Position numbers and translations under genes: made by a program
NCBI RefSeq assembly: GCF_009859475.1
Contig: NZ_CP044550.1
Coordinates: 186,001 to 250,000, forward strand
Direction: 5' to 3'
DNA: 64,000 nt
DNA from: Hydrogenophaga sp. BPS33
Lineage (GTDB): Bacteria; Pseudomonadota; Gammaproteobacteria; Burkholderiales; Burkholderiaceae_C
The notes under the pieces: model-generated
Databases searched by the model: none
Seen by the model: the letters and a program-made list of their open reading frames with translations, nothing else
Told to the model about the DNA's origin: nothing
Shown here: piece after piece, positions 1-64,000 of the stretch
Layout of the letters: each line of letters opens with the position of its first letter
How positions within the stretch are numbered: position 1 is the stretch's first letter

Positions 1-109
1 TTGCGTCGCGCTCGGCACCATCGAAGGTGAAAAATGCCTTCATCTCGAAGTCGCTGATATCGCGGGGGAGCCCACGCATCCCCAAAAACGTTGTGTGCCA
101 ACCCTGCAT
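1..109 (-). CDS. tnpA: IS1071 transposase TnpA, N-terminal 36 codons only (window edge)
   Basis: Start region of the Tn3-family transposase of the IS1071 copy that is cut by the window edge. The ATG at 107-109 corresponds to the start used for the complete copies, and the visible residues match their N-termini. The rest of the gene lies outside the window. Confidence 0.85.
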   Translation of the reverse strand, partial: MQGWHTTFLGMRGLPRDISDFEMKAFFTFDGAERDA

Positions 110-254
110 CGTGAACCTCAAAAGTGGGAGGCCACCATACCCGTTTACAAAGCGAACAGGAAAGTCAATGAAATCAACGGTCTACCCAGACCACCCCCGC
201 GCCAGTGCTAGCTTTGCGTACCGTCACTTATTGCACTGAAAACGAGGAGACCCC
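1..254 (-). mobile_element. IS1071 copy 0, right end only
   Basis: The last 254 bp of an IS1071 element, continuing off the left edge. It is identical to the right ends of the four complete copies in the window and ends in the same terminal inverted repeat (GAGGAGACCCC at 244-254). The 5 bases beyond it are CAGAA, as they are next to copies 2 and 3. Confidence 0.95.
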
Positions 255-545
255 CAGAAACTCCTTGTGGGTTTGGCGGCGGCAACGAGTTCGACATCCA
301 GCGACGGTGTGAGCAGCTCGTGCGATCGCGGGCCGTATGCCGCTTCCGCCCACTCGTAGGAAGTGCCGACCTCGTTCGCGAACGACTGCACGGTGGGAAC
401 GCGATTCGCTTGGCTCCATCGCGCCGCGTTAACGATCTGGGCGACATAACGGTCCACCAGGTCCGGCCGCTCCTTCACAAGCTGCGCGCTCACTGTCAGC
501 GTGGCGGGCTGCTGGTTGCTGCCGCGAACGTGGGGGTCGGGGTGG
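255..545 (-). pseudogene. Remnant of an ABC-type (SsuA/NMT1-like) substrate-binding protein
   Basis: A reading frame of about 95 residues that resembles the C-terminal half of nitrate/sulfonate/taurine-type periplasmic binding proteins, including a DPHVRG...QPATLTV segment followed by a helical region. The C-terminus is cut by IS1071 at 254/255, so the frame runs into the inverted repeat. The N-terminal part is missing: similarity stops near 545, where an unrelated gene remnant on the other strand begins. It cannot make a working binding protein. The family assignment rests on recognition by eye. Confidence 0.55.
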
Positions 546-1449
546 TCGCCCCATCGACCTCTTCCCGCGCAAGGCATGGTGCCGCCTCGCCACGCGCCAT
601 GCGAAGAACCTGCTGTCCGAGGACATGCTGCCGCATGACCGGGCCGGCCACCCGCGGCTGCGCGAAGCCGTCGCCAATCGCGTGAGGCTCGTGCGCGGCG
701 GTGTGCAGGTCGTCCCGTTTCCGTGCATGGCAGGGAGCACCGCCGCCCTGCCTTCGGCGAAGCTCGCCATCTGTTGCCCGGCCGACTTTGCGTTCACGGG
801 CGAGCCATGGAGCGCGGACGCGCTCGCGGAGCTGGTCGGGTGGTCGCGCAAGCACGCGGGCTGGCTGGTCGAAGACGACCGTGACCTCGACCTGTACGAA
901 ACGGGCCCGCATGAAGCGGTCCTTGCCCGGGGCGCAAGCGCCGAACGAACGATCTATCTCGGCTCGTTCGAGCGCAGCGTGTTCCCCGAGGTGGGCTGCG
1001 GCTTCATCGTCGCTCCCCACGAACTGGTCCAGTCTTTCTCCGCCGCTGCGCAGCAGCAGGCGTACAACTCGCCGCTGCAGATGCAGCGCACGCTGTTTGA
1101 TTTCATCACGCAAGGCTATATCGGGCGTCACGCCAACCGGCTTCGCAAAGCCCATGGGGAGCGGCGCAAGGCGGCGCTGGCGGCCTTGCGCAGGGGCGCT
1201 TTCACGGGAGATCTCTCGTTCCAGGCCGCGGGTTCCTACCTGGTGGCGAGCTTTCGAAACGTGAGCGAACCGGGGCTGCTGGAACGCGCTCTCGAAGAAA
1301 ATCGCGTCGGGGCGCGCGTGCTTGCGCGTCCAGGCAGGCGTGAGCAGCTGCTGCTGGTGGGCTATGCAGGCGCGCCGCGTGAAGAGCTCTTCGCCGCGAT
1401 CGGCGTGCTCGACGCGCTGCTTACGCGATCTTGCCGCCGAGTGACTTGA
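541..1449 (+). pseudogene. Degenerate MocR-type GntR/aminotransferase regulator
   Basis: The frame resembles the aminotransferase-fold half of MocR/PdxR regulators: an FPRKAWCRL segment, a GHPRLREAVA segment, a LVEDDRDLDLY stretch (the family's EDDYD) and an IYLGSFERSVFP stretch. The N-terminal winged-helix DNA-binding domain is absent. About 45-50 residues that normally follow the LREA segment are missing. The lysine that holds PLP (family GTFSK) reads GSFER, so it is arginine here. Only about 300 codons remain against the usual 450-500. It abuts an oppositely oriented binding-protein remnant near 541, so it is a rearranged non-functional relic. The 3' end overlaps the end of the convergent Bug gene by 29 bp. 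Confidence 0.65.
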
Positions 1450-2383
1450 CGACCGCCGCCCACTTTTTCATGTCGGCCTGGATGAACGCGTCGAACTGCG
1501 CCGGCGTGGATGCGGCCGGCACCATGCCCTGGGTCGCCATCCAGGAAGACACGGCGGGGTCTTCCATCGCTTTCTTGATGGCCTGGTGGATCTGGGCCAA
1601 CACCGCGGGCGGCGTTGCCCGTGGCGCGATGACCCCGAAGTAGCTTTCCACGTTGAATCCCTTCACCGTGTCCCCGATCGGGGCGGCGTCGGGGAAACCG
1701 GGGAGCCGCCGCGGTCCGGCCGGCGCCACCAGCTTCACGCGGCCCGCTTGCACCATCGGCAGTTGGGAAATGAACGAGTCGAAGAGCAGCGTGAGCCGGC
1801 CGCCGATCAGGTCCTGCTGCGCGGGGGCGCTGCCCTTGTAGGGCACGTGAACCAGGTCCACGCCGGCCAGCTGGTTCAGCATCAGGCCGGCGAGGTGCGA
1901 CGTCGAACCGAGTCTCGCCGAGCCGTAGCTCAGCGTCTTCGGGTTCTTCTTCGCATAGGCGACGAGTTCCGCAACGTTGTTCACGGGCAGGCTGGGTGTG
2001 GCAAAGAGCGCGATCGGCAGCGTGCTGATCAGCGTCACGCCGGCAAGATCCTTCACCGTGTCATACGGCAGTTGCGCCATGATGCTCGGGTTCACCGCGA
2101 GCGATGGGATCACGAGCGCGATCGTATGCCCGTCGGGCGCCGCCTTCGCGACGAGGTCGGTCCCGATCACCGTGCCGCCGGGTTTGTTCTCGACAACCAC
2201 CGCCTGGCCCCACGCGGCCTGCATCCGCTGGGCAAGCATGCGCGTGAGCGCGTCGGCGGAACCGCCGGGCGGGAACGGCACGATGAAGCGCACGGGCTGT
2301 GTCGGGAACGTGTTGGCAAAGGCCGGCATCGCACCTGCGAGCAAGGTGAGGGCGAGCGCGAGGATGGGTCTTCTGGCAAGCAT
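1421..2383 (-). CDS. Bug/TctC-family tripartite tricarboxylate transporter substrate-binding protein (first of two in cargo A)
   Basis: A 320-aa periplasmic solute-binding protein of the Bug family, which captures carboxylates, often aromatic acids. The start at 2383 was chosen because AGGAGA sits 8 bases before the ATG and the product then opens with a signal peptide (MLARRPILALALTLLAG, cleavage near AFA-NTF). Family landmarks are visible: PVRFIVPFPPGGSAD near residues 30-45, VVVENKPGG, AAPDGHT, LPYD, HVPYKGSAPA and the C-terminal KKWAAVVKSLG. No TctA or TctB membrane subunits are nearby, as is common for orphan Bug proteins. It lies 183 bp downstream of the reductase gene in the same direction and may be the last gene of the oxygenase operon. 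The ligand is unknown. Confidence 0.88.
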   Translation of the reverse strand: MLARRPILALALTLLAGAMPAFANTFPTQPVRFIVPFPPGGSADALTRMLAQRMQAAWGQAVVVENKPGGTVIGTDLVAKAAPDGHTIALVIPSLAVNPSIMAQLPYDTVKDLAGVTLISTLPIALFATPSLPVNNVAELVAYAKKNPKTLSYGSARLGSTSHLAGLMLNQLAGVDLVHVPYKGSAPAQQDLIGGRLTLLFDSFISQLPMVQAGRVKLVAPAGPRRLPGFPDAAPIGDTVKGFNVESYFGVIAPRATPPAVLAQIHQAIKKAMEDPAVSSWMATQGMVPAASTPAQFDAFIQADMKKWAAVVKSLGGKIA

Positions 2384-2566
2384 GGCGTTGTCTCCTGGGC
2401 ATTGCGGCGCGGAAAACGCGCCTGATGCTCCGCATGCTACGCAGCGGCGACCAGAGCACCTACGGCCAACCGCCATCAAAACTTGCAGGCCAAGGGACGG
2501 TCCGATGCCTGGCTGTGCCGTGTGGGTTCGGGCGCGCAACGCCCGGTCCACGAGTCGCGCAAGCAT

Positions 2567-3508
2567 CTAAAGATCGAGCACCAACTCCTCGGTCAACGAG
2601 CCCGAGCAGCAGATCAACATGCTCTTGCCGTGTGTTCGCTCCTCCTCGGAGAGGACGCAATCGCGATGGTCTGGACGGCCCGCGAGAACCGCGGTCTCAC
2701 ATGCCCCGCAGACCCCCTGCTGACAGGAAGACTGCACCGGGATGCCCCGCTGCCGGAGCGATTCCAGAATCGTGCATCCCTTCTGGATTCGGATCTCCTG
2801 ATTGCTGCGGGCAAGTCGGACGAGGTAGCCTCCGTCGCGCGACTGCATTTCCTTTGCCTTGAAGCGCTCCAGATGAAGGCGCTCCTTCGGGAGGTGCACG
2901 CAGGCGCTCTCGACGCACTCCAGCATTGACTCCGGTCCGCAGCAGTAGATGTGCGCCCCTTTCGGCGCCTTCGCGACGATGGAGTGGATGTCCAGGCGCG
3001 GGGTCCCGGCGTCCTCGCTGAAGCTCACATGGACGCGCCCGCCCAACCGGGGAGACGACAGGCAGTCAAGGAACGCCGTCGTCTTGCGGCTGCGGCCTCG
3101 CATGTACATGGTCCAGGGCTTGCGCAACGCCTCGAGCCTTTGAGCCATGCTCCACAGCGGCGTGATTCCAATTCCTCCGGCAATGAAGACGCTATGGGCA
3201 GCATCCTCCTCGAGAGCAAAGTTGTTGCGCGGCCCGGCGATGTCGAGCAGCGTCCCGGCCTGGACATGGGCATGCATCGAAGCCGAACCGCCTCGACCCT
3301 GGGCCTCACGCTTGACGCCGACAACGTACCTGTGGCGATCCGACGGATCGTTGGCGAGCGAATAGCTGCGCACGATGCCGCCGGGAATGGTCACGTCAAT
3401 ATGCGCCCCCGCCTCGAACGGCGGCAGCTGTTGGCCATCGGCGCTGCGGATGTCGTAGATCAGCACGTCATCGGCGCCGTACGTTATCGAATGCACGCGG
3501 GCTTTCAT
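2567..3508 (-). CDS. VanB/phthalate-dioxygenase-reductase-type flavin and 2Fe-2S oxidoreductase
   Basis: A 313-aa reductase that passes electrons from NAD(P)H through flavin to a plant-type 2Fe-2S cluster and on to a Rieske oxygenase. Order of domains: flavin-binding barrel with RSYS at residues 47-50, nucleotide-binding domain with GGIGITP at 111-117, and a C-terminal ferredoxin domain with C262, C267, C270 and C300 (the CX4CX2CX29C pattern). This arrangement is that of VanB, OphA1 and CbaB. It sits downstream of the oxygenase gene with one Bug gene in between, and is its evident partner. The ribosome site is weak (GGGGGA six bases ahead), so translation may depend on coupling with upstream genes. 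Confidence 0.93.
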   Translation of the reverse strand: MKARVHSITYGADDVLIYDIRSADGQQLPPFEAGAHIDVTIPGGIVRSYSLANDPSDRHRYVVGVKREAQGRGGSASMHAHVQAGTLLDIAGPRNNFALEEDAAHSVFIAGGIGITPLWSMAQRLEALRKPWTMYMRGRSRKTTAFLDCLSSPRLGGRVHVSFSEDAGTPRLDIHSIVAKAPKGAHIYCCGPESMLECVESACVHLPKERLHLERFKAKEMQSRDGGYLVRLARSNQEIRIQKGCTILESLRQRGIPVQSSCQQGVCGACETAVLAGRPDHRDCVLSEEERTHGKSMLICCSGSLTEELVLDL

Positions 3509-3585
3509 GATTCCCCCATACGGCGTGACGCTACAGTTGGATCAAGTTCGTTCGCGGTGGCCCGGTGACGGGCTCTTGACGAGAA

Positions 3586-4581
3586 CTACTTGTCAAGAGA
3601 TATCCCGGCTTTCTGGATCACCCCGCCCCATCTCTTGTATTCCGACTTCAGATAAACATCGAACTCCTCCGGCGAGAGGCCGCGGGCTTCGACACCCAGC
3701 TCCTTGAGCTTATCCTGCACTTCGCGAAGCCCCAGCACCTGGCGAATCTCGTCGGCCAGCTTGTGCCTGATCTCGATCGGTGTCCCTGCCGGGGCCACGA
3801 CCGCGTACCAGGGTCCCGAGACGATCGCCGGATAGCCAGCCTCGGCGAAAGTGGGAACGTTCGGCAGCACGGCGCTGCGCCTGGTGGAAGCGATAGCGAT
3901 CGGGCGCAATTGCCCCGAAACGATTCGCGGCACAAGATTGATGGTGTCACCTATCATCAGGCTGACACGCCCCGCGAGAACATCGGTGAGCGCCGGCGGA
4001 AAACCCTGATACGCGACATGCGTCAGCGCGGTGCCGGCCTGCTGGTTGATCAATTCGCCCGTGACATGGCCTGTCGTCCCGATGCCCTGAGTCGCGAATG
4101 TCATCTTTTCGGGATTGGCTTTGGCGAAGTTGCGCAGTTCCTCGAAGCTGGAAACCGGCAGCTGCCTGCTCGCGACGAGCACGTTCGGCGCCTCGACCAC
4201 GACCGTCACGGGCGCAAATGTTGTCGCGTCGTACGGCAGGCGCTTCATCAGGAAGGGGTTGAGCACCAACGGCCCTTGCGCGGTGAAAAGTAGCGTGTAC
4301 CCATCCGCCGGAGCCCTGGCCACAAGATCAGTACCGACCGTTCCACCGGCGCCCGTGCGGTTCTCCACCACGATCGGTTGATTCAGACGGGTTTCGAGGT
4401 GTCTGCCCACCAGGCGTGCCAGCACATCGATGGAACCGCCCGCCGTGAATGGAACGACGAACCGGACTGGCTTGGACGGCCACACCTCCTTGGTCTGGGC
4501 GTGCGCGTTGCACAGGATGGCCGAGGCGAACAACGCCACGGCAAGCCTCAAGGAAATTCCACACTTCGATATCCGTTTCAC
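3586..4581 (-). CDS. Bug/TctC-family substrate-binding protein (second of two in cargo A)
   Basis: A 331-aa periplasmic binding protein between the oxygenase and reductase genes. A GTG start at 4581 is preferred: AAGGAG lies six bases upstream, whereas the longer frame beginning at 4614 would overlap the oxygenase stop codon and has no ribosome site. The product opens with a signal peptide (KRISKCGISLRLAVALFAS, cleavage near AHA-QTK). Family motifs include PVRFVVPFTAGGSIDVLAR, VVENRTGAGG, APADGYT, LPYD and HVAYQGFPPA. The gene starts 32 bp after the oxygenase stop, so it is co-transcribed. This suggests that it captures the oxygenase substrate. A Bug gene inside an oxygenase operon is also known from isophthalate clusters (IphC). 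Confidence 0.9.
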   Translation of the reverse strand: MKRISKCGISLRLAVALFASAILCNAHAQTKEVWPSKPVRFVVPFTAGGSIDVLARLVGRHLETRLNQPIVVENRTGAGGTVGTDLVARAPADGYTLLFTAQGPLVLNPFLMKRLPYDATTFAPVTVVVEAPNVLVASRQLPVSSFEELRNFAKANPEKMTFATQGIGTTGHVTGELINQQAGTALTHVAYQGFPPALTDVLAGRVSLMIGDTINLVPRIVSGQLRPIAIASTRRSAVLPNVPTFAEAGYPAIVSGPWYAVVAPAGTPIEIRHKLADEIRQVLGLREVQDKLKELGVEARGLSPEEFDVYLKSEYKRWGGVIQKAGISLDK

Positions 4582-4613
4582 AGCTGTCTCCTTGCGTACT
4601 GTCTTGGGGGGCA

Positions 4614-5894
4614 CTATCGGGCATCGGGCACTGTTGCCGGATGGCTTCCCGCCTGTTCAGGTGTGATATCCATCGGAAGCAGAATGGCAATGGCGCGGTG
4701 CTTGTAGAGTTCGCCGCGCTTCGCCGCCGTCGGGACGGTTCCGTCATTTGCGAACTTCTTCGCAACCTCGAGGAGGCGTCTGCGGCATTTCACGATCGCG
4801 GTGTCCGAGGTACCCAAGTGCTCCTTGGTCCGGTCTGCGATCGGCCCCTGGCTCTCCTGCACGGCGAGGTCCTGAAGTTGGGCACTCGGAATTCCGGTGA
4901 ATGAGCCGCGTCTCTGCAGATCCCGATCCATCAGGTAATCGTTCGCGCGGTTCCCCTGCGGAATGTAGGTGCCCGGGATCAATCTCGCGTAATCCAGATT
5001 TCCAGTCTTGTATTCCGCCAGCTCGTCACTGCCAAGAGGACGTCCGACGTGATAGCGGACGCGATACCACCAGCAGTTTTCGTCGTCGATGGCAATGAAC
5101 AGATTGGCTCTGCACACCAGCCCCTCGGCTGTGGGCACCAACACGTAGTTGGGCATCAACCACTGGGTGATGCGCCAGTAGTAGTTGCCGTTACCCCCGT
5201 CCCTTCGTGCGGAGATTCGCATTCCGAAGTCGGTGTCTTCGCAGAAGAACCGCGGCGCCCCATCCGCATCCCCGAATTCCTGAAGATTGCCCACGGCAAA
5301 GACGTCCTTCTCCATCGGGGCCATGGAATGGTGCAGGAAGGTCAGGTGGGCCGTGTCGATACTGCCCTCGAGTGCCTGCAGATAGTTGCACTTCATCAGG
5401 CACTTGGAAACATGGACGTTCTGCGGAGGAAGGCTCATGAATTCCATGTCGGGCAAAGCCGGCATGGACTCTTGCGGGCCGAGATACGCCCAGATGATGC
5501 CGCCCGCTTCCCGCACGGGATACGCCTTTGCACGCAGATTCGGGTTGCAGCGCATGGGGCTTCCTTGCGGTTCGCTGGGCATGTCGAGGATTTCACCCGC
5601 CACGCTGAACTTCCAGCCGTGATAGACGCAACGAAGACCGCCCTCCTCGTTGCGGCCGAAGAACAGGTCCGCGAGTCGGTGGGGGCAATGCGCGTCGAGC
5701 AACCCCACTTTGCCGCTGGAGTCGCGAAAGGCGACAAAGTCTTCCCCCATCAGCCGCACGCGAACCGGCGGACAGTCCGCTACGGGCAATTCCTCGGAGA
5801 GCAGCGCGGGCTGCCAAAACTGCCGGAACACCCGTCCCATGGCAGCGCCTGGACCCATCCGAGTCAAGGTCTCATTGCTCTCGGAATTCGACAT
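4614..5894 (-). CDS. Rieske non-heme iron aromatic ring-hydroxylating oxygenase, alpha subunit (phthalate-dioxygenase-like)
   Basis: A 426-aa terminal oxygenase that would hydroxylate or O-demethylate an aromatic acid using O2 and electrons from the reductase encoded downstream. The Rieske cluster ligands are C70/H72 and C89/H92 (CPHR...CVYHGWK). The mononuclear iron region is N170, E176, D180, H183 and H188 (NYLQALEGSIDTAHLTFLHH). Length and motif order fit the homo-oligomeric phthalate 4,5-dioxygenase / 3-chlorobenzoate 3,4-dioxygenase group rather than two-subunit oxygenases; no beta subunit gene is present. The start has a strong GAAGGAG site. First gene of the operon, reading from a sigma-70-like promoter shared with the divergent MarR gene. 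The exact substrate cannot be inferred. Confidence 0.93.
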   Translation of the reverse strand: MSNSESNETLTRMGPGAAMGRVFRQFWQPALLSEELPVADCPPVRVRLMGEDFVAFRDSSGKVGLLDAHCPHRLADLFFGRNEEGGLRCVYHGWKFSVAGEILDMPSEPQGSPMRCNPNLRAKAYPVREAGGIIWAYLGPQESMPALPDMEFMSLPPQNVHVSKCLMKCNYLQALEGSIDTAHLTFLHHSMAPMEKDVFAVGNLQEFGDADGAPRFFCEDTDFGMRISARRDGGNGNYYWRITQWLMPNYVLVPTAEGLVCRANLFIAIDDENCWWYRVRYHVGRPLGSDELAEYKTGNLDYARLIPGTYIPQGNRANDYLMDRDLQRRGSFTGIPSAQLQDLAVQESQGPIADRTKEHLGTSDTAIVKCRRRLLEVAKKFANDGTVPTAAKRGELYKHRAIAILLPMDITPEQAGSHPATVPDAR

Positions 5895-5910
5895 ACCCGA
5901 TCTCCTTCAA

Positions 5911-5957
5911 AATTAGTAGCGGTTCGCTATTATTGGGTCGTCGTTCATGGCTGTCAA
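5911..5957 (-). promoter_or_regulatory. Oxygenase promoter with overlapping palindromic operator
   Basis: On the minus strand a TTGACA box (plus-strand 5952-5957), a 17-bp spacer and an AATAAT box (5929-5934) form a near-consensus sigma-70 promoter ahead of the Rieske gene. The -10 box is one edge of an imperfect palindrome at 5911-5934 with half-sites AATAATAGCG and CGCTACTAATT. It lies between the oxygenase and the divergent marR-like gene. It is therefore the likely binding site of that regulator, which would block the -10 region until a ligand is bound. Confidence 0.65.
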
Positions 5958-5983
5958 CTGCGGTGGCCCCATAGAATCAACGG

Positions 5984-6463
5984 ATGCGTACCCCGAACAG
6001 CGTCCCTCTCGAAAACAGGATTTCCTACCGTTGTCTTTCGATCGCCACGCGCATCACGCGCTTTCTTGCGCCGAGGTGGAAGGATGAGTTCGGCCTGACG
6101 GTGATCGGTTGGCGAGTCATGGCGGTCATCGGTCGATTCGAGCCGATCTCTGCCAAGGAAGTGGCCGCGAGGACGAGCACGGACGCCTTCTTCGTTGCCC
6201 GCGCAATCGAAAAGCTGGTCGAACAGGGCTATGTCAAGAAGGCAGTGGACATGCATGACAGGAGGCGCCTGAGCTTGAGCCTGTCCACGCCCGGCAAAAA
6301 GGTCCACCGGCACGTCGAGGCCATGATCAGTCAGGTGGAGGCCGACCTGCTTGCCGAAGTTTCGGCGGCGGATGCGAAGACTTTCTTCCACGTGATGTCG
6401 GTTCTCGGGGACCGCGCCGCACGACTGAGTGCTCCGGACGCTGCGTCCGGAGAAGCCGCCTGA
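5984..6463 (+). CDS. MarR-family transcriptional regulator, divergent from the oxygenase operon
   Basis: A 159-aa dimeric winged-helix regulator. The helix-turn-helix and wing are visible in the middle: ISAKEVAARTSTDAFFVARAIEKLVEQGYV followed by DMHDRRRLSLSLS, the typical wing DxRDRRxxxLxLT. Length is normal for the family. It is transcribed away from the Rieske gene with an 89-bp shared intergenic region that carries a palindrome over the oxygenase -10 box. That makes local, ligand-relieved repression the simplest model. The ribosome site is poor. Of the three cargo copies, two have this gene whole and the third is cut by IS1071. Confidence 0.9.
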   Translation: MRTPNSVPLENRISYRCLSIATRITRFLAPRWKDEFGLTVIGWRVMAVIGRFEPISAKEVAARTSTDAFFVARAIEKLVEQGYVKKAVDMHDRRRLSLSLSTPGKKVHRHVEAMISQVEADLLAEVSAADAKTFFHVMSVLGDRAARLSAPDAASGEAA

Positions 6464-6490
6464 AGGCTCACATGTTTCGCGCTGCGCTGG

Positions 6491-6826
6491 TCATTGCGCC
6501 AGCACGCTGGCGACACGCTCTTTCTCGGTGAGCGTTGGGCCACGGCGCGATCCAAGGAATTTCGCTTGGGCGTACTGCCCGATCAGAATGGTGAGTTCGA
6601 CCCGCGGCATGAGCGCGAAAATCCGGTCATGCCACAGTGGCGCGCATTCAGGACGCGGCGGCAAGTCGCCTCCAGCACCTCGCCCGGGATAACACATCCC
6701 CATTGGAACGATCGCGCACTTGCGCACGTCATGGAACGTTGCGTCATCCACTCCCAGCCATTCGCGCAGGCGCTTGCCACTGGCGTCATTCCAGGGGACG
6801 CCGCTCCCATTCCTGTTGGCGGTCAT
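6491..6826 (-). pseudogene. Fragment of a uracil-DNA glycosylase family protein
   Basis: About 110 codons that match the central part of uracil-DNA glycosylase-like proteins: SGVPWNDASGKRLREWLGV, CAIVPMGMCYPGRGAGGDLPPRPECAPLWH and LTILIGQYAQAKFLG. The N-terminal part with the first active-site motif is missing. The reading frame leaves the family after PTLTE, so the C-terminal HPS motif region is lost. It is a relic without predicted activity, wedged 13 bp from the UPF0280 gene. Confidence 0.7.
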
Positions 6827-6839
6827 CGGACTGCTTCGG

Positions 6840-7709
6840 TCATGGTGGCTGCAAGATGAACGCACTACGACCTACCATTCGAACCCGGCCCTGACACACC
6901 AGCACCGCGGCCGCGATCAAGTTCGCGTCGAGCAGCTCGCGAGCCTTGGCCTCCCCGGCGTCCAGGGCGTCGTGCACCACGGTTTCCGGGAGAGCCGGTA
7001 CGGCCACTGTCACGAGGCGGTCGCCCAAGTCCGAATCCGGTTGCAACTCCCGGGCAGGCCGGCGAACGACAAGCGGGTGATCGACGTTGACCGCGTTGGC
7101 GACCGCTGTTGCGGCGGCGTCCGCCTGCGCAGCCGTCAATGCGAGGATGGTCACACTGTCCGCGATGCCGAGCGAGAAGCTCCGCCCCGGCCATCCACTC
7201 GTCGCAACACCACGGACTGGGTTCGCGGCATCGATGTTCAGGTGGAGCCGTTTTCCGGGATCGTGTGCCGCGTGCGGATCAGAGATGTCGGGCACAACCG
7301 CAATGCGCATTCGTTCGCCCGCTTCAAGATGCAGGGCAATGTCGCCTCCGTTGTTGATGGCGGCTCGCCTGACACCGGCAGTCCGATAGAAATCCACGAT
7401 TTCATCCGAGACGGATCCGGCCACGGCCGCCATCGGCGTGATGAAGTCGCGCGCGAATGGACGACAAGCGCTCCACATTCGCCGGGCGACAGGGCCCACC
7501 ATCCCGCATTGGACTCGCGGGTCGATCGCTTGCCGAAGGTCGGGAAGTTCGGCGACCAATTCCGGCAGGATCTGCCCGAAACGTGCCCAGGCCTTCGCGT
7601 GGGCTTCTTCGATCACGGCGCTCTCGCCCAGCGCGAAGATCACCAGGTCGATGGGACCGTGCTGGAAGTGGATACGGCCCTGATCGAGCCGGCCGCATAC
7701 AGGGCCCAC
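6840..7709 (-). CDS. UPF0280 family protein (ApbE-like fold)
   Basis: A 289-aa protein of the UPF0280 family, which is structurally related to ApbE flavin transferases; its biochemical role is not established. Recognisable stretches are IHFQHGPIDLVIFALG near the N-terminus, FARDFITPMAAVAGSVSDEIVDFY, AAINNGGDIALHL, GIADSVTILA and the C-terminal helical region. The GTG at 7709 is chosen because it follows the stop of the upstream frame (TGA at 7711-7713) by one base, the usual coupled arrangement. A GTG 63 bases further upstream is possible but would overlap that frame. The gene appears intact, but its upstream partner is cut off by IS1071, so its native operon promoter is lost. Confidence 0.8.
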   Translation of the reverse strand: MGPVCGRLDQGRIHFQHGPIDLVIFALGESAVIEEAHAKAWARFGQILPELVAELPDLRQAIDPRVQCGMVGPVARRMWSACRPFARDFITPMAAVAGSVSDEIVDFYRTAGVRRAAINNGGDIALHLEAGERMRIAVVPDISDPHAAHDPGKRLHLNIDAANPVRGVATSGWPGRSFSLGIADSVTILALTAAQADAAATAVANAVNVDHPLVVRRPARELQPDSDLGDRLVTVAVPALPETVVHDALDAGEAKARELLDANLIAAAVLVCQGRVRMVGRSAFILQPP

Positions 7710-7710
7710 G

Positions 7711-7859
7711 TCATTCGCCGATCGTACGCACCTCGTAGCCCCGCGGCGGCGCCTGCAGTGCTGTCCGGGCACGGCTCAACGCGGCATCGACGGAAAACAC
7801 CTGGTCGCTGTGGCCGCCGAAGTCGAGGTAGTCCGCCATGGTCATCGAGAATTCGATGG
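7711..7859 (-). pseudogene. C-terminal remnant of the gene that preceded the UPF0280 gene
   Basis: The final 48 or so codons of an unidentified gene, ending in GYEVRTIGE and a TGA one base ahead of the UPF0280 start. Its 5' part was removed at the IS1071 junction (7859/7860). Two in-frame ATGs near 7840 are probably internal methionines. Family not recognised. Confidence 0.5.
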
Positions 7860-10800
7860 GGGGTCTCCTCGTTTTCAGTGCAATAAGTGACGGTACGAAA
7901 AGCTAGCACTGGCGCGGAGGTGGTGTTGGTAGATCGTTGATTTCATTGACTTTCCTGTTCACTTTCAAATCTGCGATTCGTGGCGTCAAACCGTGGTCGG
8001 TTTCATCCATTGGTGCCAGTTATCGATGCATTTGGCCGCGAAGGCAGGATTTGGTCAGCATAGCGGTCAACCGGGAAGCGAAACACACCCCGCAAGTTGA
8101 TGCTCTCCAGCCTGGTGGGCGCAATCTTCCCGATCAGTTCCGGTGGAATGACCTGGCGGCGGTTCGACCAGCGATCCAGGACCGCCTGCATCTGTGAGGT
8201 ATTCCACGCCATCACGATGTTGGCCATCAGGCTCAACGCATCGGCCACAGCCTGCATTTCATCGACACGTTTGGCCTGCGCCGGGCTGATCCGGCCGGTA
8301 TAAATGGCGCGCTTGAGGGCGTTAACAGCCTCGCCCCGATTGAGCACCCGGCGCAACTCGTTCCTGAAAGCGTCCTTGACAAAGTAGTCAGCCAAAAACG
8401 CCGTACGCAGCAACCGCCCCAATTGCACGCCAGCCTCATAGATTGGATCGCCCTGGGCGGCAGAACCGAACCGCGCAAGAGCTGCCACCGCACTGGCATG
8501 TCCGCTCATGACCGAGGCTGCCAGGTGCACCAGACTATCCCAATGCTTTTCGATCAAAGCGACGTCGACATTGGCTTCGCACACCGCAGCGATTTCTGCG
8601 GGCACTTTGGTGCCGCGTGGCACAAAGAGGTGGCGCTGTTTGAGTTCCTTCAACCGCGGGCAAAGATCAAAACCAAGCAAACGGGCATGTGACATGGCAA
8701 AGTCGGTGTAGCCATGGGTATCCACAGCAAGCTGGCTGGTCTCCAGCTTTTCTTGGCGGATGACACCTTCAATGGCCACGCCCGCCTGGCGCTCATTGAG
8801 CACAAAGGGCTGCGCATGGAAGATGCCCCACCGGTCTTTTACATGGGAGTAGATTCCAATGGAAGGTGTGTTGCGCCGAGGATCAAGCCGGGCTTGCCAC
8901 ACCCGTTTGGTGGTCTCCATGCTCATCATGTCAGAAGATGCCAAATCGGACCGCCCCCAGGTGGCGGCAATCGGGTGTCGCTGCATGAATTCCAGCACAG
9001 CCTGGCAGGCCTGGCTCAGACGCCGTTCGTCCCGCGCCCAGCGCATGGCCTGGCGAATGCTGGTGGCAGACAATTGCGGAATCATGCGCGCGCATTCGAC
9101 CGCAGTCAGACTGGTGCCGTGGGCCATGATGCCGGCATAGACCATCAGCAGCTCGTCGGTAGAGCGCGGCTCACGTCCGAGCATGATCCAGCTAAAGCGC
9201 ACCTGGGCGTCAACGGCCAGAATCACTTCCGGCAATTGAACCTCACCGATGCGGTGATCCAAAGCCGCGCGCAGCTTGGTCACTTCTGGGTCTTCGTCCT
9301 CTGCGGGCAATGGCGACAAATGGAGTTCATCATCCACGCGCAGTACGCCACTGCGGGCTGCAGCGGCCACCGCATCGACACCGGCAGTTACTCTGGCCAG
9401 CAAAGGCTTCAAGAAAGTGGCAGCCTTGCTGGGTAACGATAGACGGGCATAGTGTTTCTTGGACTCTGCCTGCCAACGCTCGTCCGTGAAGAACAAGCGC
9501 GCACGACCCCGAAAGCTCAGGCTGTGCTCAATCCAGACCGAGCCATTGCGCACCGCGCGGCGCAGGGCAAACAGGGTGGCCACCTCCAACGCCTGAAACG
9601 CCCGTTCCCGGTCTGGGCTGGAGATCGAAACCTGCCAGATCATTCCCAGACTTGGTGCCACCACTTCAACTGGCAGCTTTCTGGATCCTTTGAGATATAA
9701 AGCTTGCAGCTTGGCAAGGTACTCGATGGCAGGATGCTCGCCGGTGGCCTGCCAGGGCAGCTTTGCAATGGCGACGAGCAACGACCGCACGGGGCGAATT
9801 CCATCAATCAATCCCTCGCGGACCAGGGAGGCCCTGCTCGGTGGTTTGCGTTTCTGGGTTTCGGTGATCAAGGCTTCAAGACGGGCACGCAACTCAGCAT
9901 CTGGCACCGCACCTTGCGCGCTCAAGGCAACAAGTTCGCCGAGCAGCGTTTTGTACATTGCGGCCCAATTGACGGTAGCGGGGACATCGGCGGCAGCCTG
10001 ACGCCACAGATCGGCGATCCGGCGCTGCACCATAAGGATCAACTGGTCTGTGGTGGTGAACAGGCAATACCGAAGAAAGCATGCGACCTCCACGGTGCGC
10101 GCTGGCTCTTTGATCTTGGCTCCGGCTGAGGGCGGCCTGGAGACAAGTCGGCGCGCGTAGCGGCGCAAGATGAGATCGGGGATGTCTGCCAGGTGCTTAT
10201 GAACGTCCAGCGTGTAAAGCAGGTCGATGCGCTCCAGTACCTCGCTGATTTGGCGGGTTGAGTGTTTCGCCGGTGCAGCCCATAGCCAACTCTGCTGGGT
10301 TTGTCCATCTGGGCGCAGCTCTGAAACTGAGGCTCGCCAGCGATCAAGTGTTGCTGGATCAACGCTGGCGGCGATGGCGGTGCCTGTTTCAACTTCAAGC
10401 TGGGCAAGTGCCGCCGCAATCAGTGTCCGAATTGCCCGCTCGTGCACGATCACCAGCTTGTTCTTGTACAGCCATTGACGCGCCCGCACGAGTAGCTGAT
10501 CGCGGTCGGCGCAGCGCGCCACTTCGTCGCGCAGTTCACGTACCAGTGAGCGGCGCTGGTGCTCGCTCATCCACTGGAATCCAAGGACCGTGCAGGCTAC
10601 TTGTTGGTGATCGAATAGCGTGCGCCCGCGTTCATACATGGCTCTCAGCGAGGCGACTTCTGGTGCTGCAATGCCAAGCTCGTTGCCAAGGTGGCGCCAC
10701 AAGGCTACTGGAATTACCCGAAAGGCACCGAGCAAACGCCCACTCATGCGCAGGAAACCAATATGGAGCGCCAGACCAAGCTTGTGGGAATCACCTCGGC

Positions 10801-11063
10801 GTGCATTGATTGCGTCGCGCTCGGCACCATCGAAGGTGAAAAATGCCTTCATCTCGAAGTCGCTGATATCGCGGGGGAGCCCACGCATCCCCAAAAACGT
10901 TGTGTGCCAACCCTGCATCGTGAACCTCAAAAGTGGGAGGCCACCATACCCGTTTACAAAGCGAACAGGAAAGTCAATGAAATCAACGGTCTACCCAGAC
11001 CACCCCCGCGCCAGTGCTAGCTTTGCGTACCGTCACTTATTGCACTGAAAACGAGGAGACCCC
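7860..11063 (-). mobile_element. IS1071 copy 1 (3,204 bp, complete)
   Basis: A class II (Tn3-family) insertion element with long inverted repeats (known to be about 110 bp) starting GGGGTCTCCTCG at both ends, and a single transposase gene. The length equals that published for IS1071. There is no resolvase gene. Flanks are GATGG on the left and TGATA on the right, so there is no 5-bp target duplication around this copy. Confidence 0.97.
8003..10918 (-). CDS. tnpA: IS1071 Tn3-family transposase TnpA
   Basis: A 971-aa transposase from the ATG at 10918; GAGG lies seven bases ahead, and a TTG four codons upstream is the only alternative. The Tn3-family catalytic core is in the C-terminal half. 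It includes AVDTHGYTDFAMSHARLLGF with the DTHGYTD signature, PRLKELKQRHLF, and the late NIVMAWNTSQMQAVLDRW region that follows the catalytic glutamate. The N-terminal region, starting GWHTTFLGMRGLPRDISDFE, binds the long inverted repeats. Cointegrates formed by this enzyme are not resolved by IS1071 itself, because it encodes no resolvase. Confidence 0.97.
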   Translation of the reverse strand: MQGWHTTFLGMRGLPRDISDFEMKAFFTFDGAERDAINARRGDSHKLGLALHIGFLRMSGRLLGAFRVIPVALWRHLGNELGIAAPEVASLRAMYERGRTLFDHQQVACTVLGFQWMSEHQRRSLVRELRDEVARCADRDQLLVRARQWLYKNKLVIVHERAIRTLIAAALAQLEVETGTAIAASVDPATLDRWRASVSELRPDGQTQQSWLWAAPAKHSTRQISEVLERIDLLYTLDVHKHLADIPDLILRRYARRLVSRPPSAGAKIKEPARTVEVACFLRYCLFTTTDQLILMVQRRIADLWRQAAADVPATVNWAAMYKTLLGELVALSAQGAVPDAELRARLEALITETQKRKPPSRASLVREGLIDGIRPVRSLLVAIAKLPWQATGEHPAIEYLAKLQALYLKGSRKLPVEVVAPSLGMIWQVSISSPDRERAFQALEVATLFALRRAVRNGSVWIEHSLSFRGRARLFFTDERWQAESKKHYARLSLPSKAATFLKPLLARVTAGVDAVAAAARSGVLRVDDELHLSPLPAEDEDPEVTKLRAALDHRIGEVQLPEVILAVDAQVRFSWIMLGREPRSTDELLMVYAGIMAHGTSLTAVECARMIPQLSATSIRQAMRWARDERRLSQACQAVLEFMQRHPIAATWGRSDLASSDMMSMETTKRVWQARLDPRRNTPSIGIYSHVKDRWGIFHAQPFVLNERQAGVAIEGVIRQEKLETSQLAVDTHGYTDFAMSHARLLGFDLCPRLKELKQRHLFVPRGTKVPAEIAAVCEANVDVALIEKHWDSLVHLAASVMSGHASAVAALARFGSAAQGDPIYEAGVQLGRLLRTAFLADYFVKDAFRNELRRVLNRGEAVNALKRAIYTGRISPAQAKRVDEMQAVADALSLMANIVMAWNTSQMQAVLDRWSNRRQVIPPELIGKIAPTRLESINLRGVFRFPVDRYADQILPSRPNASITGTNG

Positions 11064-11461
11064 TGATATCGTCGTTTCATTCAAAGGAATACTGTTCTTT
11101 TATGTGGAACATATAAGCTTCTTGAATTGCTCCTCTGCCTCTCCCTGTGCACTTTCGGAGGGACGTTGCATGACTTTTCGATCGGGCCGAAGTTCAGGAG
11201 AAGGGCGTGGGTGTGAGCTCTTCCGTGCGGAAGCGGCGCATGCTTCGCTGGGTCGGTGATGATCGTGTGTGGAAGCTGCAGGCGAGCGGTTGACAAGCAC
11301 TCGATAGGGATCCATCGGCAGGGCTTCGATCCTTGAATGACCGGCGTCGCTCCAGTGACGTGCAGGTCTTGACCATGATAAAAATTGATGGGACCTCGAC
11401 AAATCAAGATTGGACACGTATGCGTGGTGTCGCTACGCTTTCAACCTTTTCGGAGACGCAT
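11064..11461. other. 398-bp stretch between IS1071 and etfB without a supported gene
   Basis: Short overlapping frames occur on both strands but none has a ribosome site or a recognisable family. The left end (TGATATCG...) directly abuts IS1071, so part of it may be the remains of whatever the element cut. The last 20 bases hold the etfB ribosome site. No convincing promoter pair was picked out. Confidence 0.5.
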
Positions 11462-12211
11462 ATGAAGATATTGGTGGGTGTCAAACGCGTGGTGGATTAC
11501 AACGTCAAGGTTCGAGTCAAGAGCGACGGCAGCGGTGTGGACATCGCCAACGTCAAGATGAGCATGAACCCGTTCGACGAGATCGCGGTGGAAGAAGCGG
11601 TTCGTTTGAAAGAGAAGGGTGTGGTCACCGAAGTGATCGCCGTGTCTTGTGGCGTCACGCAATGCCAGGAAACGTTGCGCACCGCCATGGCGATTGGCGC
11701 GGACCGCGCCATCCTGGTGGAAACTAGTGAAGAGCTGCAGCCGCTGGCCGTGGCCAAGCTGCTCAAGGCGCTGGTGGACAAGGAACAACCCGGCCTGATC
11801 ATTCTGGGCAAACAGGCTATCGACGACGACTGCAACCAGACCGGCCAGATGCTCGCTGCGTTGGCTGGATTGCCGCAAGCTACTTTTGCATCGAAGGTGG
11901 AAGTGGCCGACGGGAAAGTCAGCGTCACACGCGAAGTGGATGGTGGCTCTGAGACGCTGGCGCTCACGTTGCCTGCCGTGATCACCACCGACCTGCGTTT
12001 GAACGAGCCGCGTTATGTGACGCTGCCCAACATCATGAAGGCGAAGAAGAAGACGCTGGACATCGTCAAACCCGAAGACCTCGGTGTGGATGTGAAGCCG
12101 CGCATCAAGACCTTGAAGGTCAGCGAGCCACCGAAGCGTGGCGCAGGCGTGAAGGTGGCGGACGTCGCCGCCCTGGTGGACAAGCTCAAGAATGAAGCAA
12201 AAGTGATCTGA
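11462..12211 (+). CDS. etfB: Electron transfer flavoprotein, beta subunit
   Basis: A 249-aa ETF beta subunit, which with the alpha subunit carries electrons from acyl-CoA dehydrogenases to ETF:ubiquinone oxidoreductase. The start at 11462 follows GGAGACGCAT; upstream in-frame codons lack family similarity. The protein shows [40 protein letters not shown], the [13 protein letters not shown] loop, the LGKQAIDDD nucleotide-binding motif and [14 protein letters not shown] before the C-terminal arm. It is 11 bp ahead of etfA. The likely client is the acyl-CoA dehydrogenase encoded at 19643-20806. A decayed second copy lies inverted at 27310-27909. Confidence 0.95.
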
Positions 12212-12222
12212 GGAACCGACAA

Positions 12223-13158
12223 ATGACCGTACTCGTTATTGCCGAACACGACAACGCCAGCATCAAGCCGGCCACCCTCAACACCGTGACCGCCGCCGCC
12301 CAATGCGGGGGTGACGTGCACGTGCTCATCGCGGGGCACAACGCCGGTGAAGCCGCCAAAGCCGCTGCCGCCATCGCCGGCGTCGCCAAAGTCATCCACG
12401 CCGACGCGCCGGGCTTCGAACACGGCCTGGCCGAGAACGTCGCAGCGCAGGTGTTGGCCATCGCCGGCGACTACAGCCACATCCTGTTCCCGGCGACGGC
12501 CAGCGGCAAGAACGTGGCACCGCGCGTGGCCGCCACGCTGGACGTGGGCCAGCTCTCCGACATCACCAAAGTGATCAGCGCCGACACCTTCGAGCGCCCG
12601 ATCTACGCCGGCAACGCCATTGCCACCGTGCAGAGCACCGACGCGAAACACGTCGTCACGGTGCGCACGACCGGCTTCGATCCGGCAGCGGCCACGGGTG
12701 GCAGCGCAGCAGTGGAAGCCGCCACGGCTGCATTGGGCGACGGCAAGAGCGAATTCAAAGGCAGCGAGATTGCGAAGAACGACCGCCCCGAACTGACCGC
12801 CGCGAAGATCATCGTCTCCGGTGGCCGCGCGCTGGGCAGCAGCGAGAAGTTCAACGAAGTCATGACGCCGCTGGCCGACAAGCTGGGCGCGGCCATCGGC
12901 GCGAGCCGCGCGGCGGTGGACGCGGGCTACGCACCGAACGACCTACAAGTCGGCCAGACCGGCAAGATCGTGGCGCCGCAGCTGTACATCGCGGCGGGCA
13001 TCTCGGGTGCCATTCAACACTTGGCCGGCATGAAGGATTCCAAGGTGATCGTGGCGATCAACAAGGACCCGGAAGCGCCGATCTTCTCAGTGGCCGATTA
13101 CGGCTTGGAGGCCGACCTGTTTACGGCGGTTCCTGAGTTGACGAACGCAATTGCGTAG
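12223..13158 (+). CDS. etfA: Electron transfer flavoprotein, alpha subunit
   Basis: A 311-aa ETF alpha subunit. The C-terminal FAD-binding domain is complete: SGGRALGSSEKF, GAAIGASRAAVDAGYAPNDLQVGQTGKIVAPQLYIAAGISGAIQHLAGMKDS and VAINKDPEAPIFSVADYGLEAD. The N-terminal domain (VLVIAEHDNASIKPATLNTVTAA) is normal. It is translated with etfB as a pair and forms the heterodimer holding one FAD and one AMP. The gene is followed by a short palindrome and then by three insertion sequences. If it was once continuous with the CoA pathway downstream, those elements now separate them. Confidence 0.95.
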   Translation: MTVLVIAEHDNASIKPATLNTVTAAAQCGGDVHVLIAGHNAGEAAKAAAAIAGVAKVIHADAPGFEHGLAENVAAQVLAIAGDYSHILFPATASGKNVAPRVAATLDVGQLSDITKVISADTFERPIYAGNAIATVQSTDAKHVVTVRTTGFDPAAATGGSAAVEAATAALGDGKSEFKGSEIAKNDRPELTAAKIIVSGGRALGSSEKFNEVMTPLADKLGAAIGASRAAVDAGYAPNDLQVGQTGKIVAPQLYIAAGISGAIQHLAGMKDSKVIVAINKDPEAPIFSVADYGLEADLFTAVPELTNAIA

Positions 13159-13293
13159 TTCGCCCCCTCGCTCTGAATGCGCAGTACTCAGAGGGATCCG
13201 AGTAGATCAAATCAGATCGACGTAGCCCTTTTACCAAGCGGATGAGCCCGCGAAAAAATGCTTATCCGTTCAGGCCGTGCAGGCCGCCCGCCC

Positions 13294-13316
13294 GCTTGCA
13301 TTTTTTATATGCAAGC
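13294..13316 (+). terminator. Hairpin downstream of etfA
   Basis: Perfect 8-bp stem GCTTGCAT/ATGCAAGC around a 7-base T-rich loop, 135 bp after the etfA stop. There is no T-run after the stem, so it may be a weak terminator or only a palindrome. Confidence 0.35.
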
Positions 13317-13371
13317 TCCCACGAGTCCCGCGGGCGTCTTGTTATACCTTCGCCCCTCAACGTTACCTTAG

Positions 13372-14564
13372 GGATGGTGTTCAAAACCCCGTGCAGTCCC
13401 CAATGGCCTGAAGGCCGGCGAAGCGGAACAATGAAGTCATGAAGAAACAAGCCGAACTGGGACTGAACCTGAGCACGAGGCGAACGCGCAAGGCGGTGTT
13501 CCTGGATGAGATGGAGCTGGTGGTGCCGTGGCGCGAACTCATCGCGTTGATTGCAGCGGCCTCGCCGGTGGCCAGCACGGGACGACCGCCGTTTGCACAC
13601 GAGACCATGCTGCGCATTCATTTCCTTCAGCAGTGGTTCGGCCTGTCGGACCTGGCCATGGAAGAGGCCTTGTTTGAGACGCCGCTGTACCGCGACTTCG
13701 CTGGGCTCTCCAGCGCCGAGCGCATTCCGGATCGGGTGAGCATCCTGCGCTTTCGCCACCTGCTTGAAGAGCACCAGCTCAGCATTCAGATACTGGCCAC
13801 GGTCAACAGCACGCTGGCCGCCAAAGGGCTGTTGCTCAAGAGCGGCACAGCCATTGATGCCACCTTGATCGCCGCGCCCAGCTCGACCAAGAACAGCAGC
13901 GGCGAGCGCGACCCGGAGATGCACCAGACCAAGAAGGGCAACCAGTGGCACTTTGGCATGAAGGCCCACATTGGCGTGGACGCCGATTCGGGCCTGGTGC
14001 ACACGGTGGTCGGCACGGCGGCCAACGTCAACGACGTGACGCAGGCCAGCGCGCTGGTGCACGGCGAAGAGAGCGATGTGTTTGCGGATGCGGGCTACCA
14101 GGGTGTGGCCAAACGCGAAGAGACGCAGGGCATCGAGGCGAATTGGCACGTGGCCATGCGCCCGGGCAAGCGCCGGGTGCTGGACAAGGCCACTCCGATG
14201 GGGCGCGTGCTCGATGAGCTGGAGCATGTGAAGGCCCGAATCCGGGCCAAGGTCGAGCACCCGTTTCGGGTGATCAAGCGCCAGTTCGGGTTTGTGAAGG
14301 TGCGCTAACGAGGGCTGATGAAGAACACGGCGCAACTGCAAACGCTGTTCGCGCTCTCCAACCTGTGGATGGCGCGGCACCGGCTTTTGCACAGGGTGCC
14401 GGGATGAGTGCGTCTGCAGCGCGCCCAAGGGCCAGGATGGGGCCTCGAAAGGCCGAGAAACAGACCTCCGTGGCGTTGAAATCGATCGAAACGGGCGCGG
14501 CAGTTTCATGTCGCGAGATTCATGCGCTCAGCGAGCTCCGCTGCGCCGGTTTTGAACACCATCC
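13372..14564 (+). mobile_element. IS5-family element with target duplication
   Basis: Element of 1,193 bp bounded by inverted repeats GGATGGTGTTCAAAACC at the left end and its complement at the right end (14548-14564). It is flanked by TTAG on both sides (13368-13371 and 14565-14568), which fits the YTAR target of the IS5 group. The flanking duplication shows it inserted here as a unit. Confidence 0.85.
13439..14407 (+). pseudogene. IS5-family transposase with an in-frame stop
   Basis: DDE transposase whose frame runs 322 codons but is interrupted by TAA at 14306-14308. Relatives have a tyrosine codon here (KVR-Y-RGLMKNTAQL), so a single TAC to TAA change explains it. The three catalytic residues lie before the stop: D in GTAIDATLIA, D in VFADAGYQG and E in VEHPFRVIKRQFGF. 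The truncated product of 289 aa lacks the last 33 residues (MKNTAQLQTLFALSNLWMAR and onward). Both ends of the element are intact, so it may still be movable in trans. Confidence 0.85.
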
Positions 14565-14751
14565 TTAGCCGTTCTTCCTCGCCAAAAGACACGCGTTAGC
14601 ATCTCCGAGAAGGCAGTGCTGCGCCTGATGAGGCAGCAGAGCCCGGTGGCCGCCGTCCCCTGGCAAGCGTACCCGCGCGCCATGGGACGGCGGTTGCAAG
14701 CTCGACGAGTCCACGTCGGGGCAGTGACGTCTCCCCCATATACGGCCACTT

Positions 14752-15606
14752 TTAAACTGGAGTTGGGCGGCTTTCCAGCTGTTGATCTGGCCTCTTTTTG
14801 ACGAACTCACTCGGGGTCAGGTGGCCGAGTGAGCCATGCGGACGGTGATGGTTGTAGTCGTGCTGCCAAGCCTTCAATTTCTCACGCGCATCCTGCATCG
14901 TAATGAACTCGTTGACGTTCAGAAACTCATCACGCAACCGACCGTTGAATGACTCGATGAGCCCGTTGTCCGTGGGCTTGCCAGGACGTGTGTAATCGAG
15001 CTTCACACCGCGGCGCCAGGCCCATTCATCGAGTGCCTTGGACGTGAATTCCGTGCCGTTGTCTACGGTGATCGCCTTGGGCCATCCGCGCTGCAGTGCA
15101 GCCTCGTCCAGGGCCTTACCGACGCACCGGCCGGTGAGCCGGAAGTTGGCCTCTAGAGTCACACTCTCGCGACTCCACTGATCGATCACCGTGAGCACCT
15201 GGAATGCCCGTCCGTCGAGCATCTGATCGTGCACGAAGTCCATGCTCCAGTTCTGATTCGGCCCTGTGGCAGGCACGGGCCTGCCGCGCTGCAGGCTGAT
15301 GCGCTTGCGGCGCTTGACCTTCATGCGCAACTGCAGTCCTTCCAGCCGGTACAGGCGATAGACGCGCTGCTTGCCGATTTCCCAGCCCTCACGCTTGAGC
15401 ATGACCAGCACGCGCAGGTACCCGAATCGTGGACGGTCCATCGCGATCTCCCGGATGCGCAGGCGCAGCGCACTCTGATCGCGTGCCTCGCTCTTTGCGT
15501 ACCAGACCGATGGCCGCAGCAGCGCCAGCCGGCACGACCTGCGCACATTCACTTTGAAGCGTTCTTGCATCCAGGCCGCCAGCTCACGCCGCTGGACAGC
15601 CTTCAA
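14752..15606 (-). CDS. IS3-family transposase OrfB (catalytic part)
   Basis: An integrase-like catalytic domain of about 284 aa. Motifs: NWSMDFVHDQML, ITVDNGTEFTSKALDEWAW and NGLIESFNGRLRDEFLN, giving the DD(35)E triad. It is preceded by the HTH_21-type region RRSCRLALLRPSVWYAK. It has no good start of its own. At 15602-15612 the minus strand reads AAAAAAG, just before the orfA stop. A -1 ribosomal slip there would join orfA to orfB, as is standard for this family. Confidence 0.9.
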   Translation of the reverse strand: MKAVQRRELAAWMQERFKVNVRRSCRLALLRPSVWYAKSEARDQSALRLRIREIAMDRPRFGYLRVLVMLKREGWEIGKQRVYRLYRLEGLQLRMKVKRRKRISLQRGRPVPATGPNQNWSMDFVHDQMLDGRAFQVLTVIDQWSRESVTLEANFRLTGRCVGKALDEAALQRGWPKAITVDNGTEFTSKALDEWAWRRGVKLDYTRPGKPTDNGLIESFNGRLRDEFLNVNEFITMQDAREKLKAWQHDYNHHRPHGSLGHLTPSEFVKKRPDQQLESRPTPV

Positions 15607-15896
15607 AGCTTTTTTCGGACGACCTCCTGCAGGATCTGTTTGTCCAACGTCAGATTGGCCACGATGCGTTTGAGCCTGGTGTTCTCGTCCTCAAGCATCT
15701 TCAGGCGTTTGAGCTCGCTCACGCCCAGGTCCCCGAACTTCTTCTTCCACGTGTAGTACGTCGCCTCGGACACGCCGATCTGGCGGCACACGTCGACCAC
15801 CGGTGTGCCTGACTCAGTCAATCGCAGTGCGTACGCGATCTGTTCTTCTGAAAATCTCGACCTCTTCCTTGCTTCTCCTTGCGCCCCTTCGGGCAT
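15603..15896 (-). CDS. IS3-family transposase OrfA (helix-turn-helix part)
   Basis: A 97-aa protein starting at the ATG at 15896, with KRSRFSEEQIAYALRLTESGTPVVDVCRQIGVSEATYYTWKKKFG as the HTH_Tnp domain and a leucine-zipper-like tail (ELKRLKMLEDENTRLKRIVANLTLDKQIL). It ends in KKL-stop over a run of six A residues followed by G, a frameshift signal into orfB. Alone it would act as a DNA-binding regulator of transposition. Confidence 0.88.
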   Translation of the reverse strand: MPEGAQGEARKRSRFSEEQIAYALRLTESGTPVVDVCRQIGVSEATYYTWKKKFGDLGVSELKRLKMLEDENTRLKRIVANLTLDKQILQEVVRKKL

Positions 15897-15992
15897 GCCG
15901 GAAAGTAACCGTACTTCTGGTCCCTCCATGTCAGGATAGATGTCGCCTCGGCTATCAATAGCACTTTGGAGGGCGGGATCGAGAATGGATAC

Positions 15993-16490
15993 ATGAAGCA
16001 GAAGAGATACAACGCCGAGCAGAAGCAGTGGGCGCTCAAGCAGATGTCGCCCCCGATAAGCCAAACGGTGCTCAAGGTATCGCGTGAGACAGGCATCACG
16101 CCCGTGACCTTGCGTACGTGGCGCAACGCTGCGATTGCGGCCGGCGAGATGACGGAGCACAGCAGCGCTGATGGCTGGAGCAGCGCCGCCAAGTTCCGCG
16201 CTGTGCTGGAGACCGCTGCTTTCTGTGAAGCGGAGCTGTCGGAGTATTGCCGTCGCAAGGCGGTCCATCCGGAGCAATTGCGCCAGTGGCGCGCGGCGTG
16301 CGAAGGTGCCAACGGCGACGGCAGGCCAGTGTCGGGGAGCACGCCGGTGGTCAATCCATCAGCGCTTGAGCGATTGCGAGAACTGGAACGCGAACTTCGT
16401 CGCAAGGATGCGGCCTTGGCGGAAGCGGCGGCGCTGCTGATGCTGAGAAAAAAAGCCGACGCGATCTGGGGCACGGAAGAGGACGAATGA
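15993..16490 (+). CDS. IS3-family transposase OrfA, two helix-turn-helix segments
   Basis: A 165-aa protein from the ATG at 15993 (an earlier in-frame start at 15966 lacks a ribosome site). It contains two HTH_Tnp-like segments: YNAEQKQWALKQM...SRETGITPVTLRTWRN and AKFRAVLETAAFCEAELSEYCRRKAVHPEQLRQWRAA. A C-terminal coiled coil (ALERLRELERELRRKDAALAEAAALLMLRKK) follows. The stop overlaps the OrfB start (ATGA at 16487). Confidence 0.85.
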   Translation: MKQKRYNAEQKQWALKQMSPPISQTVLKVSRETGITPVTLRTWRNAAIAAGEMTEHSSADGWSSAAKFRAVLETAAFCEAELSEYCRRKAVHPEQLRQWRAACEGANGDGRPVSGSTPVVNPSALERLRELERELRRKDAALAEAAALLMLRKKADAIWGTEEDE

Positions 16491-17536
16491 TCAACACCTC
16501 AGATCGCGGCGAAGCCATCAAGTTGATTGACGAAGCGATTGCTGCCGGAGCCAGGCAAGCCCAAGCCTGCAGCGAATTGGGCTTGAAAGAGCGAACCCTG
16601 CAGCGCTGGCGCATACGACCCTTCGATGGCAGGCCCGCAGCCGAGCGCAAAGTGCCGCGCAACAAACTCAGCGAAGCAGAGCGCCAAGCTGTCTTGCAAG
16701 CGGCCAATCGAAGCGACTGCGCCAGTCTGACGCCCCACCAGATCGTGCCCAAGCTTGCGGACGAGGGGACCTACCTGGCCAGCGAATCGACCTTCTACCG
16801 GGTGCTCAGGGCTGCAGGGCAGGCGCTCAGGCGAGGTCGCAGCCGCGCGCCCAAGGCCCGCCCCTTGACGACCCATCGCGCCACAGCCGCCAACCAGGTC
16901 TGGTGCTGGGACATCACCTGGCTGCCGACGACCGTCAAGGGGCGCTACTTCTACTGGTACATGATGAAGGACATCTTCAGCCGCAAGCTCGTGGTCAACG
17001 AGGTCCATGCCGAGGAGACGGCCGACCATGCTGCCCGACTGCTGCATCGGGGATGCTTGCGTGAGCAGACGGCGGGCAAGCCGCTGGTGCTGCATTCGGA
17101 CAACGGGGCGGCGATGAAGGGCATGACCATGCGAGCCGCCATGGGAGAACTCGGCGTGGTGCCCTCGTTCAGCCGGCCACGTGTGAGCAACGACAACGCC
17201 TATGCAGAAGCGCTGTTCCGCACAGCCAAGTACTGTCCGCTGTGGCCTGAGCGGCCCTTCGAGACCATCGAGCAGGCACGTGAATGGGTGCTTCGATTCG
17301 CGGCTTGGTACAACGAAGAAGAACACCGGCACAGCGTGGTCAAGTACGTCACGCCGTCACAGCGCCATCGAGGGGCTGATCGGCAATTGCATTCCCAGCG
17401 CGCCTCTCTCTACGAGGCCGCACGACAAACGCACCCCGAGCGTTGGTGCGCAGCGTGCCGCAACTGGCAACTTGAAGACGCCGTCTACCTCAATCCAGAG
17501 CGCGACCGGGCCAACGAATTCAGGAAAGTTGCCTGA
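16487..17536 (+). CDS. IS3-family transposase OrfB
   Basis: A 349-aa DDE transposase with an N-terminal helix-turn-helix (QACSELGLKERTLQRWR) and the integrase core: WCWDITWLPTTVKGRYFYWY, KPLVLHSDNGAAMKGMTM and RPRVSNDNAYAEALFRTAKY, which supply D, D and E. The C-terminal AAWYNEEEHRHSVVKYVTP segment is typical. The frame is complete, so this element may be active. Translation is coupled to OrfA by the ATGA overlap. Confidence 0.9.
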   Translation: MINTSDRGEAIKLIDEAIAAGARQAQACSELGLKERTLQRWRIRPFDGRPAAERKVPRNKLSEAERQAVLQAANRSDCASLTPHQIVPKLADEGTYLASESTFYRVLRAAGQALRRGRSRAPKARPLTTHRATAANQVWCWDITWLPTTVKGRYFYWYMMKDIFSRKLVVNEVHAEETADHAARLLHRGCLREQTAGKPLVLHSDNGAAMKGMTMRAAMGELGVVPSFSRPRVSNDNAYAEALFRTAKYCPLWPERPFETIEQAREWVLRFAAWYNEEEHRHSVVKYVTPSQRHRGADRQLHSQRASLYEAARQTHPERWCAACRNWQLEDAVYLNPERDRANEFRKVA

Positions 17537-17721
17537 ACACCGAGGCGACAACTACCTTGACACACGCCGTGGTTTTGAAAAGTAAGGAATTCGGGGGAGA
17601 CGTCAGGCCGATGGGCGAAGGGAGTCGGTGTCCGGGAATCGGGGCAGTCCACGCTGAGCGTCTCGGTGCCAGGTGACAGTGGTGCGAATGCCGCTGCGAT
17701 CACCCTGTAGCGAAAGGACCT

Positions 17722-18528
17722 TTACAGCGTGCCGTCGATTCCGGTCGAAAGATGTGGCAGCAGTTCGTTTGGAATAGTGGCGGCAAAGGAAAACATGTCT
17801 CCGCGATACCACGACAGGGCCAGATACACACCTCGTCCCTTGGTGTCGATCGCTCGCCTTAGGACGCGAGCTACGGGGGCGCCGAGTGGGCAGCGTAAAT
17901 GGTCGGCGAGTACGACGTCGGCCGGCTCCACTGTGATGATCAGCTTGAGTTCAAGTGCACCGACGGCCGGAAGAGCTCTCACCATGGGCAAAACCTTCTT
18001 CTTCTCAATGGCCCCTTTGGGCAGGCGGCGGTAAATCGAATCTGCGACACAGATTCTTATAAGCCCCAGGGGGCGCCCCTCGAACTTGTGAATCTTCGTG
18101 ATGCCTTTGTATGTAGGAAATGCAATGGCTTCCTTGAGCATATCCGCCGGTACGGTCGTCAAGTCGTCAACGGCCAGGATCACGATCTCCACGCTGGAAA
18201 CATCGGCGTCCATCGCGTCTGCGATTTGGGGAGCAGGCTTGCTCTGCGACGGATGCTGTAAGACATGGATGCCACGCCCTCGGCTAGAGACGAGAAGTCC
18301 TTCTTCAGCAAGGACCCGTATGGCTTCCCGAATGGTAATGCGGGCCACCTTGAAGTGATCACCGAGTTCGACCACCGTCGGCAATCGAGAACCTGGCGCG
18401 ATGGCTCCAGAAAGGATGGCATAGCGCAGGATGTTGGCGACCTGTATGTATAGGCTGACACCCTGCGTCTGATCGACGCTCAGATTTCCGGCTTCGGCAG
18501 GGATGAGGAAATGGGGACTTCTTTGCAT
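17722..18528 (-). CDS. GntR-family regulator with UTRA domain (HutC type)
   Basis: A 268-aa repressor-type protein. The N-terminal winged helix spans residues 24-90 (SLYIQVANILRYAILSGAIAPGSRLPTVVELGDHFKVARITIREAIRVLAEEGLLVSSRGRGIHV). The rest is a UTRA effector domain, with IHKFEGRPLGLIRICVADSIYRRLP and a C-terminal GVYLALSWYRGDMFSFAATIP. It is divergent from the Bug-to-CoA-transferase gene series that starts at 18635, with 106 bp between. It is the obvious regulator of that pathway; the ligand is probably the substrate or an early CoA ester. Confidence 0.88.
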   Translation of the reverse strand: MQRSPHFLIPAEAGNLSVDQTQGVSLYIQVANILRYAILSGAIAPGSRLPTVVELGDHFKVARITIREAIRVLAEEGLLVSSRGRGIHVLQHPSQSKPAPQIADAMDADVSSVEIVILAVDDLTTVPADMLKEAIAFPTYKGITKIHKFEGRPLGLIRICVADSIYRRLPKGAIEKKKVLPMVRALPAVGALELKLIITVEPADVVLADHLRCPLGAPVARVLRRAIDTKGRGVYLALSWYRGDMFSFAATIPNELLPHLSTGIDGTL

Positions 18529-18590
18529 GGGCGACAGACTATCACGGAGGTGATTTCCCGCCGCCGGTGAAAAAATCGCACCATTAAACC

Positions 18591-18608
18591 GTATAACCGG
18601 TGTATAAT
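18591..18608 (+). promoter_or_regulatory. Promoter element and candidate GntR operator
   Basis: A consensus TATAAT at 18603-18608 lies 27 bp before the Bug-gene start. It overlaps the second of two GTATAA direct repeats (18591-18596, 18602-18607) separated by CCGGT. The -35 region is weak (around ACCATT), suggesting regulation. The repeats recall the GT-N-TA-N-AC half-sites reported for HutC-type regulators, but the match is imperfect. Confidence 0.45.
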
Positions 18609-18634
18609 TTCAAGACGCACATTGAAAGGTATTT

Positions 18635-19615
18635 ATGTTCACGAAAACACAGTCTTTATGTCGCTCTCTTCTCGCTTGTTGTCTGGTTCTGCTGGGATCC
18701 CTGGCGAATGCGCAGGCAATTGACTACCCGACACGCACCATTAAGTTCGTTGTGCCCTTCCCCTCGGGAAGCGGCACCGACCAATCCGCCCGTGAGGCGG
18801 CCAACGACATCACTCGCCGAACCGGTCAGCCTGTGATCGTCGAGAACAAACCTGGCGCAAATGGCTTGATCGCCGCGCAACAGGTTGCTCGGGCAGCGCC
18901 TGACGGCTACACCGTCTTCATCACCAGCATGACGACGCAGTCGGTCAATCCCTTCCTCTACAAGAAGCTGCCCTACGACCCGGTGGCGGATTTCATCCCG
19001 GTGGCGATGATTTCCAAGAACGCGATGGTGCTTGTGGTGAGGAACACCGAGGATCAGCCAAAGAGCGTCGCGGAGCTTACAGCGCGAATGCAGGCTGCGG
19101 GCTCGAAGCTGAGCTTCGCGAGTGGCAACACCTCTTCTCTGGTAGCGGGAAAAACCTACTCCAATGCCGTTTCTTCTCCCGCGCTTCATGTCCCTTACAA
19201 GGGAATTCCGCAAGCCGTCACCGATCTCATGGCCGGGGCGGTCGACTTCATGTTCTCAGATCTGACGGTGGCCAACCCCCTGGTTCAACAGGGGCGGCTT
19301 CGTGGTCTTGGGGTGACCGGTCCAACCAGAGCGTCAACCCTGCCAGACGTCCCGACGATGCGAGAAGCCGGCATGCCGATCGAACTGAGTGTCTGGAACG
19401 GAGCCTACGTTCCTGCAAAGACGCCGCATGCGGTTGTTGTCCGTTTGAACGAACTTTTGAATCAGGCGACGCAGAGCAAGCAAGGTCAAGAGAGATTCAA
19501 GCAAACCGGCGGCACCGTCGACACGATGTCGCCGGAAGAATTCGCAAAATTCAACGAGCAGGAAGTGCTGATCTGGGGCCGCGCTGTGCGTGGCGCGGGC
19601 ATTCAACCTGAATGA
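18635..19615 (+). CDS. Bug/TctC-family substrate-binding protein (region B)
   Basis: A 326-aa periplasmic binding protein with a signal peptide (FTKTQSLCRSLLACCLVLLG, cleavage near ANA-QAI). GAAAGG stands upstream of the ATG. Family stretches include RTIKFVVPFPSGSGTDQSAREAA, VIVENKPGANG, AAPDGYTVFITS, LPYDPVADF, HVPYKGIPQAVTDLMAGAVDFMFSD and the C-terminal LIWGRAVRGAGI. It is the first gene of the GntR-controlled series, 27 bp ahead of the acyl-CoA dehydrogenase, and would feed the carboxylic acid that the CoA-transferases activate. Sequence clearly differs from the two cargo A Bug proteins. Confidence 0.9.
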   Translation: MFTKTQSLCRSLLACCLVLLGSLANAQAIDYPTRTIKFVVPFPSGSGTDQSAREAANDITRRTGQPVIVENKPGANGLIAAQQVARAAPDGYTVFITSMTTQSVNPFLYKKLPYDPVADFIPVAMISKNAMVLVVRNTEDQPKSVAELTARMQAAGSKLSFASGNTSSLVAGKTYSNAVSSPALHVPYKGIPQAVTDLMAGAVDFMFSDLTVANPLVQQGRLRGLGVTGPTRASTLPDVPTMREAGMPIELSVWNGAYVPAKTPHAVVVRLNELLNQATQSKQGQERFKQTGGTVDTMSPEEFAKFNEQEVLIWGRAVRGAGIQPE

Positions 19616-19642
19616 CACATTGCAACACGTAAAGGACGATGA

Positions 19643-20806
19643 ATGGAAGCAATTATTCCAAACTTGGAAGAATTGGAGCATCTTCGACAGACCACTCGCA
19701 GGTTCATGCGAGATGAAGTAAGGCCAGCCGAAGACAAGGTGCAGCACGATGCATATGAGCTGCCACAAGAACTGCTAAATCCGCTCAAACAAAAAGCGAA
19801 AGAGATCGGGCTTTGGGCCCTGCGCTCTCCAGCCGAGTATGGCGGCCAGGGGATGGGATTAGAGGCCTCAGCCGTCTTCGCTGAAGAGGCATCGCGATGC
19901 AAGATGGGCGCGTATATTCCGGCATGCGGGGCTACAGGGAGCAACCCGCCTGCGCCGATTCTTCTGGGCACTAAAGAGCAGATTGAAAGGTTCGCGATTC
20001 CTGCAATTGCGGATGGGGCCAAGGTCTTTATGGCGATTAGCGAGTCATCGGGCGGATCGGACCCGGCTCGCTCTATTCGCACGCGTGCAGTGCTCAAAGG
20101 TGACCACTATGTTTTGAACGGATCCAAACTGTGGATTTCGGGTGCTCAGAGTGCGAAGTGGGGGCTGGTATTTGCCCGCACCGGCGATCAAGGCGACCGC
20201 GGCGGGATCACCTGCTTCATCATCGACGGCAAGCCCAAAGGCTTGGCGCTCCGTGAAGTGCCGGTCATTCGCTCATTCCCGACCTATGAACTTACATTCG
20301 ACAACGTTGAAGTTCCAGTGGAGAACCGCTTGGGTGGCGAAGGCCAGGGCTTTGCGCTTTGTGAGCGCTTGTTGGTCGAGGCACGTGTGCCGTACGCAGC
20401 GGGTTGCATCGGCATCGCACAGGAAGCACTCGAGATTGCGATCGACTGGGCTCGTGATCGGAGGGCATTTGGTTCGACGCTGAGCGAGAAGCAATCCATT
20501 CAGTGGATGATTGCAGACAGCGACATGGAACTACGAGCCGCACGGCTTTTGACGCAGGACGCCGCACGCAAGTGCGATGCTGGTCTTCCATTCAAGGTGG
20601 AGGCATCGATAGCCAAGGTCGTTGCCACAGAAACAGCGGGACGCGTGGTCGATCGATGCCTTCAGATTTTGGGCGGGATGGGCGTTGCCAAAGAAATGCC
20701 GCTTGAGCGCTGGTATCGGGAACTCCGCATCAAGCGCATCGGAGAGGGGCCTTCCGAAGTTCACCGGATGGTTCTTGCTCGTCAACTCTTCAGAGGCACT
20801 GCCTGA
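19643..20806 (+). CDS. Acyl-CoA dehydrogenase
   Basis: A 387-aa flavin enzyme that would introduce an alpha,beta double bond into an acyl-CoA and pass electrons to ETF. N-terminal helical domain, then the middle beta domain with AISESSGGSDPARSIRTRAV and LNGSKLWISGAQSAKWGLVFART. The C-terminal domain has LSEKQSIQWMIADSDMELRAARLL, FKVEASIAKVVATETAGRVVDRCLQILGGMGVAKEMPLERWYRELR and IGEGPSEVHRMVLARQL. The catalytic glutamate is probably E368 in the EGPSE loop. AAAGGA precedes the start. etfBA at 11462-13158 would supply its electron acceptor. Confidence 0.93.
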   Translation: MEAIIPNLEELEHLRQTTRRFMRDEVRPAEDKVQHDAYELPQELLNPLKQKAKEIGLWALRSPAEYGGQGMGLEASAVFAEEASRCKMGAYIPACGATGSNPPAPILLGTKEQIERFAIPAIADGAKVFMAISESSGGSDPARSIRTRAVLKGDHYVLNGSKLWISGAQSAKWGLVFARTGDQGDRGGITCFIIDGKPKGLALREVPVIRSFPTYELTFDNVEVPVENRLGGEGQGFALCERLLVEARVPYAAGCIGIAQEALEIAIDWARDRRAFGSTLSEKQSIQWMIADSDMELRAARLLTQDAARKCDAGLPFKVEASIAKVVATETAGRVVDRCLQILGGMGVAKEMPLERWYRELRIKRIGEGPSEVHRMVLARQLFRGTA

Positions 20807-20819
20807 TCGAGGTATCTGT

Positions 20820-21593
20820 ATGTCAATTGATTTTGAAATCGTGGAAGACGGCATTGCCCGAATCACACTTAATCGCCCGGAACGAAACAACGCATTTGAC
20901 GAAGAACACTACCGGGATCTTTCTCTTGCCTGGGCAAGGGTGCGAGATGACCAGGCTATCCGCGTTGCCATCATCACCGGCGCGGGCGAAAAATCATTTA
21001 GCTCGGGCGCTGACCTGAAGTCATTTTTCGGCAAAAGAACCGCCACCGAGATGTGGCTGACGCAAAAGGACCAACTTCTCAATCGGGGGCTGGAGATATG
21101 GAAGCCGATCGTTGCCGCCGTCAACGGCTATTGCCTCGGTGGGGGCATGACCCTTCTGATGGCAACCGATGTTCGGGTGGCCGCTGAGCATGCGACTTTC
21201 GCGCTGTCAGAAGTCAAGCGGGGCATTGTGGCTGGCAACGGCGGGACGCAACGAATACTGGATCAGTTGCCGCGCGCCATCGCCATGGAGGTGCTGCTCA
21301 CCGGGGACCGGTTCGACGCCGCCACCGCCGAACGGTGGGGGTTCGTCAACAAGGTTGTCCCGCTGGAACAATTGCAGGAAACGGCATTGACATACGCGCG
21401 AAGGCTCAATTCCAGCGCGCCACTCGCTCTTCAGGCTTCCAAAGAGCTGGCACTGCGAAGCCGCGAGATGAGCTTGGCAGACGGATTCCGGATGGAACTG
21501 TTCTTTAATCGCATGCTCCAGGCAACCGAGGATTTCAAGGAAGGCTCGGCGGCATTTGCAGAAAAGCGCAATGCGCGCTTCACGTCGACATGA
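20820..21593 (+). CDS. Crotonase-fold protein (enoyl-CoA hydratase/isomerase family)
   Basis: A 257-aa enzyme starting at the ATG at 20820, 13 bp after the dehydrogenase stop. Crotonase features: ITLNRPERNNAFDEEHY, an oxyanion-hole segment FSSGADLKSFF, AAVNGYCLGGGMTLLMATDVRVAAEHATFALSEVKRGIVAGNGGTQRI, and LTGDRFDAATAERWGFVNKVVP. Of the two hydratase glutamates, the second is kept (E131 in LSEVKRG), but the first, which follows GGG-C in classical hydratases, is replaced by T111 (GGGMT). It may therefore not be a simple syn-hydratase; hydrolase, isomerase or lyase activity is possible. Its last bases overlap the next gene by ATGA. Confidence 0.88.
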   Translation: MSIDFEIVEDGIARITLNRPERNNAFDEEHYRDLSLAWARVRDDQAIRVAIITGAGEKSFSSGADLKSFFGKRTATEMWLTQKDQLLNRGLEIWKPIVAAVNGYCLGGGMTLLMATDVRVAAEHATFALSEVKRGIVAGNGGTQRILDQLPRAIAMEVLLTGDRFDAATAERWGFVNKVVPLEQLQETALTYARRLNSSAPLALQASKELALRSREMSLADGFRMELFFNRMLQATEDFKEGSAAFAEKRNARFTST

Positions 21594-22729
21594 GCACGGC
21601 GAACGCCTTGAGCGGGCGCTACGTGGTTGCTGGAATCGGAAGCACTGCATTCGGAAAGCTCGGACTAGACACTGTTTCACTGAATGCGATGGCGTGCCGG
21701 GAAGCACTTGCAGATGCCGGCATTTGCAAAGAAGAGGTTGACGCGCTTTTTCTGAAGGCGCCGACCTCCGCAAGAGAATCGCTCTACGGTCAGAAAGTTG
21801 CGGACGCAATGGGCATGCAACCCCGGTGGGGGGGCGCGTGGGACCAAGGCGGCGCTGCCAACGTCACCTTGATCGCTTTCGCCATCATGGCCATCGAAGC
21901 CGGGCAATGCGAAGTGGCTTTGGTGTCCTATGCTGACAACCCGCGCAGCGGCGCGGCCGACTTCTTCGGCCGGCCCCGCGGCGCAGAAGCCCCTCACGGG
22001 TGGTTTTCCGCTGCGGCGTGGTACGCCATGATCCATCAGCGGCACATCATCGAGCACGCAACGCCGCCCGAAGCGTTCGGCGCAGTTGCCATCGCCGCGA
22101 GAAGGCACGGAGCCGCCAACCCGAATGCGCAGCTGCGAAAACCGATCACGATGAACGACTACCTGGCGTCTCCCATGCAGATCGAGCCGCTGCACCGTGA
22201 CGACTGCTGTCTTGTGTCCGATGGGGGCGGCGCAGTGGTGATCATGAGCGCGCAAAAGGCGAAAGACCTGCGCGTGCCTGCGCCAGTTCCCATTCTGGGA
22301 TTCGGCGGAGGCAATACATCCGTTGAGTTACAGAACCGCGCGTGCCTGACGACAACAGAGGCCGTGCGCTCTTCGAGATTGGCATTCGACATGGCCGGAG
22401 TGCGTCCAATCGACGTCGACGTCGCGCAAATATACGACTGCTTTTCGGTCGCCGTTCTCATGACGCTCGAAGACTACGGCTTCTGCAACAAGGGGAGCGT
22501 CTACGACTTTGTGCGTGACGGGCAGATCGAGTTCGGCGGGCGCCTTCCCATCAACACGAGCGGCGGCCTACTTTCAGAAACTGGCATGCCTGGCATGCAG
22601 CTTATCCACGAGGGTGTTCGGCAAATGCGCGGCTCGGCGACGCTGCAGGTGCCGGGTGCGAAATTGTGCGCGATCAGCAACCAGGGGGGGGCGATGCACA
22701 CGCACGCGACTCTCCTGCTTGGAACTTGA
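21590..22729 (+). CDS. Thiolase-fold protein (SCP-x/lipid-transfer type) lacking the nucleophilic cysteine; possible retro-aldolase
   Basis: A 379-aa member of the thiolase superfamily. The loop that normally holds the acyl-accepting cysteine reads DQGGAANVTL (residues 85-94) with no cysteine, and the GHP motif reads GMP. A YDCF motif at Y282 matches the YDxF of the SCP-x/Ltp2 group, and GGRLPINTSGGLLSE is present. The DUF35 gene follows 9 bp downstream. In the steroid aldolase Ltp2-ChsH2 the same pairing performs retro-aldol cleavage of a hydroxyacyl-CoA rather than thiolysis. That role is proposed here by analogy. It overlaps the crotonase gene by 4 bp. Confidence 0.85.
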   Translation: MSTANALSGRYVVAGIGSTAFGKLGLDTVSLNAMACREALADAGICKEEVDALFLKAPTSARESLYGQKVADAMGMQPRWGGAWDQGGAANVTLIAFAIMAIEAGQCEVALVSYADNPRSGAADFFGRPRGAEAPHGWFSAAAWYAMIHQRHIIEHATPPEAFGAVAIAARRHGAANPNAQLRKPITMNDYLASPMQIEPLHRDDCCLVSDGGGAVVIMSAQKAKDLRVPAPVPILGFGGGNTSVELQNRACLTTTEAVRSSRLAFDMAGVRPIDVDVAQIYDCFSVAVLMTLEDYGFCNKGSVYDFVRDGQIEFGGRLPINTSGGLLSETGMPGMQLIHEGVRQMRGSATLQVPGAKLCAISNQGGAMHTHATLLLGT

Positions 22730-22738
22730 GGTTACAGG

Positions 22739-23146
22739 ATGCTTCCGCAGCCAGAAATCACCACTGCCAACAAGCCTTACTGGGATGCATTGCACATGGG
22801 ACAGCTGATGTATCAGTGCTGTCCGTCGTGCGGCGCATGCTGGCTTCCCGCTCGAACGCTATGCCCCACTTGCCTTAAATCCGGCGTCGTCTGGCGGCCC
22901 GCCGAAGGGTCGGGGAAATTGGTGAGTTGGGTCGTCTTTCATGTCGCGTATCACGAGGCCTTCAAGGATAAGGTGCCGTACAACGTGGCGCTGGTCGAGT
23001 TGAAGGAGGGTCCCCGACTTATCAGCAGCGTTCTGGCTTCCTCGCAAGAACTTTACGGAGACGCGCCGCTGCGACTGAAGATCGAGACGGAAGACGGAAT
23101 CGCATTGCCGCGATTCTGTATTGAAAAGGATTCAGATGACAAATGA
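22739..23146 (+). CDS. Zn-ribbon/OB-fold DUF35 protein, partner of the first thiolase-like protein
   Basis: A 135-aa protein with an N-terminal helix, a zinc ribbon (CPSC at about residues 27-30 and CPTC at about 40-43) and an OB-fold (GSGKLVSWVVFHVAYHEAFKDKVPYNVALVELKEGPRLISSVL). DUF35 proteins bind thiolase-fold partners and probably hold the acyl-CoA. The placement right after the thiolase-like gene supports a complex. The stop overlaps the start of the CaiB gene. Confidence 0.9.
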   Translation: MLPQPEITTANKPYWDALHMGQLMYQCCPSCGACWLPARTLCPTCLKSGVVWRPAEGSGKLVSWVVFHVAYHEAFKDKVPYNVALVELKEGPRLISSVLASSQELYGDAPLRLKIETEDGIALPRFCIEKDSDDK

Positions 23147-24356
23147 AACGTCGGGGACGGCCGGGGCTCCGCTGCAAGGCGTAGTTGTGCTTGACCTCAC
23201 CCAGATTTACAACGGACCTTATGCGACCTTTCTGATGGCGATGGCTGGCGCCGATGTGGTAAAAATTGAGCCGCCGGACGGAGAGCATCTGCGACGCAGA
23301 CCCAATTCGGGTGGAACAACCGAGCCGTTTGCCGTTCTCAACGCGAACAAACGAAGTCTTGTCCTGGATCTCAAGACTGATGTGGGGCGTCAGGTTCTCC
23401 TCGAACTGGTCCGCAAGGCCGATGTCCTGGTCGAGAACTACGCACCCGGCGTTATGGCAAGGTTGAATCTTGGCGCCGATACGCTGCACCAGACAAACCC
23501 CCGGCTCGTGATTGCGTCCGGGAATGGTTATGGCGCCGAAGGGGCCTATCGCGACTTCACCGCCATGGACCTCACGGTGCAGGCGATGTCGGGCGTGTTG
23601 AGCGTCACCGGGCACCCGGACCAGGAGCCGGTCAAGGCCGGTCCAGCCATCGCCGATTTTTTTGGTGGCATCCACCTTTATGGTGCAATCGTCACGGCAC
23701 TCTACAAACGACAGCAGACCGGCGAAGGCTCCTGTGTCGAGGTGGCGATGATGGACGCGCTGGTTCCCAGCCTCATGTCCAACCTCGGACTGCATAACAG
23801 TGGGGAACTACAGAATTTGCGCACCGGCAACGGTCATGGCGGACTCCTTGTCGTTCCCTACAACGTCTACCCCGTACAGGACGGCGGTGTTGCCATCCTG
23901 GCTGTAAGCGACCAGCATTGGCTGGCACTGGGCGACGTCCTTGAGTACCCCGATCTGGTGACCGATCCCCGTTTTGTGGATAAGTCAAGCCGGGTCAAAA
24001 ACCGCGCTGCGCTCGACGCGCGGATCGGTGAGTTGACCATCAAGTTCACAAAACAAATGCTCTTCGATCGGCTGGTGGCAGCGCGCGTTCCGAGCGCTCC
24101 GGTCAGAAGTCTCGACGAAGTCATCAACGACGAACATCTTCATGCACGCGGGATGCTCAAGTGGACTGAGCACCCCGTCTATGGGCGCATGTTGGCCATG
24201 GGAAGTCCGCTGCGGTTCAGCGACTATGCCGGCCCGCGGGGCATTGACAGCCACGAGCTTGGCGCTGACAGCCAAGAGGTCCTAGCGCAGATGGCAAGCA
24301 TCAAAGGCTCTCAGTTTGACGAACTGGCGCGAGCCGGTGCATTTGGAAAGAAATGA
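23136..24356 (+). CDS. CaiB/BaiF family (family III) CoA-transferase
   Basis: A 406-aa enzyme that moves CoA between carboxylic acids. The ATG at 23136 has AAGGA upstream. Visible features: LQGVVVLDLTQIYNGPYATFLMAMAGADVVKIEPPDGEHLR at the N-terminus, FAVLNANKRSLVLDLKTDVGR, VENYAPGVMARLNLG, and FTAMDLTVQAMSGVLSVTGHPDQEPVKAG, where the aspartate in AMDLTVQAMSG is the catalytic residue of the family. The C-terminal RVPSAPVRSLDEVINDEHLHARGML is also typical. It overlaps the upstream DUF35 gene by 11 bp and is one base ahead of the second DUF35 gene. It may activate the substrate with CoA from a downstream product. Confidence 0.92.
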   Translation: MTNETSGTAGAPLQGVVVLDLTQIYNGPYATFLMAMAGADVVKIEPPDGEHLRRRPNSGGTTEPFAVLNANKRSLVLDLKTDVGRQVLLELVRKADVLVENYAPGVMARLNLGADTLHQTNPRLVIASGNGYGAEGAYRDFTAMDLTVQAMSGVLSVTGHPDQEPVKAGPAIADFFGGIHLYGAIVTALYKRQQTGEGSCVEVAMMDALVPSLMSNLGLHNSGELQNLRTGNGHGGLLVVPYNVYPVQDGGVAILAVSDQHWLALGDVLEYPDLVTDPRFVDKSSRVKNRAALDARIGELTIKFTKQMLFDRLVAARVPSAPVRSLDEVINDEHLHARGMLKWTEHPVYGRMLAMGSPLRFSDYAGPRGIDSHELGADSQEVLAQMASIKGSQFDELARAGAFGKK

Positions 24357-24357
24357 A

Positions 24358-24759
24358 ATGGGATTGAACAGTCAACTTCAAGAATCGGCTGAGCGCGGCG
24401 TGGAGGCCACTTACTTTGCGGCGCTGACGCAAGGAAAACTGATGATTCAACGTTGCGCCAATTGCAAGCGCGCCATTTTCTACCACAGGCAGTTCTGCCC
24501 GCATTGCGACAACGAAACCCTCACGTGGGAGCAGGCGTCAGGTGCCGGGACCGTGCACTCGGTGACGACGTTGCGTACGAAGCCAGACCGGCCATACAAC
24601 ATTTCCCTGGTTGATCTGGACGAAGGGGTCCGCATGATGGGCCGTGTGGACGGCATTGCGCCCGACGACGTGAAGATCGGGATGCGTGTGCACGCACGGA
24701 TCATCGAACAGGGCGGTAAGCCTCTGGTCGTCTTCCTGACCTCGCCGGAGGCCGCATGA
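24358..24759 (+). CDS. Second Zn-ribbon/OB-fold DUF35 protein
   Basis: A 133-aa protein with zinc ribbon CANC...CPHC (residues about 31-49) and an OB-fold (SGAGTVHSVTTLRTKPDRPYNISLVDLDEGVRMMGRV). The start at 24358 is chosen from the spacing after GGAAAG. It differs from the DUF35 protein at 22739-23146 and lies directly before the second thiolase-like gene (4-bp ATGA overlap). Each thiolase-fold protein therefore has its own DUF35 partner, in opposite gene order. Confidence 0.9.
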   Translation: MGLNSQLQESAERGVEATYFAALTQGKLMIQRCANCKRAIFYHRQFCPHCDNETLTWEQASGAGTVHSVTTLRTKPDRPYNISLVDLDEGVRMMGRVDGIAPDDVKIGMRVHARIIEQGGKPLVVFLTSPEAA

Positions 24760-25931
24760 ACGAATCCCTTCTTCGCGGCGCGGTCGCGATCTCCGGTGTC
24801 GGGACAGCGGGGTGCGGAGATGCGTCCGGCTTTACTGACATGGAAATACTGGCAAAGGCAGCGCGGTCCGCCGTGCACGATGCGGGTCTGAAGATGTCGG
24901 ACATCGACGGCATTGCCACCGCCAACCTCAGCGCTGCATTGTGGCCCTTGAACGTCGTCGAGTATCTCAATGTCCGTCCTTCCTATGTCGATGGAACCAA
25001 CATAGGAGGGACATCGTTCATCGGTCATATGCTGCCAGCTGCAAGAGCCTTGATGAGCGGGCAATGTAATGCGGTACTCGTGTGTTACGGAAGCACTCAG
25101 CGATCAACAAGGGTTCCCCGGCGCGAGCGTGCGGATGCAAGGGCGCTTCTAGACCCGCTGCCATATGAAGCACCTTATGAGCCGTTCAACCCGCCCTCTT
25201 CTTACGCGCTCATTGCCGCGCGGCACATGCACGAGTATGGAACGACCCGGCGTCAACTCGCCGAGGTTGCGGTGGCTGCCCGACGTTGGGCTCAACTTAA
25301 TCCGGAAGCGTTCGCGCGGGACCCGCTGAGCCTGCAGGACGTTCTCTCCGCCCGGATGGTCAGCGACCCATTCACGGTTTATGACTGCTGCCTTGTCACC
25401 GACGGCGCGGGAGCTTTCGTGATGGTGCGCTCCGACAGGGCGCGGGATCTGCCCCAAAAGCCCGTTCACGTGCTGTCGTGTGCGACGAGCGTCTGGCATC
25501 GCCAGGTTTCCGGCATGCACGATCTGACGGTGACGCCCGCATCCGAATCCGGCCCGAAAGCCTTGGCTCAGGCGGGCCTGACAACCGCGGACATGGACAT
25601 GGTCCAGCTCTACGACGCGTTCACTATCAACACGATCATGCTTCTGGAGGATCTGGGATTCTGCAAAAAAGGCGAAGGCGGCGCCTTTGTGGAAAACGGC
25701 GCAATTGCGCCAGGCGGACGCTTGGCCGTGAACACCAACGGCGGCGGACTCTCCTGCGTTCATCCCAACATGTACGGCGCGTTCGCGGTGATCGAAGCAG
25801 TGCGGCAGTTAAGAGGCGACTGTGGCGAGCGACAGCTTAGCAAGGCCCGGACCGCACTGGTCCACGGCAACGGCGGCGTTTCCGCCGCCGCCCAGTCCAC
25901 GGCCGTTCTCTCCACTTCGGACGTCCTGTGA
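24756..25931 (+). CDS. Second thiolase-fold protein lacking the usual cysteine
   Basis: A 391-aa protein of the SCP-x/Ltp2-like thiolase group. The nucleophile loop reads TNIGGTSFIG (81-90), again without cysteine. It keeps LYDAFTINTIMLLEDLGFCKKGEGG (Y286), GGRLAVNTNGGGLSCVHPNM and a glycine-rich C-terminus (VHGNGGVSAAAQ). With its DUF35 partner it could cleave a beta-hydroxyacyl-CoA by retro-aldol chemistry or act as a specialised thiolase. Two such pairs suggest that two carbon units, or two branches, are removed in one pathway. It ends 37 bp before the CoA-transferase alpha gene. Confidence 0.85.
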   Translation: MNESLLRGAVAISGVGTAGCGDASGFTDMEILAKAARSAVHDAGLKMSDIDGIATANLSAALWPLNVVEYLNVRPSYVDGTNIGGTSFIGHMLPAARALMSGQCNAVLVCYGSTQRSTRVPRRERADARALLDPLPYEAPYEPFNPPSSYALIAARHMHEYGTTRRQLAEVAVAARRWAQLNPEAFARDPLSLQDVLSARMVSDPFTVYDCCLVTDGAGAFVMVRSDRARDLPQKPVHVLSCATSVWHRQVSGMHDLTVTPASESGPKALAQAGLTTADMDMVQLYDAFTINTIMLLEDLGFCKKGEGGAFVENGAIAPGGRLAVNTNGGGLSCVHPNMYGAFAVIEAVRQLRGDCGERQLSKARTALVHGNGGVSAAAQSTAVLSTSDVL

Positions 25932-25968
25932 AAGCGAATCAACGTTCGGCACCCAAAGAAGTATGCCC

Positions 25969-26646
25969 ATGAACAAAATATGCCCAGATATCGCGACGGC
26001 AATCGCCGATATCCGCGATGGATGCACAGTGCTTGTGTCCGGTTTCGGGGGCGCCGGCCATCCTACCGATCTGATTCATGCGCTGATCGATCAAGGAGCT
26101 CGCGACCTCACGATCGTCAACAACAATGCGGGTAACGGAGAGAACGGTCTCGCTGCACTTCTCAAAGCCGGGCGGGTTCGCAAGATCATCTGCTCGTTCC
26201 CCAAAACCGCAAACTCCCATGTTTTCGACAGCCTCTATGCCGCCAAGGAGATTGAGCTGGAACTGGTACCGCAGGGAACGTTGGCTGAACGCCTGCGGTG
26301 TGCAGGAGCGGGCCTCGGAGGATTTTTCACGCCTACTGGGGTAGGGACGCCAATCGCGCAGGGCAAGCGCACGGAAGTGATAAACGGTAGGGAGTTCCTT
26401 TTCGAAACACCGTTGCCCGCCGAGTTCGCGCTGATCCAGGCCGACGCTGCCGATCGCTGGGGCAATTTGACGTACCGCAAGACGGCGCGCAATTTTGGCC
26501 CTGTGATGTGTGCCGCGGCTACCACCACGATCGTGCAGGTTGCCCGCATCGTCCCTCTTGGAAGTATCGATCCGGAGCATGTCGTCACACCCGGGATTTT
26601 TGTTTCCCGAGTCGTAGAAGTCAGTCATCCACTGTATTCAAGCTGA
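25969..26646 (+). CDS. 3-oxoacid/glutaconate-type CoA-transferase, subunit A
   Basis: A 225-aa alpha subunit from the ATG at 25969; an ATG two codons earlier is equally possible. Family features: DIRDGCTVLVSGFGGAGHPTDLIHALIDQG, DLTIVNNNAG, IICSFPKTANSHVFDSLYAAKEIELELVPQGTLAERLRCAGAGLGGFFTPTGVGTPIAQGK, and PAEFALIQADAADRWGNLTYRKTARNF. It forms a heterodimer with the next gene product and transfers CoA, most often from succinyl-CoA to a 3-oxoacid. The spacing to subunit B is 8 bp. The exact acid cannot be inferred. Confidence 0.92.
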   Translation: MNKICPDIATAIADIRDGCTVLVSGFGGAGHPTDLIHALIDQGARDLTIVNNNAGNGENGLAALLKAGRVRKIICSFPKTANSHVFDSLYAAKEIELELVPQGTLAERLRCAGAGLGGFFTPTGVGTPIAQGKRTEVINGREFLFETPLPAEFALIQADAADRWGNLTYRKTARNFGPVMCAAATTTIVQVARIVPLGSIDPEHVVTPGIFVSRVVEVSHPLYSS

Positions 26647-26654
26647 GGAGCCGT

Positions 26655-27293
26655 ATGAACAAATGGACAACCCAGGAGATGGCTCAACGGCTCGCGCGAG
26701 ACATCGAGCCCGGATGGTATGTGAACATCGGAATCGGAATGCCGGAAATGGTCTGCGAGAACTTGCGCGAAGACGATGACATCATCTTGCAGAGCGAGAA
26801 CGGCATCCTCGGCATGGGACCCCTGGCGCGCGGAGATGACATCGACACCGACCTTGTCAATGCAGGCAAGAAGCCTGTCACCGCACGTTTAGGGGCGTCC
26901 TACTTCGAGCACACCACATCGTTCGCGATGATGCGTGGAGGGCATCTCGACCTGTGCATCTTGGGCGCCTTCCAGGTATCGGGCAGCGGGGATCTGGCGA
27001 ACTGGTCCCTGGGCAGACCGGGCATTCCGCCGGCCGTAGGCGGTGCGATGGATTTGGCGGTTGGGGCCAAGCGGGTGTACGTCATCATGGACCACACTAC
27101 AAAAGACGGGGGGCACAAAATACTGCCGCAGTGCACGCTGCCACTGACCGGTCTGTGCGTCGTGACGCGTGTCTACACCGATTTGGCCGTCCTGGAACGA
27201 CGGCATGACCGCATGCATGTCATCGATCTTGCACCCGGTGTCTCGTTTGACATGGTCCAGCGAGCGACGAGTGTGCCACTTATCGCGCCCTGA
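26655..27293 (+). CDS. 3-oxoacid-type CoA-transferase, subunit B
   Basis: A 212-aa beta subunit starting at 26655 behind GAGGAG. The catalytic glutamate is the E in LQSENGILGMGP, which forms the covalent thioester. GWYVNIGIGMPEMVCENL, YFEHTTSFAMMRGGHLDLCILGAFQVSGSGDLANWSLGR and GGAMDLAVGAKRVYVIMDHTTKDGGHKI are further family stretches. It is the last intact gene of the GntR-controlled series; a heavily decayed etfB lies beyond it in the opposite orientation. Confidence 0.93.
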   Translation: MNKWTTQEMAQRLARDIEPGWYVNIGIGMPEMVCENLREDDDIILQSENGILGMGPLARGDDIDTDLVNAGKKPVTARLGASYFEHTTSFAMMRGGHLDLCILGAFQVSGSGDLANWSLGRPGIPPAVGGAMDLAVGAKRVYVIMDHTTKDGGHKILPQCTLPLTGLCVVTRVYTDLAVLERRHDRMHVIDLAPGVSFDMVQRATSVPLIAP

Positions 27294-27309
27294 TTCGTTC
27301 GTGTCAGCG

Positions 27310-27909
27310 GAGCCGTGCTCGTCGATTCCGTGAACTCGCAACACGTTCTCGTCCGGTCCACGCCGACCGTCGTATCCGACGCTATGAGCCGGCCTAATTC
27401 GGCGGGCATCGTCGATGGACATGAACCTTGTGTCGCGTATTGCGGAAGAGCGTGACTGGTGTTTTCGGCATGGAGACAGCTGGTTTCGCGAGCGTGACCG
27501 TTCATTTCGGTGACGTGACCGAGGCATCAAATTCTGCTTGCTGTCGGAGGGCGAACCGGCTCGCCGGTCGGTACTCAAGTTGCGTATGAACCAACTGCTG
27601 GGCATAGGGGGGCGCGGCTCTTCGGTGGTCTCGGCCAGATTGCCCCGATCGGCACCGCTGGCCATGGTCGTGCGCAGCGTCTCCTTGCACTAGGCATCGC
27701 AACAGGAGACAGTAATGACCTAGACGACCATGCCCTTCTCCTTCAAGCGGACCGCTTCTTCGACAGCGATCTCGTCGAAGGGTTCATGCTCATCCTGGCG
27801 TTGGCGTTGGCGTTGGCGTTGGCGTTGGCGATGCCGTCGGCCTTCACTCGAACCTTCACGTTGTAGTCGACGACGCGTCGGGGCGTTCGACAGGGAGAAG
27901 AGTTTTCAT
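27310..27909 (-). pseudogene. Decayed second etfB
   Basis: Reading the minus strand from ATG at 27909, pieces of an ETF beta subunit appear in shifting frames: [13 protein letters not shown], then [22 protein letters not shown] and CKETLRT-MA-GADR, with two TAG codons and at least two frameshifts. Further along, weaker matches (PQYAT for PRYVT, then GVD) suggest the rest of the gene to about 27310. Between codons 25 and 35 a GCCAAC motif has expanded to nearly six copies. The first 180 bp are convincing; the 3' half is suggestive only. The orientation is opposite to the intact etfBA. Confidence 0.7.
27796..27830 (+). repeat. Hexanucleotide tandem repeat (TTGGCG, 5.8 copies)
   Basis: Five full and one partial copies of TTGGCG. 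The intact etfB has only one corresponding GCCAAC at this position ([10 protein letters not shown]). The tract lies inside the etfB relic and would encode an alternating Ala-Asn run on the minus strand. Replication slippage in an unconstrained gene is the simplest origin. Confidence 0.9.
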
Positions 27910-27966
27910 TGACGTGTTATCTAAAAGAAAAAGCAGGACGTGGCTTGTGCAAGGACCACTCCGGTT

Positions 27967-28800
27967 TCAGTCGTTGGCGAGGAAACGGCCGACCATGTCA
28001 TTGAAAGACGAGGCCCATTCGATCTGGGTCCAATGCCCGCAATGCGGATACACATGCAGCTGCGCGCGAGGGATCAGGCTTGCCAGGGTCAGCGCGTTCG
28101 ACAGTGGAATGACCTTGTCTTCGCGGCCGTGGACTACCAGCGTCTCGTGCGGTAGCGCGCGGATCTTGTGCTCCGGCGTGGTCATCGCCTGGATGTACTG
28201 CTGGCGCGGGGCGGGAGAGAACATTTGCGCGAAGCGCTCCTGAACGCCTTCGCGTGTGCTGGCGCGGTAGCGAAGCTCTGCGAGCTCGTCGTTGACGAGC
28301 TTGCGATCATGCGCAAAGACGTCGAGCAGGCCCTTCATGTTCTCTATGGAAGGTGTATAGCCCCACACGGCATCCAGACCGGGCGTCAGCGGAAAGTCGA
28401 TGCCCACGCTGCCCATCAGTACCAACTTGCGCACGCGCTCGGGCCGGCTGGCGGCAATGGCGAGGGCGAGCCCACCGCCAAAGGAATTGCCCACGAGATC
28501 GACGGAGTCCAGCTCCAAGGCGTCCAGGAATCCCACCAGGTGCTCAACCCACGTGTCGAGCCCGTAGCGCGTCCCGGCGGGTGCGTCTGTGTAGCCGAAG
28601 CCGACCATGTCCGGAGCCAGCACGCGGGCCTGTTTCGACAAGGGCCCGATGTTCAGTCTCCAGTTGGCCCAGGCGGTCACACCCGGGCCGGAGCCGTGAA
28701 TCATCACCACTGGATGGCCATTCCCTTGGTCGTGGTAGTTGGTGTCGAAGCCGGCCGCCCGAATGCGATGGCCGAGTTCGGGATTTGGCGTAGAGCTCAT
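27967..28800 (-). CDS. Alpha/beta hydrolase of the meta-cleavage product hydrolase type
   Basis: A 277-aa hydrolase resembling 2-hydroxymuconate-semialdehyde hydrolases (DmpD/XylF/TodF group), which cut C-C bonds of ring-fission products. Visible: HGSGPGVTAWANWRLNIGPLSK at 35-56 (oxyanion loop), the nucleophile elbow GNSFGG with S106, D228 in HGREDKVIP and H256 in CGHWTQIE. The gene starts by an ATGA overlap with the carboxymuconolactone-decarboxylase-like gene upstream, so both were one operon. No extradiol dioxygenase or dehydrogenase partner survives in the window; the rest of that operon was lost at IS1071 copy 2. Confidence 0.88.
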   Translation of the reverse strand: MSSTPNPELGHRIRAAGFDTNYHDQGNGHPVVMIHGSGPGVTAWANWRLNIGPLSKQARVLAPDMVGFGYTDAPAGTRYGLDTWVEHLVGFLDALELDSVDLVGNSFGGGLALAIAASRPERVRKLVLMGSVGIDFPLTPGLDAVWGYTPSIENMKGLLDVFAHDRKLVNDELAELRYRASTREGVQERFAQMFSPAPRQQYIQAMTTPEHKIRALPHETLVVHGREDKVIPLSNALTLASLIPRAQLHVYPHCGHWTQIEWASSFNDMVGRFLAND

Positions 28801-29114
28801 GAGGTCGCCTTGCTTTCGCGGTCGCAAATGTTGGCCAGCACTTCGGCGCCGCGATTAGCCGCAGACAGGCCACGGAACAAAAAGCACAGACTGACAACCG
28901 CTTGCATCTCCTCCCAGCTGGCGCCAGCCTTCCGCGCCGCGATGCCGTGCATGATGGCAGCGTCGCTGAGGTCCATCAGCAGCATGCCGAAAAGCATCAA
29001 CTGCGAGGTCTTCACATCGAAGCACGAGGGGTACATGCCATGCTCGCGCATCTGCTCCTGCAGACTGAGCATCTTCGGATCGAGCGCGCCGGTAACGAGC
29101 ATGCGTGCCTCAAT
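28797..29114 (-). CDS. Carboxymuconolactone-decarboxylase/AhpD-like protein, 5' end removed by IS1071
   Basis: About 105 codons of a CMD-domain protein. EMREHGMYPSCFDVKTSQLMLFGMLLMDLSDAAIMHGIAARKAGASWEEMQAVVSLCFLFRGLSAANRGAEVLA gives the family's helical bundle, with the HGIAARKAGAS region prominent. The frame is open into the IS1071 junction at 29114/29115 (IEAR before the first Met), so the original start is gone. An internal ATG at 29102 could still allow a slightly short product. It overlaps the hydrolase start by ATGA. Confidence 0.75.
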   Translation of the reverse strand: MEARMLVTGALDPKMLSLQEQMREHGMYPSCFDVKTSQLMLFGMLLMDLSDAAIMHGIAARKAGASWEEMQAVVSLCFLFRGLSAANRGAEVLANICDRESKATS

Positions 29115-32100
29115 GGGGTCTCCTCGTTTTCAGTGCAATAAGTGACGGTACGAAAAGCTAGCACTGGCGCGGAGGTGGTGTTGGTAGATCGTTGATTTCA
29201 TTGACTTTCCTGTTCACTTTCAAATCTGCGATTCGTGGCGTCAAACCGTGGTCGGTTTCATCCATTGGTGCCAGTTATCGATGCATTTGGCCGCGAAGGC
29301 AGGATTTGGTCAGCATAGCGGTCAACCGGGAAGCGAAACACACCCCGCAAGTTGATGCTCTCCAGCCTGGTGGGCGCAATCTTCCCGATCAGTTCCGGTG
29401 GAATGACCTGGCGGCGGTTCGACCAGCGATCCAGGACCGCCTGCATCTGTGAGGTATTCCACGCCATCACGATGTTGGCCATCAGGCTCAACGCATCGGC
29501 CACAGCCTGCATTTCATCGACACGTTTGGCCTGCGCCGGGCTGATCCGGCCGGTATAAATGGCGCGCTTGAGGGCGTTAACAGCCTCGCCCCGATTGAGC
29601 ACCCGGCGCAACTCGTTCCTGAAAGCGTCCTTGACAAAGTAGTCAGCCAAAAACGCCGTACGCAGCAACCGCCCCAATTGCACGCCAGCCTCATAGATTG
29701 GATCGCCCTGGGCGGCAGAACCGAACCGCGCAAGAGCTGCCACCGCACTGGCATGTCCGCTCATGACCGAGGCTGCCAGGTGCACCAGACTATCCCAATG
29801 CTTTTCGATCAAAGCGACGTCGACATTGGCTTCGCACACCGCAGCGATTTCTGCGGGCACTTTGGTGCCGCGTGGCACAAAGAGGTGGCGCTGTTTGAGT
29901 TCCTTCAACCGCGGGCAAAGATCAAAACCAAGCAAACGGGCATGTGACATGGCAAAGTCGGTGTAGCCATGGGTATCCACAGCAAGCTGGCTGGTCTCCA
30001 GCTTTTCTTGGCGGATGACACCTTCAATGGCCACGCCCGCCTGGCGCTCATTGAGCACAAAGGGCTGCGCATGGAAGATGCCCCACCGGTCTTTTACATG
30101 GGAGTAGATTCCAATGGAAGGTGTGTTGCGCCGAGGATCAAGCCGGGCTTGCCACACCCGTTTGGTGGTCTCCATGCTCATCATGTCAGAAGATGCCAAA
30201 TCGGACCGCCCCCAGGTGGCGGCAATCGGGTGTCGCTGCATGAATTCCAGCACAGCCTGGCAGGCCTGGCTCAGACGCCGTTCGTCCCGCGCCCAGCGCA
30301 TGGCCTGGCGAATGCTGGTGGCAGACAATTGCGGAATCATGCGCGCGCATTCGACCGCAGTCAGACTGGTGCCGTGGGCCATGATGCCGGCATAGACCAT
30401 CAGCAGCTCGTCGGTAGAGCGCGGCTCACGTCCGAGCATGATCCAGCTAAAGCGCACCTGGGCGTCAACGGCCAGAATCACTTCCGGCAATTGAACCTCA
30501 CCGATGCGGTGATCCAAAGCCGCGCGCAGCTTGGTCACTTCTGGGTCTTCGTCCTCTGCGGGCAATGGCGACAAATGGAGTTCATCATCCACGCGCAGTA
30601 CGCCACTGCGGGCTGCAGCGGCCACCGCATCGACACCGGCAGTTACTCTGGCCAGCAAAGGCTTCAAGAAAGTGGCAGCCTTGCTGGGTAACGATAGACG
30701 GGCATAGTGTTTCTTGGACTCTGCCTGCCAACGCTCGTCCGTGAAGAACAAGCGCGCACGACCCCGAAAGCTCAGGCTGTGCTCAATCCAGACCGAGCCA
30801 TTGCGCACCGCGCGGCGCAGGGCAAACAGGGTGGCCACCTCCAACGCCTGAAACGCCCGTTCCCGGTCTGGGCTGGAGATCGAAACCTGCCAGATCATTC
30901 CCAGACTTGGTGCCACCACTTCAACTGGCAGCTTTCTGGATCCTTTGAGATATAAAGCTTGCAGCTTGGCAAGGTACTCGATGGCAGGATGCTCGCCGGT
31001 GGCCTGCCAGGGCAGCTTTGCAATGGCGACGAGCAACGACCGCACGGGGCGAATTCCATCAATCAATCCCTCGCGGACCAGGGAGGCCCTGCTCGGTGGT
31101 TTGCGTTTCTGGGTTTCGGTGATCAAGGCTTCAAGACGGGCACGCAACTCAGCATCTGGCACCGCACCTTGCGCGCTCAAGGCAACAAGTTCGCCGAGCA
31201 GCGTTTTGTACATTGCGGCCCAATTGACGGTAGCGGGGACATCGGCGGCAGCCTGACGCCACAGATCGGCGATCCGGCGCTGCACCATAAGGATCAACTG
31301 GTCTGTGGTGGTGAACAGGCAATACCGAAGAAAGCATGCGACCTCCACGGTGCGCGCTGGCTCTTTGATCTTGGCTCCGGCTGAGGGCGGCCTGGAGACA
31401 AGTCGGCGCGCGTAGCGGCGCAAGATGAGATCGGGGATGTCTGCCAGGTGCTTATGAACGTCCAGCGTGTAAAGCAGGTCGATGCGCTCCAGTACCTCGC
31501 TGATTTGGCGGGTTGAGTGTTTCGCCGGTGCAGCCCATAGCCAACTCTGCTGGGTTTGTCCATCTGGGCGCAGCTCTGAAACTGAGGCTCGCCAGCGATC
31601 AAGTGTTGCTGGATCAACGCTGGCGGCGATGGCGGTGCCTGTTTCAACTTCAAGCTGGGCAAGTGCCGCCGCAATCAGTGTCCGAATTGCCCGCTCGTGC
31701 ACGATCACCAGCTTGTTCTTGTACAGCCATTGACGCGCCCGCACGAGTAGCTGATCGCGGTCGGCGCAGCGCGCCACTTCGTCGCGCAGTTCACGTACCA
31801 GTGAGCGGCGCTGGTGCTCGCTCATCCACTGGAATCCAAGGACCGTGCAGGCTACTTGTTGGTGATCGAATAGCGTGCGCCCGCGTTCATACATGGCTCT
31901 CAGCGAGGCGACTTCTGGTGCTGCAATGCCAAGCTCGTTGCCAAGGTGGCGCCACAAGGCTACTGGAATTACCCGAAAGGCACCGAGCAAACGCCCACTC
32001 ATGCGCAGGAAACCAATATGGAGCGCCAGACCAAGCTTGTGGGAATCACCTCGGCGTGCATTGATTGCGTCGCGCTCGGCACCATCGAAGGTGAAAAATG

Positions 32101-32318
32101 CCTTCATCTCGAAGTCGCTGATATCGCGGGGGAGCCCACGCATCCCCAAAAACGTTGTGTGCCAACCCTGCATCGTGAACCTCAAAAGTGGGAGGCCACC
32201 ATACCCGTTTACAAAGCGAACAGGAAAGTCAATGAAATCAACGGTCTACCCAGACCACCCCCGCGCCAGTGCTAGCTTTGCGTACCGTCACTTATTGCAC
32301 TGAAAACGAGGAGACCCC
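29115..32318 (-). mobile_element. IS1071 copy 2 (complete)
   Basis: 3,204 bp from GGGGTCTCCTCG to GAGGAGACCCC. Left flank TCAAT lies inside the truncated CMD gene; right flank CAGAA is the first base block of cargo A. There is no target duplication, so the left and right neighbours were brought together by recombination. Confidence 0.97.
29258..32173 (-). CDS. tnpA: IS1071 transposase TnpA (copy 2)
   Basis: A 971-aa Tn3-family transposase with product identical to that of copy 1 at 8003-10918, including the DTHGYTD signature and the NIVMAWNT region. Intact, so the element is probably able to move. Confidence 0.97.
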   Translation of the reverse strand: MQGWHTTFLGMRGLPRDISDFEMKAFFTFDGAERDAINARRGDSHKLGLALHIGFLRMSGRLLGAFRVIPVALWRHLGNELGIAAPEVASLRAMYERGRTLFDHQQVACTVLGFQWMSEHQRRSLVRELRDEVARCADRDQLLVRARQWLYKNKLVIVHERAIRTLIAAALAQLEVETGTAIAASVDPATLDRWRASVSELRPDGQTQQSWLWAAPAKHSTRQISEVLERIDLLYTLDVHKHLADIPDLILRRYARRLVSRPPSAGAKIKEPARTVEVACFLRYCLFTTTDQLILMVQRRIADLWRQAAADVPATVNWAAMYKTLLGELVALSAQGAVPDAELRARLEALITETQKRKPPSRASLVREGLIDGIRPVRSLLVAIAKLPWQATGEHPAIEYLAKLQALYLKGSRKLPVEVVAPSLGMIWQVSISSPDRERAFQALEVATLFALRRAVRNGSVWIEHSLSFRGRARLFFTDERWQAESKKHYARLSLPSKAATFLKPLLARVTAGVDAVAAAARSGVLRVDDELHLSPLPAEDEDPEVTKLRAALDHRIGEVQLPEVILAVDAQVRFSWIMLGREPRSTDELLMVYAGIMAHGTSLTAVECARMIPQLSATSIRQAMRWARDERRLSQACQAVLEFMQRHPIAATWGRSDLASSDMMSMETTKRVWQARLDPRRNTPSIGIYSHVKDRWGIFHAQPFVLNERQAGVAIEGVIRQEKLETSQLAVDTHGYTDFAMSHARLLGFDLCPRLKELKQRHLFVPRGTKVPAEIAAVCEANVDVALIEKHWDSLVHLAASVMSGHASAVAALARFGSAAQGDPIYEAGVQLGRLLRTAFLADYFVKDAFRNELRRVLNRGEAVNALKRAIYTGRISPAQAKRVDEMQAVADALSLMANIVMAWNTSQMQAVLDRWSNRRQVIPPELIGKIAPTRLESINLRGVFRFPVDRYADQILPSRPNASITGTNG

Positions 32319-32609
32319 CAGAAACTCCTTGTGGGTTTGGCGGCGGCAACGAGTTCGACATCCAGCGACGGTGTGAGCAGCTCGTGCGATCGCGGGCCGT
32401 ATGCCGCTTCCGCCCACTCGTAGGAAGTGCCGACCTCGTTCGCGAACGACTGCACGGTGGGAACGCGATTCGCTTGGCTCCATCGCGCCGCGTTAACGAT
32501 CTGGGCGACATAACGGTCCACCAGGTCCGGCCGCTCCTTCACAAGCTGCGCGCTCACTGTCAGCGTGGCGGGCTGCTGGTTGCTGCCGCGAACGTGGGGG
32601 TCGGGGTGG
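32319..32609 (-). pseudogene. ABC-type substrate-binding protein remnant (cargo A copy 2)
   Basis: Same relic as at 255-545, with its C-terminus cut by the inverted repeat of IS1071 copy 2 and its N-terminal half missing. Confidence 0.55.
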
Positions 32610-33513
32610 TCGCCCCATCGACCTCTTCCCGCGCAAGGCATGGTGCCGCCTCGCCACGCGCCATGCGAAGAACCTGCTGTCCGAGGACATGCTGCCGCAT
32701 GACCGGGCCGGCCACCCGCGGCTGCGCGAAGCCGTCGCCAATCGCGTGAGGCTCGTGCGCGGCGGTGTGCAGGTCGTCCCGTTTCCGTGCATGGCAGGGA
32801 GCACCGCCGCCCTGCCTTCGGCGAAGCTCGCCATCTGTTGCCCGGCCGACTTTGCGTTCACGGGCGAGCCATGGAGCGCGGACGCGCTCGCGGAGCTGGT
32901 CGGGTGGTCGCGCAAGCACGCGGGCTGGCTGGTCGAAGACGACCGTGACCTCGACCTGTACGAAACGGGCCCGCATGAAGCGGTCCTTGCCCGGGGCGCA
33001 AGCGCCGAACGAACGATCTATCTCGGCTCGTTCGAGCGCAGCGTGTTCCCCGAGGTGGGCTGCGGCTTCATCGTCGCTCCCCACGAACTGGTCCAGTCTT
33101 TCTCCGCCGCTGCGCAGCAGCAGGCGTACAACTCGCCGCTGCAGATGCAGCGCACGCTGTTTGATTTCATCACGCAAGGCTATATCGGGCGTCACGCCAA
33201 CCGGCTTCGCAAAGCCCATGGGGAGCGGCGCAAGGCGGCGCTGGCGGCCTTGCGCAGGGGCGCTTTCACGGGAGATCTCTCGTTCCAGGCCGCGGGTTCC
33301 TACCTGGTGGCGAGCTTTCGAAACGTGAGCGAACCGGGGCTGCTGGAACGCGCTCTCGAAGAAAATCGCGTCGGGGCGCGCGTGCTTGCGCGTCCAGGCA
33401 GGCGTGAGCAGCTGCTGCTGGTGGGCTATGCAGGCGCGCCGCGTGAAGAGCTCTTCGCCGCGATCGGCGTGCTCGACGCGCTGCTTACGCGATCTTGCCG
33501 CCGAGTGACTTGA
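32605..33513 (+). pseudogene. MocR-type regulator relic (cargo A copy 2)
   Basis: Same relic as at 541-1449: no DNA-binding domain, internal loss, and the PLP lysine replaced by arginine in GSFER. The identical lesions in all three copies show that the decay preceded the amplification. Confidence 0.65.
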
Positions 33514-34447
33514 CGACCGCCGCCCACTTTTTCATGTCGGCCTGGATGAACGCGTCGAACTGCGCCGGCGTGGATGCGGCCGGCACCATGCCCTGGGTCG
33601 CCATCCAGGAAGACACGGCGGGGTCTTCCATCGCTTTCTTGATGGCCTGGTGGATCTGGGCCAACACCGCGGGCGGCGTTGCCCGTGGCGCGATGACCCC
33701 GAAGTAGCTTTCCACGTTGAATCCCTTCACCGTGTCCCCGATCGGGGCGGCGTCGGGGAAACCGGGGAGCCGCCGCGGTCCGGCCGGCGCCACCAGCTTC
33801 ACGCGGCCCGCTTGCACCATCGGCAGTTGGGAAATGAACGAGTCGAAGAGCAGCGTGAGCCGGCCGCCGATCAGGTCCTGCTGCGCGGGGGCGCTGCCCT
33901 TGTAGGGCACGTGAACCAGGTCCACGCCGGCCAGCTGGTTCAGCATCAGGCCGGCGAGGTGCGACGTCGAACCGAGTCTCGCCGAGCCGTAGCTCAGCGT
34001 CTTCGGGTTCTTCTTCGCATAGGCGACGAGTTCCGCAACGTTGTTCACGGGCAGGCTGGGTGTGGCAAAGAGCGCGATCGGCAGCGTGCTGATCAGCGTC
34101 ACGCCGGCAAGATCCTTCACCGTGTCATACGGCAGTTGCGCCATGATGCTCGGGTTCACCGCGAGCGATGGGATCACGAGCGCGATCGTATGCCCGTCGG
34201 GCGCCGCCTTCGCGACGAGGTCGGTCCCGATCACCGTGCCGCCGGGTTTGTTCTCGACAACCACCGCCTGGCCCCACGCGGCCTGCATCCGCTGGGCAAG
34301 CATGCGCGTGAGCGCGTCGGCGGAACCGCCGGGCGGGAACGGCACGATGAAGCGCACGGGCTGTGTCGGGAACGTGTTGGCAAAGGCCGGCATCGCACCT
34401 GCGAGCAAGGTGAGGGCGAGCGCGAGGATGGGTCTTCTGGCAAGCAT
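33485..34447 (-). CDS. Bug/TctC substrate-binding protein 1 (cargo A copy 2)
   Basis: Product identical to that at 1421-2383 (320 aa, signal peptide, PVRFIVPFPPGGSAD, HVPYKGSAPA), with the same AGGAGA site. Lies 183 bp downstream of the reductase gene of this unit. Confidence 0.88.
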   Translation of the reverse strand: MLARRPILALALTLLAGAMPAFANTFPTQPVRFIVPFPPGGSADALTRMLAQRMQAAWGQAVVVENKPGGTVIGTDLVAKAAPDGHTIALVIPSLAVNPSIMAQLPYDTVKDLAGVTLISTLPIALFATPSLPVNNVAELVAYAKKNPKTLSYGSARLGSTSHLAGLMLNQLAGVDLVHVPYKGSAPAQQDLIGGRLTLLFDSFISQLPMVQAGRVKLVAPAGPRRLPGFPDAAPIGDTVKGFNVESYFGVIAPRATPPAVLAQIHQAIKKAMEDPAVSSWMATQGMVPAASTPAQFDAFIQADMKKWAAVVKSLGGKIA

Positions 34448-34630
34448 GGCGTTGTCTCCTGGGCATTGCGGCGCGGAAAACGCGCCTGATGCTCCGCATG
34501 CTACGCAGCGGCGACCAGAGCACCTACGGCCAACCGCCATCAAAACTTGCAGGCCAAGGGACGGTCCGATGCCTGGCTGTGCCGTGTGGGTTCGGGCGCG
34601 CAACGCCCGGTCCACGAGTCGCGCAAGCAT

Positions 34631-35572
34631 CTAAAGATCGAGCACCAACTCCTCGGTCAACGAGCCCGAGCAGCAGATCAACATGCTCTTGCCGTGTGTT
34701 CGCTCCTCCTCGGAGAGGACGCAATCGCGATGGTCTGGACGGCCCGCGAGAACCGCGGTCTCACATGCCCCGCAGACCCCCTGCTGACAGGAAGACTGCA
34801 CCGGGATGCCCCGCTGCCGGAGCGATTCCAGAATCGTGCATCCCTTCTGGATTCGGATCTCCTGATTGCTGCGGGCAAGTCGGACGAGGTAGCCTCCGTC
34901 GCGCGACTGCATTTCCTTTGCCTTGAAGCGCTCCAGATGAAGGCGCTCCTTCGGGAGGTGCACGCAGGCGCTCTCGACGCACTCCAGCATTGACTCCGGT
35001 CCGCAGCAGTAGATGTGCGCCCCTTTCGGCGCCTTCGCGACGATGGAGTGGATGTCCAGGCGCGGGGTCCCGGCGTCCTCGCTGAAGCTCACATGGACGC
35101 GCCCGCCCAACCGGGGAGACGACAGGCAGTCAAGGAACGCCGTCGTCTTGCGGCTGCGGCCTCGCATGTACATGGTCCAGGGCTTGCGCAACGCCTCGAG
35201 CCTTTGAGCCATGCTCCACAGCGGCGTGATTCCAATTCCTCCGGCAATGAAGACGCTATGGGCAGCATCCTCCTCGAGAGCAAAGTTGTTGCGCGGCCCG
35301 GCGATGTCGAGCAGCGTCCCGGCCTGGACATGGGCATGCATCGAAGCCGAACCGCCTCGACCCTGGGCCTCACGCTTGACGCCGACAACGTACCTGTGGC
35401 GATCCGACGGATCGTTGGCGAGCGAATAGCTGCGCACGATGCCGCCGGGAATGGTCACGTCAATATGCGCCCCCGCCTCGAACGGCGGCAGCTGTTGGCC
35501 ATCGGCGCTGCGGATGTCGTAGATCAGCACGTCATCGGCGCCGTACGTTATCGAATGCACGCGGGCTTTCAT
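34631..35572 (-). CDS. VanB-type oxygenase reductase (cargo A copy 2)
   Basis: Product identical to that at 2567-3508 (313 aa; RSYS flavin motif, GGIGITP, C262/C267/C270/C300 ferredoxin ligands). Gives a second gene dose of the electron-transfer partner. Confidence 0.93.
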   Translation of the reverse strand: MKARVHSITYGADDVLIYDIRSADGQQLPPFEAGAHIDVTIPGGIVRSYSLANDPSDRHRYVVGVKREAQGRGGSASMHAHVQAGTLLDIAGPRNNFALEEDAAHSVFIAGGIGITPLWSMAQRLEALRKPWTMYMRGRSRKTTAFLDCLSSPRLGGRVHVSFSEDAGTPRLDIHSIVAKAPKGAHIYCCGPESMLECVESACVHLPKERLHLERFKAKEMQSRDGGYLVRLARSNQEIRIQKGCTILESLRQRGIPVQSSCQQGVCGACETAVLAGRPDHRDCVLSEEERTHGKSMLICCSGSLTEELVLDL

Positions 35573-35649
35573 GATTCCCCCATACGGCGTGACGCTACAG
35601 TTGGATCAAGTTCGTTCGCGGTGGCCCGGTGACGGGCTCTTGACGAGAA

Positions 35650-36645
35650 CTACTTGTCAAGAGATATCCCGGCTTTCTGGATCACCCCGCCCCATCTCTT
35701 GTATTCCGACTTCAGATAAACATCGAACTCCTCCGGCGAGAGGCCGCGGGCTTCGACACCCAGCTCCTTGAGCTTATCCTGCACTTCGCGAAGCCCCAGC
35801 ACCTGGCGAATCTCGTCGGCCAGCTTGTGCCTGATCTCGATCGGTGTCCCTGCCGGGGCCACGACCGCGTACCAGGGTCCCGAGACGATCGCCGGATAGC
35901 CAGCCTCGGCGAAAGTGGGAACGTTCGGCAGCACGGCGCTGCGCCTGGTGGAAGCGATAGCGATCGGGCGCAATTGCCCCGAAACGATTCGCGGCACAAG
36001 ATTGATGGTGTCACCTATCATCAGGCTGACACGCCCCGCGAGAACATCGGTGAGCGCCGGCGGAAAACCCTGATACGCGACATGCGTCAGCGCGGTGCCG
36101 GCCTGCTGGTTGATCAATTCGCCCGTGACATGGCCTGTCGTCCCGATGCCCTGAGTCGCGAATGTCATCTTTTCGGGATTGGCTTTGGCGAAGTTGCGCA
36201 GTTCCTCGAAGCTGGAAACCGGCAGCTGCCTGCTCGCGACGAGCACGTTCGGCGCCTCGACCACGACCGTCACGGGCGCAAATGTTGTCGCGTCGTACGG
36301 CAGGCGCTTCATCAGGAAGGGGTTGAGCACCAACGGCCCTTGCGCGGTGAAAAGTAGCGTGTACCCATCCGCCGGAGCCCTGGCCACAAGATCAGTACCG
36401 ACCGTTCCACCGGCGCCCGTGCGGTTCTCCACCACGATCGGTTGATTCAGACGGGTTTCGAGGTGTCTGCCCACCAGGCGTGCCAGCACATCGATGGAAC
36501 CGCCCGCCGTGAATGGAACGACGAACCGGACTGGCTTGGACGGCCACACCTCCTTGGTCTGGGCGTGCGCGTTGCACAGGATGGCCGAGGCGAACAACGC
36601 CACGGCAAGCCTCAAGGAAATTCCACACTTCGATATCCGTTTCAC
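35650..36645 (-). CDS. Bug/TctC substrate-binding protein 2 (cargo A copy 2)
   Basis: Product identical to that at 3586-4581, with the same GTG start behind AAGGAG. Located between the oxygenase and reductase genes of this unit. Confidence 0.9.
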   Translation of the reverse strand: MKRISKCGISLRLAVALFASAILCNAHAQTKEVWPSKPVRFVVPFTAGGSIDVLARLVGRHLETRLNQPIVVENRTGAGGTVGTDLVARAPADGYTLLFTAQGPLVLNPFLMKRLPYDATTFAPVTVVVEAPNVLVASRQLPVSSFEELRNFAKANPEKMTFATQGIGTTGHVTGELINQQAGTALTHVAYQGFPPALTDVLAGRVSLMIGDTINLVPRIVSGQLRPIAIASTRRSAVLPNVPTFAEAGYPAIVSGPWYAVVAPAGTPIEIRHKLADEIRQVLGLREVQDKLKELGVEARGLSPEEFDVYLKSEYKRWGGVIQKAGISLDK

Positions 36646-36677
36646 AGCTGTCTCCTTGCGTACTGTCTTGGGGGGCA

Positions 36678-37958
36678 CTATCGGGCATCGGGCACTGTTG
36701 CCGGATGGCTTCCCGCCTGTTCAGGTGTGATATCCATCGGAAGCAGAATGGCAATGGCGCGGTGCTTGTAGAGTTCGCCGCGCTTCGCCGCCGTCGGGAC
36801 GGTTCCGTCATTTGCGAACTTCTTCGCAACCTCGAGGAGGCGTCTGCGGCATTTCACGATCGCGGTGTCCGAGGTACCCAAGTGCTCCTTGGTCCGGTCT
36901 GCGATCGGCCCCTGGCTCTCCTGCACGGCGAGGTCCTGAAGTTGGGCACTCGGAATTCCGGTGAATGAGCCGCGTCTCTGCAGATCCCGATCCATCAGGT
37001 AATCGTTCGCGCGGTTCCCCTGCGGAATGTAGGTGCCCGGGATCAATCTCGCGTAATCCAGATTTCCAGTCTTGTATTCCGCCAGCTCGTCACTGCCAAG
37101 AGGACGTCCGACGTGATAGCGGACGCGATACCACCAGCAGTTTTCGTCGTCGATGGCAATGAACAGATTGGCTCTGCACACCAGCCCCTCGGCTGTGGGC
37201 ACCAACACGTAGTTGGGCATCAACCACTGGGTGATGCGCCAGTAGTAGTTGCCGTTACCCCCGTCCCTTCGTGCGGAGATTCGCATTCCGAAGTCGGTGT
37301 CTTCGCAGAAGAACCGCGGCGCCCCATCCGCATCCCCGAATTCCTGAAGATTGCCCACGGCAAAGACGTCCTTCTCCATCGGGGCCATGGAATGGTGCAG
37401 GAAGGTCAGGTGGGCCGTGTCGATACTGCCCTCGAGTGCCTGCAGATAGTTGCACTTCATCAGGCACTTGGAAACATGGACGTTCTGCGGAGGAAGGCTC
37501 ATGAATTCCATGTCGGGCAAAGCCGGCATGGACTCTTGCGGGCCGAGATACGCCCAGATGATGCCGCCCGCTTCCCGCACGGGATACGCCTTTGCACGCA
37601 GATTCGGGTTGCAGCGCATGGGGCTTCCTTGCGGTTCGCTGGGCATGTCGAGGATTTCACCCGCCACGCTGAACTTCCAGCCGTGATAGACGCAACGAAG
37701 ACCGCCCTCCTCGTTGCGGCCGAAGAACAGGTCCGCGAGTCGGTGGGGGCAATGCGCGTCGAGCAACCCCACTTTGCCGCTGGAGTCGCGAAAGGCGACA
37801 AAGTCTTCCCCCATCAGCCGCACGCGAACCGGCGGACAGTCCGCTACGGGCAATTCCTCGGAGAGCAGCGCGGGCTGCCAAAACTGCCGGAACACCCGTC
37901 CCATGGCAGCGCCTGGACCCATCCGAGTCAAGGTCTCATTGCTCTCGGAATTCGACAT
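36678..37958 (-). CDS. Rieske aromatic oxygenase alpha subunit (cargo A copy 2)
   Basis: Product identical to that at 4614-5894 (426 aa; Rieske ligands C70/H72/C89/H92 and iron-site residues D180/H183/H188). Complete with its own promoter, so this copy should be expressed. Confidence 0.93.
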   Translation of the reverse strand: MSNSESNETLTRMGPGAAMGRVFRQFWQPALLSEELPVADCPPVRVRLMGEDFVAFRDSSGKVGLLDAHCPHRLADLFFGRNEEGGLRCVYHGWKFSVAGEILDMPSEPQGSPMRCNPNLRAKAYPVREAGGIIWAYLGPQESMPALPDMEFMSLPPQNVHVSKCLMKCNYLQALEGSIDTAHLTFLHHSMAPMEKDVFAVGNLQEFGDADGAPRFFCEDTDFGMRISARRDGGNGNYYWRITQWLMPNYVLVPTAEGLVCRANLFIAIDDENCWWYRVRYHVGRPLGSDELAEYKTGNLDYARLIPGTYIPQGNRANDYLMDRDLQRRGSFTGIPSAQLQDLAVQESQGPIADRTKEHLGTSDTAIVKCRRRLLEVAKKFANDGTVPTAAKRGELYKHRAIAILLPMDITPEQAGSHPATVPDAR

Positions 37959-37974
37959 ACCCGATCTCCTTCAA

Positions 37975-38021
37975 AATTAGTAGCGGTTCGCTATTATTGG
38001 GTCGTCGTTCATGGCTGTCAA
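37975..38021 (-). promoter_or_regulatory. Oxygenase promoter and palindromic operator (cargo A copy 2)
   Basis: Same TTGACA, 17-bp spacer and AATAAT as at 5911-5957, with the -10 box inside the AATAATAGCG/CGCTACTAATT palindrome. Confidence 0.65.
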
Positions 38022-38047
38022 CTGCGGTGGCCCCATAGAATCAACGG

Positions 38048-38527
38048 ATGCGTACCCCGAACAGCGTCCCTCTCGAAAACAGGATTTCCTACCGTTGTCT
38101 TTCGATCGCCACGCGCATCACGCGCTTTCTTGCGCCGAGGTGGAAGGATGAGTTCGGCCTGACGGTGATCGGTTGGCGAGTCATGGCGGTCATCGGTCGA
38201 TTCGAGCCGATCTCTGCCAAGGAAGTGGCCGCGAGGACGAGCACGGACGCCTTCTTCGTTGCCCGCGCAATCGAAAAGCTGGTCGAACAGGGCTATGTCA
38301 AGAAGGCAGTGGACATGCATGACAGGAGGCGCCTGAGCTTGAGCCTGTCCACGCCCGGCAAAAAGGTCCACCGGCACGTCGAGGCCATGATCAGTCAGGT
38401 GGAGGCCGACCTGCTTGCCGAAGTTTCGGCGGCGGATGCGAAGACTTTCTTCCACGTGATGTCGGTTCTCGGGGACCGCGCCGCACGACTGAGTGCTCCG
38501 GACGCTGCGTCCGGAGAAGCCGCCTGA
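38048..38527 (+). CDS. MarR-family regulator (cargo A copy 2)
   Basis: Product identical to the 159-aa regulator at 5984-6463, with complete helix-turn-helix and wing. It could regulate all three oxygenase promoters in trans. Confidence 0.9.
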   Translation: MRTPNSVPLENRISYRCLSIATRITRFLAPRWKDEFGLTVIGWRVMAVIGRFEPISAKEVAARTSTDAFFVARAIEKLVEQGYVKKAVDMHDRRRLSLSLSTPGKKVHRHVEAMISQVEADLLAEVSAADAKTFFHVMSVLGDRAARLSAPDAASGEAA

Positions 38528-38554
38528 AGGCTCACATGTTTCGCGCTGCGCTGG

Positions 38555-38890
38555 TCATTGCGCCAGCACGCTGGCGACACGCTCTTTCTCGGTGAGCGTT
38601 GGGCCACGGCGCGATCCAAGGAATTTCGCTTGGGCGTACTGCCCGATCAGAATGGTGAGTTCGACCCGCGGCATGAGCGCGAAAATCCGGTCATGCCACA
38701 GTGGCGCGCATTCAGGACGCGGCGGCAAGTCGCCTCCAGCACCTCGCCCGGGATAACACATCCCCATTGGAACGATCGCGCACTTGCGCACGTCATGGAA
38801 CGTTGCGTCATCCACTCCCAGCCATTCGCGCAGGCGCTTGCCACTGGCGTCATTCCAGGGGACGCCGCTCCCATTCCTGTTGGCGGTCAT
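38555..38890 (-). pseudogene. Uracil-DNA glycosylase family fragment (cargo A copy 2)
   Basis: Same fragment as at 6491-6826, lacking both ends of the protein. Confidence 0.7.
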
Positions 38891-38903
38891 CGGACTGCTT
38901 CGG

Positions 38904-39773
38904 TCATGGTGGCTGCAAGATGAACGCACTACGACCTACCATTCGAACCCGGCCCTGACACACCAGCACCGCGGCCGCGATCAAGTTCGCGTCGAGCAGC
39001 TCGCGAGCCTTGGCCTCCCCGGCGTCCAGGGCGTCGTGCACCACGGTTTCCGGGAGAGCCGGTACGGCCACTGTCACGAGGCGGTCGCCCAAGTCCGAAT
39101 CCGGTTGCAACTCCCGGGCAGGCCGGCGAACGACAAGCGGGTGATCGACGTTGACCGCGTTGGCGACCGCTGTTGCGGCGGCGTCCGCCTGCGCAGCCGT
39201 CAATGCGAGGATGGTCACACTGTCCGCGATGCCGAGCGAGAAGCTCCGCCCCGGCCATCCACTCGTCGCAACACCACGGACTGGGTTCGCGGCATCGATG
39301 TTCAGGTGGAGCCGTTTTCCGGGATCGTGTGCCGCGTGCGGATCAGAGATGTCGGGCACAACCGCAATGCGCATTCGTTCGCCCGCTTCAAGATGCAGGG
39401 CAATGTCGCCTCCGTTGTTGATGGCGGCTCGCCTGACACCGGCAGTCCGATAGAAATCCACGATTTCATCCGAGACGGATCCGGCCACGGCCGCCATCGG
39501 CGTGATGAAGTCGCGCGCGAATGGACGACAAGCGCTCCACATTCGCCGGGCGACAGGGCCCACCATCCCGCATTGGACTCGCGGGTCGATCGCTTGCCGA
39601 AGGTCGGGAAGTTCGGCGACCAATTCCGGCAGGATCTGCCCGAAACGTGCCCAGGCCTTCGCGTGGGCTTCTTCGATCACGGCGCTCTCGCCCAGCGCGA
39701 AGATCACCAGGTCGATGGGACCGTGCTGGAAGTGGATACGGCCCTGATCGAGCCGGCCGCATACAGGGCCCAC
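38904..39773 (-). CDS. UPF0280 family protein (cargo A copy 2)
   Basis: Product identical to that at 6840-7709 (289 aa from GTG). Follows the truncated upstream frame by one base. Confidence 0.8.
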   Translation of the reverse strand: MGPVCGRLDQGRIHFQHGPIDLVIFALGESAVIEEAHAKAWARFGQILPELVAELPDLRQAIDPRVQCGMVGPVARRMWSACRPFARDFITPMAAVAGSVSDEIVDFYRTAGVRRAAINNGGDIALHLEAGERMRIAVVPDISDPHAAHDPGKRLHLNIDAANPVRGVATSGWPGRSFSLGIADSVTILALTAAQADAAATAVANAVNVDHPLVVRRPARELQPDSDLGDRLVTVAVPALPETVVHDALDAGEAKARELLDANLIAAAVLVCQGRVRMVGRSAFILQPP

Positions 39774-39774
39774 G

Positions 39775-39923
39775 TCATTCGCCGATCGTACGCACCTCGT
39801 AGCCCCGCGGCGGCGCCTGCAGTGCTGTCCGGGCACGGCTCAACGCGGCATCGACGGAAAACACCTGGTCGCTGTGGCCGCCGAAGTCGAGGTAGTCCGC
39901 CATGGTCATCGAGAATTCGATGG
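39775..39923 (-). pseudogene. C-terminal remnant upstream of UPF0280 (cargo A copy 2)
   Basis: Same remnant as at 7711-7859, cut by IS1071 copy 3 at the same base (GATGG/GGGGTCTCC). Confidence 0.5.
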
Positions 39924-42900
39924 GGGGTCTCCTCGTTTTCAGTGCAATAAGTGACGGTACGAAAAGCTAGCACTGGCGCGGAGGTGGTGTTGGTAGATCG
40001 TTGATTTCATTGACTTTCCTGTTCACTTTCAAATCTGCGATTCGTGGCGTCAAACCGTGGTCGGTTTCATCCATTGGTGCCAGTTATCGATGCATTTGGC
40101 CGCGAAGGCAGGATTTGGTCAGCATAGCGGTCAACCGGGAAGCGAAACACACCCCGCAAGTTGATGCTCTCCAGCCTGGTGGGCGCAATCTTCCCGATCA
40201 GTTCCGGTGGAATGACCTGGCGGCGGTTCGACCAGCGATCCAGGACCGCCTGCATCTGTGAGGTATTCCACGCCATCACGATGTTGGCCATCAGGCTCAA
40301 CGCATCGGCCACAGCCTGCATTTCATCGACACGTTTGGCCTGCGCCGGGCTGATCCGGCCGGTATAAATGGCGCGCTTGAGGGCGTTAACAGCCTCGCCC
40401 CGATTGAGCACCCGGCGCAACTCGTTCCTGAAAGCGTCCTTGACAAAGTAGTCAGCCAAAAACGCCGTACGCAGCAACCGCCCCAATTGCACGCCAGCCT
40501 CATAGATTGGATCGCCCTGGGCGGCAGAACCGAACCGCGCAAGAGCTGCCACCGCACTGGCATGTCCGCTCATGACCGAGGCTGCCAGGTGCACCAGACT
40601 ATCCCAATGCTTTTCGATCAAAGCGACGTCGACATTGGCTTCGCACACCGCAGCGATTTCTGCGGGCACTTTGGTGCCGCGTGGCACAAAGAGGTGGCGC
40701 TGTTTGAGTTCCTTCAACCGCGGGCAAAGATCAAAACCAAGCAAACGGGCATGTGACATGGCAAAGTCGGTGTAGCCATGGGTATCCACAGCAAGCTGGC
40801 TGGTCTCCAGCTTTTCTTGGCGGATGACACCTTCAATGGCCACGCCCGCCTGGCGCTCATTGAGCACAAAGGGCTGCGCATGGAAGATGCCCCACCGGTC
40901 TTTTACATGGGAGTAGATTCCAATGGAAGGTGTGTTGCGCCGAGGATCAAGCCGGGCTTGCCACACCCGTTTGGTGGTCTCCATGCTCATCATGTCAGAA
41001 GATGCCAAATCGGACCGCCCCCAGGTGGCGGCAATCGGGTGTCGCTGCATGAATTCCAGCACAGCCTGGCAGGCCTGGCTCAGACGCCGTTCGTCCCGCG
41101 CCCAGCGCATGGCCTGGCGAATGCTGGTGGCAGACAATTGCGGAATCATGCGCGCGCATTCGACCGCAGTCAGACTGGTGCCGTGGGCCATGATGCCGGC
41201 ATAGACCATCAGCAGCTCGTCGGTAGAGCGCGGCTCACGTCCGAGCATGATCCAGCTAAAGCGCACCTGGGCGTCAACGGCCAGAATCACTTCCGGCAAT
41301 TGAACCTCACCGATGCGGTGATCCAAAGCCGCGCGCAGCTTGGTCACTTCTGGGTCTTCGTCCTCTGCGGGCAATGGCGACAAATGGAGTTCATCATCCA
41401 CGCGCAGTACGCCACTGCGGGCTGCAGCGGCCACCGCATCGACACCGGCAGTTACTCTGGCCAGCAAAGGCTTCAAGAAAGTGGCAGCCTTGCTGGGTAA
41501 CGATAGACGGGCATAGTGTTTCTTGGACTCTGCCTGCCAACGCTCGTCCGTGAAGAACAAGCGCGCACGACCCCGAAAGCTCAGGCTGTGCTCAATCCAG
41601 ACCGAGCCATTGCGCACCGCGCGGCGCAGGGCAAACAGGGTGGCCACCTCCAACGCCTGAAACGCCCGTTCCCGGTCTGGGCTGGAGATCGAAACCTGCC
41701 AGATCATTCCCAGACTTGGTGCCACCACTTCAACTGGCAGCTTTCTGGATCCTTTGAGATATAAAGCTTGCAGCTTGGCAAGGTACTCGATGGCAGGATG
41801 CTCGCCGGTGGCCTGCCAGGGCAGCTTTGCAATGGCGACGAGCAACGACCGCACGGGGCGAATTCCATCAATCAATCCCTCGCGGACCAGGGAGGCCCTG
41901 CTCGGTGGTTTGCGTTTCTGGGTTTCGGTGATCAAGGCTTCAAGACGGGCACGCAACTCAGCATCTGGCACCGCACCTTGCGCGCTCAAGGCAACAAGTT
42001 CGCCGAGCAGCGTTTTGTACATTGCGGCCCAATTGACGGTAGCGGGGACATCGGCGGCAGCCTGACGCCACAGATCGGCGATCCGGCGCTGCACCATAAG
42101 GATCAACTGGTCTGTGGTGGTGAACAGGCAATACCGAAGAAAGCATGCGACCTCCACGGTGCGCGCTGGCTCTTTGATCTTGGCTCCGGCTGAGGGCGGC
42201 CTGGAGACAAGTCGGCGCGCGTAGCGGCGCAAGATGAGATCGGGGATGTCTGCCAGGTGCTTATGAACGTCCAGCGTGTAAAGCAGGTCGATGCGCTCCA
42301 GTACCTCGCTGATTTGGCGGGTTGAGTGTTTCGCCGGTGCAGCCCATAGCCAACTCTGCTGGGTTTGTCCATCTGGGCGCAGCTCTGAAACTGAGGCTCG
42401 CCAGCGATCAAGTGTTGCTGGATCAACGCTGGCGGCGATGGCGGTGCCTGTTTCAACTTCAAGCTGGGCAAGTGCCGCCGCAATCAGTGTCCGAATTGCC
42501 CGCTCGTGCACGATCACCAGCTTGTTCTTGTACAGCCATTGACGCGCCCGCACGAGTAGCTGATCGCGGTCGGCGCAGCGCGCCACTTCGTCGCGCAGTT
42601 CACGTACCAGTGAGCGGCGCTGGTGCTCGCTCATCCACTGGAATCCAAGGACCGTGCAGGCTACTTGTTGGTGATCGAATAGCGTGCGCCCGCGTTCATA
42701 CATGGCTCTCAGCGAGGCGACTTCTGGTGCTGCAATGCCAAGCTCGTTGCCAAGGTGGCGCCACAAGGCTACTGGAATTACCCGAAAGGCACCGAGCAAA
42801 CGCCCACTCATGCGCAGGAAACCAATATGGAGCGCCAGACCAAGCTTGTGGGAATCACCTCGGCGTGCATTGATTGCGTCGCGCTCGGCACCATCGAAGG

Positions 42901-43127
42901 TGAAAAATGCCTTCATCTCGAAGTCGCTGATATCGCGGGGGAGCCCACGCATCCCCAAAAACGTTGTGTGCCAACCCTGCATCGTGAACCTCAAAAGTGG
43001 GAGGCCACCATACCCGTTTACAAAGCGAACAGGAAAGTCAATGAAATCAACGGTCTACCCAGACCACCCCCGCGCCAGTGCTAGCTTTGCGTACCGTCAC
43101 TTATTGCACTGAAAACGAGGAGACCCC
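39924..43127 (-). mobile_element. IS1071 copy 3 (complete)
   Basis: 3,204 bp, flanked by GATGG (end of cargo A copy 2) and CAGAA (start of cargo A copy 3). These are exactly the ends of the cargo, so this element is the internal joint of a head-to-tail duplication. Confidence 0.97.
40067..42982 (-). CDS. tnpA: IS1071 transposase TnpA (copy 3)
   Basis: Intact 971-aa transposase with product identical to the other copies. Confidence 0.97.
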   Translation of the reverse strand: MQGWHTTFLGMRGLPRDISDFEMKAFFTFDGAERDAINARRGDSHKLGLALHIGFLRMSGRLLGAFRVIPVALWRHLGNELGIAAPEVASLRAMYERGRTLFDHQQVACTVLGFQWMSEHQRRSLVRELRDEVARCADRDQLLVRARQWLYKNKLVIVHERAIRTLIAAALAQLEVETGTAIAASVDPATLDRWRASVSELRPDGQTQQSWLWAAPAKHSTRQISEVLERIDLLYTLDVHKHLADIPDLILRRYARRLVSRPPSAGAKIKEPARTVEVACFLRYCLFTTTDQLILMVQRRIADLWRQAAADVPATVNWAAMYKTLLGELVALSAQGAVPDAELRARLEALITETQKRKPPSRASLVREGLIDGIRPVRSLLVAIAKLPWQATGEHPAIEYLAKLQALYLKGSRKLPVEVVAPSLGMIWQVSISSPDRERAFQALEVATLFALRRAVRNGSVWIEHSLSFRGRARLFFTDERWQAESKKHYARLSLPSKAATFLKPLLARVTAGVDAVAAAARSGVLRVDDELHLSPLPAEDEDPEVTKLRAALDHRIGEVQLPEVILAVDAQVRFSWIMLGREPRSTDELLMVYAGIMAHGTSLTAVECARMIPQLSATSIRQAMRWARDERRLSQACQAVLEFMQRHPIAATWGRSDLASSDMMSMETTKRVWQARLDPRRNTPSIGIYSHVKDRWGIFHAQPFVLNERQAGVAIEGVIRQEKLETSQLAVDTHGYTDFAMSHARLLGFDLCPRLKELKQRHLFVPRGTKVPAEIAAVCEANVDVALIEKHWDSLVHLAASVMSGHASAVAALARFGSAAQGDPIYEAGVQLGRLLRTAFLADYFVKDAFRNELRRVLNRGEAVNALKRAIYTGRISPAQAKRVDEMQAVADALSLMANIVMAWNTSQMQAVLDRWSNRRQVIPPELIGKIAPTRLESINLRGVFRFPVDRYADQILPSRPNASITGTNG

Positions 43128-43418
43128 CAGAAACTCCTTGTGGGTTTGGCGGCGGCAACGAGTTCGACATCCAGCGACGGTGTGAGCAGCTCGTGCGATC
43201 GCGGGCCGTATGCCGCTTCCGCCCACTCGTAGGAAGTGCCGACCTCGTTCGCGAACGACTGCACGGTGGGAACGCGATTCGCTTGGCTCCATCGCGCCGC
43301 GTTAACGATCTGGGCGACATAACGGTCCACCAGGTCCGGCCGCTCCTTCACAAGCTGCGCGCTCACTGTCAGCGTGGCGGGCTGCTGGTTGCTGCCGCGA
43401 ACGTGGGGGTCGGGGTGG
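43128..43418 (-). pseudogene. ABC-type substrate-binding protein remnant (cargo A copy 3)
   Basis: Same relic as at 255-545, next to IS1071 copy 3. Confidence 0.55.
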
Positions 43419-44322
43419 TCGCCCCATCGACCTCTTCCCGCGCAAGGCATGGTGCCGCCTCGCCACGCGCCATGCGAAGAACCTGCTGTCCGAGGACATG
43501 CTGCCGCATGACCGGGCCGGCCACCCGCGGCTGCGCGAAGCCGTCGCCAATCGCGTGAGGCTCGTGCGCGGCGGTGTGCAGGTCGTCCCGTTTCCGTGCA
43601 TGGCAGGGAGCACCGCCGCCCTGCCTTCGGCGAAGCTCGCCATCTGTTGCCCGGCCGACTTTGCGTTCACGGGCGAGCCATGGAGCGCGGACGCGCTCGC
43701 GGAGCTGGTCGGGTGGTCGCGCAAGCACGCGGGCTGGCTGGTCGAAGACGACCGTGACCTCGACCTGTACGAAACGGGCCCGCATGAAGCGGTCCTTGCC
43801 CGGGGCGCAAGCGCCGAACGAACGATCTATCTCGGCTCGTTCGAGCGCAGCGTGTTCCCCGAGGTGGGCTGCGGCTTCATCGTCGCTCCCCACGAACTGG
43901 TCCAGTCTTTCTCCGCCGCTGCGCAGCAGCAGGCGTACAACTCGCCGCTGCAGATGCAGCGCACGCTGTTTGATTTCATCACGCAAGGCTATATCGGGCG
44001 TCACGCCAACCGGCTTCGCAAAGCCCATGGGGAGCGGCGCAAGGCGGCGCTGGCGGCCTTGCGCAGGGGCGCTTTCACGGGAGATCTCTCGTTCCAGGCC
44101 GCGGGTTCCTACCTGGTGGCGAGCTTTCGAAACGTGAGCGAACCGGGGCTGCTGGAACGCGCTCTCGAAGAAAATCGCGTCGGGGCGCGCGTGCTTGCGC
44201 GTCCAGGCAGGCGTGAGCAGCTGCTGCTGGTGGGCTATGCAGGCGCGCCGCGTGAAGAGCTCTTCGCCGCGATCGGCGTGCTCGACGCGCTGCTTACGCG
44301 ATCTTGCCGCCGAGTGACTTGA
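43414..44322 (+). pseudogene. MocR-type regulator relic (cargo A copy 3)
   Basis: Same relic and same lesions as at 541-1449. Confidence 0.65.
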
Positions 44323-45256
44323 CGACCGCCGCCCACTTTTTCATGTCGGCCTGGATGAACGCGTCGAACTGCGCCGGCGTGGATGCGGCCGGCACCATGC
44401 CCTGGGTCGCCATCCAGGAAGACACGGCGGGGTCTTCCATCGCTTTCTTGATGGCCTGGTGGATCTGGGCCAACACCGCGGGCGGCGTTGCCCGTGGCGC
44501 GATGACCCCGAAGTAGCTTTCCACGTTGAATCCCTTCACCGTGTCCCCGATCGGGGCGGCGTCGGGGAAACCGGGGAGCCGCCGCGGTCCGGCCGGCGCC
44601 ACCAGCTTCACGCGGCCCGCTTGCACCATCGGCAGTTGGGAAATGAACGAGTCGAAGAGCAGCGTGAGCCGGCCGCCGATCAGGTCCTGCTGCGCGGGGG
44701 CGCTGCCCTTGTAGGGCACGTGAACCAGGTCCACGCCGGCCAGCTGGTTCAGCATCAGGCCGGCGAGGTGCGACGTCGAACCGAGTCTCGCCGAGCCGTA
44801 GCTCAGCGTCTTCGGGTTCTTCTTCGCATAGGCGACGAGTTCCGCAACGTTGTTCACGGGCAGGCTGGGTGTGGCAAAGAGCGCGATCGGCAGCGTGCTG
44901 ATCAGCGTCACGCCGGCAAGATCCTTCACCGTGTCATACGGCAGTTGCGCCATGATGCTCGGGTTCACCGCGAGCGATGGGATCACGAGCGCGATCGTAT
45001 GCCCGTCGGGCGCCGCCTTCGCGACGAGGTCGGTCCCGATCACCGTGCCGCCGGGTTTGTTCTCGACAACCACCGCCTGGCCCCACGCGGCCTGCATCCG
45101 CTGGGCAAGCATGCGCGTGAGCGCGTCGGCGGAACCGCCGGGCGGGAACGGCACGATGAAGCGCACGGGCTGTGTCGGGAACGTGTTGGCAAAGGCCGGC
45201 ATCGCACCTGCGAGCAAGGTGAGGGCGAGCGCGAGGATGGGTCTTCTGGCAAGCAT
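44294..45256 (-). CDS. Bug/TctC substrate-binding protein 1 (cargo A copy 3)
   Basis: Product identical to those at 1421-2383 and 33485-34447, with intact signal peptide and ribosome site. Confidence 0.88.
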   Translation of the reverse strand: MLARRPILALALTLLAGAMPAFANTFPTQPVRFIVPFPPGGSADALTRMLAQRMQAAWGQAVVVENKPGGTVIGTDLVAKAAPDGHTIALVIPSLAVNPSIMAQLPYDTVKDLAGVTLISTLPIALFATPSLPVNNVAELVAYAKKNPKTLSYGSARLGSTSHLAGLMLNQLAGVDLVHVPYKGSAPAQQDLIGGRLTLLFDSFISQLPMVQAGRVKLVAPAGPRRLPGFPDAAPIGDTVKGFNVESYFGVIAPRATPPAVLAQIHQAIKKAMEDPAVSSWMATQGMVPAASTPAQFDAFIQADMKKWAAVVKSLGGKIA

Positions 45257-45439
45257 GGCGTTGTCTCCTGGGCATTGCGGCGCGGAAAACGCGCCTGATG
45301 CTCCGCATGCTACGCAGCGGCGACCAGAGCACCTACGGCCAACCGCCATCAAAACTTGCAGGCCAAGGGACGGTCCGATGCCTGGCTGTGCCGTGTGGGT
45401 TCGGGCGCGCAACGCCCGGTCCACGAGTCGCGCAAGCAT

Positions 45440-46381
45440 CTAAAGATCGAGCACCAACTCCTCGGTCAACGAGCCCGAGCAGCAGATCAACATGCTCTTG
45501 CCGTGTGTTCGCTCCTCCTCGGAGAGGACGCAATCGCGATGGTCTGGACGGCCCGCGAGAACCGCGGTCTCACATGCCCCGCAGACCCCCTGCTGACAGG
45601 AAGACTGCACCGGGATGCCCCGCTGCCGGAGCGATTCCAGAATCGTGCATCCCTTCTGGATTCGGATCTCCTGATTGCTGCGGGCAAGTCGGACGAGGTA
45701 GCCTCCGTCGCGCGACTGCATTTCCTTTGCCTTGAAGCGCTCCAGATGAAGGCGCTCCTTCGGGAGGTGCACGCAGGCGCTCTCGACGCACTCCAGCATT
45801 GACTCCGGTCCGCAGCAGTAGATGTGCGCCCCTTTCGGCGCCTTCGCGACGATGGAGTGGATGTCCAGGCGCGGGGTCCCGGCGTCCTCGCTGAAGCTCA
45901 CATGGACGCGCCCGCCCAACCGGGGAGACGACAGGCAGTCAAGGAACGCCGTCGTCTTGCGGCTGCGGCCTCGCATGTACATGGTCCAGGGCTTGCGCAA
46001 CGCCTCGAGCCTTTGAGCCATGCTCCACAGCGGCGTGATTCCAATTCCTCCGGCAATGAAGACGCTATGGGCAGCATCCTCCTCGAGAGCAAAGTTGTTG
46101 CGCGGCCCGGCGATGTCGAGCAGCGTCCCGGCCTGGACATGGGCATGCATCGAAGCCGAACCGCCTCGACCCTGGGCCTCACGCTTGACGCCGACAACGT
46201 ACCTGTGGCGATCCGACGGATCGTTGGCGAGCGAATAGCTGCGCACGATGCCGCCGGGAATGGTCACGTCAATATGCGCCCCCGCCTCGAACGGCGGCAG
46301 CTGTTGGCCATCGGCGCTGCGGATGTCGTAGATCAGCACGTCATCGGCGCCGTACGTTATCGAATGCACGCGGGCTTTCAT
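45440..46381 (-). CDS. VanB-type oxygenase reductase (cargo A copy 3)
   Basis: Product identical to those at 2567-3508 and 34631-35572; all flavin, nucleotide and 2Fe-2S motifs are intact. Confidence 0.93.
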   Translation of the reverse strand: MKARVHSITYGADDVLIYDIRSADGQQLPPFEAGAHIDVTIPGGIVRSYSLANDPSDRHRYVVGVKREAQGRGGSASMHAHVQAGTLLDIAGPRNNFALEEDAAHSVFIAGGIGITPLWSMAQRLEALRKPWTMYMRGRSRKTTAFLDCLSSPRLGGRVHVSFSEDAGTPRLDIHSIVAKAPKGAHIYCCGPESMLECVESACVHLPKERLHLERFKAKEMQSRDGGYLVRLARSNQEIRIQKGCTILESLRQRGIPVQSSCQQGVCGACETAVLAGRPDHRDCVLSEEERTHGKSMLICCSGSLTEELVLDL

Positions 46382-46458
46382 GATTCCCCCATACGGCGTG
46401 ACGCTACAGTTGGATCAAGTTCGTTCGCGGTGGCCCGGTGACGGGCTCTTGACGAGAA

Positions 46459-47454
46459 CTACTTGTCAAGAGATATCCCGGCTTTCTGGATCACCCCGCC
46501 CCATCTCTTGTATTCCGACTTCAGATAAACATCGAACTCCTCCGGCGAGAGGCCGCGGGCTTCGACACCCAGCTCCTTGAGCTTATCCTGCACTTCGCGA
46601 AGCCCCAGCACCTGGCGAATCTCGTCGGCCAGCTTGTGCCTGATCTCGATCGGTGTCCCTGCCGGGGCCACGACCGCGTACCAGGGTCCCGAGACGATCG
46701 CCGGATAGCCAGCCTCGGCGAAAGTGGGAACGTTCGGCAGCACGGCGCTGCGCCTGGTGGAAGCGATAGCGATCGGGCGCAATTGCCCCGAAACGATTCG
46801 CGGCACAAGATTGATGGTGTCACCTATCATCAGGCTGACACGCCCCGCGAGAACATCGGTGAGCGCCGGCGGAAAACCCTGATACGCGACATGCGTCAGC
46901 GCGGTGCCGGCCTGCTGGTTGATCAATTCGCCCGTGACATGGCCTGTCGTCCCGATGCCCTGAGTCGCGAATGTCATCTTTTCGGGATTGGCTTTGGCGA
47001 AGTTGCGCAGTTCCTCGAAGCTGGAAACCGGCAGCTGCCTGCTCGCGACGAGCACGTTCGGCGCCTCGACCACGACCGTCACGGGCGCAAATGTTGTCGC
47101 GTCGTACGGCAGGCGCTTCATCAGGAAGGGGTTGAGCACCAACGGCCCTTGCGCGGTGAAAAGTAGCGTGTACCCATCCGCCGGAGCCCTGGCCACAAGA
47201 TCAGTACCGACCGTTCCACCGGCGCCCGTGCGGTTCTCCACCACGATCGGTTGATTCAGACGGGTTTCGAGGTGTCTGCCCACCAGGCGTGCCAGCACAT
47301 CGATGGAACCGCCCGCCGTGAATGGAACGACGAACCGGACTGGCTTGGACGGCCACACCTCCTTGGTCTGGGCGTGCGCGTTGCACAGGATGGCCGAGGC
47401 GAACAACGCCACGGCAAGCCTCAAGGAAATTCCACACTTCGATATCCGTTTCAC
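46459..47454 (-). CDS. Bug/TctC substrate-binding protein 2 (cargo A copy 3)
   Basis: Product identical to those at 3586-4581 and 35650-36645, with the GTG start. Confidence 0.9.
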   Translation of the reverse strand: MKRISKCGISLRLAVALFASAILCNAHAQTKEVWPSKPVRFVVPFTAGGSIDVLARLVGRHLETRLNQPIVVENRTGAGGTVGTDLVARAPADGYTLLFTAQGPLVLNPFLMKRLPYDATTFAPVTVVVEAPNVLVASRQLPVSSFEELRNFAKANPEKMTFATQGIGTTGHVTGELINQQAGTALTHVAYQGFPPALTDVLAGRVSLMIGDTINLVPRIVSGQLRPIAIASTRRSAVLPNVPTFAEAGYPAIVSGPWYAVVAPAGTPIEIRHKLADEIRQVLGLREVQDKLKELGVEARGLSPEEFDVYLKSEYKRWGGVIQKAGISLDK

Positions 47455-47486
47455 AGCTGTCTCCTTGCGTACTGTCTTGGGGGGCA

Positions 47487-48767
47487 CTATCGGGCATCGG
47501 GCACTGTTGCCGGATGGCTTCCCGCCTGTTCAGGTGTGATATCCATCGGAAGCAGAATGGCAATGGCGCGGTGCTTGTAGAGTTCGCCGCGCTTCGCCGC
47601 CGTCGGGACGGTTCCGTCATTTGCGAACTTCTTCGCAACCTCGAGGAGGCGTCTGCGGCATTTCACGATCGCGGTGTCCGAGGTACCCAAGTGCTCCTTG
47701 GTCCGGTCTGCGATCGGCCCCTGGCTCTCCTGCACGGCGAGGTCCTGAAGTTGGGCACTCGGAATTCCGGTGAATGAGCCGCGTCTCTGCAGATCCCGAT
47801 CCATCAGGTAATCGTTCGCGCGGTTCCCCTGCGGAATGTAGGTGCCCGGGATCAATCTCGCGTAATCCAGATTTCCAGTCTTGTATTCCGCCAGCTCGTC
47901 ACTGCCAAGAGGACGTCCGACGTGATAGCGGACGCGATACCACCAGCAGTTTTCGTCGTCGATGGCAATGAACAGATTGGCTCTGCACACCAGCCCCTCG
48001 GCTGTGGGCACCAACACGTAGTTGGGCATCAACCACTGGGTGATGCGCCAGTAGTAGTTGCCGTTACCCCCGTCCCTTCGTGCGGAGATTCGCATTCCGA
48101 AGTCGGTGTCTTCGCAGAAGAACCGCGGCGCCCCATCCGCATCCCCGAATTCCTGAAGATTGCCCACGGCAAAGACGTCCTTCTCCATCGGGGCCATGGA
48201 ATGGTGCAGGAAGGTCAGGTGGGCCGTGTCGATACTGCCCTCGAGTGCCTGCAGATAGTTGCACTTCATCAGGCACTTGGAAACATGGACGTTCTGCGGA
48301 GGAAGGCTCATGAATTCCATGTCGGGCAAAGCCGGCATGGACTCTTGCGGGCCGAGATACGCCCAGATGATGCCGCCCGCTTCCCGCACGGGATACGCCT
48401 TTGCACGCAGATTCGGGTTGCAGCGCATGGGGCTTCCTTGCGGTTCGCTGGGCATGTCGAGGATTTCACCCGCCACGCTGAACTTCCAGCCGTGATAGAC
48501 GCAACGAAGACCGCCCTCCTCGTTGCGGCCGAAGAACAGGTCCGCGAGTCGGTGGGGGCAATGCGCGTCGAGCAACCCCACTTTGCCGCTGGAGTCGCGA
48601 AAGGCGACAAAGTCTTCCCCCATCAGCCGCACGCGAACCGGCGGACAGTCCGCTACGGGCAATTCCTCGGAGAGCAGCGCGGGCTGCCAAAACTGCCGGA
48701 ACACCCGTCCCATGGCAGCGCCTGGACCCATCCGAGTCAAGGTCTCATTGCTCTCGGAATTCGACAT
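47487..48767 (-). CDS. Rieske aromatic oxygenase alpha subunit (cargo A copy 3)
   Basis: Third identical 426-aa oxygenase. Its whole operon and promoter remain, although the divergent regulator gene of this unit is broken. Confidence 0.93.
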   Translation of the reverse strand: MSNSESNETLTRMGPGAAMGRVFRQFWQPALLSEELPVADCPPVRVRLMGEDFVAFRDSSGKVGLLDAHCPHRLADLFFGRNEEGGLRCVYHGWKFSVAGEILDMPSEPQGSPMRCNPNLRAKAYPVREAGGIIWAYLGPQESMPALPDMEFMSLPPQNVHVSKCLMKCNYLQALEGSIDTAHLTFLHHSMAPMEKDVFAVGNLQEFGDADGAPRFFCEDTDFGMRISARRDGGNGNYYWRITQWLMPNYVLVPTAEGLVCRANLFIAIDDENCWWYRVRYHVGRPLGSDELAEYKTGNLDYARLIPGTYIPQGNRANDYLMDRDLQRRGSFTGIPSAQLQDLAVQESQGPIADRTKEHLGTSDTAIVKCRRRLLEVAKKFANDGTVPTAAKRGELYKHRAIAILLPMDITPEQAGSHPATVPDAR

Positions 48768-48783
48768 ACCCGATCTCCTTCAA

Positions 48784-48830
48784 AATTAGTAGCGGTTCGC
48801 TATTATTGGGTCGTCGTTCATGGCTGTCAA
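48784..48830 (-). promoter_or_regulatory. Oxygenase promoter and palindromic operator (cargo A copy 3)
   Basis: Unchanged TTGACA-N17-AATAAT promoter and overlapping palindrome. It can only be controlled by a MarR protein made from another copy. Confidence 0.65.
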
Positions 48831-48856
48831 CTGCGGTGGCCCCATAGAATCAACGG

Positions 48857-49108
48857 ATGCGTACCCCGAACAGCGTCCCTCTCGAAAACAGGATTTCCTA
48901 CCGTTGTCTTTCGATCGCCACGCGCATCACGCGCTTTCTTGCGCCGAGGTGGAAGGATGAGTTCGGCCTGACGGTGATCGGTTGGCGAGTCATGGCGGTC
49001 ATCGGTCGATTCGAGCCGATCTCTGCCAAGGAAGTGGCCGCGAGGACGAGCACGGACGCCTTCTTCGTTGCCCGCGCAATCGAAAAGCTGGTCGAACAGG
49101 GCTATGTC
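48857..49108 (+). pseudogene. marR gene truncated by IS1071 copy 4
   Basis: The first 84 of 159 codons, ending in EQGYV. The frame then continues for eight codons (GVSSFSVQ) into the IS1071 inverted repeat before a stop. The wing and the C-terminal dimerisation helices are lost, so no working regulator is expected; a dominant-negative fragment is conceivable but unlikely. Confidence 0.93.
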
Positions 49109-52100
49109 GGGGTCTCCTCGTTTTCAGTGCAATAAGTGACGGTACGAAAAGCTAGCACTGGCGCGGAGGTGGTGTTGGTAGATCGTTGATTTCATTGACT
49201 TTCCTGTTCACTTTCAAATCTGCGATTCGTGGCGTCAAACCGTGGTCGGTTTCATCCATTGGTGCCAGTTATCGATGCATTTGGCCGCGAAGGCAGGATT
49301 TGGTCAGCATAGCGGTCAACCGGGAAGCGAAACACACCCCGCAAGTTGATGCTCTCCAGCCTGGTGGGCGCAATCTTCCCGATCAGTTCCGGTGGAATGA
49401 CCTGGCGGCGGTTCGACCAGCGATCCAGGACCGCCTGCATCTGTGAGGTATTCCACGCCATCACGATGTTGGCCATCAGGCTCAACGCATCGGCCACAGC
49501 CTGCATTTCATCGACACGTTTGGCCTGCGCCGGGCTGATCCGGCCGGTATAAATGGCGCGCTTGAGGGCGTTAACAGCCTCGCCCCGATTGAGCACCCGG
49601 CGCAACTCGTTCCTGAAAGCGTCCTTGACAAAGTAGTCAGCCAAAAACGCCGTACGCAGCAACCGCCCCAATTGCACGCCAGCCTCATAGATTGGATCGC
49701 CCTGGGCGGCAGAACCGAACCGCGCAAGAGCTGCCACCGCACTGGCATGTCCGCTCATGACCGAGGCTGCCAGGTGCACCAGACTATCCCAATGCTTTTC
49801 GATCAAAGCGACGTCGACATTGGCTTCGCACACCGCAGCGATTTCTGCGGGCACTTTGGTGCCGCGTGGCACAAAGAGGTGGCGCTGTTTGAGTTCCTTC
49901 AACCGCGGGCAAAGATCAAAACCAAGCAAACGGGCATGTGACATGGCAAAGTCGGTGTAGCCATGGGTATCCACAGCAAGCTGGCTGGTCTCCAGCTTTT
50001 CTTGGCGGATGACACCTTCAATGGCCACGCCCGCCTGGCGCTCATTGAGCACAAAGGGCTGCGCATGGAAGATGCCCCACCGGTCTTTTACATGGGAGTA
50101 GATTCCAATGGAAGGTGTGTTGCGCCGAGGATCAAGCCGGGCTTGCCACACCCGTTTGGTGGTCTCCATGCTCATCATGTCAGAAGATGCCAAATCGGAC
50201 CGCCCCCAGGTGGCGGCAATCGGGTGTCGCTGCATGAATTCCAGCACAGCCTGGCAGGCCTGGCTCAGACGCCGTTCGTCCCGCGCCCAGCGCATGGCCT
50301 GGCGAATGCTGGTGGCAGACAATTGCGGAATCATGCGCGCGCATTCGACCGCAGTCAGACTGGTGCCGTGGGCCATGATGCCGGCATAGACCATCAGCAG
50401 CTCGTCGGTAGAGCGCGGCTCACGTCCGAGCATGATCCAGCTAAAGCGCACCTGGGCGTCAACGGCCAGAATCACTTCCGGCAATTGAACCTCACCGATG
50501 CGGTGATCCAAAGCCGCGCGCAGCTTGGTCACTTCTGGGTCTTCGTCCTCTGCGGGCAATGGCGACAAATGGAGTTCATCATCCACGCGCAGTACGCCAC
50601 TGCGGGCTGCAGCGGCCACCGCATCGACACCGGCAGTTACTCTGGCCAGCAAAGGCTTCAAGAAAGTGGCAGCCTTGCTGGGTAACGATAGACGGGCATA
50701 GTGTTTCTTGGACTCTGCCTGCCAACGCTCGTCCGTGAAGAACAAGCGCGCACGACCCCGAAAGCTCAGGCTGTGCTCAATCCAGACCGAGCCATTGCGC
50801 ACCGCGCGGCGCAGGGCAAACAGGGTGGCCACCTCCAACGCCTGAAACGCCCGTTCCCGGTCTGGGCTGGAGATCGAAACCTGCCAGATCATTCCCAGAC
50901 TTGGTGCCACCACTTCAACTGGCAGCTTTCTGGATCCTTTGAGATATAAAGCTTGCAGCTTGGCAAGGTACTCGATGGCAGGATGCTCGCCGGTGGCCTG
51001 CCAGGGCAGCTTTGCAATGGCGACGAGCAACGACCGCACGGGGCGAATTCCATCAATCAATCCCTCGCGGACCAGGGAGGCCCTGCTCGGTGGTTTGCGT
51101 TTCTGGGTTTCGGTGATCAAGGCTTCAAGACGGGCACGCAACTCAGCATCTGGCACCGCACCTTGCGCGCTCAAGGCAACAAGTTCGCCGAGCAGCGTTT
51201 TGTACATTGCGGCCCAATTGACGGTAGCGGGGACATCGGCGGCAGCCTGACGCCACAGATCGGCGATCCGGCGCTGCACCATAAGGATCAACTGGTCTGT
51301 GGTGGTGAACAGGCAATACCGAAGAAAGCATGCGACCTCCACGGTGCGCGCTGGCTCTTTGATCTTGGCTCCGGCTGAGGGCGGCCTGGAGACAAGTCGG
51401 CGCGCGTAGCGGCGCAAGATGAGATCGGGGATGTCTGCCAGGTGCTTATGAACGTCCAGCGTGTAAAGCAGGTCGATGCGCTCCAGTACCTCGCTGATTT
51501 GGCGGGTTGAGTGTTTCGCCGGTGCAGCCCATAGCCAACTCTGCTGGGTTTGTCCATCTGGGCGCAGCTCTGAAACTGAGGCTCGCCAGCGATCAAGTGT
51601 TGCTGGATCAACGCTGGCGGCGATGGCGGTGCCTGTTTCAACTTCAAGCTGGGCAAGTGCCGCCGCAATCAGTGTCCGAATTGCCCGCTCGTGCACGATC
51701 ACCAGCTTGTTCTTGTACAGCCATTGACGCGCCCGCACGAGTAGCTGATCGCGGTCGGCGCAGCGCGCCACTTCGTCGCGCAGTTCACGTACCAGTGAGC
51801 GGCGCTGGTGCTCGCTCATCCACTGGAATCCAAGGACCGTGCAGGCTACTTGTTGGTGATCGAATAGCGTGCGCCCGCGTTCATACATGGCTCTCAGCGA
51901 GGCGACTTCTGGTGCTGCAATGCCAAGCTCGTTGCCAAGGTGGCGCCACAAGGCTACTGGAATTACCCGAAAGGCACCGAGCAAACGCCCACTCATGCGC
52001 AGGAAACCAATATGGAGCGCCAGACCAAGCTTGTGGGAATCACCTCGGCGTGCATTGATTGCGTCGCGCTCGGCACCATCGAAGGTGAAAAATGCCTTCA

Positions 52101-52312
52101 TCTCGAAGTCGCTGATATCGCGGGGGAGCCCACGCATCCCCAAAAACGTTGTGTGCCAACCCTGCATCGTGAACCTCAAAAGTGGGAGGCCACCATACCC
52201 GTTTACAAAGCGAACAGGAAAGTCAATGAAATCAACGGTCTACCCAGACCACCCCCGCGCCAGTGCTAGCTTTGCGTACCGTCACTTATTGCACTGAAAA
52301 CGAGGAGACCCC
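49109..52312 (-). mobile_element. IS1071 copy 4 (complete)
   Basis: 3,204 bp. Left flank ATGTC lies inside marR; right flank GCTTC lies in an unrelated frame of the backbone. No target duplication: this element marks a deletion or recombination joint between cargo and backbone. Confidence 0.97.
49252..52167 (-). CDS. tnpA: IS1071 transposase TnpA (copy 4)
   Basis: Intact 971-aa transposase, product identical to the other copies. Confidence 0.97.
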   Translation of the reverse strand: MQGWHTTFLGMRGLPRDISDFEMKAFFTFDGAERDAINARRGDSHKLGLALHIGFLRMSGRLLGAFRVIPVALWRHLGNELGIAAPEVASLRAMYERGRTLFDHQQVACTVLGFQWMSEHQRRSLVRELRDEVARCADRDQLLVRARQWLYKNKLVIVHERAIRTLIAAALAQLEVETGTAIAASVDPATLDRWRASVSELRPDGQTQQSWLWAAPAKHSTRQISEVLERIDLLYTLDVHKHLADIPDLILRRYARRLVSRPPSAGAKIKEPARTVEVACFLRYCLFTTTDQLILMVQRRIADLWRQAAADVPATVNWAAMYKTLLGELVALSAQGAVPDAELRARLEALITETQKRKPPSRASLVREGLIDGIRPVRSLLVAIAKLPWQATGEHPAIEYLAKLQALYLKGSRKLPVEVVAPSLGMIWQVSISSPDRERAFQALEVATLFALRRAVRNGSVWIEHSLSFRGRARLFFTDERWQAESKKHYARLSLPSKAATFLKPLLARVTAGVDAVAAAARSGVLRVDDELHLSPLPAEDEDPEVTKLRAALDHRIGEVQLPEVILAVDAQVRFSWIMLGREPRSTDELLMVYAGIMAHGTSLTAVECARMIPQLSATSIRQAMRWARDERRLSQACQAVLEFMQRHPIAATWGRSDLASSDMMSMETTKRVWQARLDPRRNTPSIGIYSHVKDRWGIFHAQPFVLNERQAGVAIEGVIRQEKLETSQLAVDTHGYTDFAMSHARLLGFDLCPRLKELKQRHLFVPRGTKVPAEIAAVCEANVDVALIEKHWDSLVHLAASVMSGHASAVAALARFGSAAQGDPIYEAGVQLGRLLRTAFLADYFVKDAFRNELRRVLNRGEAVNALKRAIYTGRISPAQAKRVDEMQAVADALSLMANIVMAWNTSQMQAVLDRWSNRRQVIPPELIGKIAPTRLESINLRGVFRFPVDRYADQILPSRPNASITGTNG

Positions 52313-52429
52313 GCTTCGCGCTCGATGCTTGCACTGAGCCGTGGCGAACCCTTGCCCGAATGGTCTCTCGATCGGTTTCAGCGCAGCGAGCCTCTCGCCG
52401 AGTCGGTCGAAATCACCGCCTCCGCTTGA
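52313..52429 (+). pseudogene. C-terminal end of an unidentified gene cut by IS1071
   Basis: An open frame of 38 codons starting directly at the IS1071 junction and ending TGA, with LALSRGEPLPEWSLDRFQRSEPLAESVEI as its readable part. A bidirectional hairpin terminator follows 40 bp later, as expected after a real gene end. It is the only plus-strand gene trace in the backbone section. Family not recognised. Confidence 0.45.
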
Positions 52430-52470
52430 CCAGCCTCGATTGGCCGAGTAGCTGATCGCCATAGAAAAAA

Positions 52471-52498
52471 GCCCCGGCACACGTAATGTGGCCGGGGC
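52471..52498 (-). terminator. Bidirectional intrinsic terminator
   Basis: GCCCCGGC/GCCGGGGC stem extended by an imperfect ACAC/GTG pairing. It is followed by six T residues on the minus strand (end of the 52561-53409 gene) and by TTTCCTTT on the plus strand (end of the gene remnant at 52313-52429). Confidence 0.85.
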
Positions 52499-52560
52499 TT
52501 TCCTTTGCTTGCTTGCAGATTGCACAAGCCCGTAATGGCTTGTGTACGCGTTGTCGTCGT

Positions 52561-53409
52561 TCAGATCGGTTCTTGCAGGGGTTTCTTCTTCGGAGCCTTC
52601 TTGATGATGTTCACCTTGGCCTTGAGCCAGGAGCGGTCATCAAGTGCGTCGATCAGACGATTGCCCATCTCGTTGAAGTGCACGTCCTCGATGCGGCGCG
52701 CACCCTCTTGGCCGGCAACGCCGAGCTCGATGAAGTACGTGTCCAGGCCACGGTCATAGCCGAGCATGATCGGGCCATGGAACTTCTCGGTGTTCACGGT
52801 GCAGGTGATGCCGGGCGGCACCAAGACCGACTTGCTCTCCTGAGGATCCACGAACGCGAGGTCCTTGGCACCGGCGTCCACCAACACGTTGATCACGCGG
52901 CGCAGGCCGCCGTCCACACGCATTTCCTCCATCTGCGTGAGCATGTCACGCAGGTAGGGGTTATGGATTGCGGTGTATTCACTGGCGAAGCGATCGTTGA
53001 TGCCAAGGTAGCGACCCTCCCATTTCGCGGGGAAATAGGTCTGGGCGCCGGTCAGCATGATTGTTCGACTGCCGTTTTGCCTGGCGTCGCCGGAGCCGTC
53101 TGCCGCCGTGCCGTCAAAACGACGCAGCTGATAGAACTGCAGGTTGACCTTGTCGCCGATCGCCACCGGTTCGCTGAGCAGCTGTGTCTTGACGATGCAA
53201 AAGTCAGCGAGACCTGTCTTGATGAGCGTGAAGTCCTCGCTCTGCTCGACCACTCTGCCTTCCGCGGGCAGCAGGTAGCTCACTCCCCCGAGTGCGTTGT
53301 GGTCGGTGTCGCCGGTGTAGGTGGCGAACTTGTACGAACGGATGTTCTTGCCGACGTGGGCCCCGACAACGGTTTTGACCCAGGCGCGTGCGATTTCTTT
53401 GAGGTTCAT
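52561..53409 (-). CDS. Hypothetical plasmid-type protein (282 aa)
   Basis: Start taken at the ATG at 53409 (MNLKEIARAWVKTVVGAHVGKNIRSYKFATYTGD). A GTG 13 codons upstream is possible; neither has a clear ribosome site. The protein is soluble-looking, with no signal peptide or membrane segment. It has a central stretch of aromatic/charged residues (AQTYFPAKWEGRYLGINDRFASEYTAIHNPYLRDMLTQMEEMRVDGG) and a lysine-rich tail (KAKVNIIKKAPKKKP) that could bind nucleic acid. Not recognised. It is followed by a strong terminator, so it is a real transcript end; a hairpin stands in its leader. Confidence 0.7.
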   Translation of the reverse strand: MNLKEIARAWVKTVVGAHVGKNIRSYKFATYTGDTDHNALGGVSYLLPAEGRVVEQSEDFTLIKTGLADFCIVKTQLLSEPVAIGDKVNLQFYQLRRFDGTAADGSGDARQNGSRTIMLTGAQTYFPAKWEGRYLGINDRFASEYTAIHNPYLRDMLTQMEEMRVDGGLRRVINVLVDAGAKDLAFVDPQESKSVLVPPGITCTVNTEKFHGPIMLGYDRGLDTYFIELGVAGQEGARRIEDVHFNEMGNRLIDALDDRSWLKAKVNIIKKAPKKKPLQEPI

Positions 53410-53448
53410 GGTGCTTTGATTTGAAAGCGCCAGCGCCTCTCGCCCCAC

Positions 53449-53466
53449 GGGGCTTTGAGAAGCCCC
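53449..53466 (-). promoter_or_regulatory. Leader hairpin before the 282-aa hypothetical gene
   Basis: Perfect GGGGCTT/AAGCCCC stem with a 4-base loop, 40 bp upstream of the chosen start. No T-run follows on the minus strand, so it may be a leader structure rather than a terminator. Confidence 0.35.
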
Positions 53467-53685
53467 AGCGGGTTGGTTGAATGACGCTCGGTGAGCGTCC
53501 GTGCGGCAATGCCGACAACAGGTGAGATTGTTCCCGACGACGGTGACCTTGTCGCGGGAAGTGGTCCACCAGTGCTGGGGGCCGCCAACGCTTCGATCCC
53601 GTCCAGGCAGAAGTCAGCACCGGCGACACCTTGAAAGCACACCGCCCAAACTCGGGTCACGAAAGCCACAGGCCCAAGGAAGAAT

Positions 53686-53713
53686 AGCCCCCTCGCATTG
53701 CTGCAAGGGGGCT
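53686..53713 (-). terminator. Intrinsic terminator after the small 73-aa gene
   Basis: AGCCCCCT/AGGGGGCT stem with a 12-base loop, 14 bp after the stop codon at 53728. The downstream minus-strand sequence is ATTCTTCC, a modest T-tract. Confidence 0.7.
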
Positions 53714-53727
53714 TCGGATAGGTAACC

Positions 53728-53949
53728 TCAGGCGGCCACGTTCGCCTTGTTCACGTGGGCCAAGACGGTCATGAAGTCGCGAACGCTGTTCAGGATCTCG
53801 GTGCCACGCTGGGTGGTCAGTGCACGCATCTTCGCGCTGGGACTCAAGCGGTTGAACCACAGGACGTGCTGCACCGGCACGCCAGCTTGGATCAAGACAG
53901 GCGTGGCCAGAGGTTCACGAATCTGGGGGACGGAAGTCGTCATGTTCAT
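53728..53949 (-). CDS. Small hypothetical protein (73 aa)
   Basis: The ATG at 53949 has GGAG seven bases upstream; a second ATG two codons on is an alternative. The product is NMTTSVPQIREPLATPVLIQAG...WFNRLSPSAKMRALTTQRGTEILNSVRDFMTVLAHVNKANVAA, with two predicted amphipathic helices in the second half. It has its own terminator and a structured leader, so it is probably a real, separately expressed gene. No family recognised. Confidence 0.6.
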   Translation of the reverse strand: MNMTTSVPQIREPLATPVLIQAGVPVQHVLWFNRLSPSAKMRALTTQRGTEILNSVRDFMTVLAHVNKANVAA

Positions 53950-54333
53950 GGGGCTCTCCAATGTGTTGCCGGGCACGTCGCCCCTTGTGCACTCTCGCGG
54001 GAGAAAGCACACAAGGAACGACGCGCACCGGCGATGAGAGGTCCATGAACCGTGAGAACTGCGCCACCAGGAGGCCCTGGCGGTGCAGCAAAGTTCCGCG
54101 CTGTGTGAGCACTGAACCTACGGAGGAGCTGCAGCTATTTCAAGCAGCGGCTTCGCAAAGGAAGCCTCTGTTGCTTGCGGTCACGGGGACAGCGAATGGT
54201 GCGAACACCAAGGTGAAGCGAATTCTACGGTTGTGAGGGCGGACGTCGCAACACAACGTGACCTGCATCGGTTGGTAGCGTTGCGTACCTTGAAATCGTT
54301 GCGAGACCAATGAACATGAAGGATTTCAGGATG
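53950..54333. other. Structured leader and non-coding gap
   Basis: The first part is the leader of the 73-aa gene. It includes a hairpin at 53983-54016 (CCTTGTG/CACAAGG outer stem, CTC/GAG inner pairs around a GCG-rich loop). The remainder, to the end of the recombinase-like gene, has only short frames without ribosome sites. The orientation suggests that the promoter for the 73-aa gene lies here. Confidence 0.45.
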
Positions 54334-55803
54334 TCAGCGCCTGACATGATGTTTTGGAGCAGTGGCTGCATCTGGATGTTCCAAGTTTTGTGAATCGTCT
54401 TCAGAGCTCGTTTCAATCCCGGCGCCTCGCGCGATTACGCGCAGGCTCTCAATGGTCTTGAAGCCCGCGCGCCACTGCACCTCCTCCTCGCTCAGTGTCC
54501 TCAGCCAGAGCTGGATGAGCGTGTTGCGGATGACCGATGGTCCCCGGGCTCCATGGTGCTCAAGCAGCGGCGACGCATCCTGTGGCTGGCCTTTTTCGGG
54601 CATGGTCGCTTCGCTCAAGCCCGCGAAGGCTCGCTTGAAGATCAGGTACAGAGCAGCGCTCTCCATGGGGTAAAACGCAGCGCTGGTTGGTAGCTGAGTG
54701 TCCTCGTGCGGAGAGTCGGATTGCGCTGTGCGTCGGCGCTTCTGACGCGACGGGAAAAGCGGACCTCGCAGGCTGTGCCGGTGTAAGAAGGCATCTCGCT
54801 CGCTGGCCTGGCCCAGGCGGGCTGCGGTGCGTGTGAACAGGTGTTCGCGCAGTTTGACCCATGGCAGCAGCGTCTCGCACACGCGCGCGGGCAGCGTGAG
54901 GCTTCTACCTTGCAAAGTGAGCGAAGGCGCAATGGTGAGCACGACAGGGGCCCGGGGCATGCGGGCCCCACAAGGGTTATCCACGGAAACTTTGGTCACG
55001 TTCAGGTCGGTGCTTTCGTTCGGCTCGTCGCCATGTAGGGAACGCTGCGCTGCCGCATCCATGGCACGCAGGATGTTGAGCCCGCCTGCGCCCAGGTCGG
55101 AAAGCTTCAGGTTAATCAGCTCCGCACTCGTGATGCCCGTCTCGGCTGTCAGGGCGACGATCGCGCGGTCGCGCAGCAACCACCACTGACGGTAGCTATC
55201 GGTGCTGGGCGCGAACGTCTGCCGAAGCAGGTTGGTGTTTTGCAGCCGCTCAAGCACGCCAGGGGCTAGTACTGCGCCTTGGGCGTCTTTGGCAATGTAG
55301 GCCGGCTGGGGGGCGTCCATGGTGGGCGCTTGCTCTATCCAGCGCTGGGTGACAGCGTTTTCGTAGATGCCTTTGAGCACGCGAAAGTAGCGCACGCGCG
55401 TGAGACTTGACATACGGGCGGGGTTGAGCGGAGGGCGCCTGCGCCGGCGCAGGCTTGGCGCGGGCCCGTCCAGGAAGGCGCGCACGTTGTTGGTGGAGGC
55501 ATCGCTCCAGTGCAGAGCCTGAGCCGCGAGCCACTGGCACCACCCGCCCCACAGTACTTCGTTGGCCGCGATGCTGCTTGGGGCCATGGCGCGGGGGCGC
55601 TTGGTGCGGCAGATCTCGCTCCAGCTCTGCACGGCTTGCAGGTGATTCGGGGCGGCGGGGTTGATGCGCCCATGTGGTGGTGGCGCGATCGGCTCGGGCT
55701 CGGGGCCGAGATTAGGCGCGATGGGGTGGATACGAGGGCGGCCACGGCCACGCTTTGGGGGAGGTGTATCGACTAGCGCGTTGCGATTGGTGGTGGACTT
55801 CAT
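54334..55803 (-). CDS. Tyrosine-recombinase (phage-integrase)-like protein, catalytically atypical
   Basis: A 489-aa protein. The N-terminus has an AT-hook-like KRGRGRPRIHP, followed by a SAM-like core-binding domain (LTRVRYFRVLKGIYENAVTQRWIEQAP). The catalytic-domain scaffold starts at WLLRDRAIVALTAETGITSAELINLKLSDL, which matches RDxALxxLxxxTGLRxSEL except that the catalytic arginine position reads T (TGITSAEL). Near the C-terminus, GPSVIRNTLIQLWLRTLSEEEVQWRAGFKTIESLRVIARG stands where HxLRHxxAxxL and the tyrosine should be; an R remains but no clear HxxR/Y set is visible. It may bind DNA without cutting it, or be a divergent recombinase. Confidence 0.7.
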   Translation of the reverse strand: MKSTTNRNALVDTPPPKRGRGRPRIHPIAPNLGPEPEPIAPPPHGRINPAAPNHLQAVQSWSEICRTKRPRAMAPSSIAANEVLWGGWCQWLAAQALHWSDASTNNVRAFLDGPAPSLRRRRRPPLNPARMSSLTRVRYFRVLKGIYENAVTQRWIEQAPTMDAPQPAYIAKDAQGAVLAPGVLERLQNTNLLRQTFAPSTDSYRQWWLLRDRAIVALTAETGITSAELINLKLSDLGAGGLNILRAMDAAAQRSLHGDEPNESTDLNVTKVSVDNPCGARMPRAPVVLTIAPSLTLQGRSLTLPARVCETLLPWVKLREHLFTRTAARLGQASERDAFLHRHSLRGPLFPSRQKRRRTAQSDSPHEDTQLPTSAAFYPMESAALYLIFKRAFAGLSEATMPEKGQPQDASPLLEHHGARGPSVIRNTLIQLWLRTLSEEEVQWRAGFKTIESLRVIARGAGIETSSEDDSQNLEHPDAATAPKHHVRR

Positions 55804-56575
55804 GTTTATTCAGCTTTTGATGGGGTCGGACGTGATGCCCCGGTCGACGTTGGCGATGGAGGAGTCAAGTTGCGGGGGCAAGGGCTTCGAATGGGAGTCG
55901 TGCTTTAAATAAAACATATATGAATAGCATGCTATATCAACACCAAACTCCCCCTCCTCCGGCTAAACCTCGCCTCACGCGCCACTGAACACCTGCCACT
56001 CGAAAGACACGGGCGCGCCGGCCGCAAGGCAGGCACAAGGAAGGCAAAAGGTCAATCAATAGGGGCCTTGTAGTATCGTGACGTCTCCGGAGCTCGTGTC
56101 ACATTCGCCCTTCCGCTAGTTATTTATCTTTTATTCAACGGGCTCGATAGACCCCATATCGCCCAGGGGGCACCACTCTCAACCACCCCTTTTCGCCTGC
56201 TGTCGCACGCCCGTCACCGGCTACGGCCCTACCGTCGTGGTGACCTATCCCGCAGGCGCAATCCCCTGCTTAAGCGAGCAGCACCTCCCCCATTTGAGCT
56301 GCAAATCCGGCGGCACCTCGGGGAATAGTCATGGCAGGCTTGAACGTTCGCGAATTCGAAGGTGAGAGCACTGTCGAAGCTGCGGCGCGCGTTGTCCGCC
56401 CTCATTTACCAGCTGCGTGAGATCGATTCGGAGCTGAGATATCCACCGATTCTGGGGATAACTGAACCATGACAATGCCTCAAGGTCCACACAACCCCGG
56501 TCGCCCATGGGGCCGCGCTAGATTGCTCAGATTCTCAGCACCTAGCACTCGCTAAATGTTCACCGGCCAAAGAAA
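55804..56575. other. About 770-bp non-coding region between the recombinase-like gene and the methylase-helicase gene
   Basis: The first 140 bp hold the promoter region of the recombinase-like gene with an AT-rich patch (55905-55940). The rest shows no supported frame, no iterons and no partition-like repeats that I could find, apart from a T/A-rich stretch near 56120-56140. It could hold a cis-acting plasmid site, but nothing proves this. Confidence 0.45.
55913..55940 (-). promoter_or_regulatory. Candidate promoter of the recombinase-like gene with an internal perfect palindrome
   Basis: On the minus strand TTGATA (55935-55940), a 16-bp spacer and TATGTT (55913-55918). The spacer and -35 edge contain the perfect 12-bp palindrome ATAGCATGCTAT at 55924-55935. 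A dimeric repressor bound there would block the promoter. It stands 110 bp before the gene. Confidence 0.4.
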
Positions 56576-56605
56576 AACCCCTGCGCCTTTCGGCAACAGG
56601 GGGTT
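56576..56605 (-). terminator. Intrinsic terminator of the methylase-helicase gene
   Basis: AACCCC(C)TG/CAGGGGTT stem with a GC-rich loop, starting 10 bp after the stop codon at 56615. On the minus strand it is followed by TTTTTC. Confidence 0.8.
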
Positions 56606-56614
56606 CTAAGAGAA

Positions 56615-59600
56615 TCAGGCGGCTTCGGACTCCATTGCTGAAGTGCCAGCCGCCGACTTGTCGAGGTCCAGTTCGGCCTCGATTTCGCGTTGACGCTTGC
56701 GCGCGGCTTCAAGCTCCTCGCGGAACTCGAAGTCTTGGTCAAGCAAGGCCTGGATGCCGGCGAGTTCTTCAGTCTTGCGACCAAACTCTTCTCGCAGCTT
56801 TGCGGGCATTTCCACAAAGGCCTTGATGCCCTCATAGGTCGCCACGCCCACGCCATGCCTGTCGTGCATCGGAGGCCGATCCACACGGGCACGAAGGCCC
56901 ATGGTCTGGTCCACCAACACGAGGTCAGTGGTCCCACCCCAGCGGCTGGTCTCCAGCGCGAAGTTTCCGATCTGGCCGAACTTGACGTCACCGCCAAGGA
57001 CAGCCGACACAGCTTTCAGTGCCAGGCCTACCGCCAGGCAGTTGTCGAACTCGCCCGCCATTGCAGCCGCTGCCGTTGCCAGCAGGGGTTCGAATCGCGT
57101 TTGAGTCGTGACTGCCGCAGCCTCGCGAGATACGCCCTCGGCCTCTGGCATGTTGTCCTCGATCCACTTGAGCCGGTGCTGCAGGTCCGCCTTTCGGCGC
57201 CCCATCTTCCAGCGGTCCTGCTCGTAGTGGTCGAATTTCAGCGACAGTTTCTGCACCGTAGCGTCCACCGAGGCCTTCTCCAGCACCAGCGGATTTCCCG
57301 ACGCAATCGCCTTGATCTCTGCATAGGACAGAGCCGTCATGGAGATGTCCTCCACGGTGCGCAGCCCCTGTTCTGCCGTCATCACCTGGTCGATAAATCG
57401 GGCTTTCACATCCAGCAGGTTCCAGCTGTAGCTGTCGAACGAGCCCTCGGTCACATAGCGCCACAACTCAACGCTCTCGCACAGGTTGCCCTGGCGATCG
57501 CATCGGCCGTCACGCTGCTCCACATCAGACGGACGCCAGGGGGCGTCAATCTGATGAACCGCCCTCAGCCTGTTCTGCACGTTGGTGCCGGTCCCAAGCA
57601 TGGCCGTGGAACCGAACAGGACGCGCACGACGCCATCCCGCACCCGTTTGAACAACTTCGCTTTCGCACTGTCGCTCGCATGGTCCTGGATGAACTCGAT
57701 CTCGCCTTCGGGAATCCCGTTGGCGATCAACAGTCGTTTGACCTCCTCGTACACCGACAGACCCGGCGCGCCAGGCGTGCCCAGATCACTGAAGACCAGC
57801 TGCGTCACCCGCTGCTGCAACCCGTCTTGCCAGATGCGGTGCACATTGTTGGCCACCTTCGCGAGTTTGCCGGCTGGATCGAACGGCGCAAACGGCAGAA
57901 CCATTCGCACGTCAATCGCCGCACGGCGCCCGTCATTGGTGACCGCGAGCATGTTGTCATCCTCAGGCTTGACTCCACGATTGCGGATTTTGTCCGCGCG
58001 TTTCACCAGTCCTTGAATGAACTCCTTGAGCACATTACTGGGCTCGGACACCATGACTTGGGGCTTACCGCCCTCGATCTTCGGTGTCGGAAGGTTCAAC
58101 ATCCTCTTCGTCTTCACATCGGCGACCCCTTTGAAGATCGCCATCAGTTCCGGCAGGTTGGAAAAGCGGCAGAACCTGGTGTTGGTCCTGAATCCGCTGC
58201 CATCCGGTGCCAGCTCGATGCCCGTAACGCTTTCGCCGAAGCTTGCAGCCCAGGCGTCAAACTCGAAGATGCCGTAGCGCCGAAGCGTCTGCGGCTGCAA
58301 GTACACCTGGAAGGTGTGCATCTCGCAGATCGAGTTCGCAAGCGGCGTAGCCGTTGCCATGGTCAGCCCCTCCTCCTTGTCCCCGCGTGCGCTCATGATG
58401 ACTCGCGTCTTCATGTACACGTCAAACGCCCGCTGTGAGGCGGAGTTCGGAATCCCCGCGATGCGTGGCATCTTGGTGATCTTCTGCAGGTTCTTGTAGG
58501 CGTGAGCCTCGTCAATGAACAAGTGGTCCACACCGAGTTCATCGAACCAGACCGTGGTGTCATCGGTCTTGTCACTCTCCACCAGGCGTTGCAGCTTGGC
58601 ATCGTAGTCCTTCATCCGTCGCTCGATTTCCTTGATGGATCTCTTTGCGCCCGAATCCGACGTCAGGTTCAGCGACATACGCGCCTCCTCCAACATCGAG
58701 TCGATGAAGTCTTTTTGAACCGCGGGACTCAGCATCAGCCTCTCGAAGGTCGATTGCGTCATCACCACGGCATCCCAGTCCCCGGTGGCCACGCGTGCCA
58801 CAAAGGTTCGGCGCTTGTCGCCACTGAGGTCTTCCTTTGATGCCATCAGCACCTTGCTCTGCGGATACAGGCGCAATGCTTCGGCACAGTACTGCTCAAG
58901 GGTCGATCCCTGAACCACGTGCAGCGGTTTGCGAGCTTTGCCGAGTCGGCGCAACTCCATGCCTGCTGCAATCATCGTGAGCGTCTTGCCCGCACCGACG
59001 CAATGCGCCAGCAGGGTGTTGCCATTCACGACGATTCGCCAGATGGCGTCCCTCTGGTGCGGGTAAGGCACCACCACCGCGCTCATGCCCGGCAGCTGAA
59101 GGTGTGATCCATCAAATCGTCGCGGGACGACTTGGTTGAACGTGTCGTTGTAGAGGCGCAGCAGCCTGTCGCGTCGCGCGTCGTCTTGGTAGACCCACAA
59201 CCGGAATTGGTCGCGGATCGCCTGCCACTTCTCGCGTGCATTCAGCGTCGCCTGGCGGTCGACCACCGTCTTTCCGTCGATGAGCATCGTCACAGTCGGC
59301 GGCTGCTGGTTCAGCGCGGCTTCCACCAGCTGAAGCGCACAGCGCTTTTCCGTTCCCCATTTCGTTCGCTGCAGCGTGTGGTCTCCCACGTACTGCAGTT
59401 GGTGCTGCGTTTTGACACTCCACGTTGCCGTGTTTGCGTCATATGCCACCGTGACATCGCGCTTTTGCGCGTTGACCAGTTCCGTCGCAAACGTCTCAAT
59501 GACGTCGCTCGGGATCCAAGGTGCTCCCAAACGGGCTTCCACCTCGGCCGGTCCCAGGTCTGCCGGCACCACTGCCGCCAGCGCCGCAATGTTGCTCTCG

Positions 59601-61765
59601 TAAGCGGCCCCGGCGGCCTTAGCTTGCGTGATCTTCTCGCGGATATTGCCGGAGAGGTACTCATCGGCCGGAACCCAGCGCGCCAGCACCGGATCGCGAA
59701 ACGCCGTGCCGTGCTCCTTTAGCTCCTTCACGACCTCCATCACCGGCTTCCCGGTTCGCATGGCCATGTCTTTCAGAACGATCTGACCGTAGACGGCCAG
59801 GCTCAGCAGCATCGCGTCCTTCGCGGTATCCACCTTCACAGGCAGTTCCACTTGTCCAACGGTGCGCTTGGAGAAGATGTCGGCCTTGACAGCCTTGCCT
59901 TCCTCATCGTCCCAGATCTCCAACGCCAGCATCAGAGGCCAGCTGGGGTCCCCGCGCATCACACGGCTGTTTGCCGTGGTGCTCAGGTATCCCATCTGCG
60001 CCACATAGGCGTCGTAGACCTTGTTCAGGTGGGTCTGGTGCATCGCCAGATGTGCATCGTCTTGCGACGACGCCTGGAACTCGATCACGGTCTTCACCGC
60101 ATCGCGCACTTCCAACATCCCGAGCACACGCTTGCGCGCCGTACCCACATACAGGGAGTCAACCTCAATCAGCTCCTCCCCTTCGGAGATGCAGATTGCG
60201 CCGTTTCGCAGCACGAACGAACCCGGCAGGGCTTGAGTGCTGTTGTTGTAGCGCTGCATCGAACTCACCGGTGCTTCGGCGAATCCTTCCCTGCGCGCTT
60301 CGTAGACCCCTTTCGGGATCTTCTTGTCGATCAGCTGGTTCAGCGCCTCCCCCAGTTCCTCGATACCTGCATCGAAAACCGGAAGTGCCTCCTCGCCATA
60401 CTGGCCCGACTTCCACTCCAGCTTGCCCAGAACGAGTTCGGGGTTTCGCAGGTAGTAGCTGTTGATCGACGCCTTCTGCAGCAGCGACCGGCCGACCGAG
60501 CGGTTGTAGACATGCTTTTCAGCTGTCTCGCCCGCCTTGAACATGGGATCGTTCGCGCCGCCAATCTCCACCCATGAAGCCTTGACGGCGTAGTCGGGAA
60601 GTTCACGACGCTTGAACACCAGGATGTCCGTCACCGCTTGCGTGTTTGCAAACGACTCAAACGCCATGGTCGGGAGACGAAACGCTCCCAGCAGCTCGGC
60701 GTGAGCCGAAATCCACTGGCGATGCTTGTTCGAGACGCTGTCAAGACTCTGTCGCGTCGTGATCACCACCATGAGACCGCCCGGTCGCACCAACTCCAGC
60801 CCCTTGCCAAGGAAGTAGTTGTGGATGCTCCAGTCGGCATACGGGGCCTTGCTCACGTCCTTGGTCTTGTACTTACCGAAGGGCGCGTTCGTGACGACGA
60901 GGTCGTAGAACGCCGTGGGCAGCCTCGCTTCTTCCAGGCCACAGGCATGCACCTGCAGTCCGTACGGGGCGAAGTTGGCCTCGAGGATGTTTGCGCTCAC
61001 CGGGTCGAGCTCGACCGCGGTAAGTTCGCTTTTTGCCACCATCGCCTGCGGCATGCCGGCAATGATGTGGCCCACGCCCGCCGCTGGCTCCAGCACCCGG
61101 CCACCCTCGAAACCCAGTTGGGCCACGATTCGCCAGAGCGCTTGCACCAGATAGGGGTCGGTGTAGAACGCGGTGTTCACGGAAGACTGCATCGCTGCAA
61201 ACTCCCGCTCGCTGGTCAACACCTTGAGCTCATCGCGCAGCGCCGACAGGGCATGCGGTGTAGAACCATCCGGTGAAAAGACCCTTGCGGAGCCGCCCCA
61301 ACCACTGTATTTCAGCAGCTGGATCATCTCCTGCGAGCTGGGCTTGGACTTGTCTTGCGACAGTCGTTGCATCAGCTTGATCGCATCGATGTTGGCTTGG
61401 ATGCGCTGCTCGGCCGAGGCCGAAGGGCGGTAGTCATCCGAGTCGATCAATGGCCACAGCGTCTTGCGAATCGCAATGTCCAGATCATTGTCGTTCTCGC
61501 CCCACCCGGCCAGGACCTGGTCAACGATGCTGCCCAGGGCATCACCATCGACGGCCTCGGCGCTGTTGAGCACTTCGACGTTCTCGCCATCTTCGGGTGC
61601 CTGCGACACAGGTTCAGCCATGTCGAATGCCACCTTGGTGATGACGGAGGCGATCATCGCAATTTCGGTCTTCTGAGATGGGATCTCGAAGTCGTCCATC
61701 GTGAGGCCGCCAACCCACAGCGACGCCTGAGCGTTGCGCGAGCTTTGTTGGGCATTGGATGCCAT
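56615..61765 (-). CDS. Giant N6-adenine methylase-like / SNF2-type helicase fusion (DarB-like)
   Basis: A 1,716-aa protein; the ATG at 61765 has GGAG seven bases upstream. The N-terminal third has an adenine-methylase fold: VLEPAAGVG (about 225-232, motif I) and VVTNAPFGKYKTKD (NAPF at about 293-296, in place of NPPF/DPPY). The C-terminal half is a superfamily 2 helicase: LLAHCVGAGKTLT (Walker A, 924-928), HLFIDEAHAYKNL (DEAH, 1085-1088), TMATATPLANS (motif III, about 1138), GTGTNVQNRLRAVHQIDAPWRPSDVEQRDGRCDRQGN (motif VI to about 1427). A charged helical tail follows (LREEFGRKTEELAGIQALLDQDFEFREELEAARKRQREIEAELDLD). The same two-part plan occurs in phage P1 DarB, which shields DNA from type I restriction; that role here is inference. 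It has its own leader and terminator. Confidence 0.88.
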   Translation of the reverse strand: MASNAQQSSRNAQASLWVGGLTMDDFEIPSQKTEIAMIASVITKVAFDMAEPVSQAPEDGENVEVLNSAEAVDGDALGSIVDQVLAGWGENDNDLDIAIRKTLWPLIDSDDYRPSASAEQRIQANIDAIKLMQRLSQDKSKPSSQEMIQLLKYSGWGGSARVFSPDGSTPHALSALRDELKVLTSEREFAAMQSSVNTAFYTDPYLVQALWRIVAQLGFEGGRVLEPAAGVGHIIAGMPQAMVAKSELTAVELDPVSANILEANFAPYGLQVHACGLEEARLPTAFYDLVVTNAPFGKYKTKDVSKAPYADWSIHNYFLGKGLELVRPGGLMVVITTRQSLDSVSNKHRQWISAHAELLGAFRLPTMAFESFANTQAVTDILVFKRRELPDYAVKASWVEIGGANDPMFKAGETAEKHVYNRSVGRSLLQKASINSYYLRNPELVLGKLEWKSGQYGEEALPVFDAGIEELGEALNQLIDKKIPKGVYEARREGFAEAPVSSMQRYNNSTQALPGSFVLRNGAICISEGEELIEVDSLYVGTARKRVLGMLEVRDAVKTVIEFQASSQDDAHLAMHQTHLNKVYDAYVAQMGYLSTTANSRVMRGDPSWPLMLALEIWDDEEGKAVKADIFSKRTVGQVELPVKVDTAKDAMLLSLAVYGQIVLKDMAMRTGKPVMEVVKELKEHGTAFRDPVLARWVPADEYLSGNIREKITQAKAAGAAYESNIAALAAVVPADLGPAEVEARLGAPWIPSDVIETFATELVNAQKRDVTVAYDANTATWSVKTQHQLQYVGDHTLQRTKWGTEKRCALQLVEAALNQQPPTVTMLIDGKTVVDRQATLNAREKWQAIRDQFRLWVYQDDARRDRLLRLYNDTFNQVVPRRFDGSHLQLPGMSAVVVPYPHQRDAIWRIVVNGNTLLAHCVGAGKTLTMIAAGMELRRLGKARKPLHVVQGSTLEQYCAEALRLYPQSKVLMASKEDLSGDKRRTFVARVATGDWDAVVMTQSTFERLMLSPAVQKDFIDSMLEEARMSLNLTSDSGAKRSIKEIERRMKDYDAKLQRLVESDKTDDTTVWFDELGVDHLFIDEAHAYKNLQKITKMPRIAGIPNSASQRAFDVYMKTRVIMSARGDKEEGLTMATATPLANSICEMHTFQVYLQPQTLRRYGIFEFDAWAASFGESVTGIELAPDGSGFRTNTRFCRFSNLPELMAIFKGVADVKTKRMLNLPTPKIEGGKPQVMVSEPSNVLKEFIQGLVKRADKIRNRGVKPEDDNMLAVTNDGRRAAIDVRMVLPFAPFDPAGKLAKVANNVHRIWQDGLQQRVTQLVFSDLGTPGAPGLSVYEEVKRLLIANGIPEGEIEFIQDHASDSAKAKLFKRVRDGVVRVLFGSTAMLGTGTNVQNRLRAVHQIDAPWRPSDVEQRDGRCDRQGNLCESVELWRYVTEGSFDSYSWNLLDVKARFIDQVMTAEQGLRTVEDISMTALSYAEIKAIASGNPLVLEKASVDATVQKLSLKFDHYEQDRWKMGRRKADLQHRLKWIEDNMPEAEGVSREAAAVTTQTRFEPLLATAAAAMAGEFDNCLAVGLALKAVSAVLGGDVKFGQIGNFALETSRWGGTTDLVLVDQTMGLRARVDRPPMHDRHGVGVATYEGIKAFVEMPAKLREEFGRKTEELAGIQALLDQDFEFREELEAARKRQREIEAELDLDKSAAGTSAMESEAA

Positions 61766-61806
61766 GTGTTTCTCCATTTCCTTGGAAGAAATGCGGAAAA
61801 CACACC

Positions 61807-61836
61807 CTCCCCTGCGGGAGTGGCGTGCATTCCCGC
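61807..61836 (-). promoter_or_regulatory. Two mutually exclusive leader hairpins before the methylase-helicase gene
   Basis: CTCCC (61807-61811) can pair with GGGAG (61816-61820), while GCGGGA (61814-61819) can instead pair perfectly with TCCCGC (61831-61836). Both use the same central bases. They lie 42-71 bp before the start codon on the minus strand, the position of a possible switch or attenuator. Confidence 0.4.
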
Positions 61837-61990
61837 GAAGGTTGTTGAGGTTGATTTCGGCCCCCCTGGGCTTGGAACTCCAGAGGAGCATCGGGTCGCG
61901 CTAAGGCTTCCTGATGTACGGTGAAGGCGGCATCGGCATAGGCGATGCGCCAGCTTGTTCAAACACCCTGGTTGCAGGGCGCTTGGAAAA

Positions 61991-62009
61991 GCCCCCTCTT
62001 GCGAGGGGC
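61991..62009 (-). terminator. Intrinsic terminator after the 133-aa gene
   Basis: GCCCCCTC/GAGGGGC stem with a 4-base loop, 18 bp beyond the stop at 62027, followed by TTTTCC on the minus strand. It separates this small operon from the methylase-helicase gene. Confidence 0.85.
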
Positions 62010-62026
62010 CCTTCGATTCTTGTTGT

Positions 62027-62428
62027 TCAGAGCTTGACTGCCTCGATCACCCAGGCCTGTCTCGCTTTGCAATTGACCGGGCGCAGCGTGAACAGCGCAC
62101 GGCGAGCGCGCGAATCACGCCCATGGACGTCGACAGCACGGCAGACGAACACACTTTCTTGCACCTTCGTCCCAAGGTAGGCGACAGTCTCGATCACCGC
62201 CATCAAGCGAAGACGCGGCTCCAGGTGCAATCCATGCTCGCGCATTGCCATGCCGTTCCACTCGACGAAGCGCTCGTAGGTGTCGGCTTCGATAGCCACC
62301 GACGCACCGCTGAAGGTTCGCGAAACACTGGCGCTAACGTCAACCACTGCTCCGCTCGCGACCAGCGATCCGAAGTCGTTTGCCACGTCGGTCAGTACAC
62401 GGAACTGGTTGTATTGCGAAACTCGCAT
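62027..62428 (-). CDS. Hypothetical protein (133 aa)
   Basis: MRVSQYNQFRVLTDVANDFGSLV... with a beta-rich middle (VVDVSASVSRTFSGASVAIEAD) and a basic C-terminal part (RDSRARRALFTLRPVNCKARQAWVIEAVKL). The start lies three bases after the stop of the upstream coiled-coil gene, so the two are translated as a pair. No signal peptide, no membrane segment, no recognised family. Confidence 0.65.
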   Translation of the reverse strand: MRVSQYNQFRVLTDVANDFGSLVASGAVVDVSASVSRTFSGASVAIEADTYERFVEWNGMAMREHGLHLEPRLRLMAVIETVAYLGTKVQESVFVCRAVDVHGRDSRARRALFTLRPVNCKARQAWVIEAVKL

Positions 62429-62431
62429 TGC

Positions 62432-62863
62432 TCAGCCCCCGTCCTGGCTTCTTGCTTCTTCTTCACGCAGTTCTTCCAGGCGGCGTTCCTCTTCTCGGCG
62501 CTCTTCCTCGCGAAGCTCTTCTTGCCGAAGTGCTTCCTTGTGGACAGCGTCGTCGTCCGAATCGGCGCCAGTTCCGGGACTGAATGCGGCAAGCAGTGCG
62601 TTCATGTCCTGCACGTGCTTGCGCGAGGTTGAAAGTCGGTTGATCTGCTCCAGGTCCGCTTCCGCTTTTGCGCCCGCGACCGTTGCTTTGGTCACCGCCT
62701 CTTCAACGCGCATTTGCTGCGCGGCGACGGTCGCCCGTTGCTTGCGTGCTTTCTCCTTCGCCTTGCGCTCGTCTCGAGCCTTGCTGCTCGCTGCGCCGTC
62801 GTAGCCGGCGATGGCGATGTTTATTCGGCGCGGTCGCTCGATGTCAAAGTGATTGCGTGCCAT
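62432..62863 (-). CDS. Hypothetical coiled-coil protein with Glu/Arg-rich repeats (143 aa)
   Basis: Begins MARNHFDIERPRRINIAIAGYDG, then a long basic-to-acidic helix (KARDERKAKEKARKQRATVAAQQ...) and ends in repeated EELREEE-like units (EELREEERREEERR, LEELREEEARSQ). Almost entirely helical, likely a coiled coil. AAGGG lies six bases before the ATG. First clear gene of a two-gene operon; a 33-aa frame overlaps its start. Function unknown; low-complexity composition makes homology searches difficult. Confidence 0.7.
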   Translation of the reverse strand: MARNHFDIERPRRINIAIAGYDGAASSKARDERKAKEKARKQRATVAAQQMRVEEAVTKATVAGAKAEADLEQINRLSTSRKHVQDMNALLAAFSPGTGADSDDDAVHKEALRQEELREEERREEERRLEELREEEARSQDGG

Positions 62864-62945
62864 GGTGCCCTTTCTGCTCGCGCACGAGCACCAGCCCGGC
62901 GCCGCGCGTGATACCCACGGCGCCGCTTCGTTTTTTGTCGTTCAT
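62844..62945 (-). CDS. Possible small upstream protein (33 aa)
   Basis: A short frame (MNDKKRSGAVGITRGAG LVLVREQKGHHG) with GGA ten bases upstream, overlapping the start of the coiled-coil gene by 20 bp. The overlap could couple translation. Supported only by position and a weak ribosome site. Confidence 0.3.
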   Translation of the reverse strand: MNDKKRSGAVGITRGAGLVLVREQKGHHGTQSL

Positions 62946-63394
62946 GTTGTGTTTTCCAATGTGGTCTGTCGACCATGGACAAGGCGTAGTTCGGCTTTGC
63001 CGGCGCATCTGTGCCAACTGGGCGAACTAGGCTTGGGATGTGACCTCTACACCGAGGCGGTGAGCCTCGGGTACCCGGGAGCCGGGTCGATCATGCGTTG
63101 CATGCTGGCATGGCGCCAGCGAGGGCAGAAAACTGCCAATCAGCACCCATCATAGGTGGTTCCAAACGGCGCCGTCAAAGAACCTGGTCCATGACTGGTC
63201 TGGCCGCGTTCTACGCGGAAAAACCCCTCCGATACGCGGGGGACAGGTTCATCCTTAGGGCTACGCTGATCAAGCCCTTGAATTGAGCGATGCACCTGGC
63301 TTGGCGTGAGCGATGCTGGGAAGTCGGGCAAATTCTCGGCGAGGCGCTGCCTTTCCGGCCCGAGATGCGCACTTGACGTGCGCTTCGGGCGCAC
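62946..63394. other. Non-coding gap before the IS5-family element
   Basis: About 450 bp with short frames but no gene I can support. CTTAG followed by GGCTAC near 63255 might be the left edge of the IS5-type element at the window end (YTAR-like target), but the other end lies outside the window, so this cannot be tested here. Confidence 0.35.
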
Positions 63395-64000
63395 TCAAGC
63401 CATGAGGCGCTGTCGCGCCAGGTAGATGTTAGCCAAACCCAGAACCACGAATGCGCGTGTGGCGTTCTTGGCAAGACCTCGGTAGCGCACCTTGGCAAAG
63501 CCCCACAGCCGCTTGACCACGGCGAAGACGTGTTCGACTCGCGCGCGGACCCTGGACTTGTTGTGGTTCTTCGAGCGCTCGGCCTCGTCGATCTCGCCGT
63601 CCTTGCGAACGCGTTGGTTGGTGAAGTCCCGGGCCTTGGGCGCCTTGGATGCGATCAGCGCCTTCTGACTGGCGTAAGCGCTGTCGCCGTACACGCGCTG
63701 CTCGTTGCCGTGCAGAAGCTCGGACAGCGCGTGTTTGTCGTGCACGTTGGCCGCCGTCACCACGGCGCTGTGGGCCAGCCCGGTGCGGCTGTCCACGCCG
63801 ATGTGCATCTTCATGCCGAAATACCACTGCTGACCCTTGCGCGTCTGGTGCATCTCAGGGTCGCGCTGCTTGTCAGCGTTCTTGGTCGAACTGGGCGCGC
63901 CGATGATGGTGGCGTCCACGATGGTGCCCGTGCCCAGCTTCAAGCCTTGCGTCTGAAGAACCTCGCCCACCTTGGCAAACAGCGCCTCGCCCAGCTTGTG
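63395..64000 (-). CDS. IS5-family transposase, 5' part beyond the window
   Basis: The last 201 codons of a DDE transposase: GTIVDATIIGAPSSTKNADKQRDPEMHQTRKGQQWYFGMKMHIGVDSRTGLAH, RVYGDSAYASQKALIA and RARVEHVFAVVKRLWGFAKVRYRGLAKN supply the D, D and E motifs. Frame open to the window edge. The family is the same as for the element at 13372-14564, but the sequence is clearly different, and here the KVRYRGL tyrosine is intact. Confidence 0.9.
   Translation of the reverse strand, partial: HKLGEALFAKVGEVLQTQGLKLGTGTIVDATIIGAPSSTKNADKQRDPEMHQTRKGQQWYFGMKMHIGVDSRTGLAHSAVVTAANVHDKHALSELLHGNEQRVYGDSAYASQKALIASKAPKARDFTNQRVRKDGEIDEAERSKNHNKSRVRARVEHVFAVVKRLWGFAKVRYRGLAKNATRAFVVLGLANIYLARQRLMA

Follow-up and report, generated by a model that had tools for sequence, protein, structure and literature searches.

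Two thiolase-fold/DUF35 pairs without the nucleophilic cysteine in one Hydrogenophaga operon suggest an aldolytic beta-oxidation route

What can a thiolase-fold protein do when the cysteine that should act as its nucleophile is missing? Two such proteins, THL1 and THL2, are encoded in a single ten-gene operon (18635-27293) within a 64,000-nucleotide stretch of Hydrogenophaga sp. BPS33 (NZ_CP044550.1, positions 186,001 to 250,000; hereafter the window). A sequence-only reading had placed both thiolase-fold/DUF35 pairs at 21590-25931 in one operon, which proved correct, and had proposed an aldolytic route of side-chain shortening with possibly two successive cleavages. The operon and its surroundings contain the following features:

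8003..10930, minus strand: IS1071 transposase, left flank (99.97% over 2928 bases to the annotated IS1071 region of NZ_CP136338.1)
11333..13158, plus strand: etfB-etfA, in the same IS1071 interval as the operon (match to annotated ETF genes; etfB start unrefined)
17722..18528, minus strand: GntR/UTRA regulator, divergent from the operon (PF00392, PF07702)
18635..19615, plus strand: TctC-type solute-binding receptor, operon gene 1 (PF03401, 201 bits)
19643..20806, plus strand: acyl-CoA dehydrogenase, ACAD (PF00441/PF02770/PF02771)
20820..21593, plus strand: crotonase-fold protein (PF00378, 222 bits)
21590..22729, plus strand: THL1, thiolase-fold presumptive retro-aldolase (Gly88 at the nucleophile column, Tyr282, Cys284)
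22739..23146, plus strand: DUF35a, zinc-ribbon/OB-fold partner of THL1 (PF01796, PF12172)
23136..24356, plus strand: class III (CaiB/formyl-CoA-transferase type) CoA-transferase (PF02515, 357 bits)
24358..24759, plus strand: DUF35b, zinc-ribbon/OB-fold partner of THL2 (PF01796, PF12172)
24756..25931, plus strand: THL2, thiolase-fold protein (Gly85 at the nucleophile column, Tyr286 in YDAF, His336 in CVHP)
25969..26646, plus strand: 3-oxoacid CoA-transferase subunit A, pcaI/scoA family (TIGR02429, 354 bits, cut-off 128.5)
26655..27293, plus strand: 3-oxoacid CoA-transferase subunit B, pcaJ/scoB family (TIGR02428, 267 bits, cut-off 243.55)
29258..32185, minus strand: IS1071 transposase, right flank (100% over 2928 bases to the left copy)

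The company of an ACAD, a crotonase and two kinds of CoA-transferase, class III (CaiB) and class I (pcaI/pcaJ-type), was confirmed, as was a separate DUF35 partner for each thiolase-fold protein, with OB-fold and zinc-ribbon domains above the Pfam cut-offs. DUF35a has four conserved cysteine positions (Cys28, 31, 42, and 45), and the receptor gene lies 27 bases from the ACAD gene. The operon encodes an ACAD, a hydratase-type protein, an aldolase-type protein and DUF35 proteins, and a hydroxyacyl-CoA dehydrogenase is absent from it. This content fits an aldolytic beta-oxidation module like that of the igr/chs operon, with the crotonase as putative hydratase. No structured RNA was detected in 17500-27500 at Rfam gathering scores.

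Both loops singled out earlier were recovered, DQGGAANV from residue 85 onward in THL1 and NIGGTSF from residue 82 onward in THL2, and each aligns Gly with the column that holds Cys in BbsB and 7yvy. The HDxF histidine of BbsB and SCP2-type thiolases is replaced by tyrosine in both proteins, which retain the expected YDxF motif as YDCF (from 282, THL1) and YDAF (from 286, THL2). Among 59 THL1 relatives, Gly occupies the nucleophile column in all and YDCF is kept in 57, while all 16 distinct THL2-like sequences, window included, have the Gly and keep the GHP-type thiolase histidine. Conservation of the Gly on this scale shows that the loss of the Cys is no accident. THL1 shares with the bile-acid aldolase Sal both the Gly at the nucleophile column and the Tyr and Cys of YDC[YF], which in Sal are proven catalytic residues.

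THL1 and the bile-acid C5 side-chain aldolase CtSal-CtShy(DUF35) (PDB 9myr) have in common Gly for the nucleophilic Cys, a DUF35 partner and a proposed aldolytic step without a ketone intermediate; the motif is YDCY there and YDCF in THL1. The systems differ in that CtShy has its DUF35 within a MaoC hydratase and a Cys3His1 zinc site, whereas DUF35a is a separate gene with four cysteines and the hydratase-like protein here is a crotonase. THL1 also appears not to group with Sal: Sal, a long branch, joins the THL2 side at 80/26 only, and THL1 stands apart with Ltp2 and IpfD.

The steroid C3 side-chain aldolase Ltp2-ChsH2(DUF35) (PDB 6ok1) had been put forward as a parallel. It holds for the fold, the YDxF tyrosine, the lost nucleophilic Cys and the dehydrogenase-hydratase-aldolase logic, but not for the full catalytic set, and THL1 is closer to Sal in its residues. 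Ltp2 has YDHF (Tyr294/His296) plus Tyr344, with residue roles as given in PMC12329534; both the His and Tyr344 are missing from THL1 and THL2, which have Gly and Asn, respectively, at the Tyr344 column. In the tree, the companions of Ltp2 are own_L101, own_L105 and a pIBU218 protein (100/99) rather than THL1 or THL2, and the THL1 clade lies outside this group, near Ltp2 and IpfD. The ibuprofen pair IpfD-IpfE (pIBU218) is likewise a thiolase-fold/DUF35 pair without the Cys, with YDxF, and located beside insertion sequences. However, IpfD forms a branch separate from THL1 and has Tyr at the Tyr344 column, and, according to PMC9195938, a CoA ligase and a dioxygenase do their work before IpfD-IpfE. 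In contrast to ipfABDEF, neither a Rieske dioxygenase nor an AMP-forming CoA ligase is present among the ten operon genes. Benzoylsuccinyl-CoA thiolase BbsAB (PDB 7pxp) also combines a thiolase-fold and a DUF35-type subunit, but BbsB keeps the nucleophilic Cys and HDAF. An Ltp2 or IpfD orthologue is rejected by tree and residues, and a benzoylsuccinyl-CoA (Bbs) pathway by the Cys and HDAF of BbsB.

The sequence anatomy, nucleophile loss, conserved Tyr/Cys, conserved cluster and usual lack of a nearby dehydrogenase gene are directly observed, whereas we infer every reaction below, the order of the steps and the role of THL2. Our favoured reading, which we hold to be fairly likely, is aldolytic beta-oxidation of an imported carboxylic acid, with THL1 and DUF35a as the retro-aldolase and a possible second cut by THL2/DUF35b. 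The TctC-type receptor would aid uptake of the acid and the CaiB-type transferase would convert it to its CoA ester. The ACAD, for which EtfBA is a possible electron acceptor, would then put in the alpha,beta double bond, and the crotonase would hydrate it. THL1 and DUF35a would act directly on the 3-hydroxyacyl-CoA by a retro-aldol reaction to yield an acyl-CoA plus either an aldehyde or a ketone, with Tyr282 as base on the hydroxyl and Cys284 as acid for the enolate, so that neither oxidation to the 3-ketoacyl-CoA nor thiolysis would be required. If the second product were a 3-oxo acid, ScoAB could re-activate it and THL2/DUF35b could cleave again. As a weak guess, the substrate may be a dicarboxylic acid with a branch at its beta carbon, whose tertiary alcohol would block ordinary beta-oxidation.

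Aldolytic cleavage by THL1 is well supported because of its Sal-type Tyr/Cys, the position of its clade near Ltp2 and IpfD, and the usual absence of a dehydrogenase gene beside it. The reaction of THL2 is less certain because YDAF plus His matches neither the Sal nor the Ltp2 set, and two successive cleavages stay a hypothesis because THL2 has Ala at Sal's Cys and lacks Tyr344, with a His that coincides with that position or lies close to it. In the MAFFT alignment, His336 lies three columns from the Tyr344 column; when 4u4e and BbsB are aligned by HMMER to an Ltp2-like protein, the His336 position falls in that column. By sequence, the solved structure nearest to THL2 (348 bits) is 4u4e, a putative thiolase of Sphaerobacter thermophilus, which likewise has the Gly and HP, reads YDSF where THL2 has YDAF, and whose entry title gives no function. 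THL2 scored 630 bits against family model NF004811 (cut-off 421). As its predicted model is poor (pLDDT 61.4, built from 9 sequences), the fold search with it was used only for the thiolase-like fold, which the model indicates. A megablast search of THL2 against E. coli genomes gave no match and was uninformative.

The strongest alternative, though an unlikely one, accepts THL1 as a retro-aldolase and gives THL2-DUF35b another role, the cleavage of a 3-oxoacyl-CoA made by ScoAB, in which CoA or water would attack directly with the help of His336 and Tyr286 and no covalent acyl-Cys intermediate would form. The THL2 gene directly precedes ScoAB here and lies near it in Diaphorobacter (L120), THL2 retains the thiolase histidine and lacks the Sal Cys and both Ltp2 residues, and SDR genes occur near some THL2 relatives. 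Yet the link to ScoAB recurs at only 1 of 18 other loci, and the HDxF histidine has become Tyr exactly as in proven aldolases, in a tree that sets Tyr-type rows together against Cys-type rows (100/100). Moreover, no thiolase that does without the nucleophilic Cys is known to us.

The presumed ACAD base, Glu368, is present in 40 of 41 rows including the window, and the remaining row has a gap there. In the crotonase, alignment to 5zai indicates that Thr111 replaces the first catalytic Glu and that the second, Glu131, is kept; Thr111, Glu131 and Asn140 are found in 58/58 sequences, window included. The Thr is a real caveat for a predicted hydratase role, and HCHL-type hydratase-lyases likewise lack the first catalytic Glu. 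It is conceivable, if improbable, and in keeping with the Thr and the retained second Glu, that the crotonase itself makes the C-C cut in the manner of 4-hydroxycinnamoyl-CoA hydratase-lyase, and that THL1-DUF35a performs a different step, for instance decarboxylation or condensation. Against this, the crotonase scores higher on the EchA19 enoyl-CoA hydratase model (236 bits, cut-off 400) than on the p-hydroxycinnamoyl-CoA hydratase/lyase model (156 bits, cut-off 276), although neither score reaches its cut-off. Weak malonyl-CoA decarboxylation by TbSLP, reported in PMC12329534, would favour a non-aldolase role, but CtSal shows no such activity there.

Absence of the nucleophilic Cys is not rare in the family. 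Among 25 scored members in the own genome (26 PF22691 matches; L106, a 48-position match with no tblastn match, unscored), 19 are of the Gly/Tyr type, three of them with Cys one position later, and 6 are of the Cys/His type. An SDR gene directly adjoins 5/6 Cys/His members versus 0/19 Gly/Tyr members, with gene borders estimated from the C-terminal domain and 90 of the 91 SDR matches placed on contig C1, the 91st on C3 and none on C2. If the aldolytic reading is right, Gly plus Tyr versus Cys plus His would be a simple sequence test. A plain Cys-dependent thiolase is rejected by the nucleophile-column Gly and the Tyr/His split. That THL1 and THL2 are divergent thiolases with another or no nucleophile, in normal beta-oxidation with a dehydrogenase encoded elsewhere, is very improbable: family models and databases name them acetyl-CoA acetyltransferase or thiolase family protein, 3HCDH_N matches in the genome number 14, besides its SDR genes, and Cys206 of THL1 (57/59) and Cys334 of THL2 (13/16) are conserved, but Gly and YDxF are found throughout, SDR genes adjoin the Cys-type rather than the Gly-type members, and no other Cys in the sequences is convincing as a substitute because the conserved CC pair (DCC here, QCC in BbsB) also occurs in BbsB beside its own nucleophile.

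THL1-type clusters extend beyond the window. We counted 60 THL1-type loci in several phyla, with genes located by tblastn: from 76 candidates we set aside L003 as coming from the same species, L061 and L063 as truncated matches, and L064-L078 as weak or partial, and we brought in L001 and L002, two loci on plasmids. The 60 are not all independent, since one contig carries both L008 and L062, and L010 is nearly a copy of L012. L060, which has 37% identity and falls outside the THL1 clade, is counted here but not in the 59-row motif count. THL1 is accompanied by a crotonase, often by an ACAD and CaiB CoA-transferase, and in 60/60 loci by a DUF35a match, and a hydroxyacyl-CoA dehydrogenase gene is usually missing nearby, as judged with five 3HCDH query domains. 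Other neighbours are TctC (19/60), hydantoinase/oxoprolinase-like HyuB (9/60), AMP ligase (7/60) and aldo-keto reductase (5/60). At single loci a sulfatase, a GMC oxidoreductase, a zinc-type dehydrogenase and others adjoin. Deducing the substrate from such neighbours was rejected, as they indicate no single compound.

The THL1 family is large, widespread and uncharacterised, with 2,177 or more protein clusters reaching E <= 1e-90 among 8,000 candidates scored; the motif was checked in the 120 clusters listed. The family probably cleaves carbon chains by a reverse aldol reaction, and non-steroid aldolytic beta-oxidation is the best reading of the clade. The earlier remark that no described pathway has this gene order holds in the literature searched, but the core cluster is widespread and not specific to the window. 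By title, that literature contained no non-steroid, non-bile-acid DUF35/thiolase retro-aldol report (subscription journals being thinly covered) and linked retro-aldol acyl-CoA aldolases of the thiolase superfamily to steroids or bile acids only; no report was found in it that brings together four or more of OB-fold, thiolase, CaiB, ACAD and hydantoinase, or that links IS1071 with ACAD, CoA-transferase and thiolase. We tentatively propose, as a rather unlikely possibility, a large cross-phylum non-steroid pathway (CaiB, ACAD, Thr-type crotonase, Tyr/Cys aldolase, DUF35) to which the window operon adds a Tyr/His retro-aldolase, THL2, and an intermediate CoA transfer, so that one branched acid would be cut twice without 3-hydroxyacyl-CoA dehydrogenase or thiolase. 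If the aldolytic reading of THL1 is right, a very large set of proteins annotated as acetyl-CoA acetyltransferase or thiolase family would be CoA-dependent aldolases, and aldolytic chain cleavage, so far known mainly from steroids and ibuprofen, would be a general bacterial route for acids resistant to ordinary beta-oxidation.

Two pairs sharing one operon were found only in the source species. There, the operon is flanked by two identical IS1071 copies on the same strand, in direct orientation, and is cargo of a putative IS1071 composite transposon, a setting that the sequence-only reading had left out of its finding. A Rieske gene is present only in other IS1071 intervals.

The ten-gene operon probably encodes a previously undescribed variant of aldolytic beta-oxidation. 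Its core cluster is widespread, and the operon is unusual by its second thiolase-fold pair and its IS1071 setting. The window (186001-250000) lies on contig C2 (339,634 bases) of a 6.77 Mb genome in three contigs, with the following features.

8003-10930: IS1071 transposase gene flanking the operon
18635-27293, + strand: ten-gene operon
29258-32185: IS1071 transposase gene flanking the operon

The operon encodes, in order, a solute-binding receptor (TctC), an acyl-CoA dehydrogenase (ACAD), a crotonase, the thiolase-fold protein THL1, its zinc-ribbon/OB-fold partner DUF35a, a class III CoA-transferase (CaiB), the second pair DUF35b and THL2, and the 3-oxoacid CoA-transferase subunits ScoA and ScoB. 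Neighbouring genes overlap slightly or stand no more than 37 bases apart, and a GntR regulator gene diverges from the operon. The transposase stretch occurs in four mutually 100% identical copies within the window and shows 99.97% identity to an annotated IS1071 region. As etfBA also lies inside the interval bounded by the operon-flanking copies, ACAD travels with a possible electron acceptor. THL2 exceeds the cut-off of the NCBIfam model PRK06158 (630 versus 421 bits). THL1 reaches no more than 299 bits in NCBIfam, also against 421, and is thus covered by no curated model among those listed.

In a MAFFT alignment of 120 sequences, including five solved relatives, the benzoylsuccinyl-CoA thiolase BbsB and 7yvy carry Cys at the nucleophile column and HDAF, while THL1 carries Gly88 and Y282-D-C284-F, and THL2 carries Gly85 and Y286-D-A-F. 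The sequence-only reading that both pairs lack the nucleophilic Cys therefore stands. Among THL1 relatives, Gly is found in 59/59 and YDCF in 57/59 (the other two being YDPF and YGPF). In the bile-acid side-chain aldolase Sal, as reported in PMC12329534, the nucleophile place is Gly, the catalytic residues are Tyr302 and Cys304 of YDCY, and activity was undetectable in C304A, C304S, and C304H. THL1 thus has the motif proven in Sal but belongs to a different clade. The aldolytic mechanism proposed earlier is probably right in kind for this protein. It is less certain for THL2, whose residues fit neither Sal nor the steroid side-chain aldolase Ltp2. THL2 keeps the His of the thiolase GHP motif (His336), three columns from the Ltp2 Tyr344 place by MAFFT; HMMER alignments of BbsB and of 4u4e, a putative thiolase from Sphaerobacter thermophilus, set the GHP His at the Tyr344 place of an Ltp2-like protein. 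Gly, YDAF, and His each occur in 16/16 distinct THL2-like sequences (window counted), and Tyr286 with His336 would, judged from sequence, be a third catalytic arrangement. Three Tyr-type paralogues in the same genome (own_L087, own_L088, and own_L096) have a Cys one position past the nucleophile column (GGC).

In a tree of 105 rows, a 100/100 branch splits eight Cys/His rows from 97 Gly/Tyr rows. The THL1 group (59 rows, 100/99) falls inside a 99/93 group with Ltp2, the ibuprofen protein IpfD, an Ltp2-like pIBU218 protein, L060, and own-genome L091, L101, L102, and L105. THL2 shares a 100/92 group with 4u4e and seven paralogues from its own genome. Branches are long and placement is unsure for several rows, including Sal and IpfD. 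About 9 kb from the ipf genes, the ibuprofen plasmid pIBU218 (L080, 939-4557) holds another thiolase gene paired with DUF35, together with crotonase and CaiB genes; the encoded thiolase closely resembles Ltp2 (475 bits, YDHF). The window's own genome has 26 PF22691 places, mostly with DUF35 adjoining; the 25 scored members comprise six Cys/His and 19 Gly/Tyr proteins without mixed residue sets, so that the nucleophilic Cys is absent in 19/25, the Ltp2-type YDHF proteins own_L101 and own_L105 among them. As a control, an SDR gene, expected beside a thiolase, was sought near each member. A same-strand SDR lay within 300 bp of 5/6 Cys-type versus 0/19 Gly-type members (Fisher p = 1.1e-4), an SDR within 1.5 kb of 5/6 versus 3/19 (p = 0.006), and within 3 kb of 5/6 versus 5/19 (p = 0.02); two of the five SDR-adjacent Cys-type members, L099 and L100, are neighbouring paralogues, and the test thus overstates independence. 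DUF35 lay within 250 bp of 18/19 Gly-type members (1.6 kb in the remaining one) and 3/6 Cys-type members.

We counted 60 THL1 loci (37-71% identity), scoring same-strand neighbours up to 6.5 kb away. By record titles these are mainly from Pseudomonadota, and also from Actinomycetota, Chloroflexota, Bacillota, Eremiobacterota, and one Deltaproteobacterium. DUF35a is present in 60/60, a crotonase (at least 55% identity) in 57/60, ACAD (at least 44%) in 37/60, and a CaiB-type transferase in 44/60 (33 at 44% or more); among the 44 loci with sufficient flanks, crotonase occurs in 44 and ACAD in 30. SDR was found in 10/60, ScoA in 1/60, and 3HCDH in 5/60, the last on the opposite strand every time. 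ScoAB lies beside THL1 in L053 and L061 (the latter not counted among the 60), where CaiB was sought and none exceeded the search cut-off. The cluster has the same content as the steroid C3 side-chain genes (dehydrogenase, hydratase, aldolase, and DUF35; PMC12502768), with a crotonase replacing the MaoC hydratase. The second catalytic Glu is kept in 58/58 cluster crotonases, with an Asn within NGGTQR. The first, which we take to be Glu144 of rat hydratase, is Thr in 58/58 (window counted) and aligns with a Glu of 5zai. Such sites are known in hydratase-lyases and enoyl-CoA isomerases, and hydration by the Thr-type crotonase is thus only plausible. HyuA/HyuB (hydantoinase/oxoprolinase-like) genes lie beside ACAD in ten clusters, nine by same-strand HyuB (L023, L024, L026, L032, L033, L038, L041, L045, and L058) and L046 on the other strand, perhaps for upstream ring opening or ketone carboxylation.

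A same-strand THL2 gene within 6.5 kb was found in 0/60 THL1 loci; in L007, L014, L021, and L048 the opposite strand carries a gene resembling THL2 (48-53% identity). The two-pair operon was thus seen only in the window's species within the loci searched. Ottowia thiooxydans DSM 14619 has this operon too (contig locus L003; proteins 96-100% identical), which places the window's species in or very close to O. thiooxydans. DUF35b-THL2 is immediately upstream of ScoAB, whose family substrates are, by name, 3-oxo acids. THL1 might release a 3-oxo acid to be handled by ScoAB and THL2; on this possibility, we hypothesize two successive cleavages by THL1 and then THL2. A ScoAB-type neighbourhood occurs in just 1/18 other THL2 loci examined (L119-L131 and L171-L175), namely Diaphorobacter plasmid locus L120, which reads DUF35, thiolase, TctC, ScoA, ScoB, and then biotin-dependent carboxylase genes. 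SDR genes near some THL2 relatives argue against a dehydrogenase-free role of the THL2 group as a whole. On the chromosome-sized contig C1 of the same genome (L129, near 1430350-1433500), etfB and etfA come directly after a DUF35/THL2-like pair and are 93% and 89% identical (tblastn) to the etfBA upstream of the window operon.

Elsewhere in the window, a unit encoding two TctC receptors, a ferredoxin-type reductase, and a Rieske oxygenase of LigXa type occurs at 1-7859, 32065-39923, and 42874-49108, with equal-length ORFs three times between IS1071 copies and a shorter third unit; the IncP plasmid pAKD15 encodes a protein with 82% identity to the Rieske oxygenase. A 1758-aa protein (56615-61891) with methyltransferase-like and SNF2-helicase-like parts weakly matches mad2, a type II methyltransferase, and DrmD, and may act in restriction or defence against phages. 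A tyrosine-recombinase-like protein (54334-55803; weak XerD match) is encoded between this helicase gene and the last IS1071 copy.
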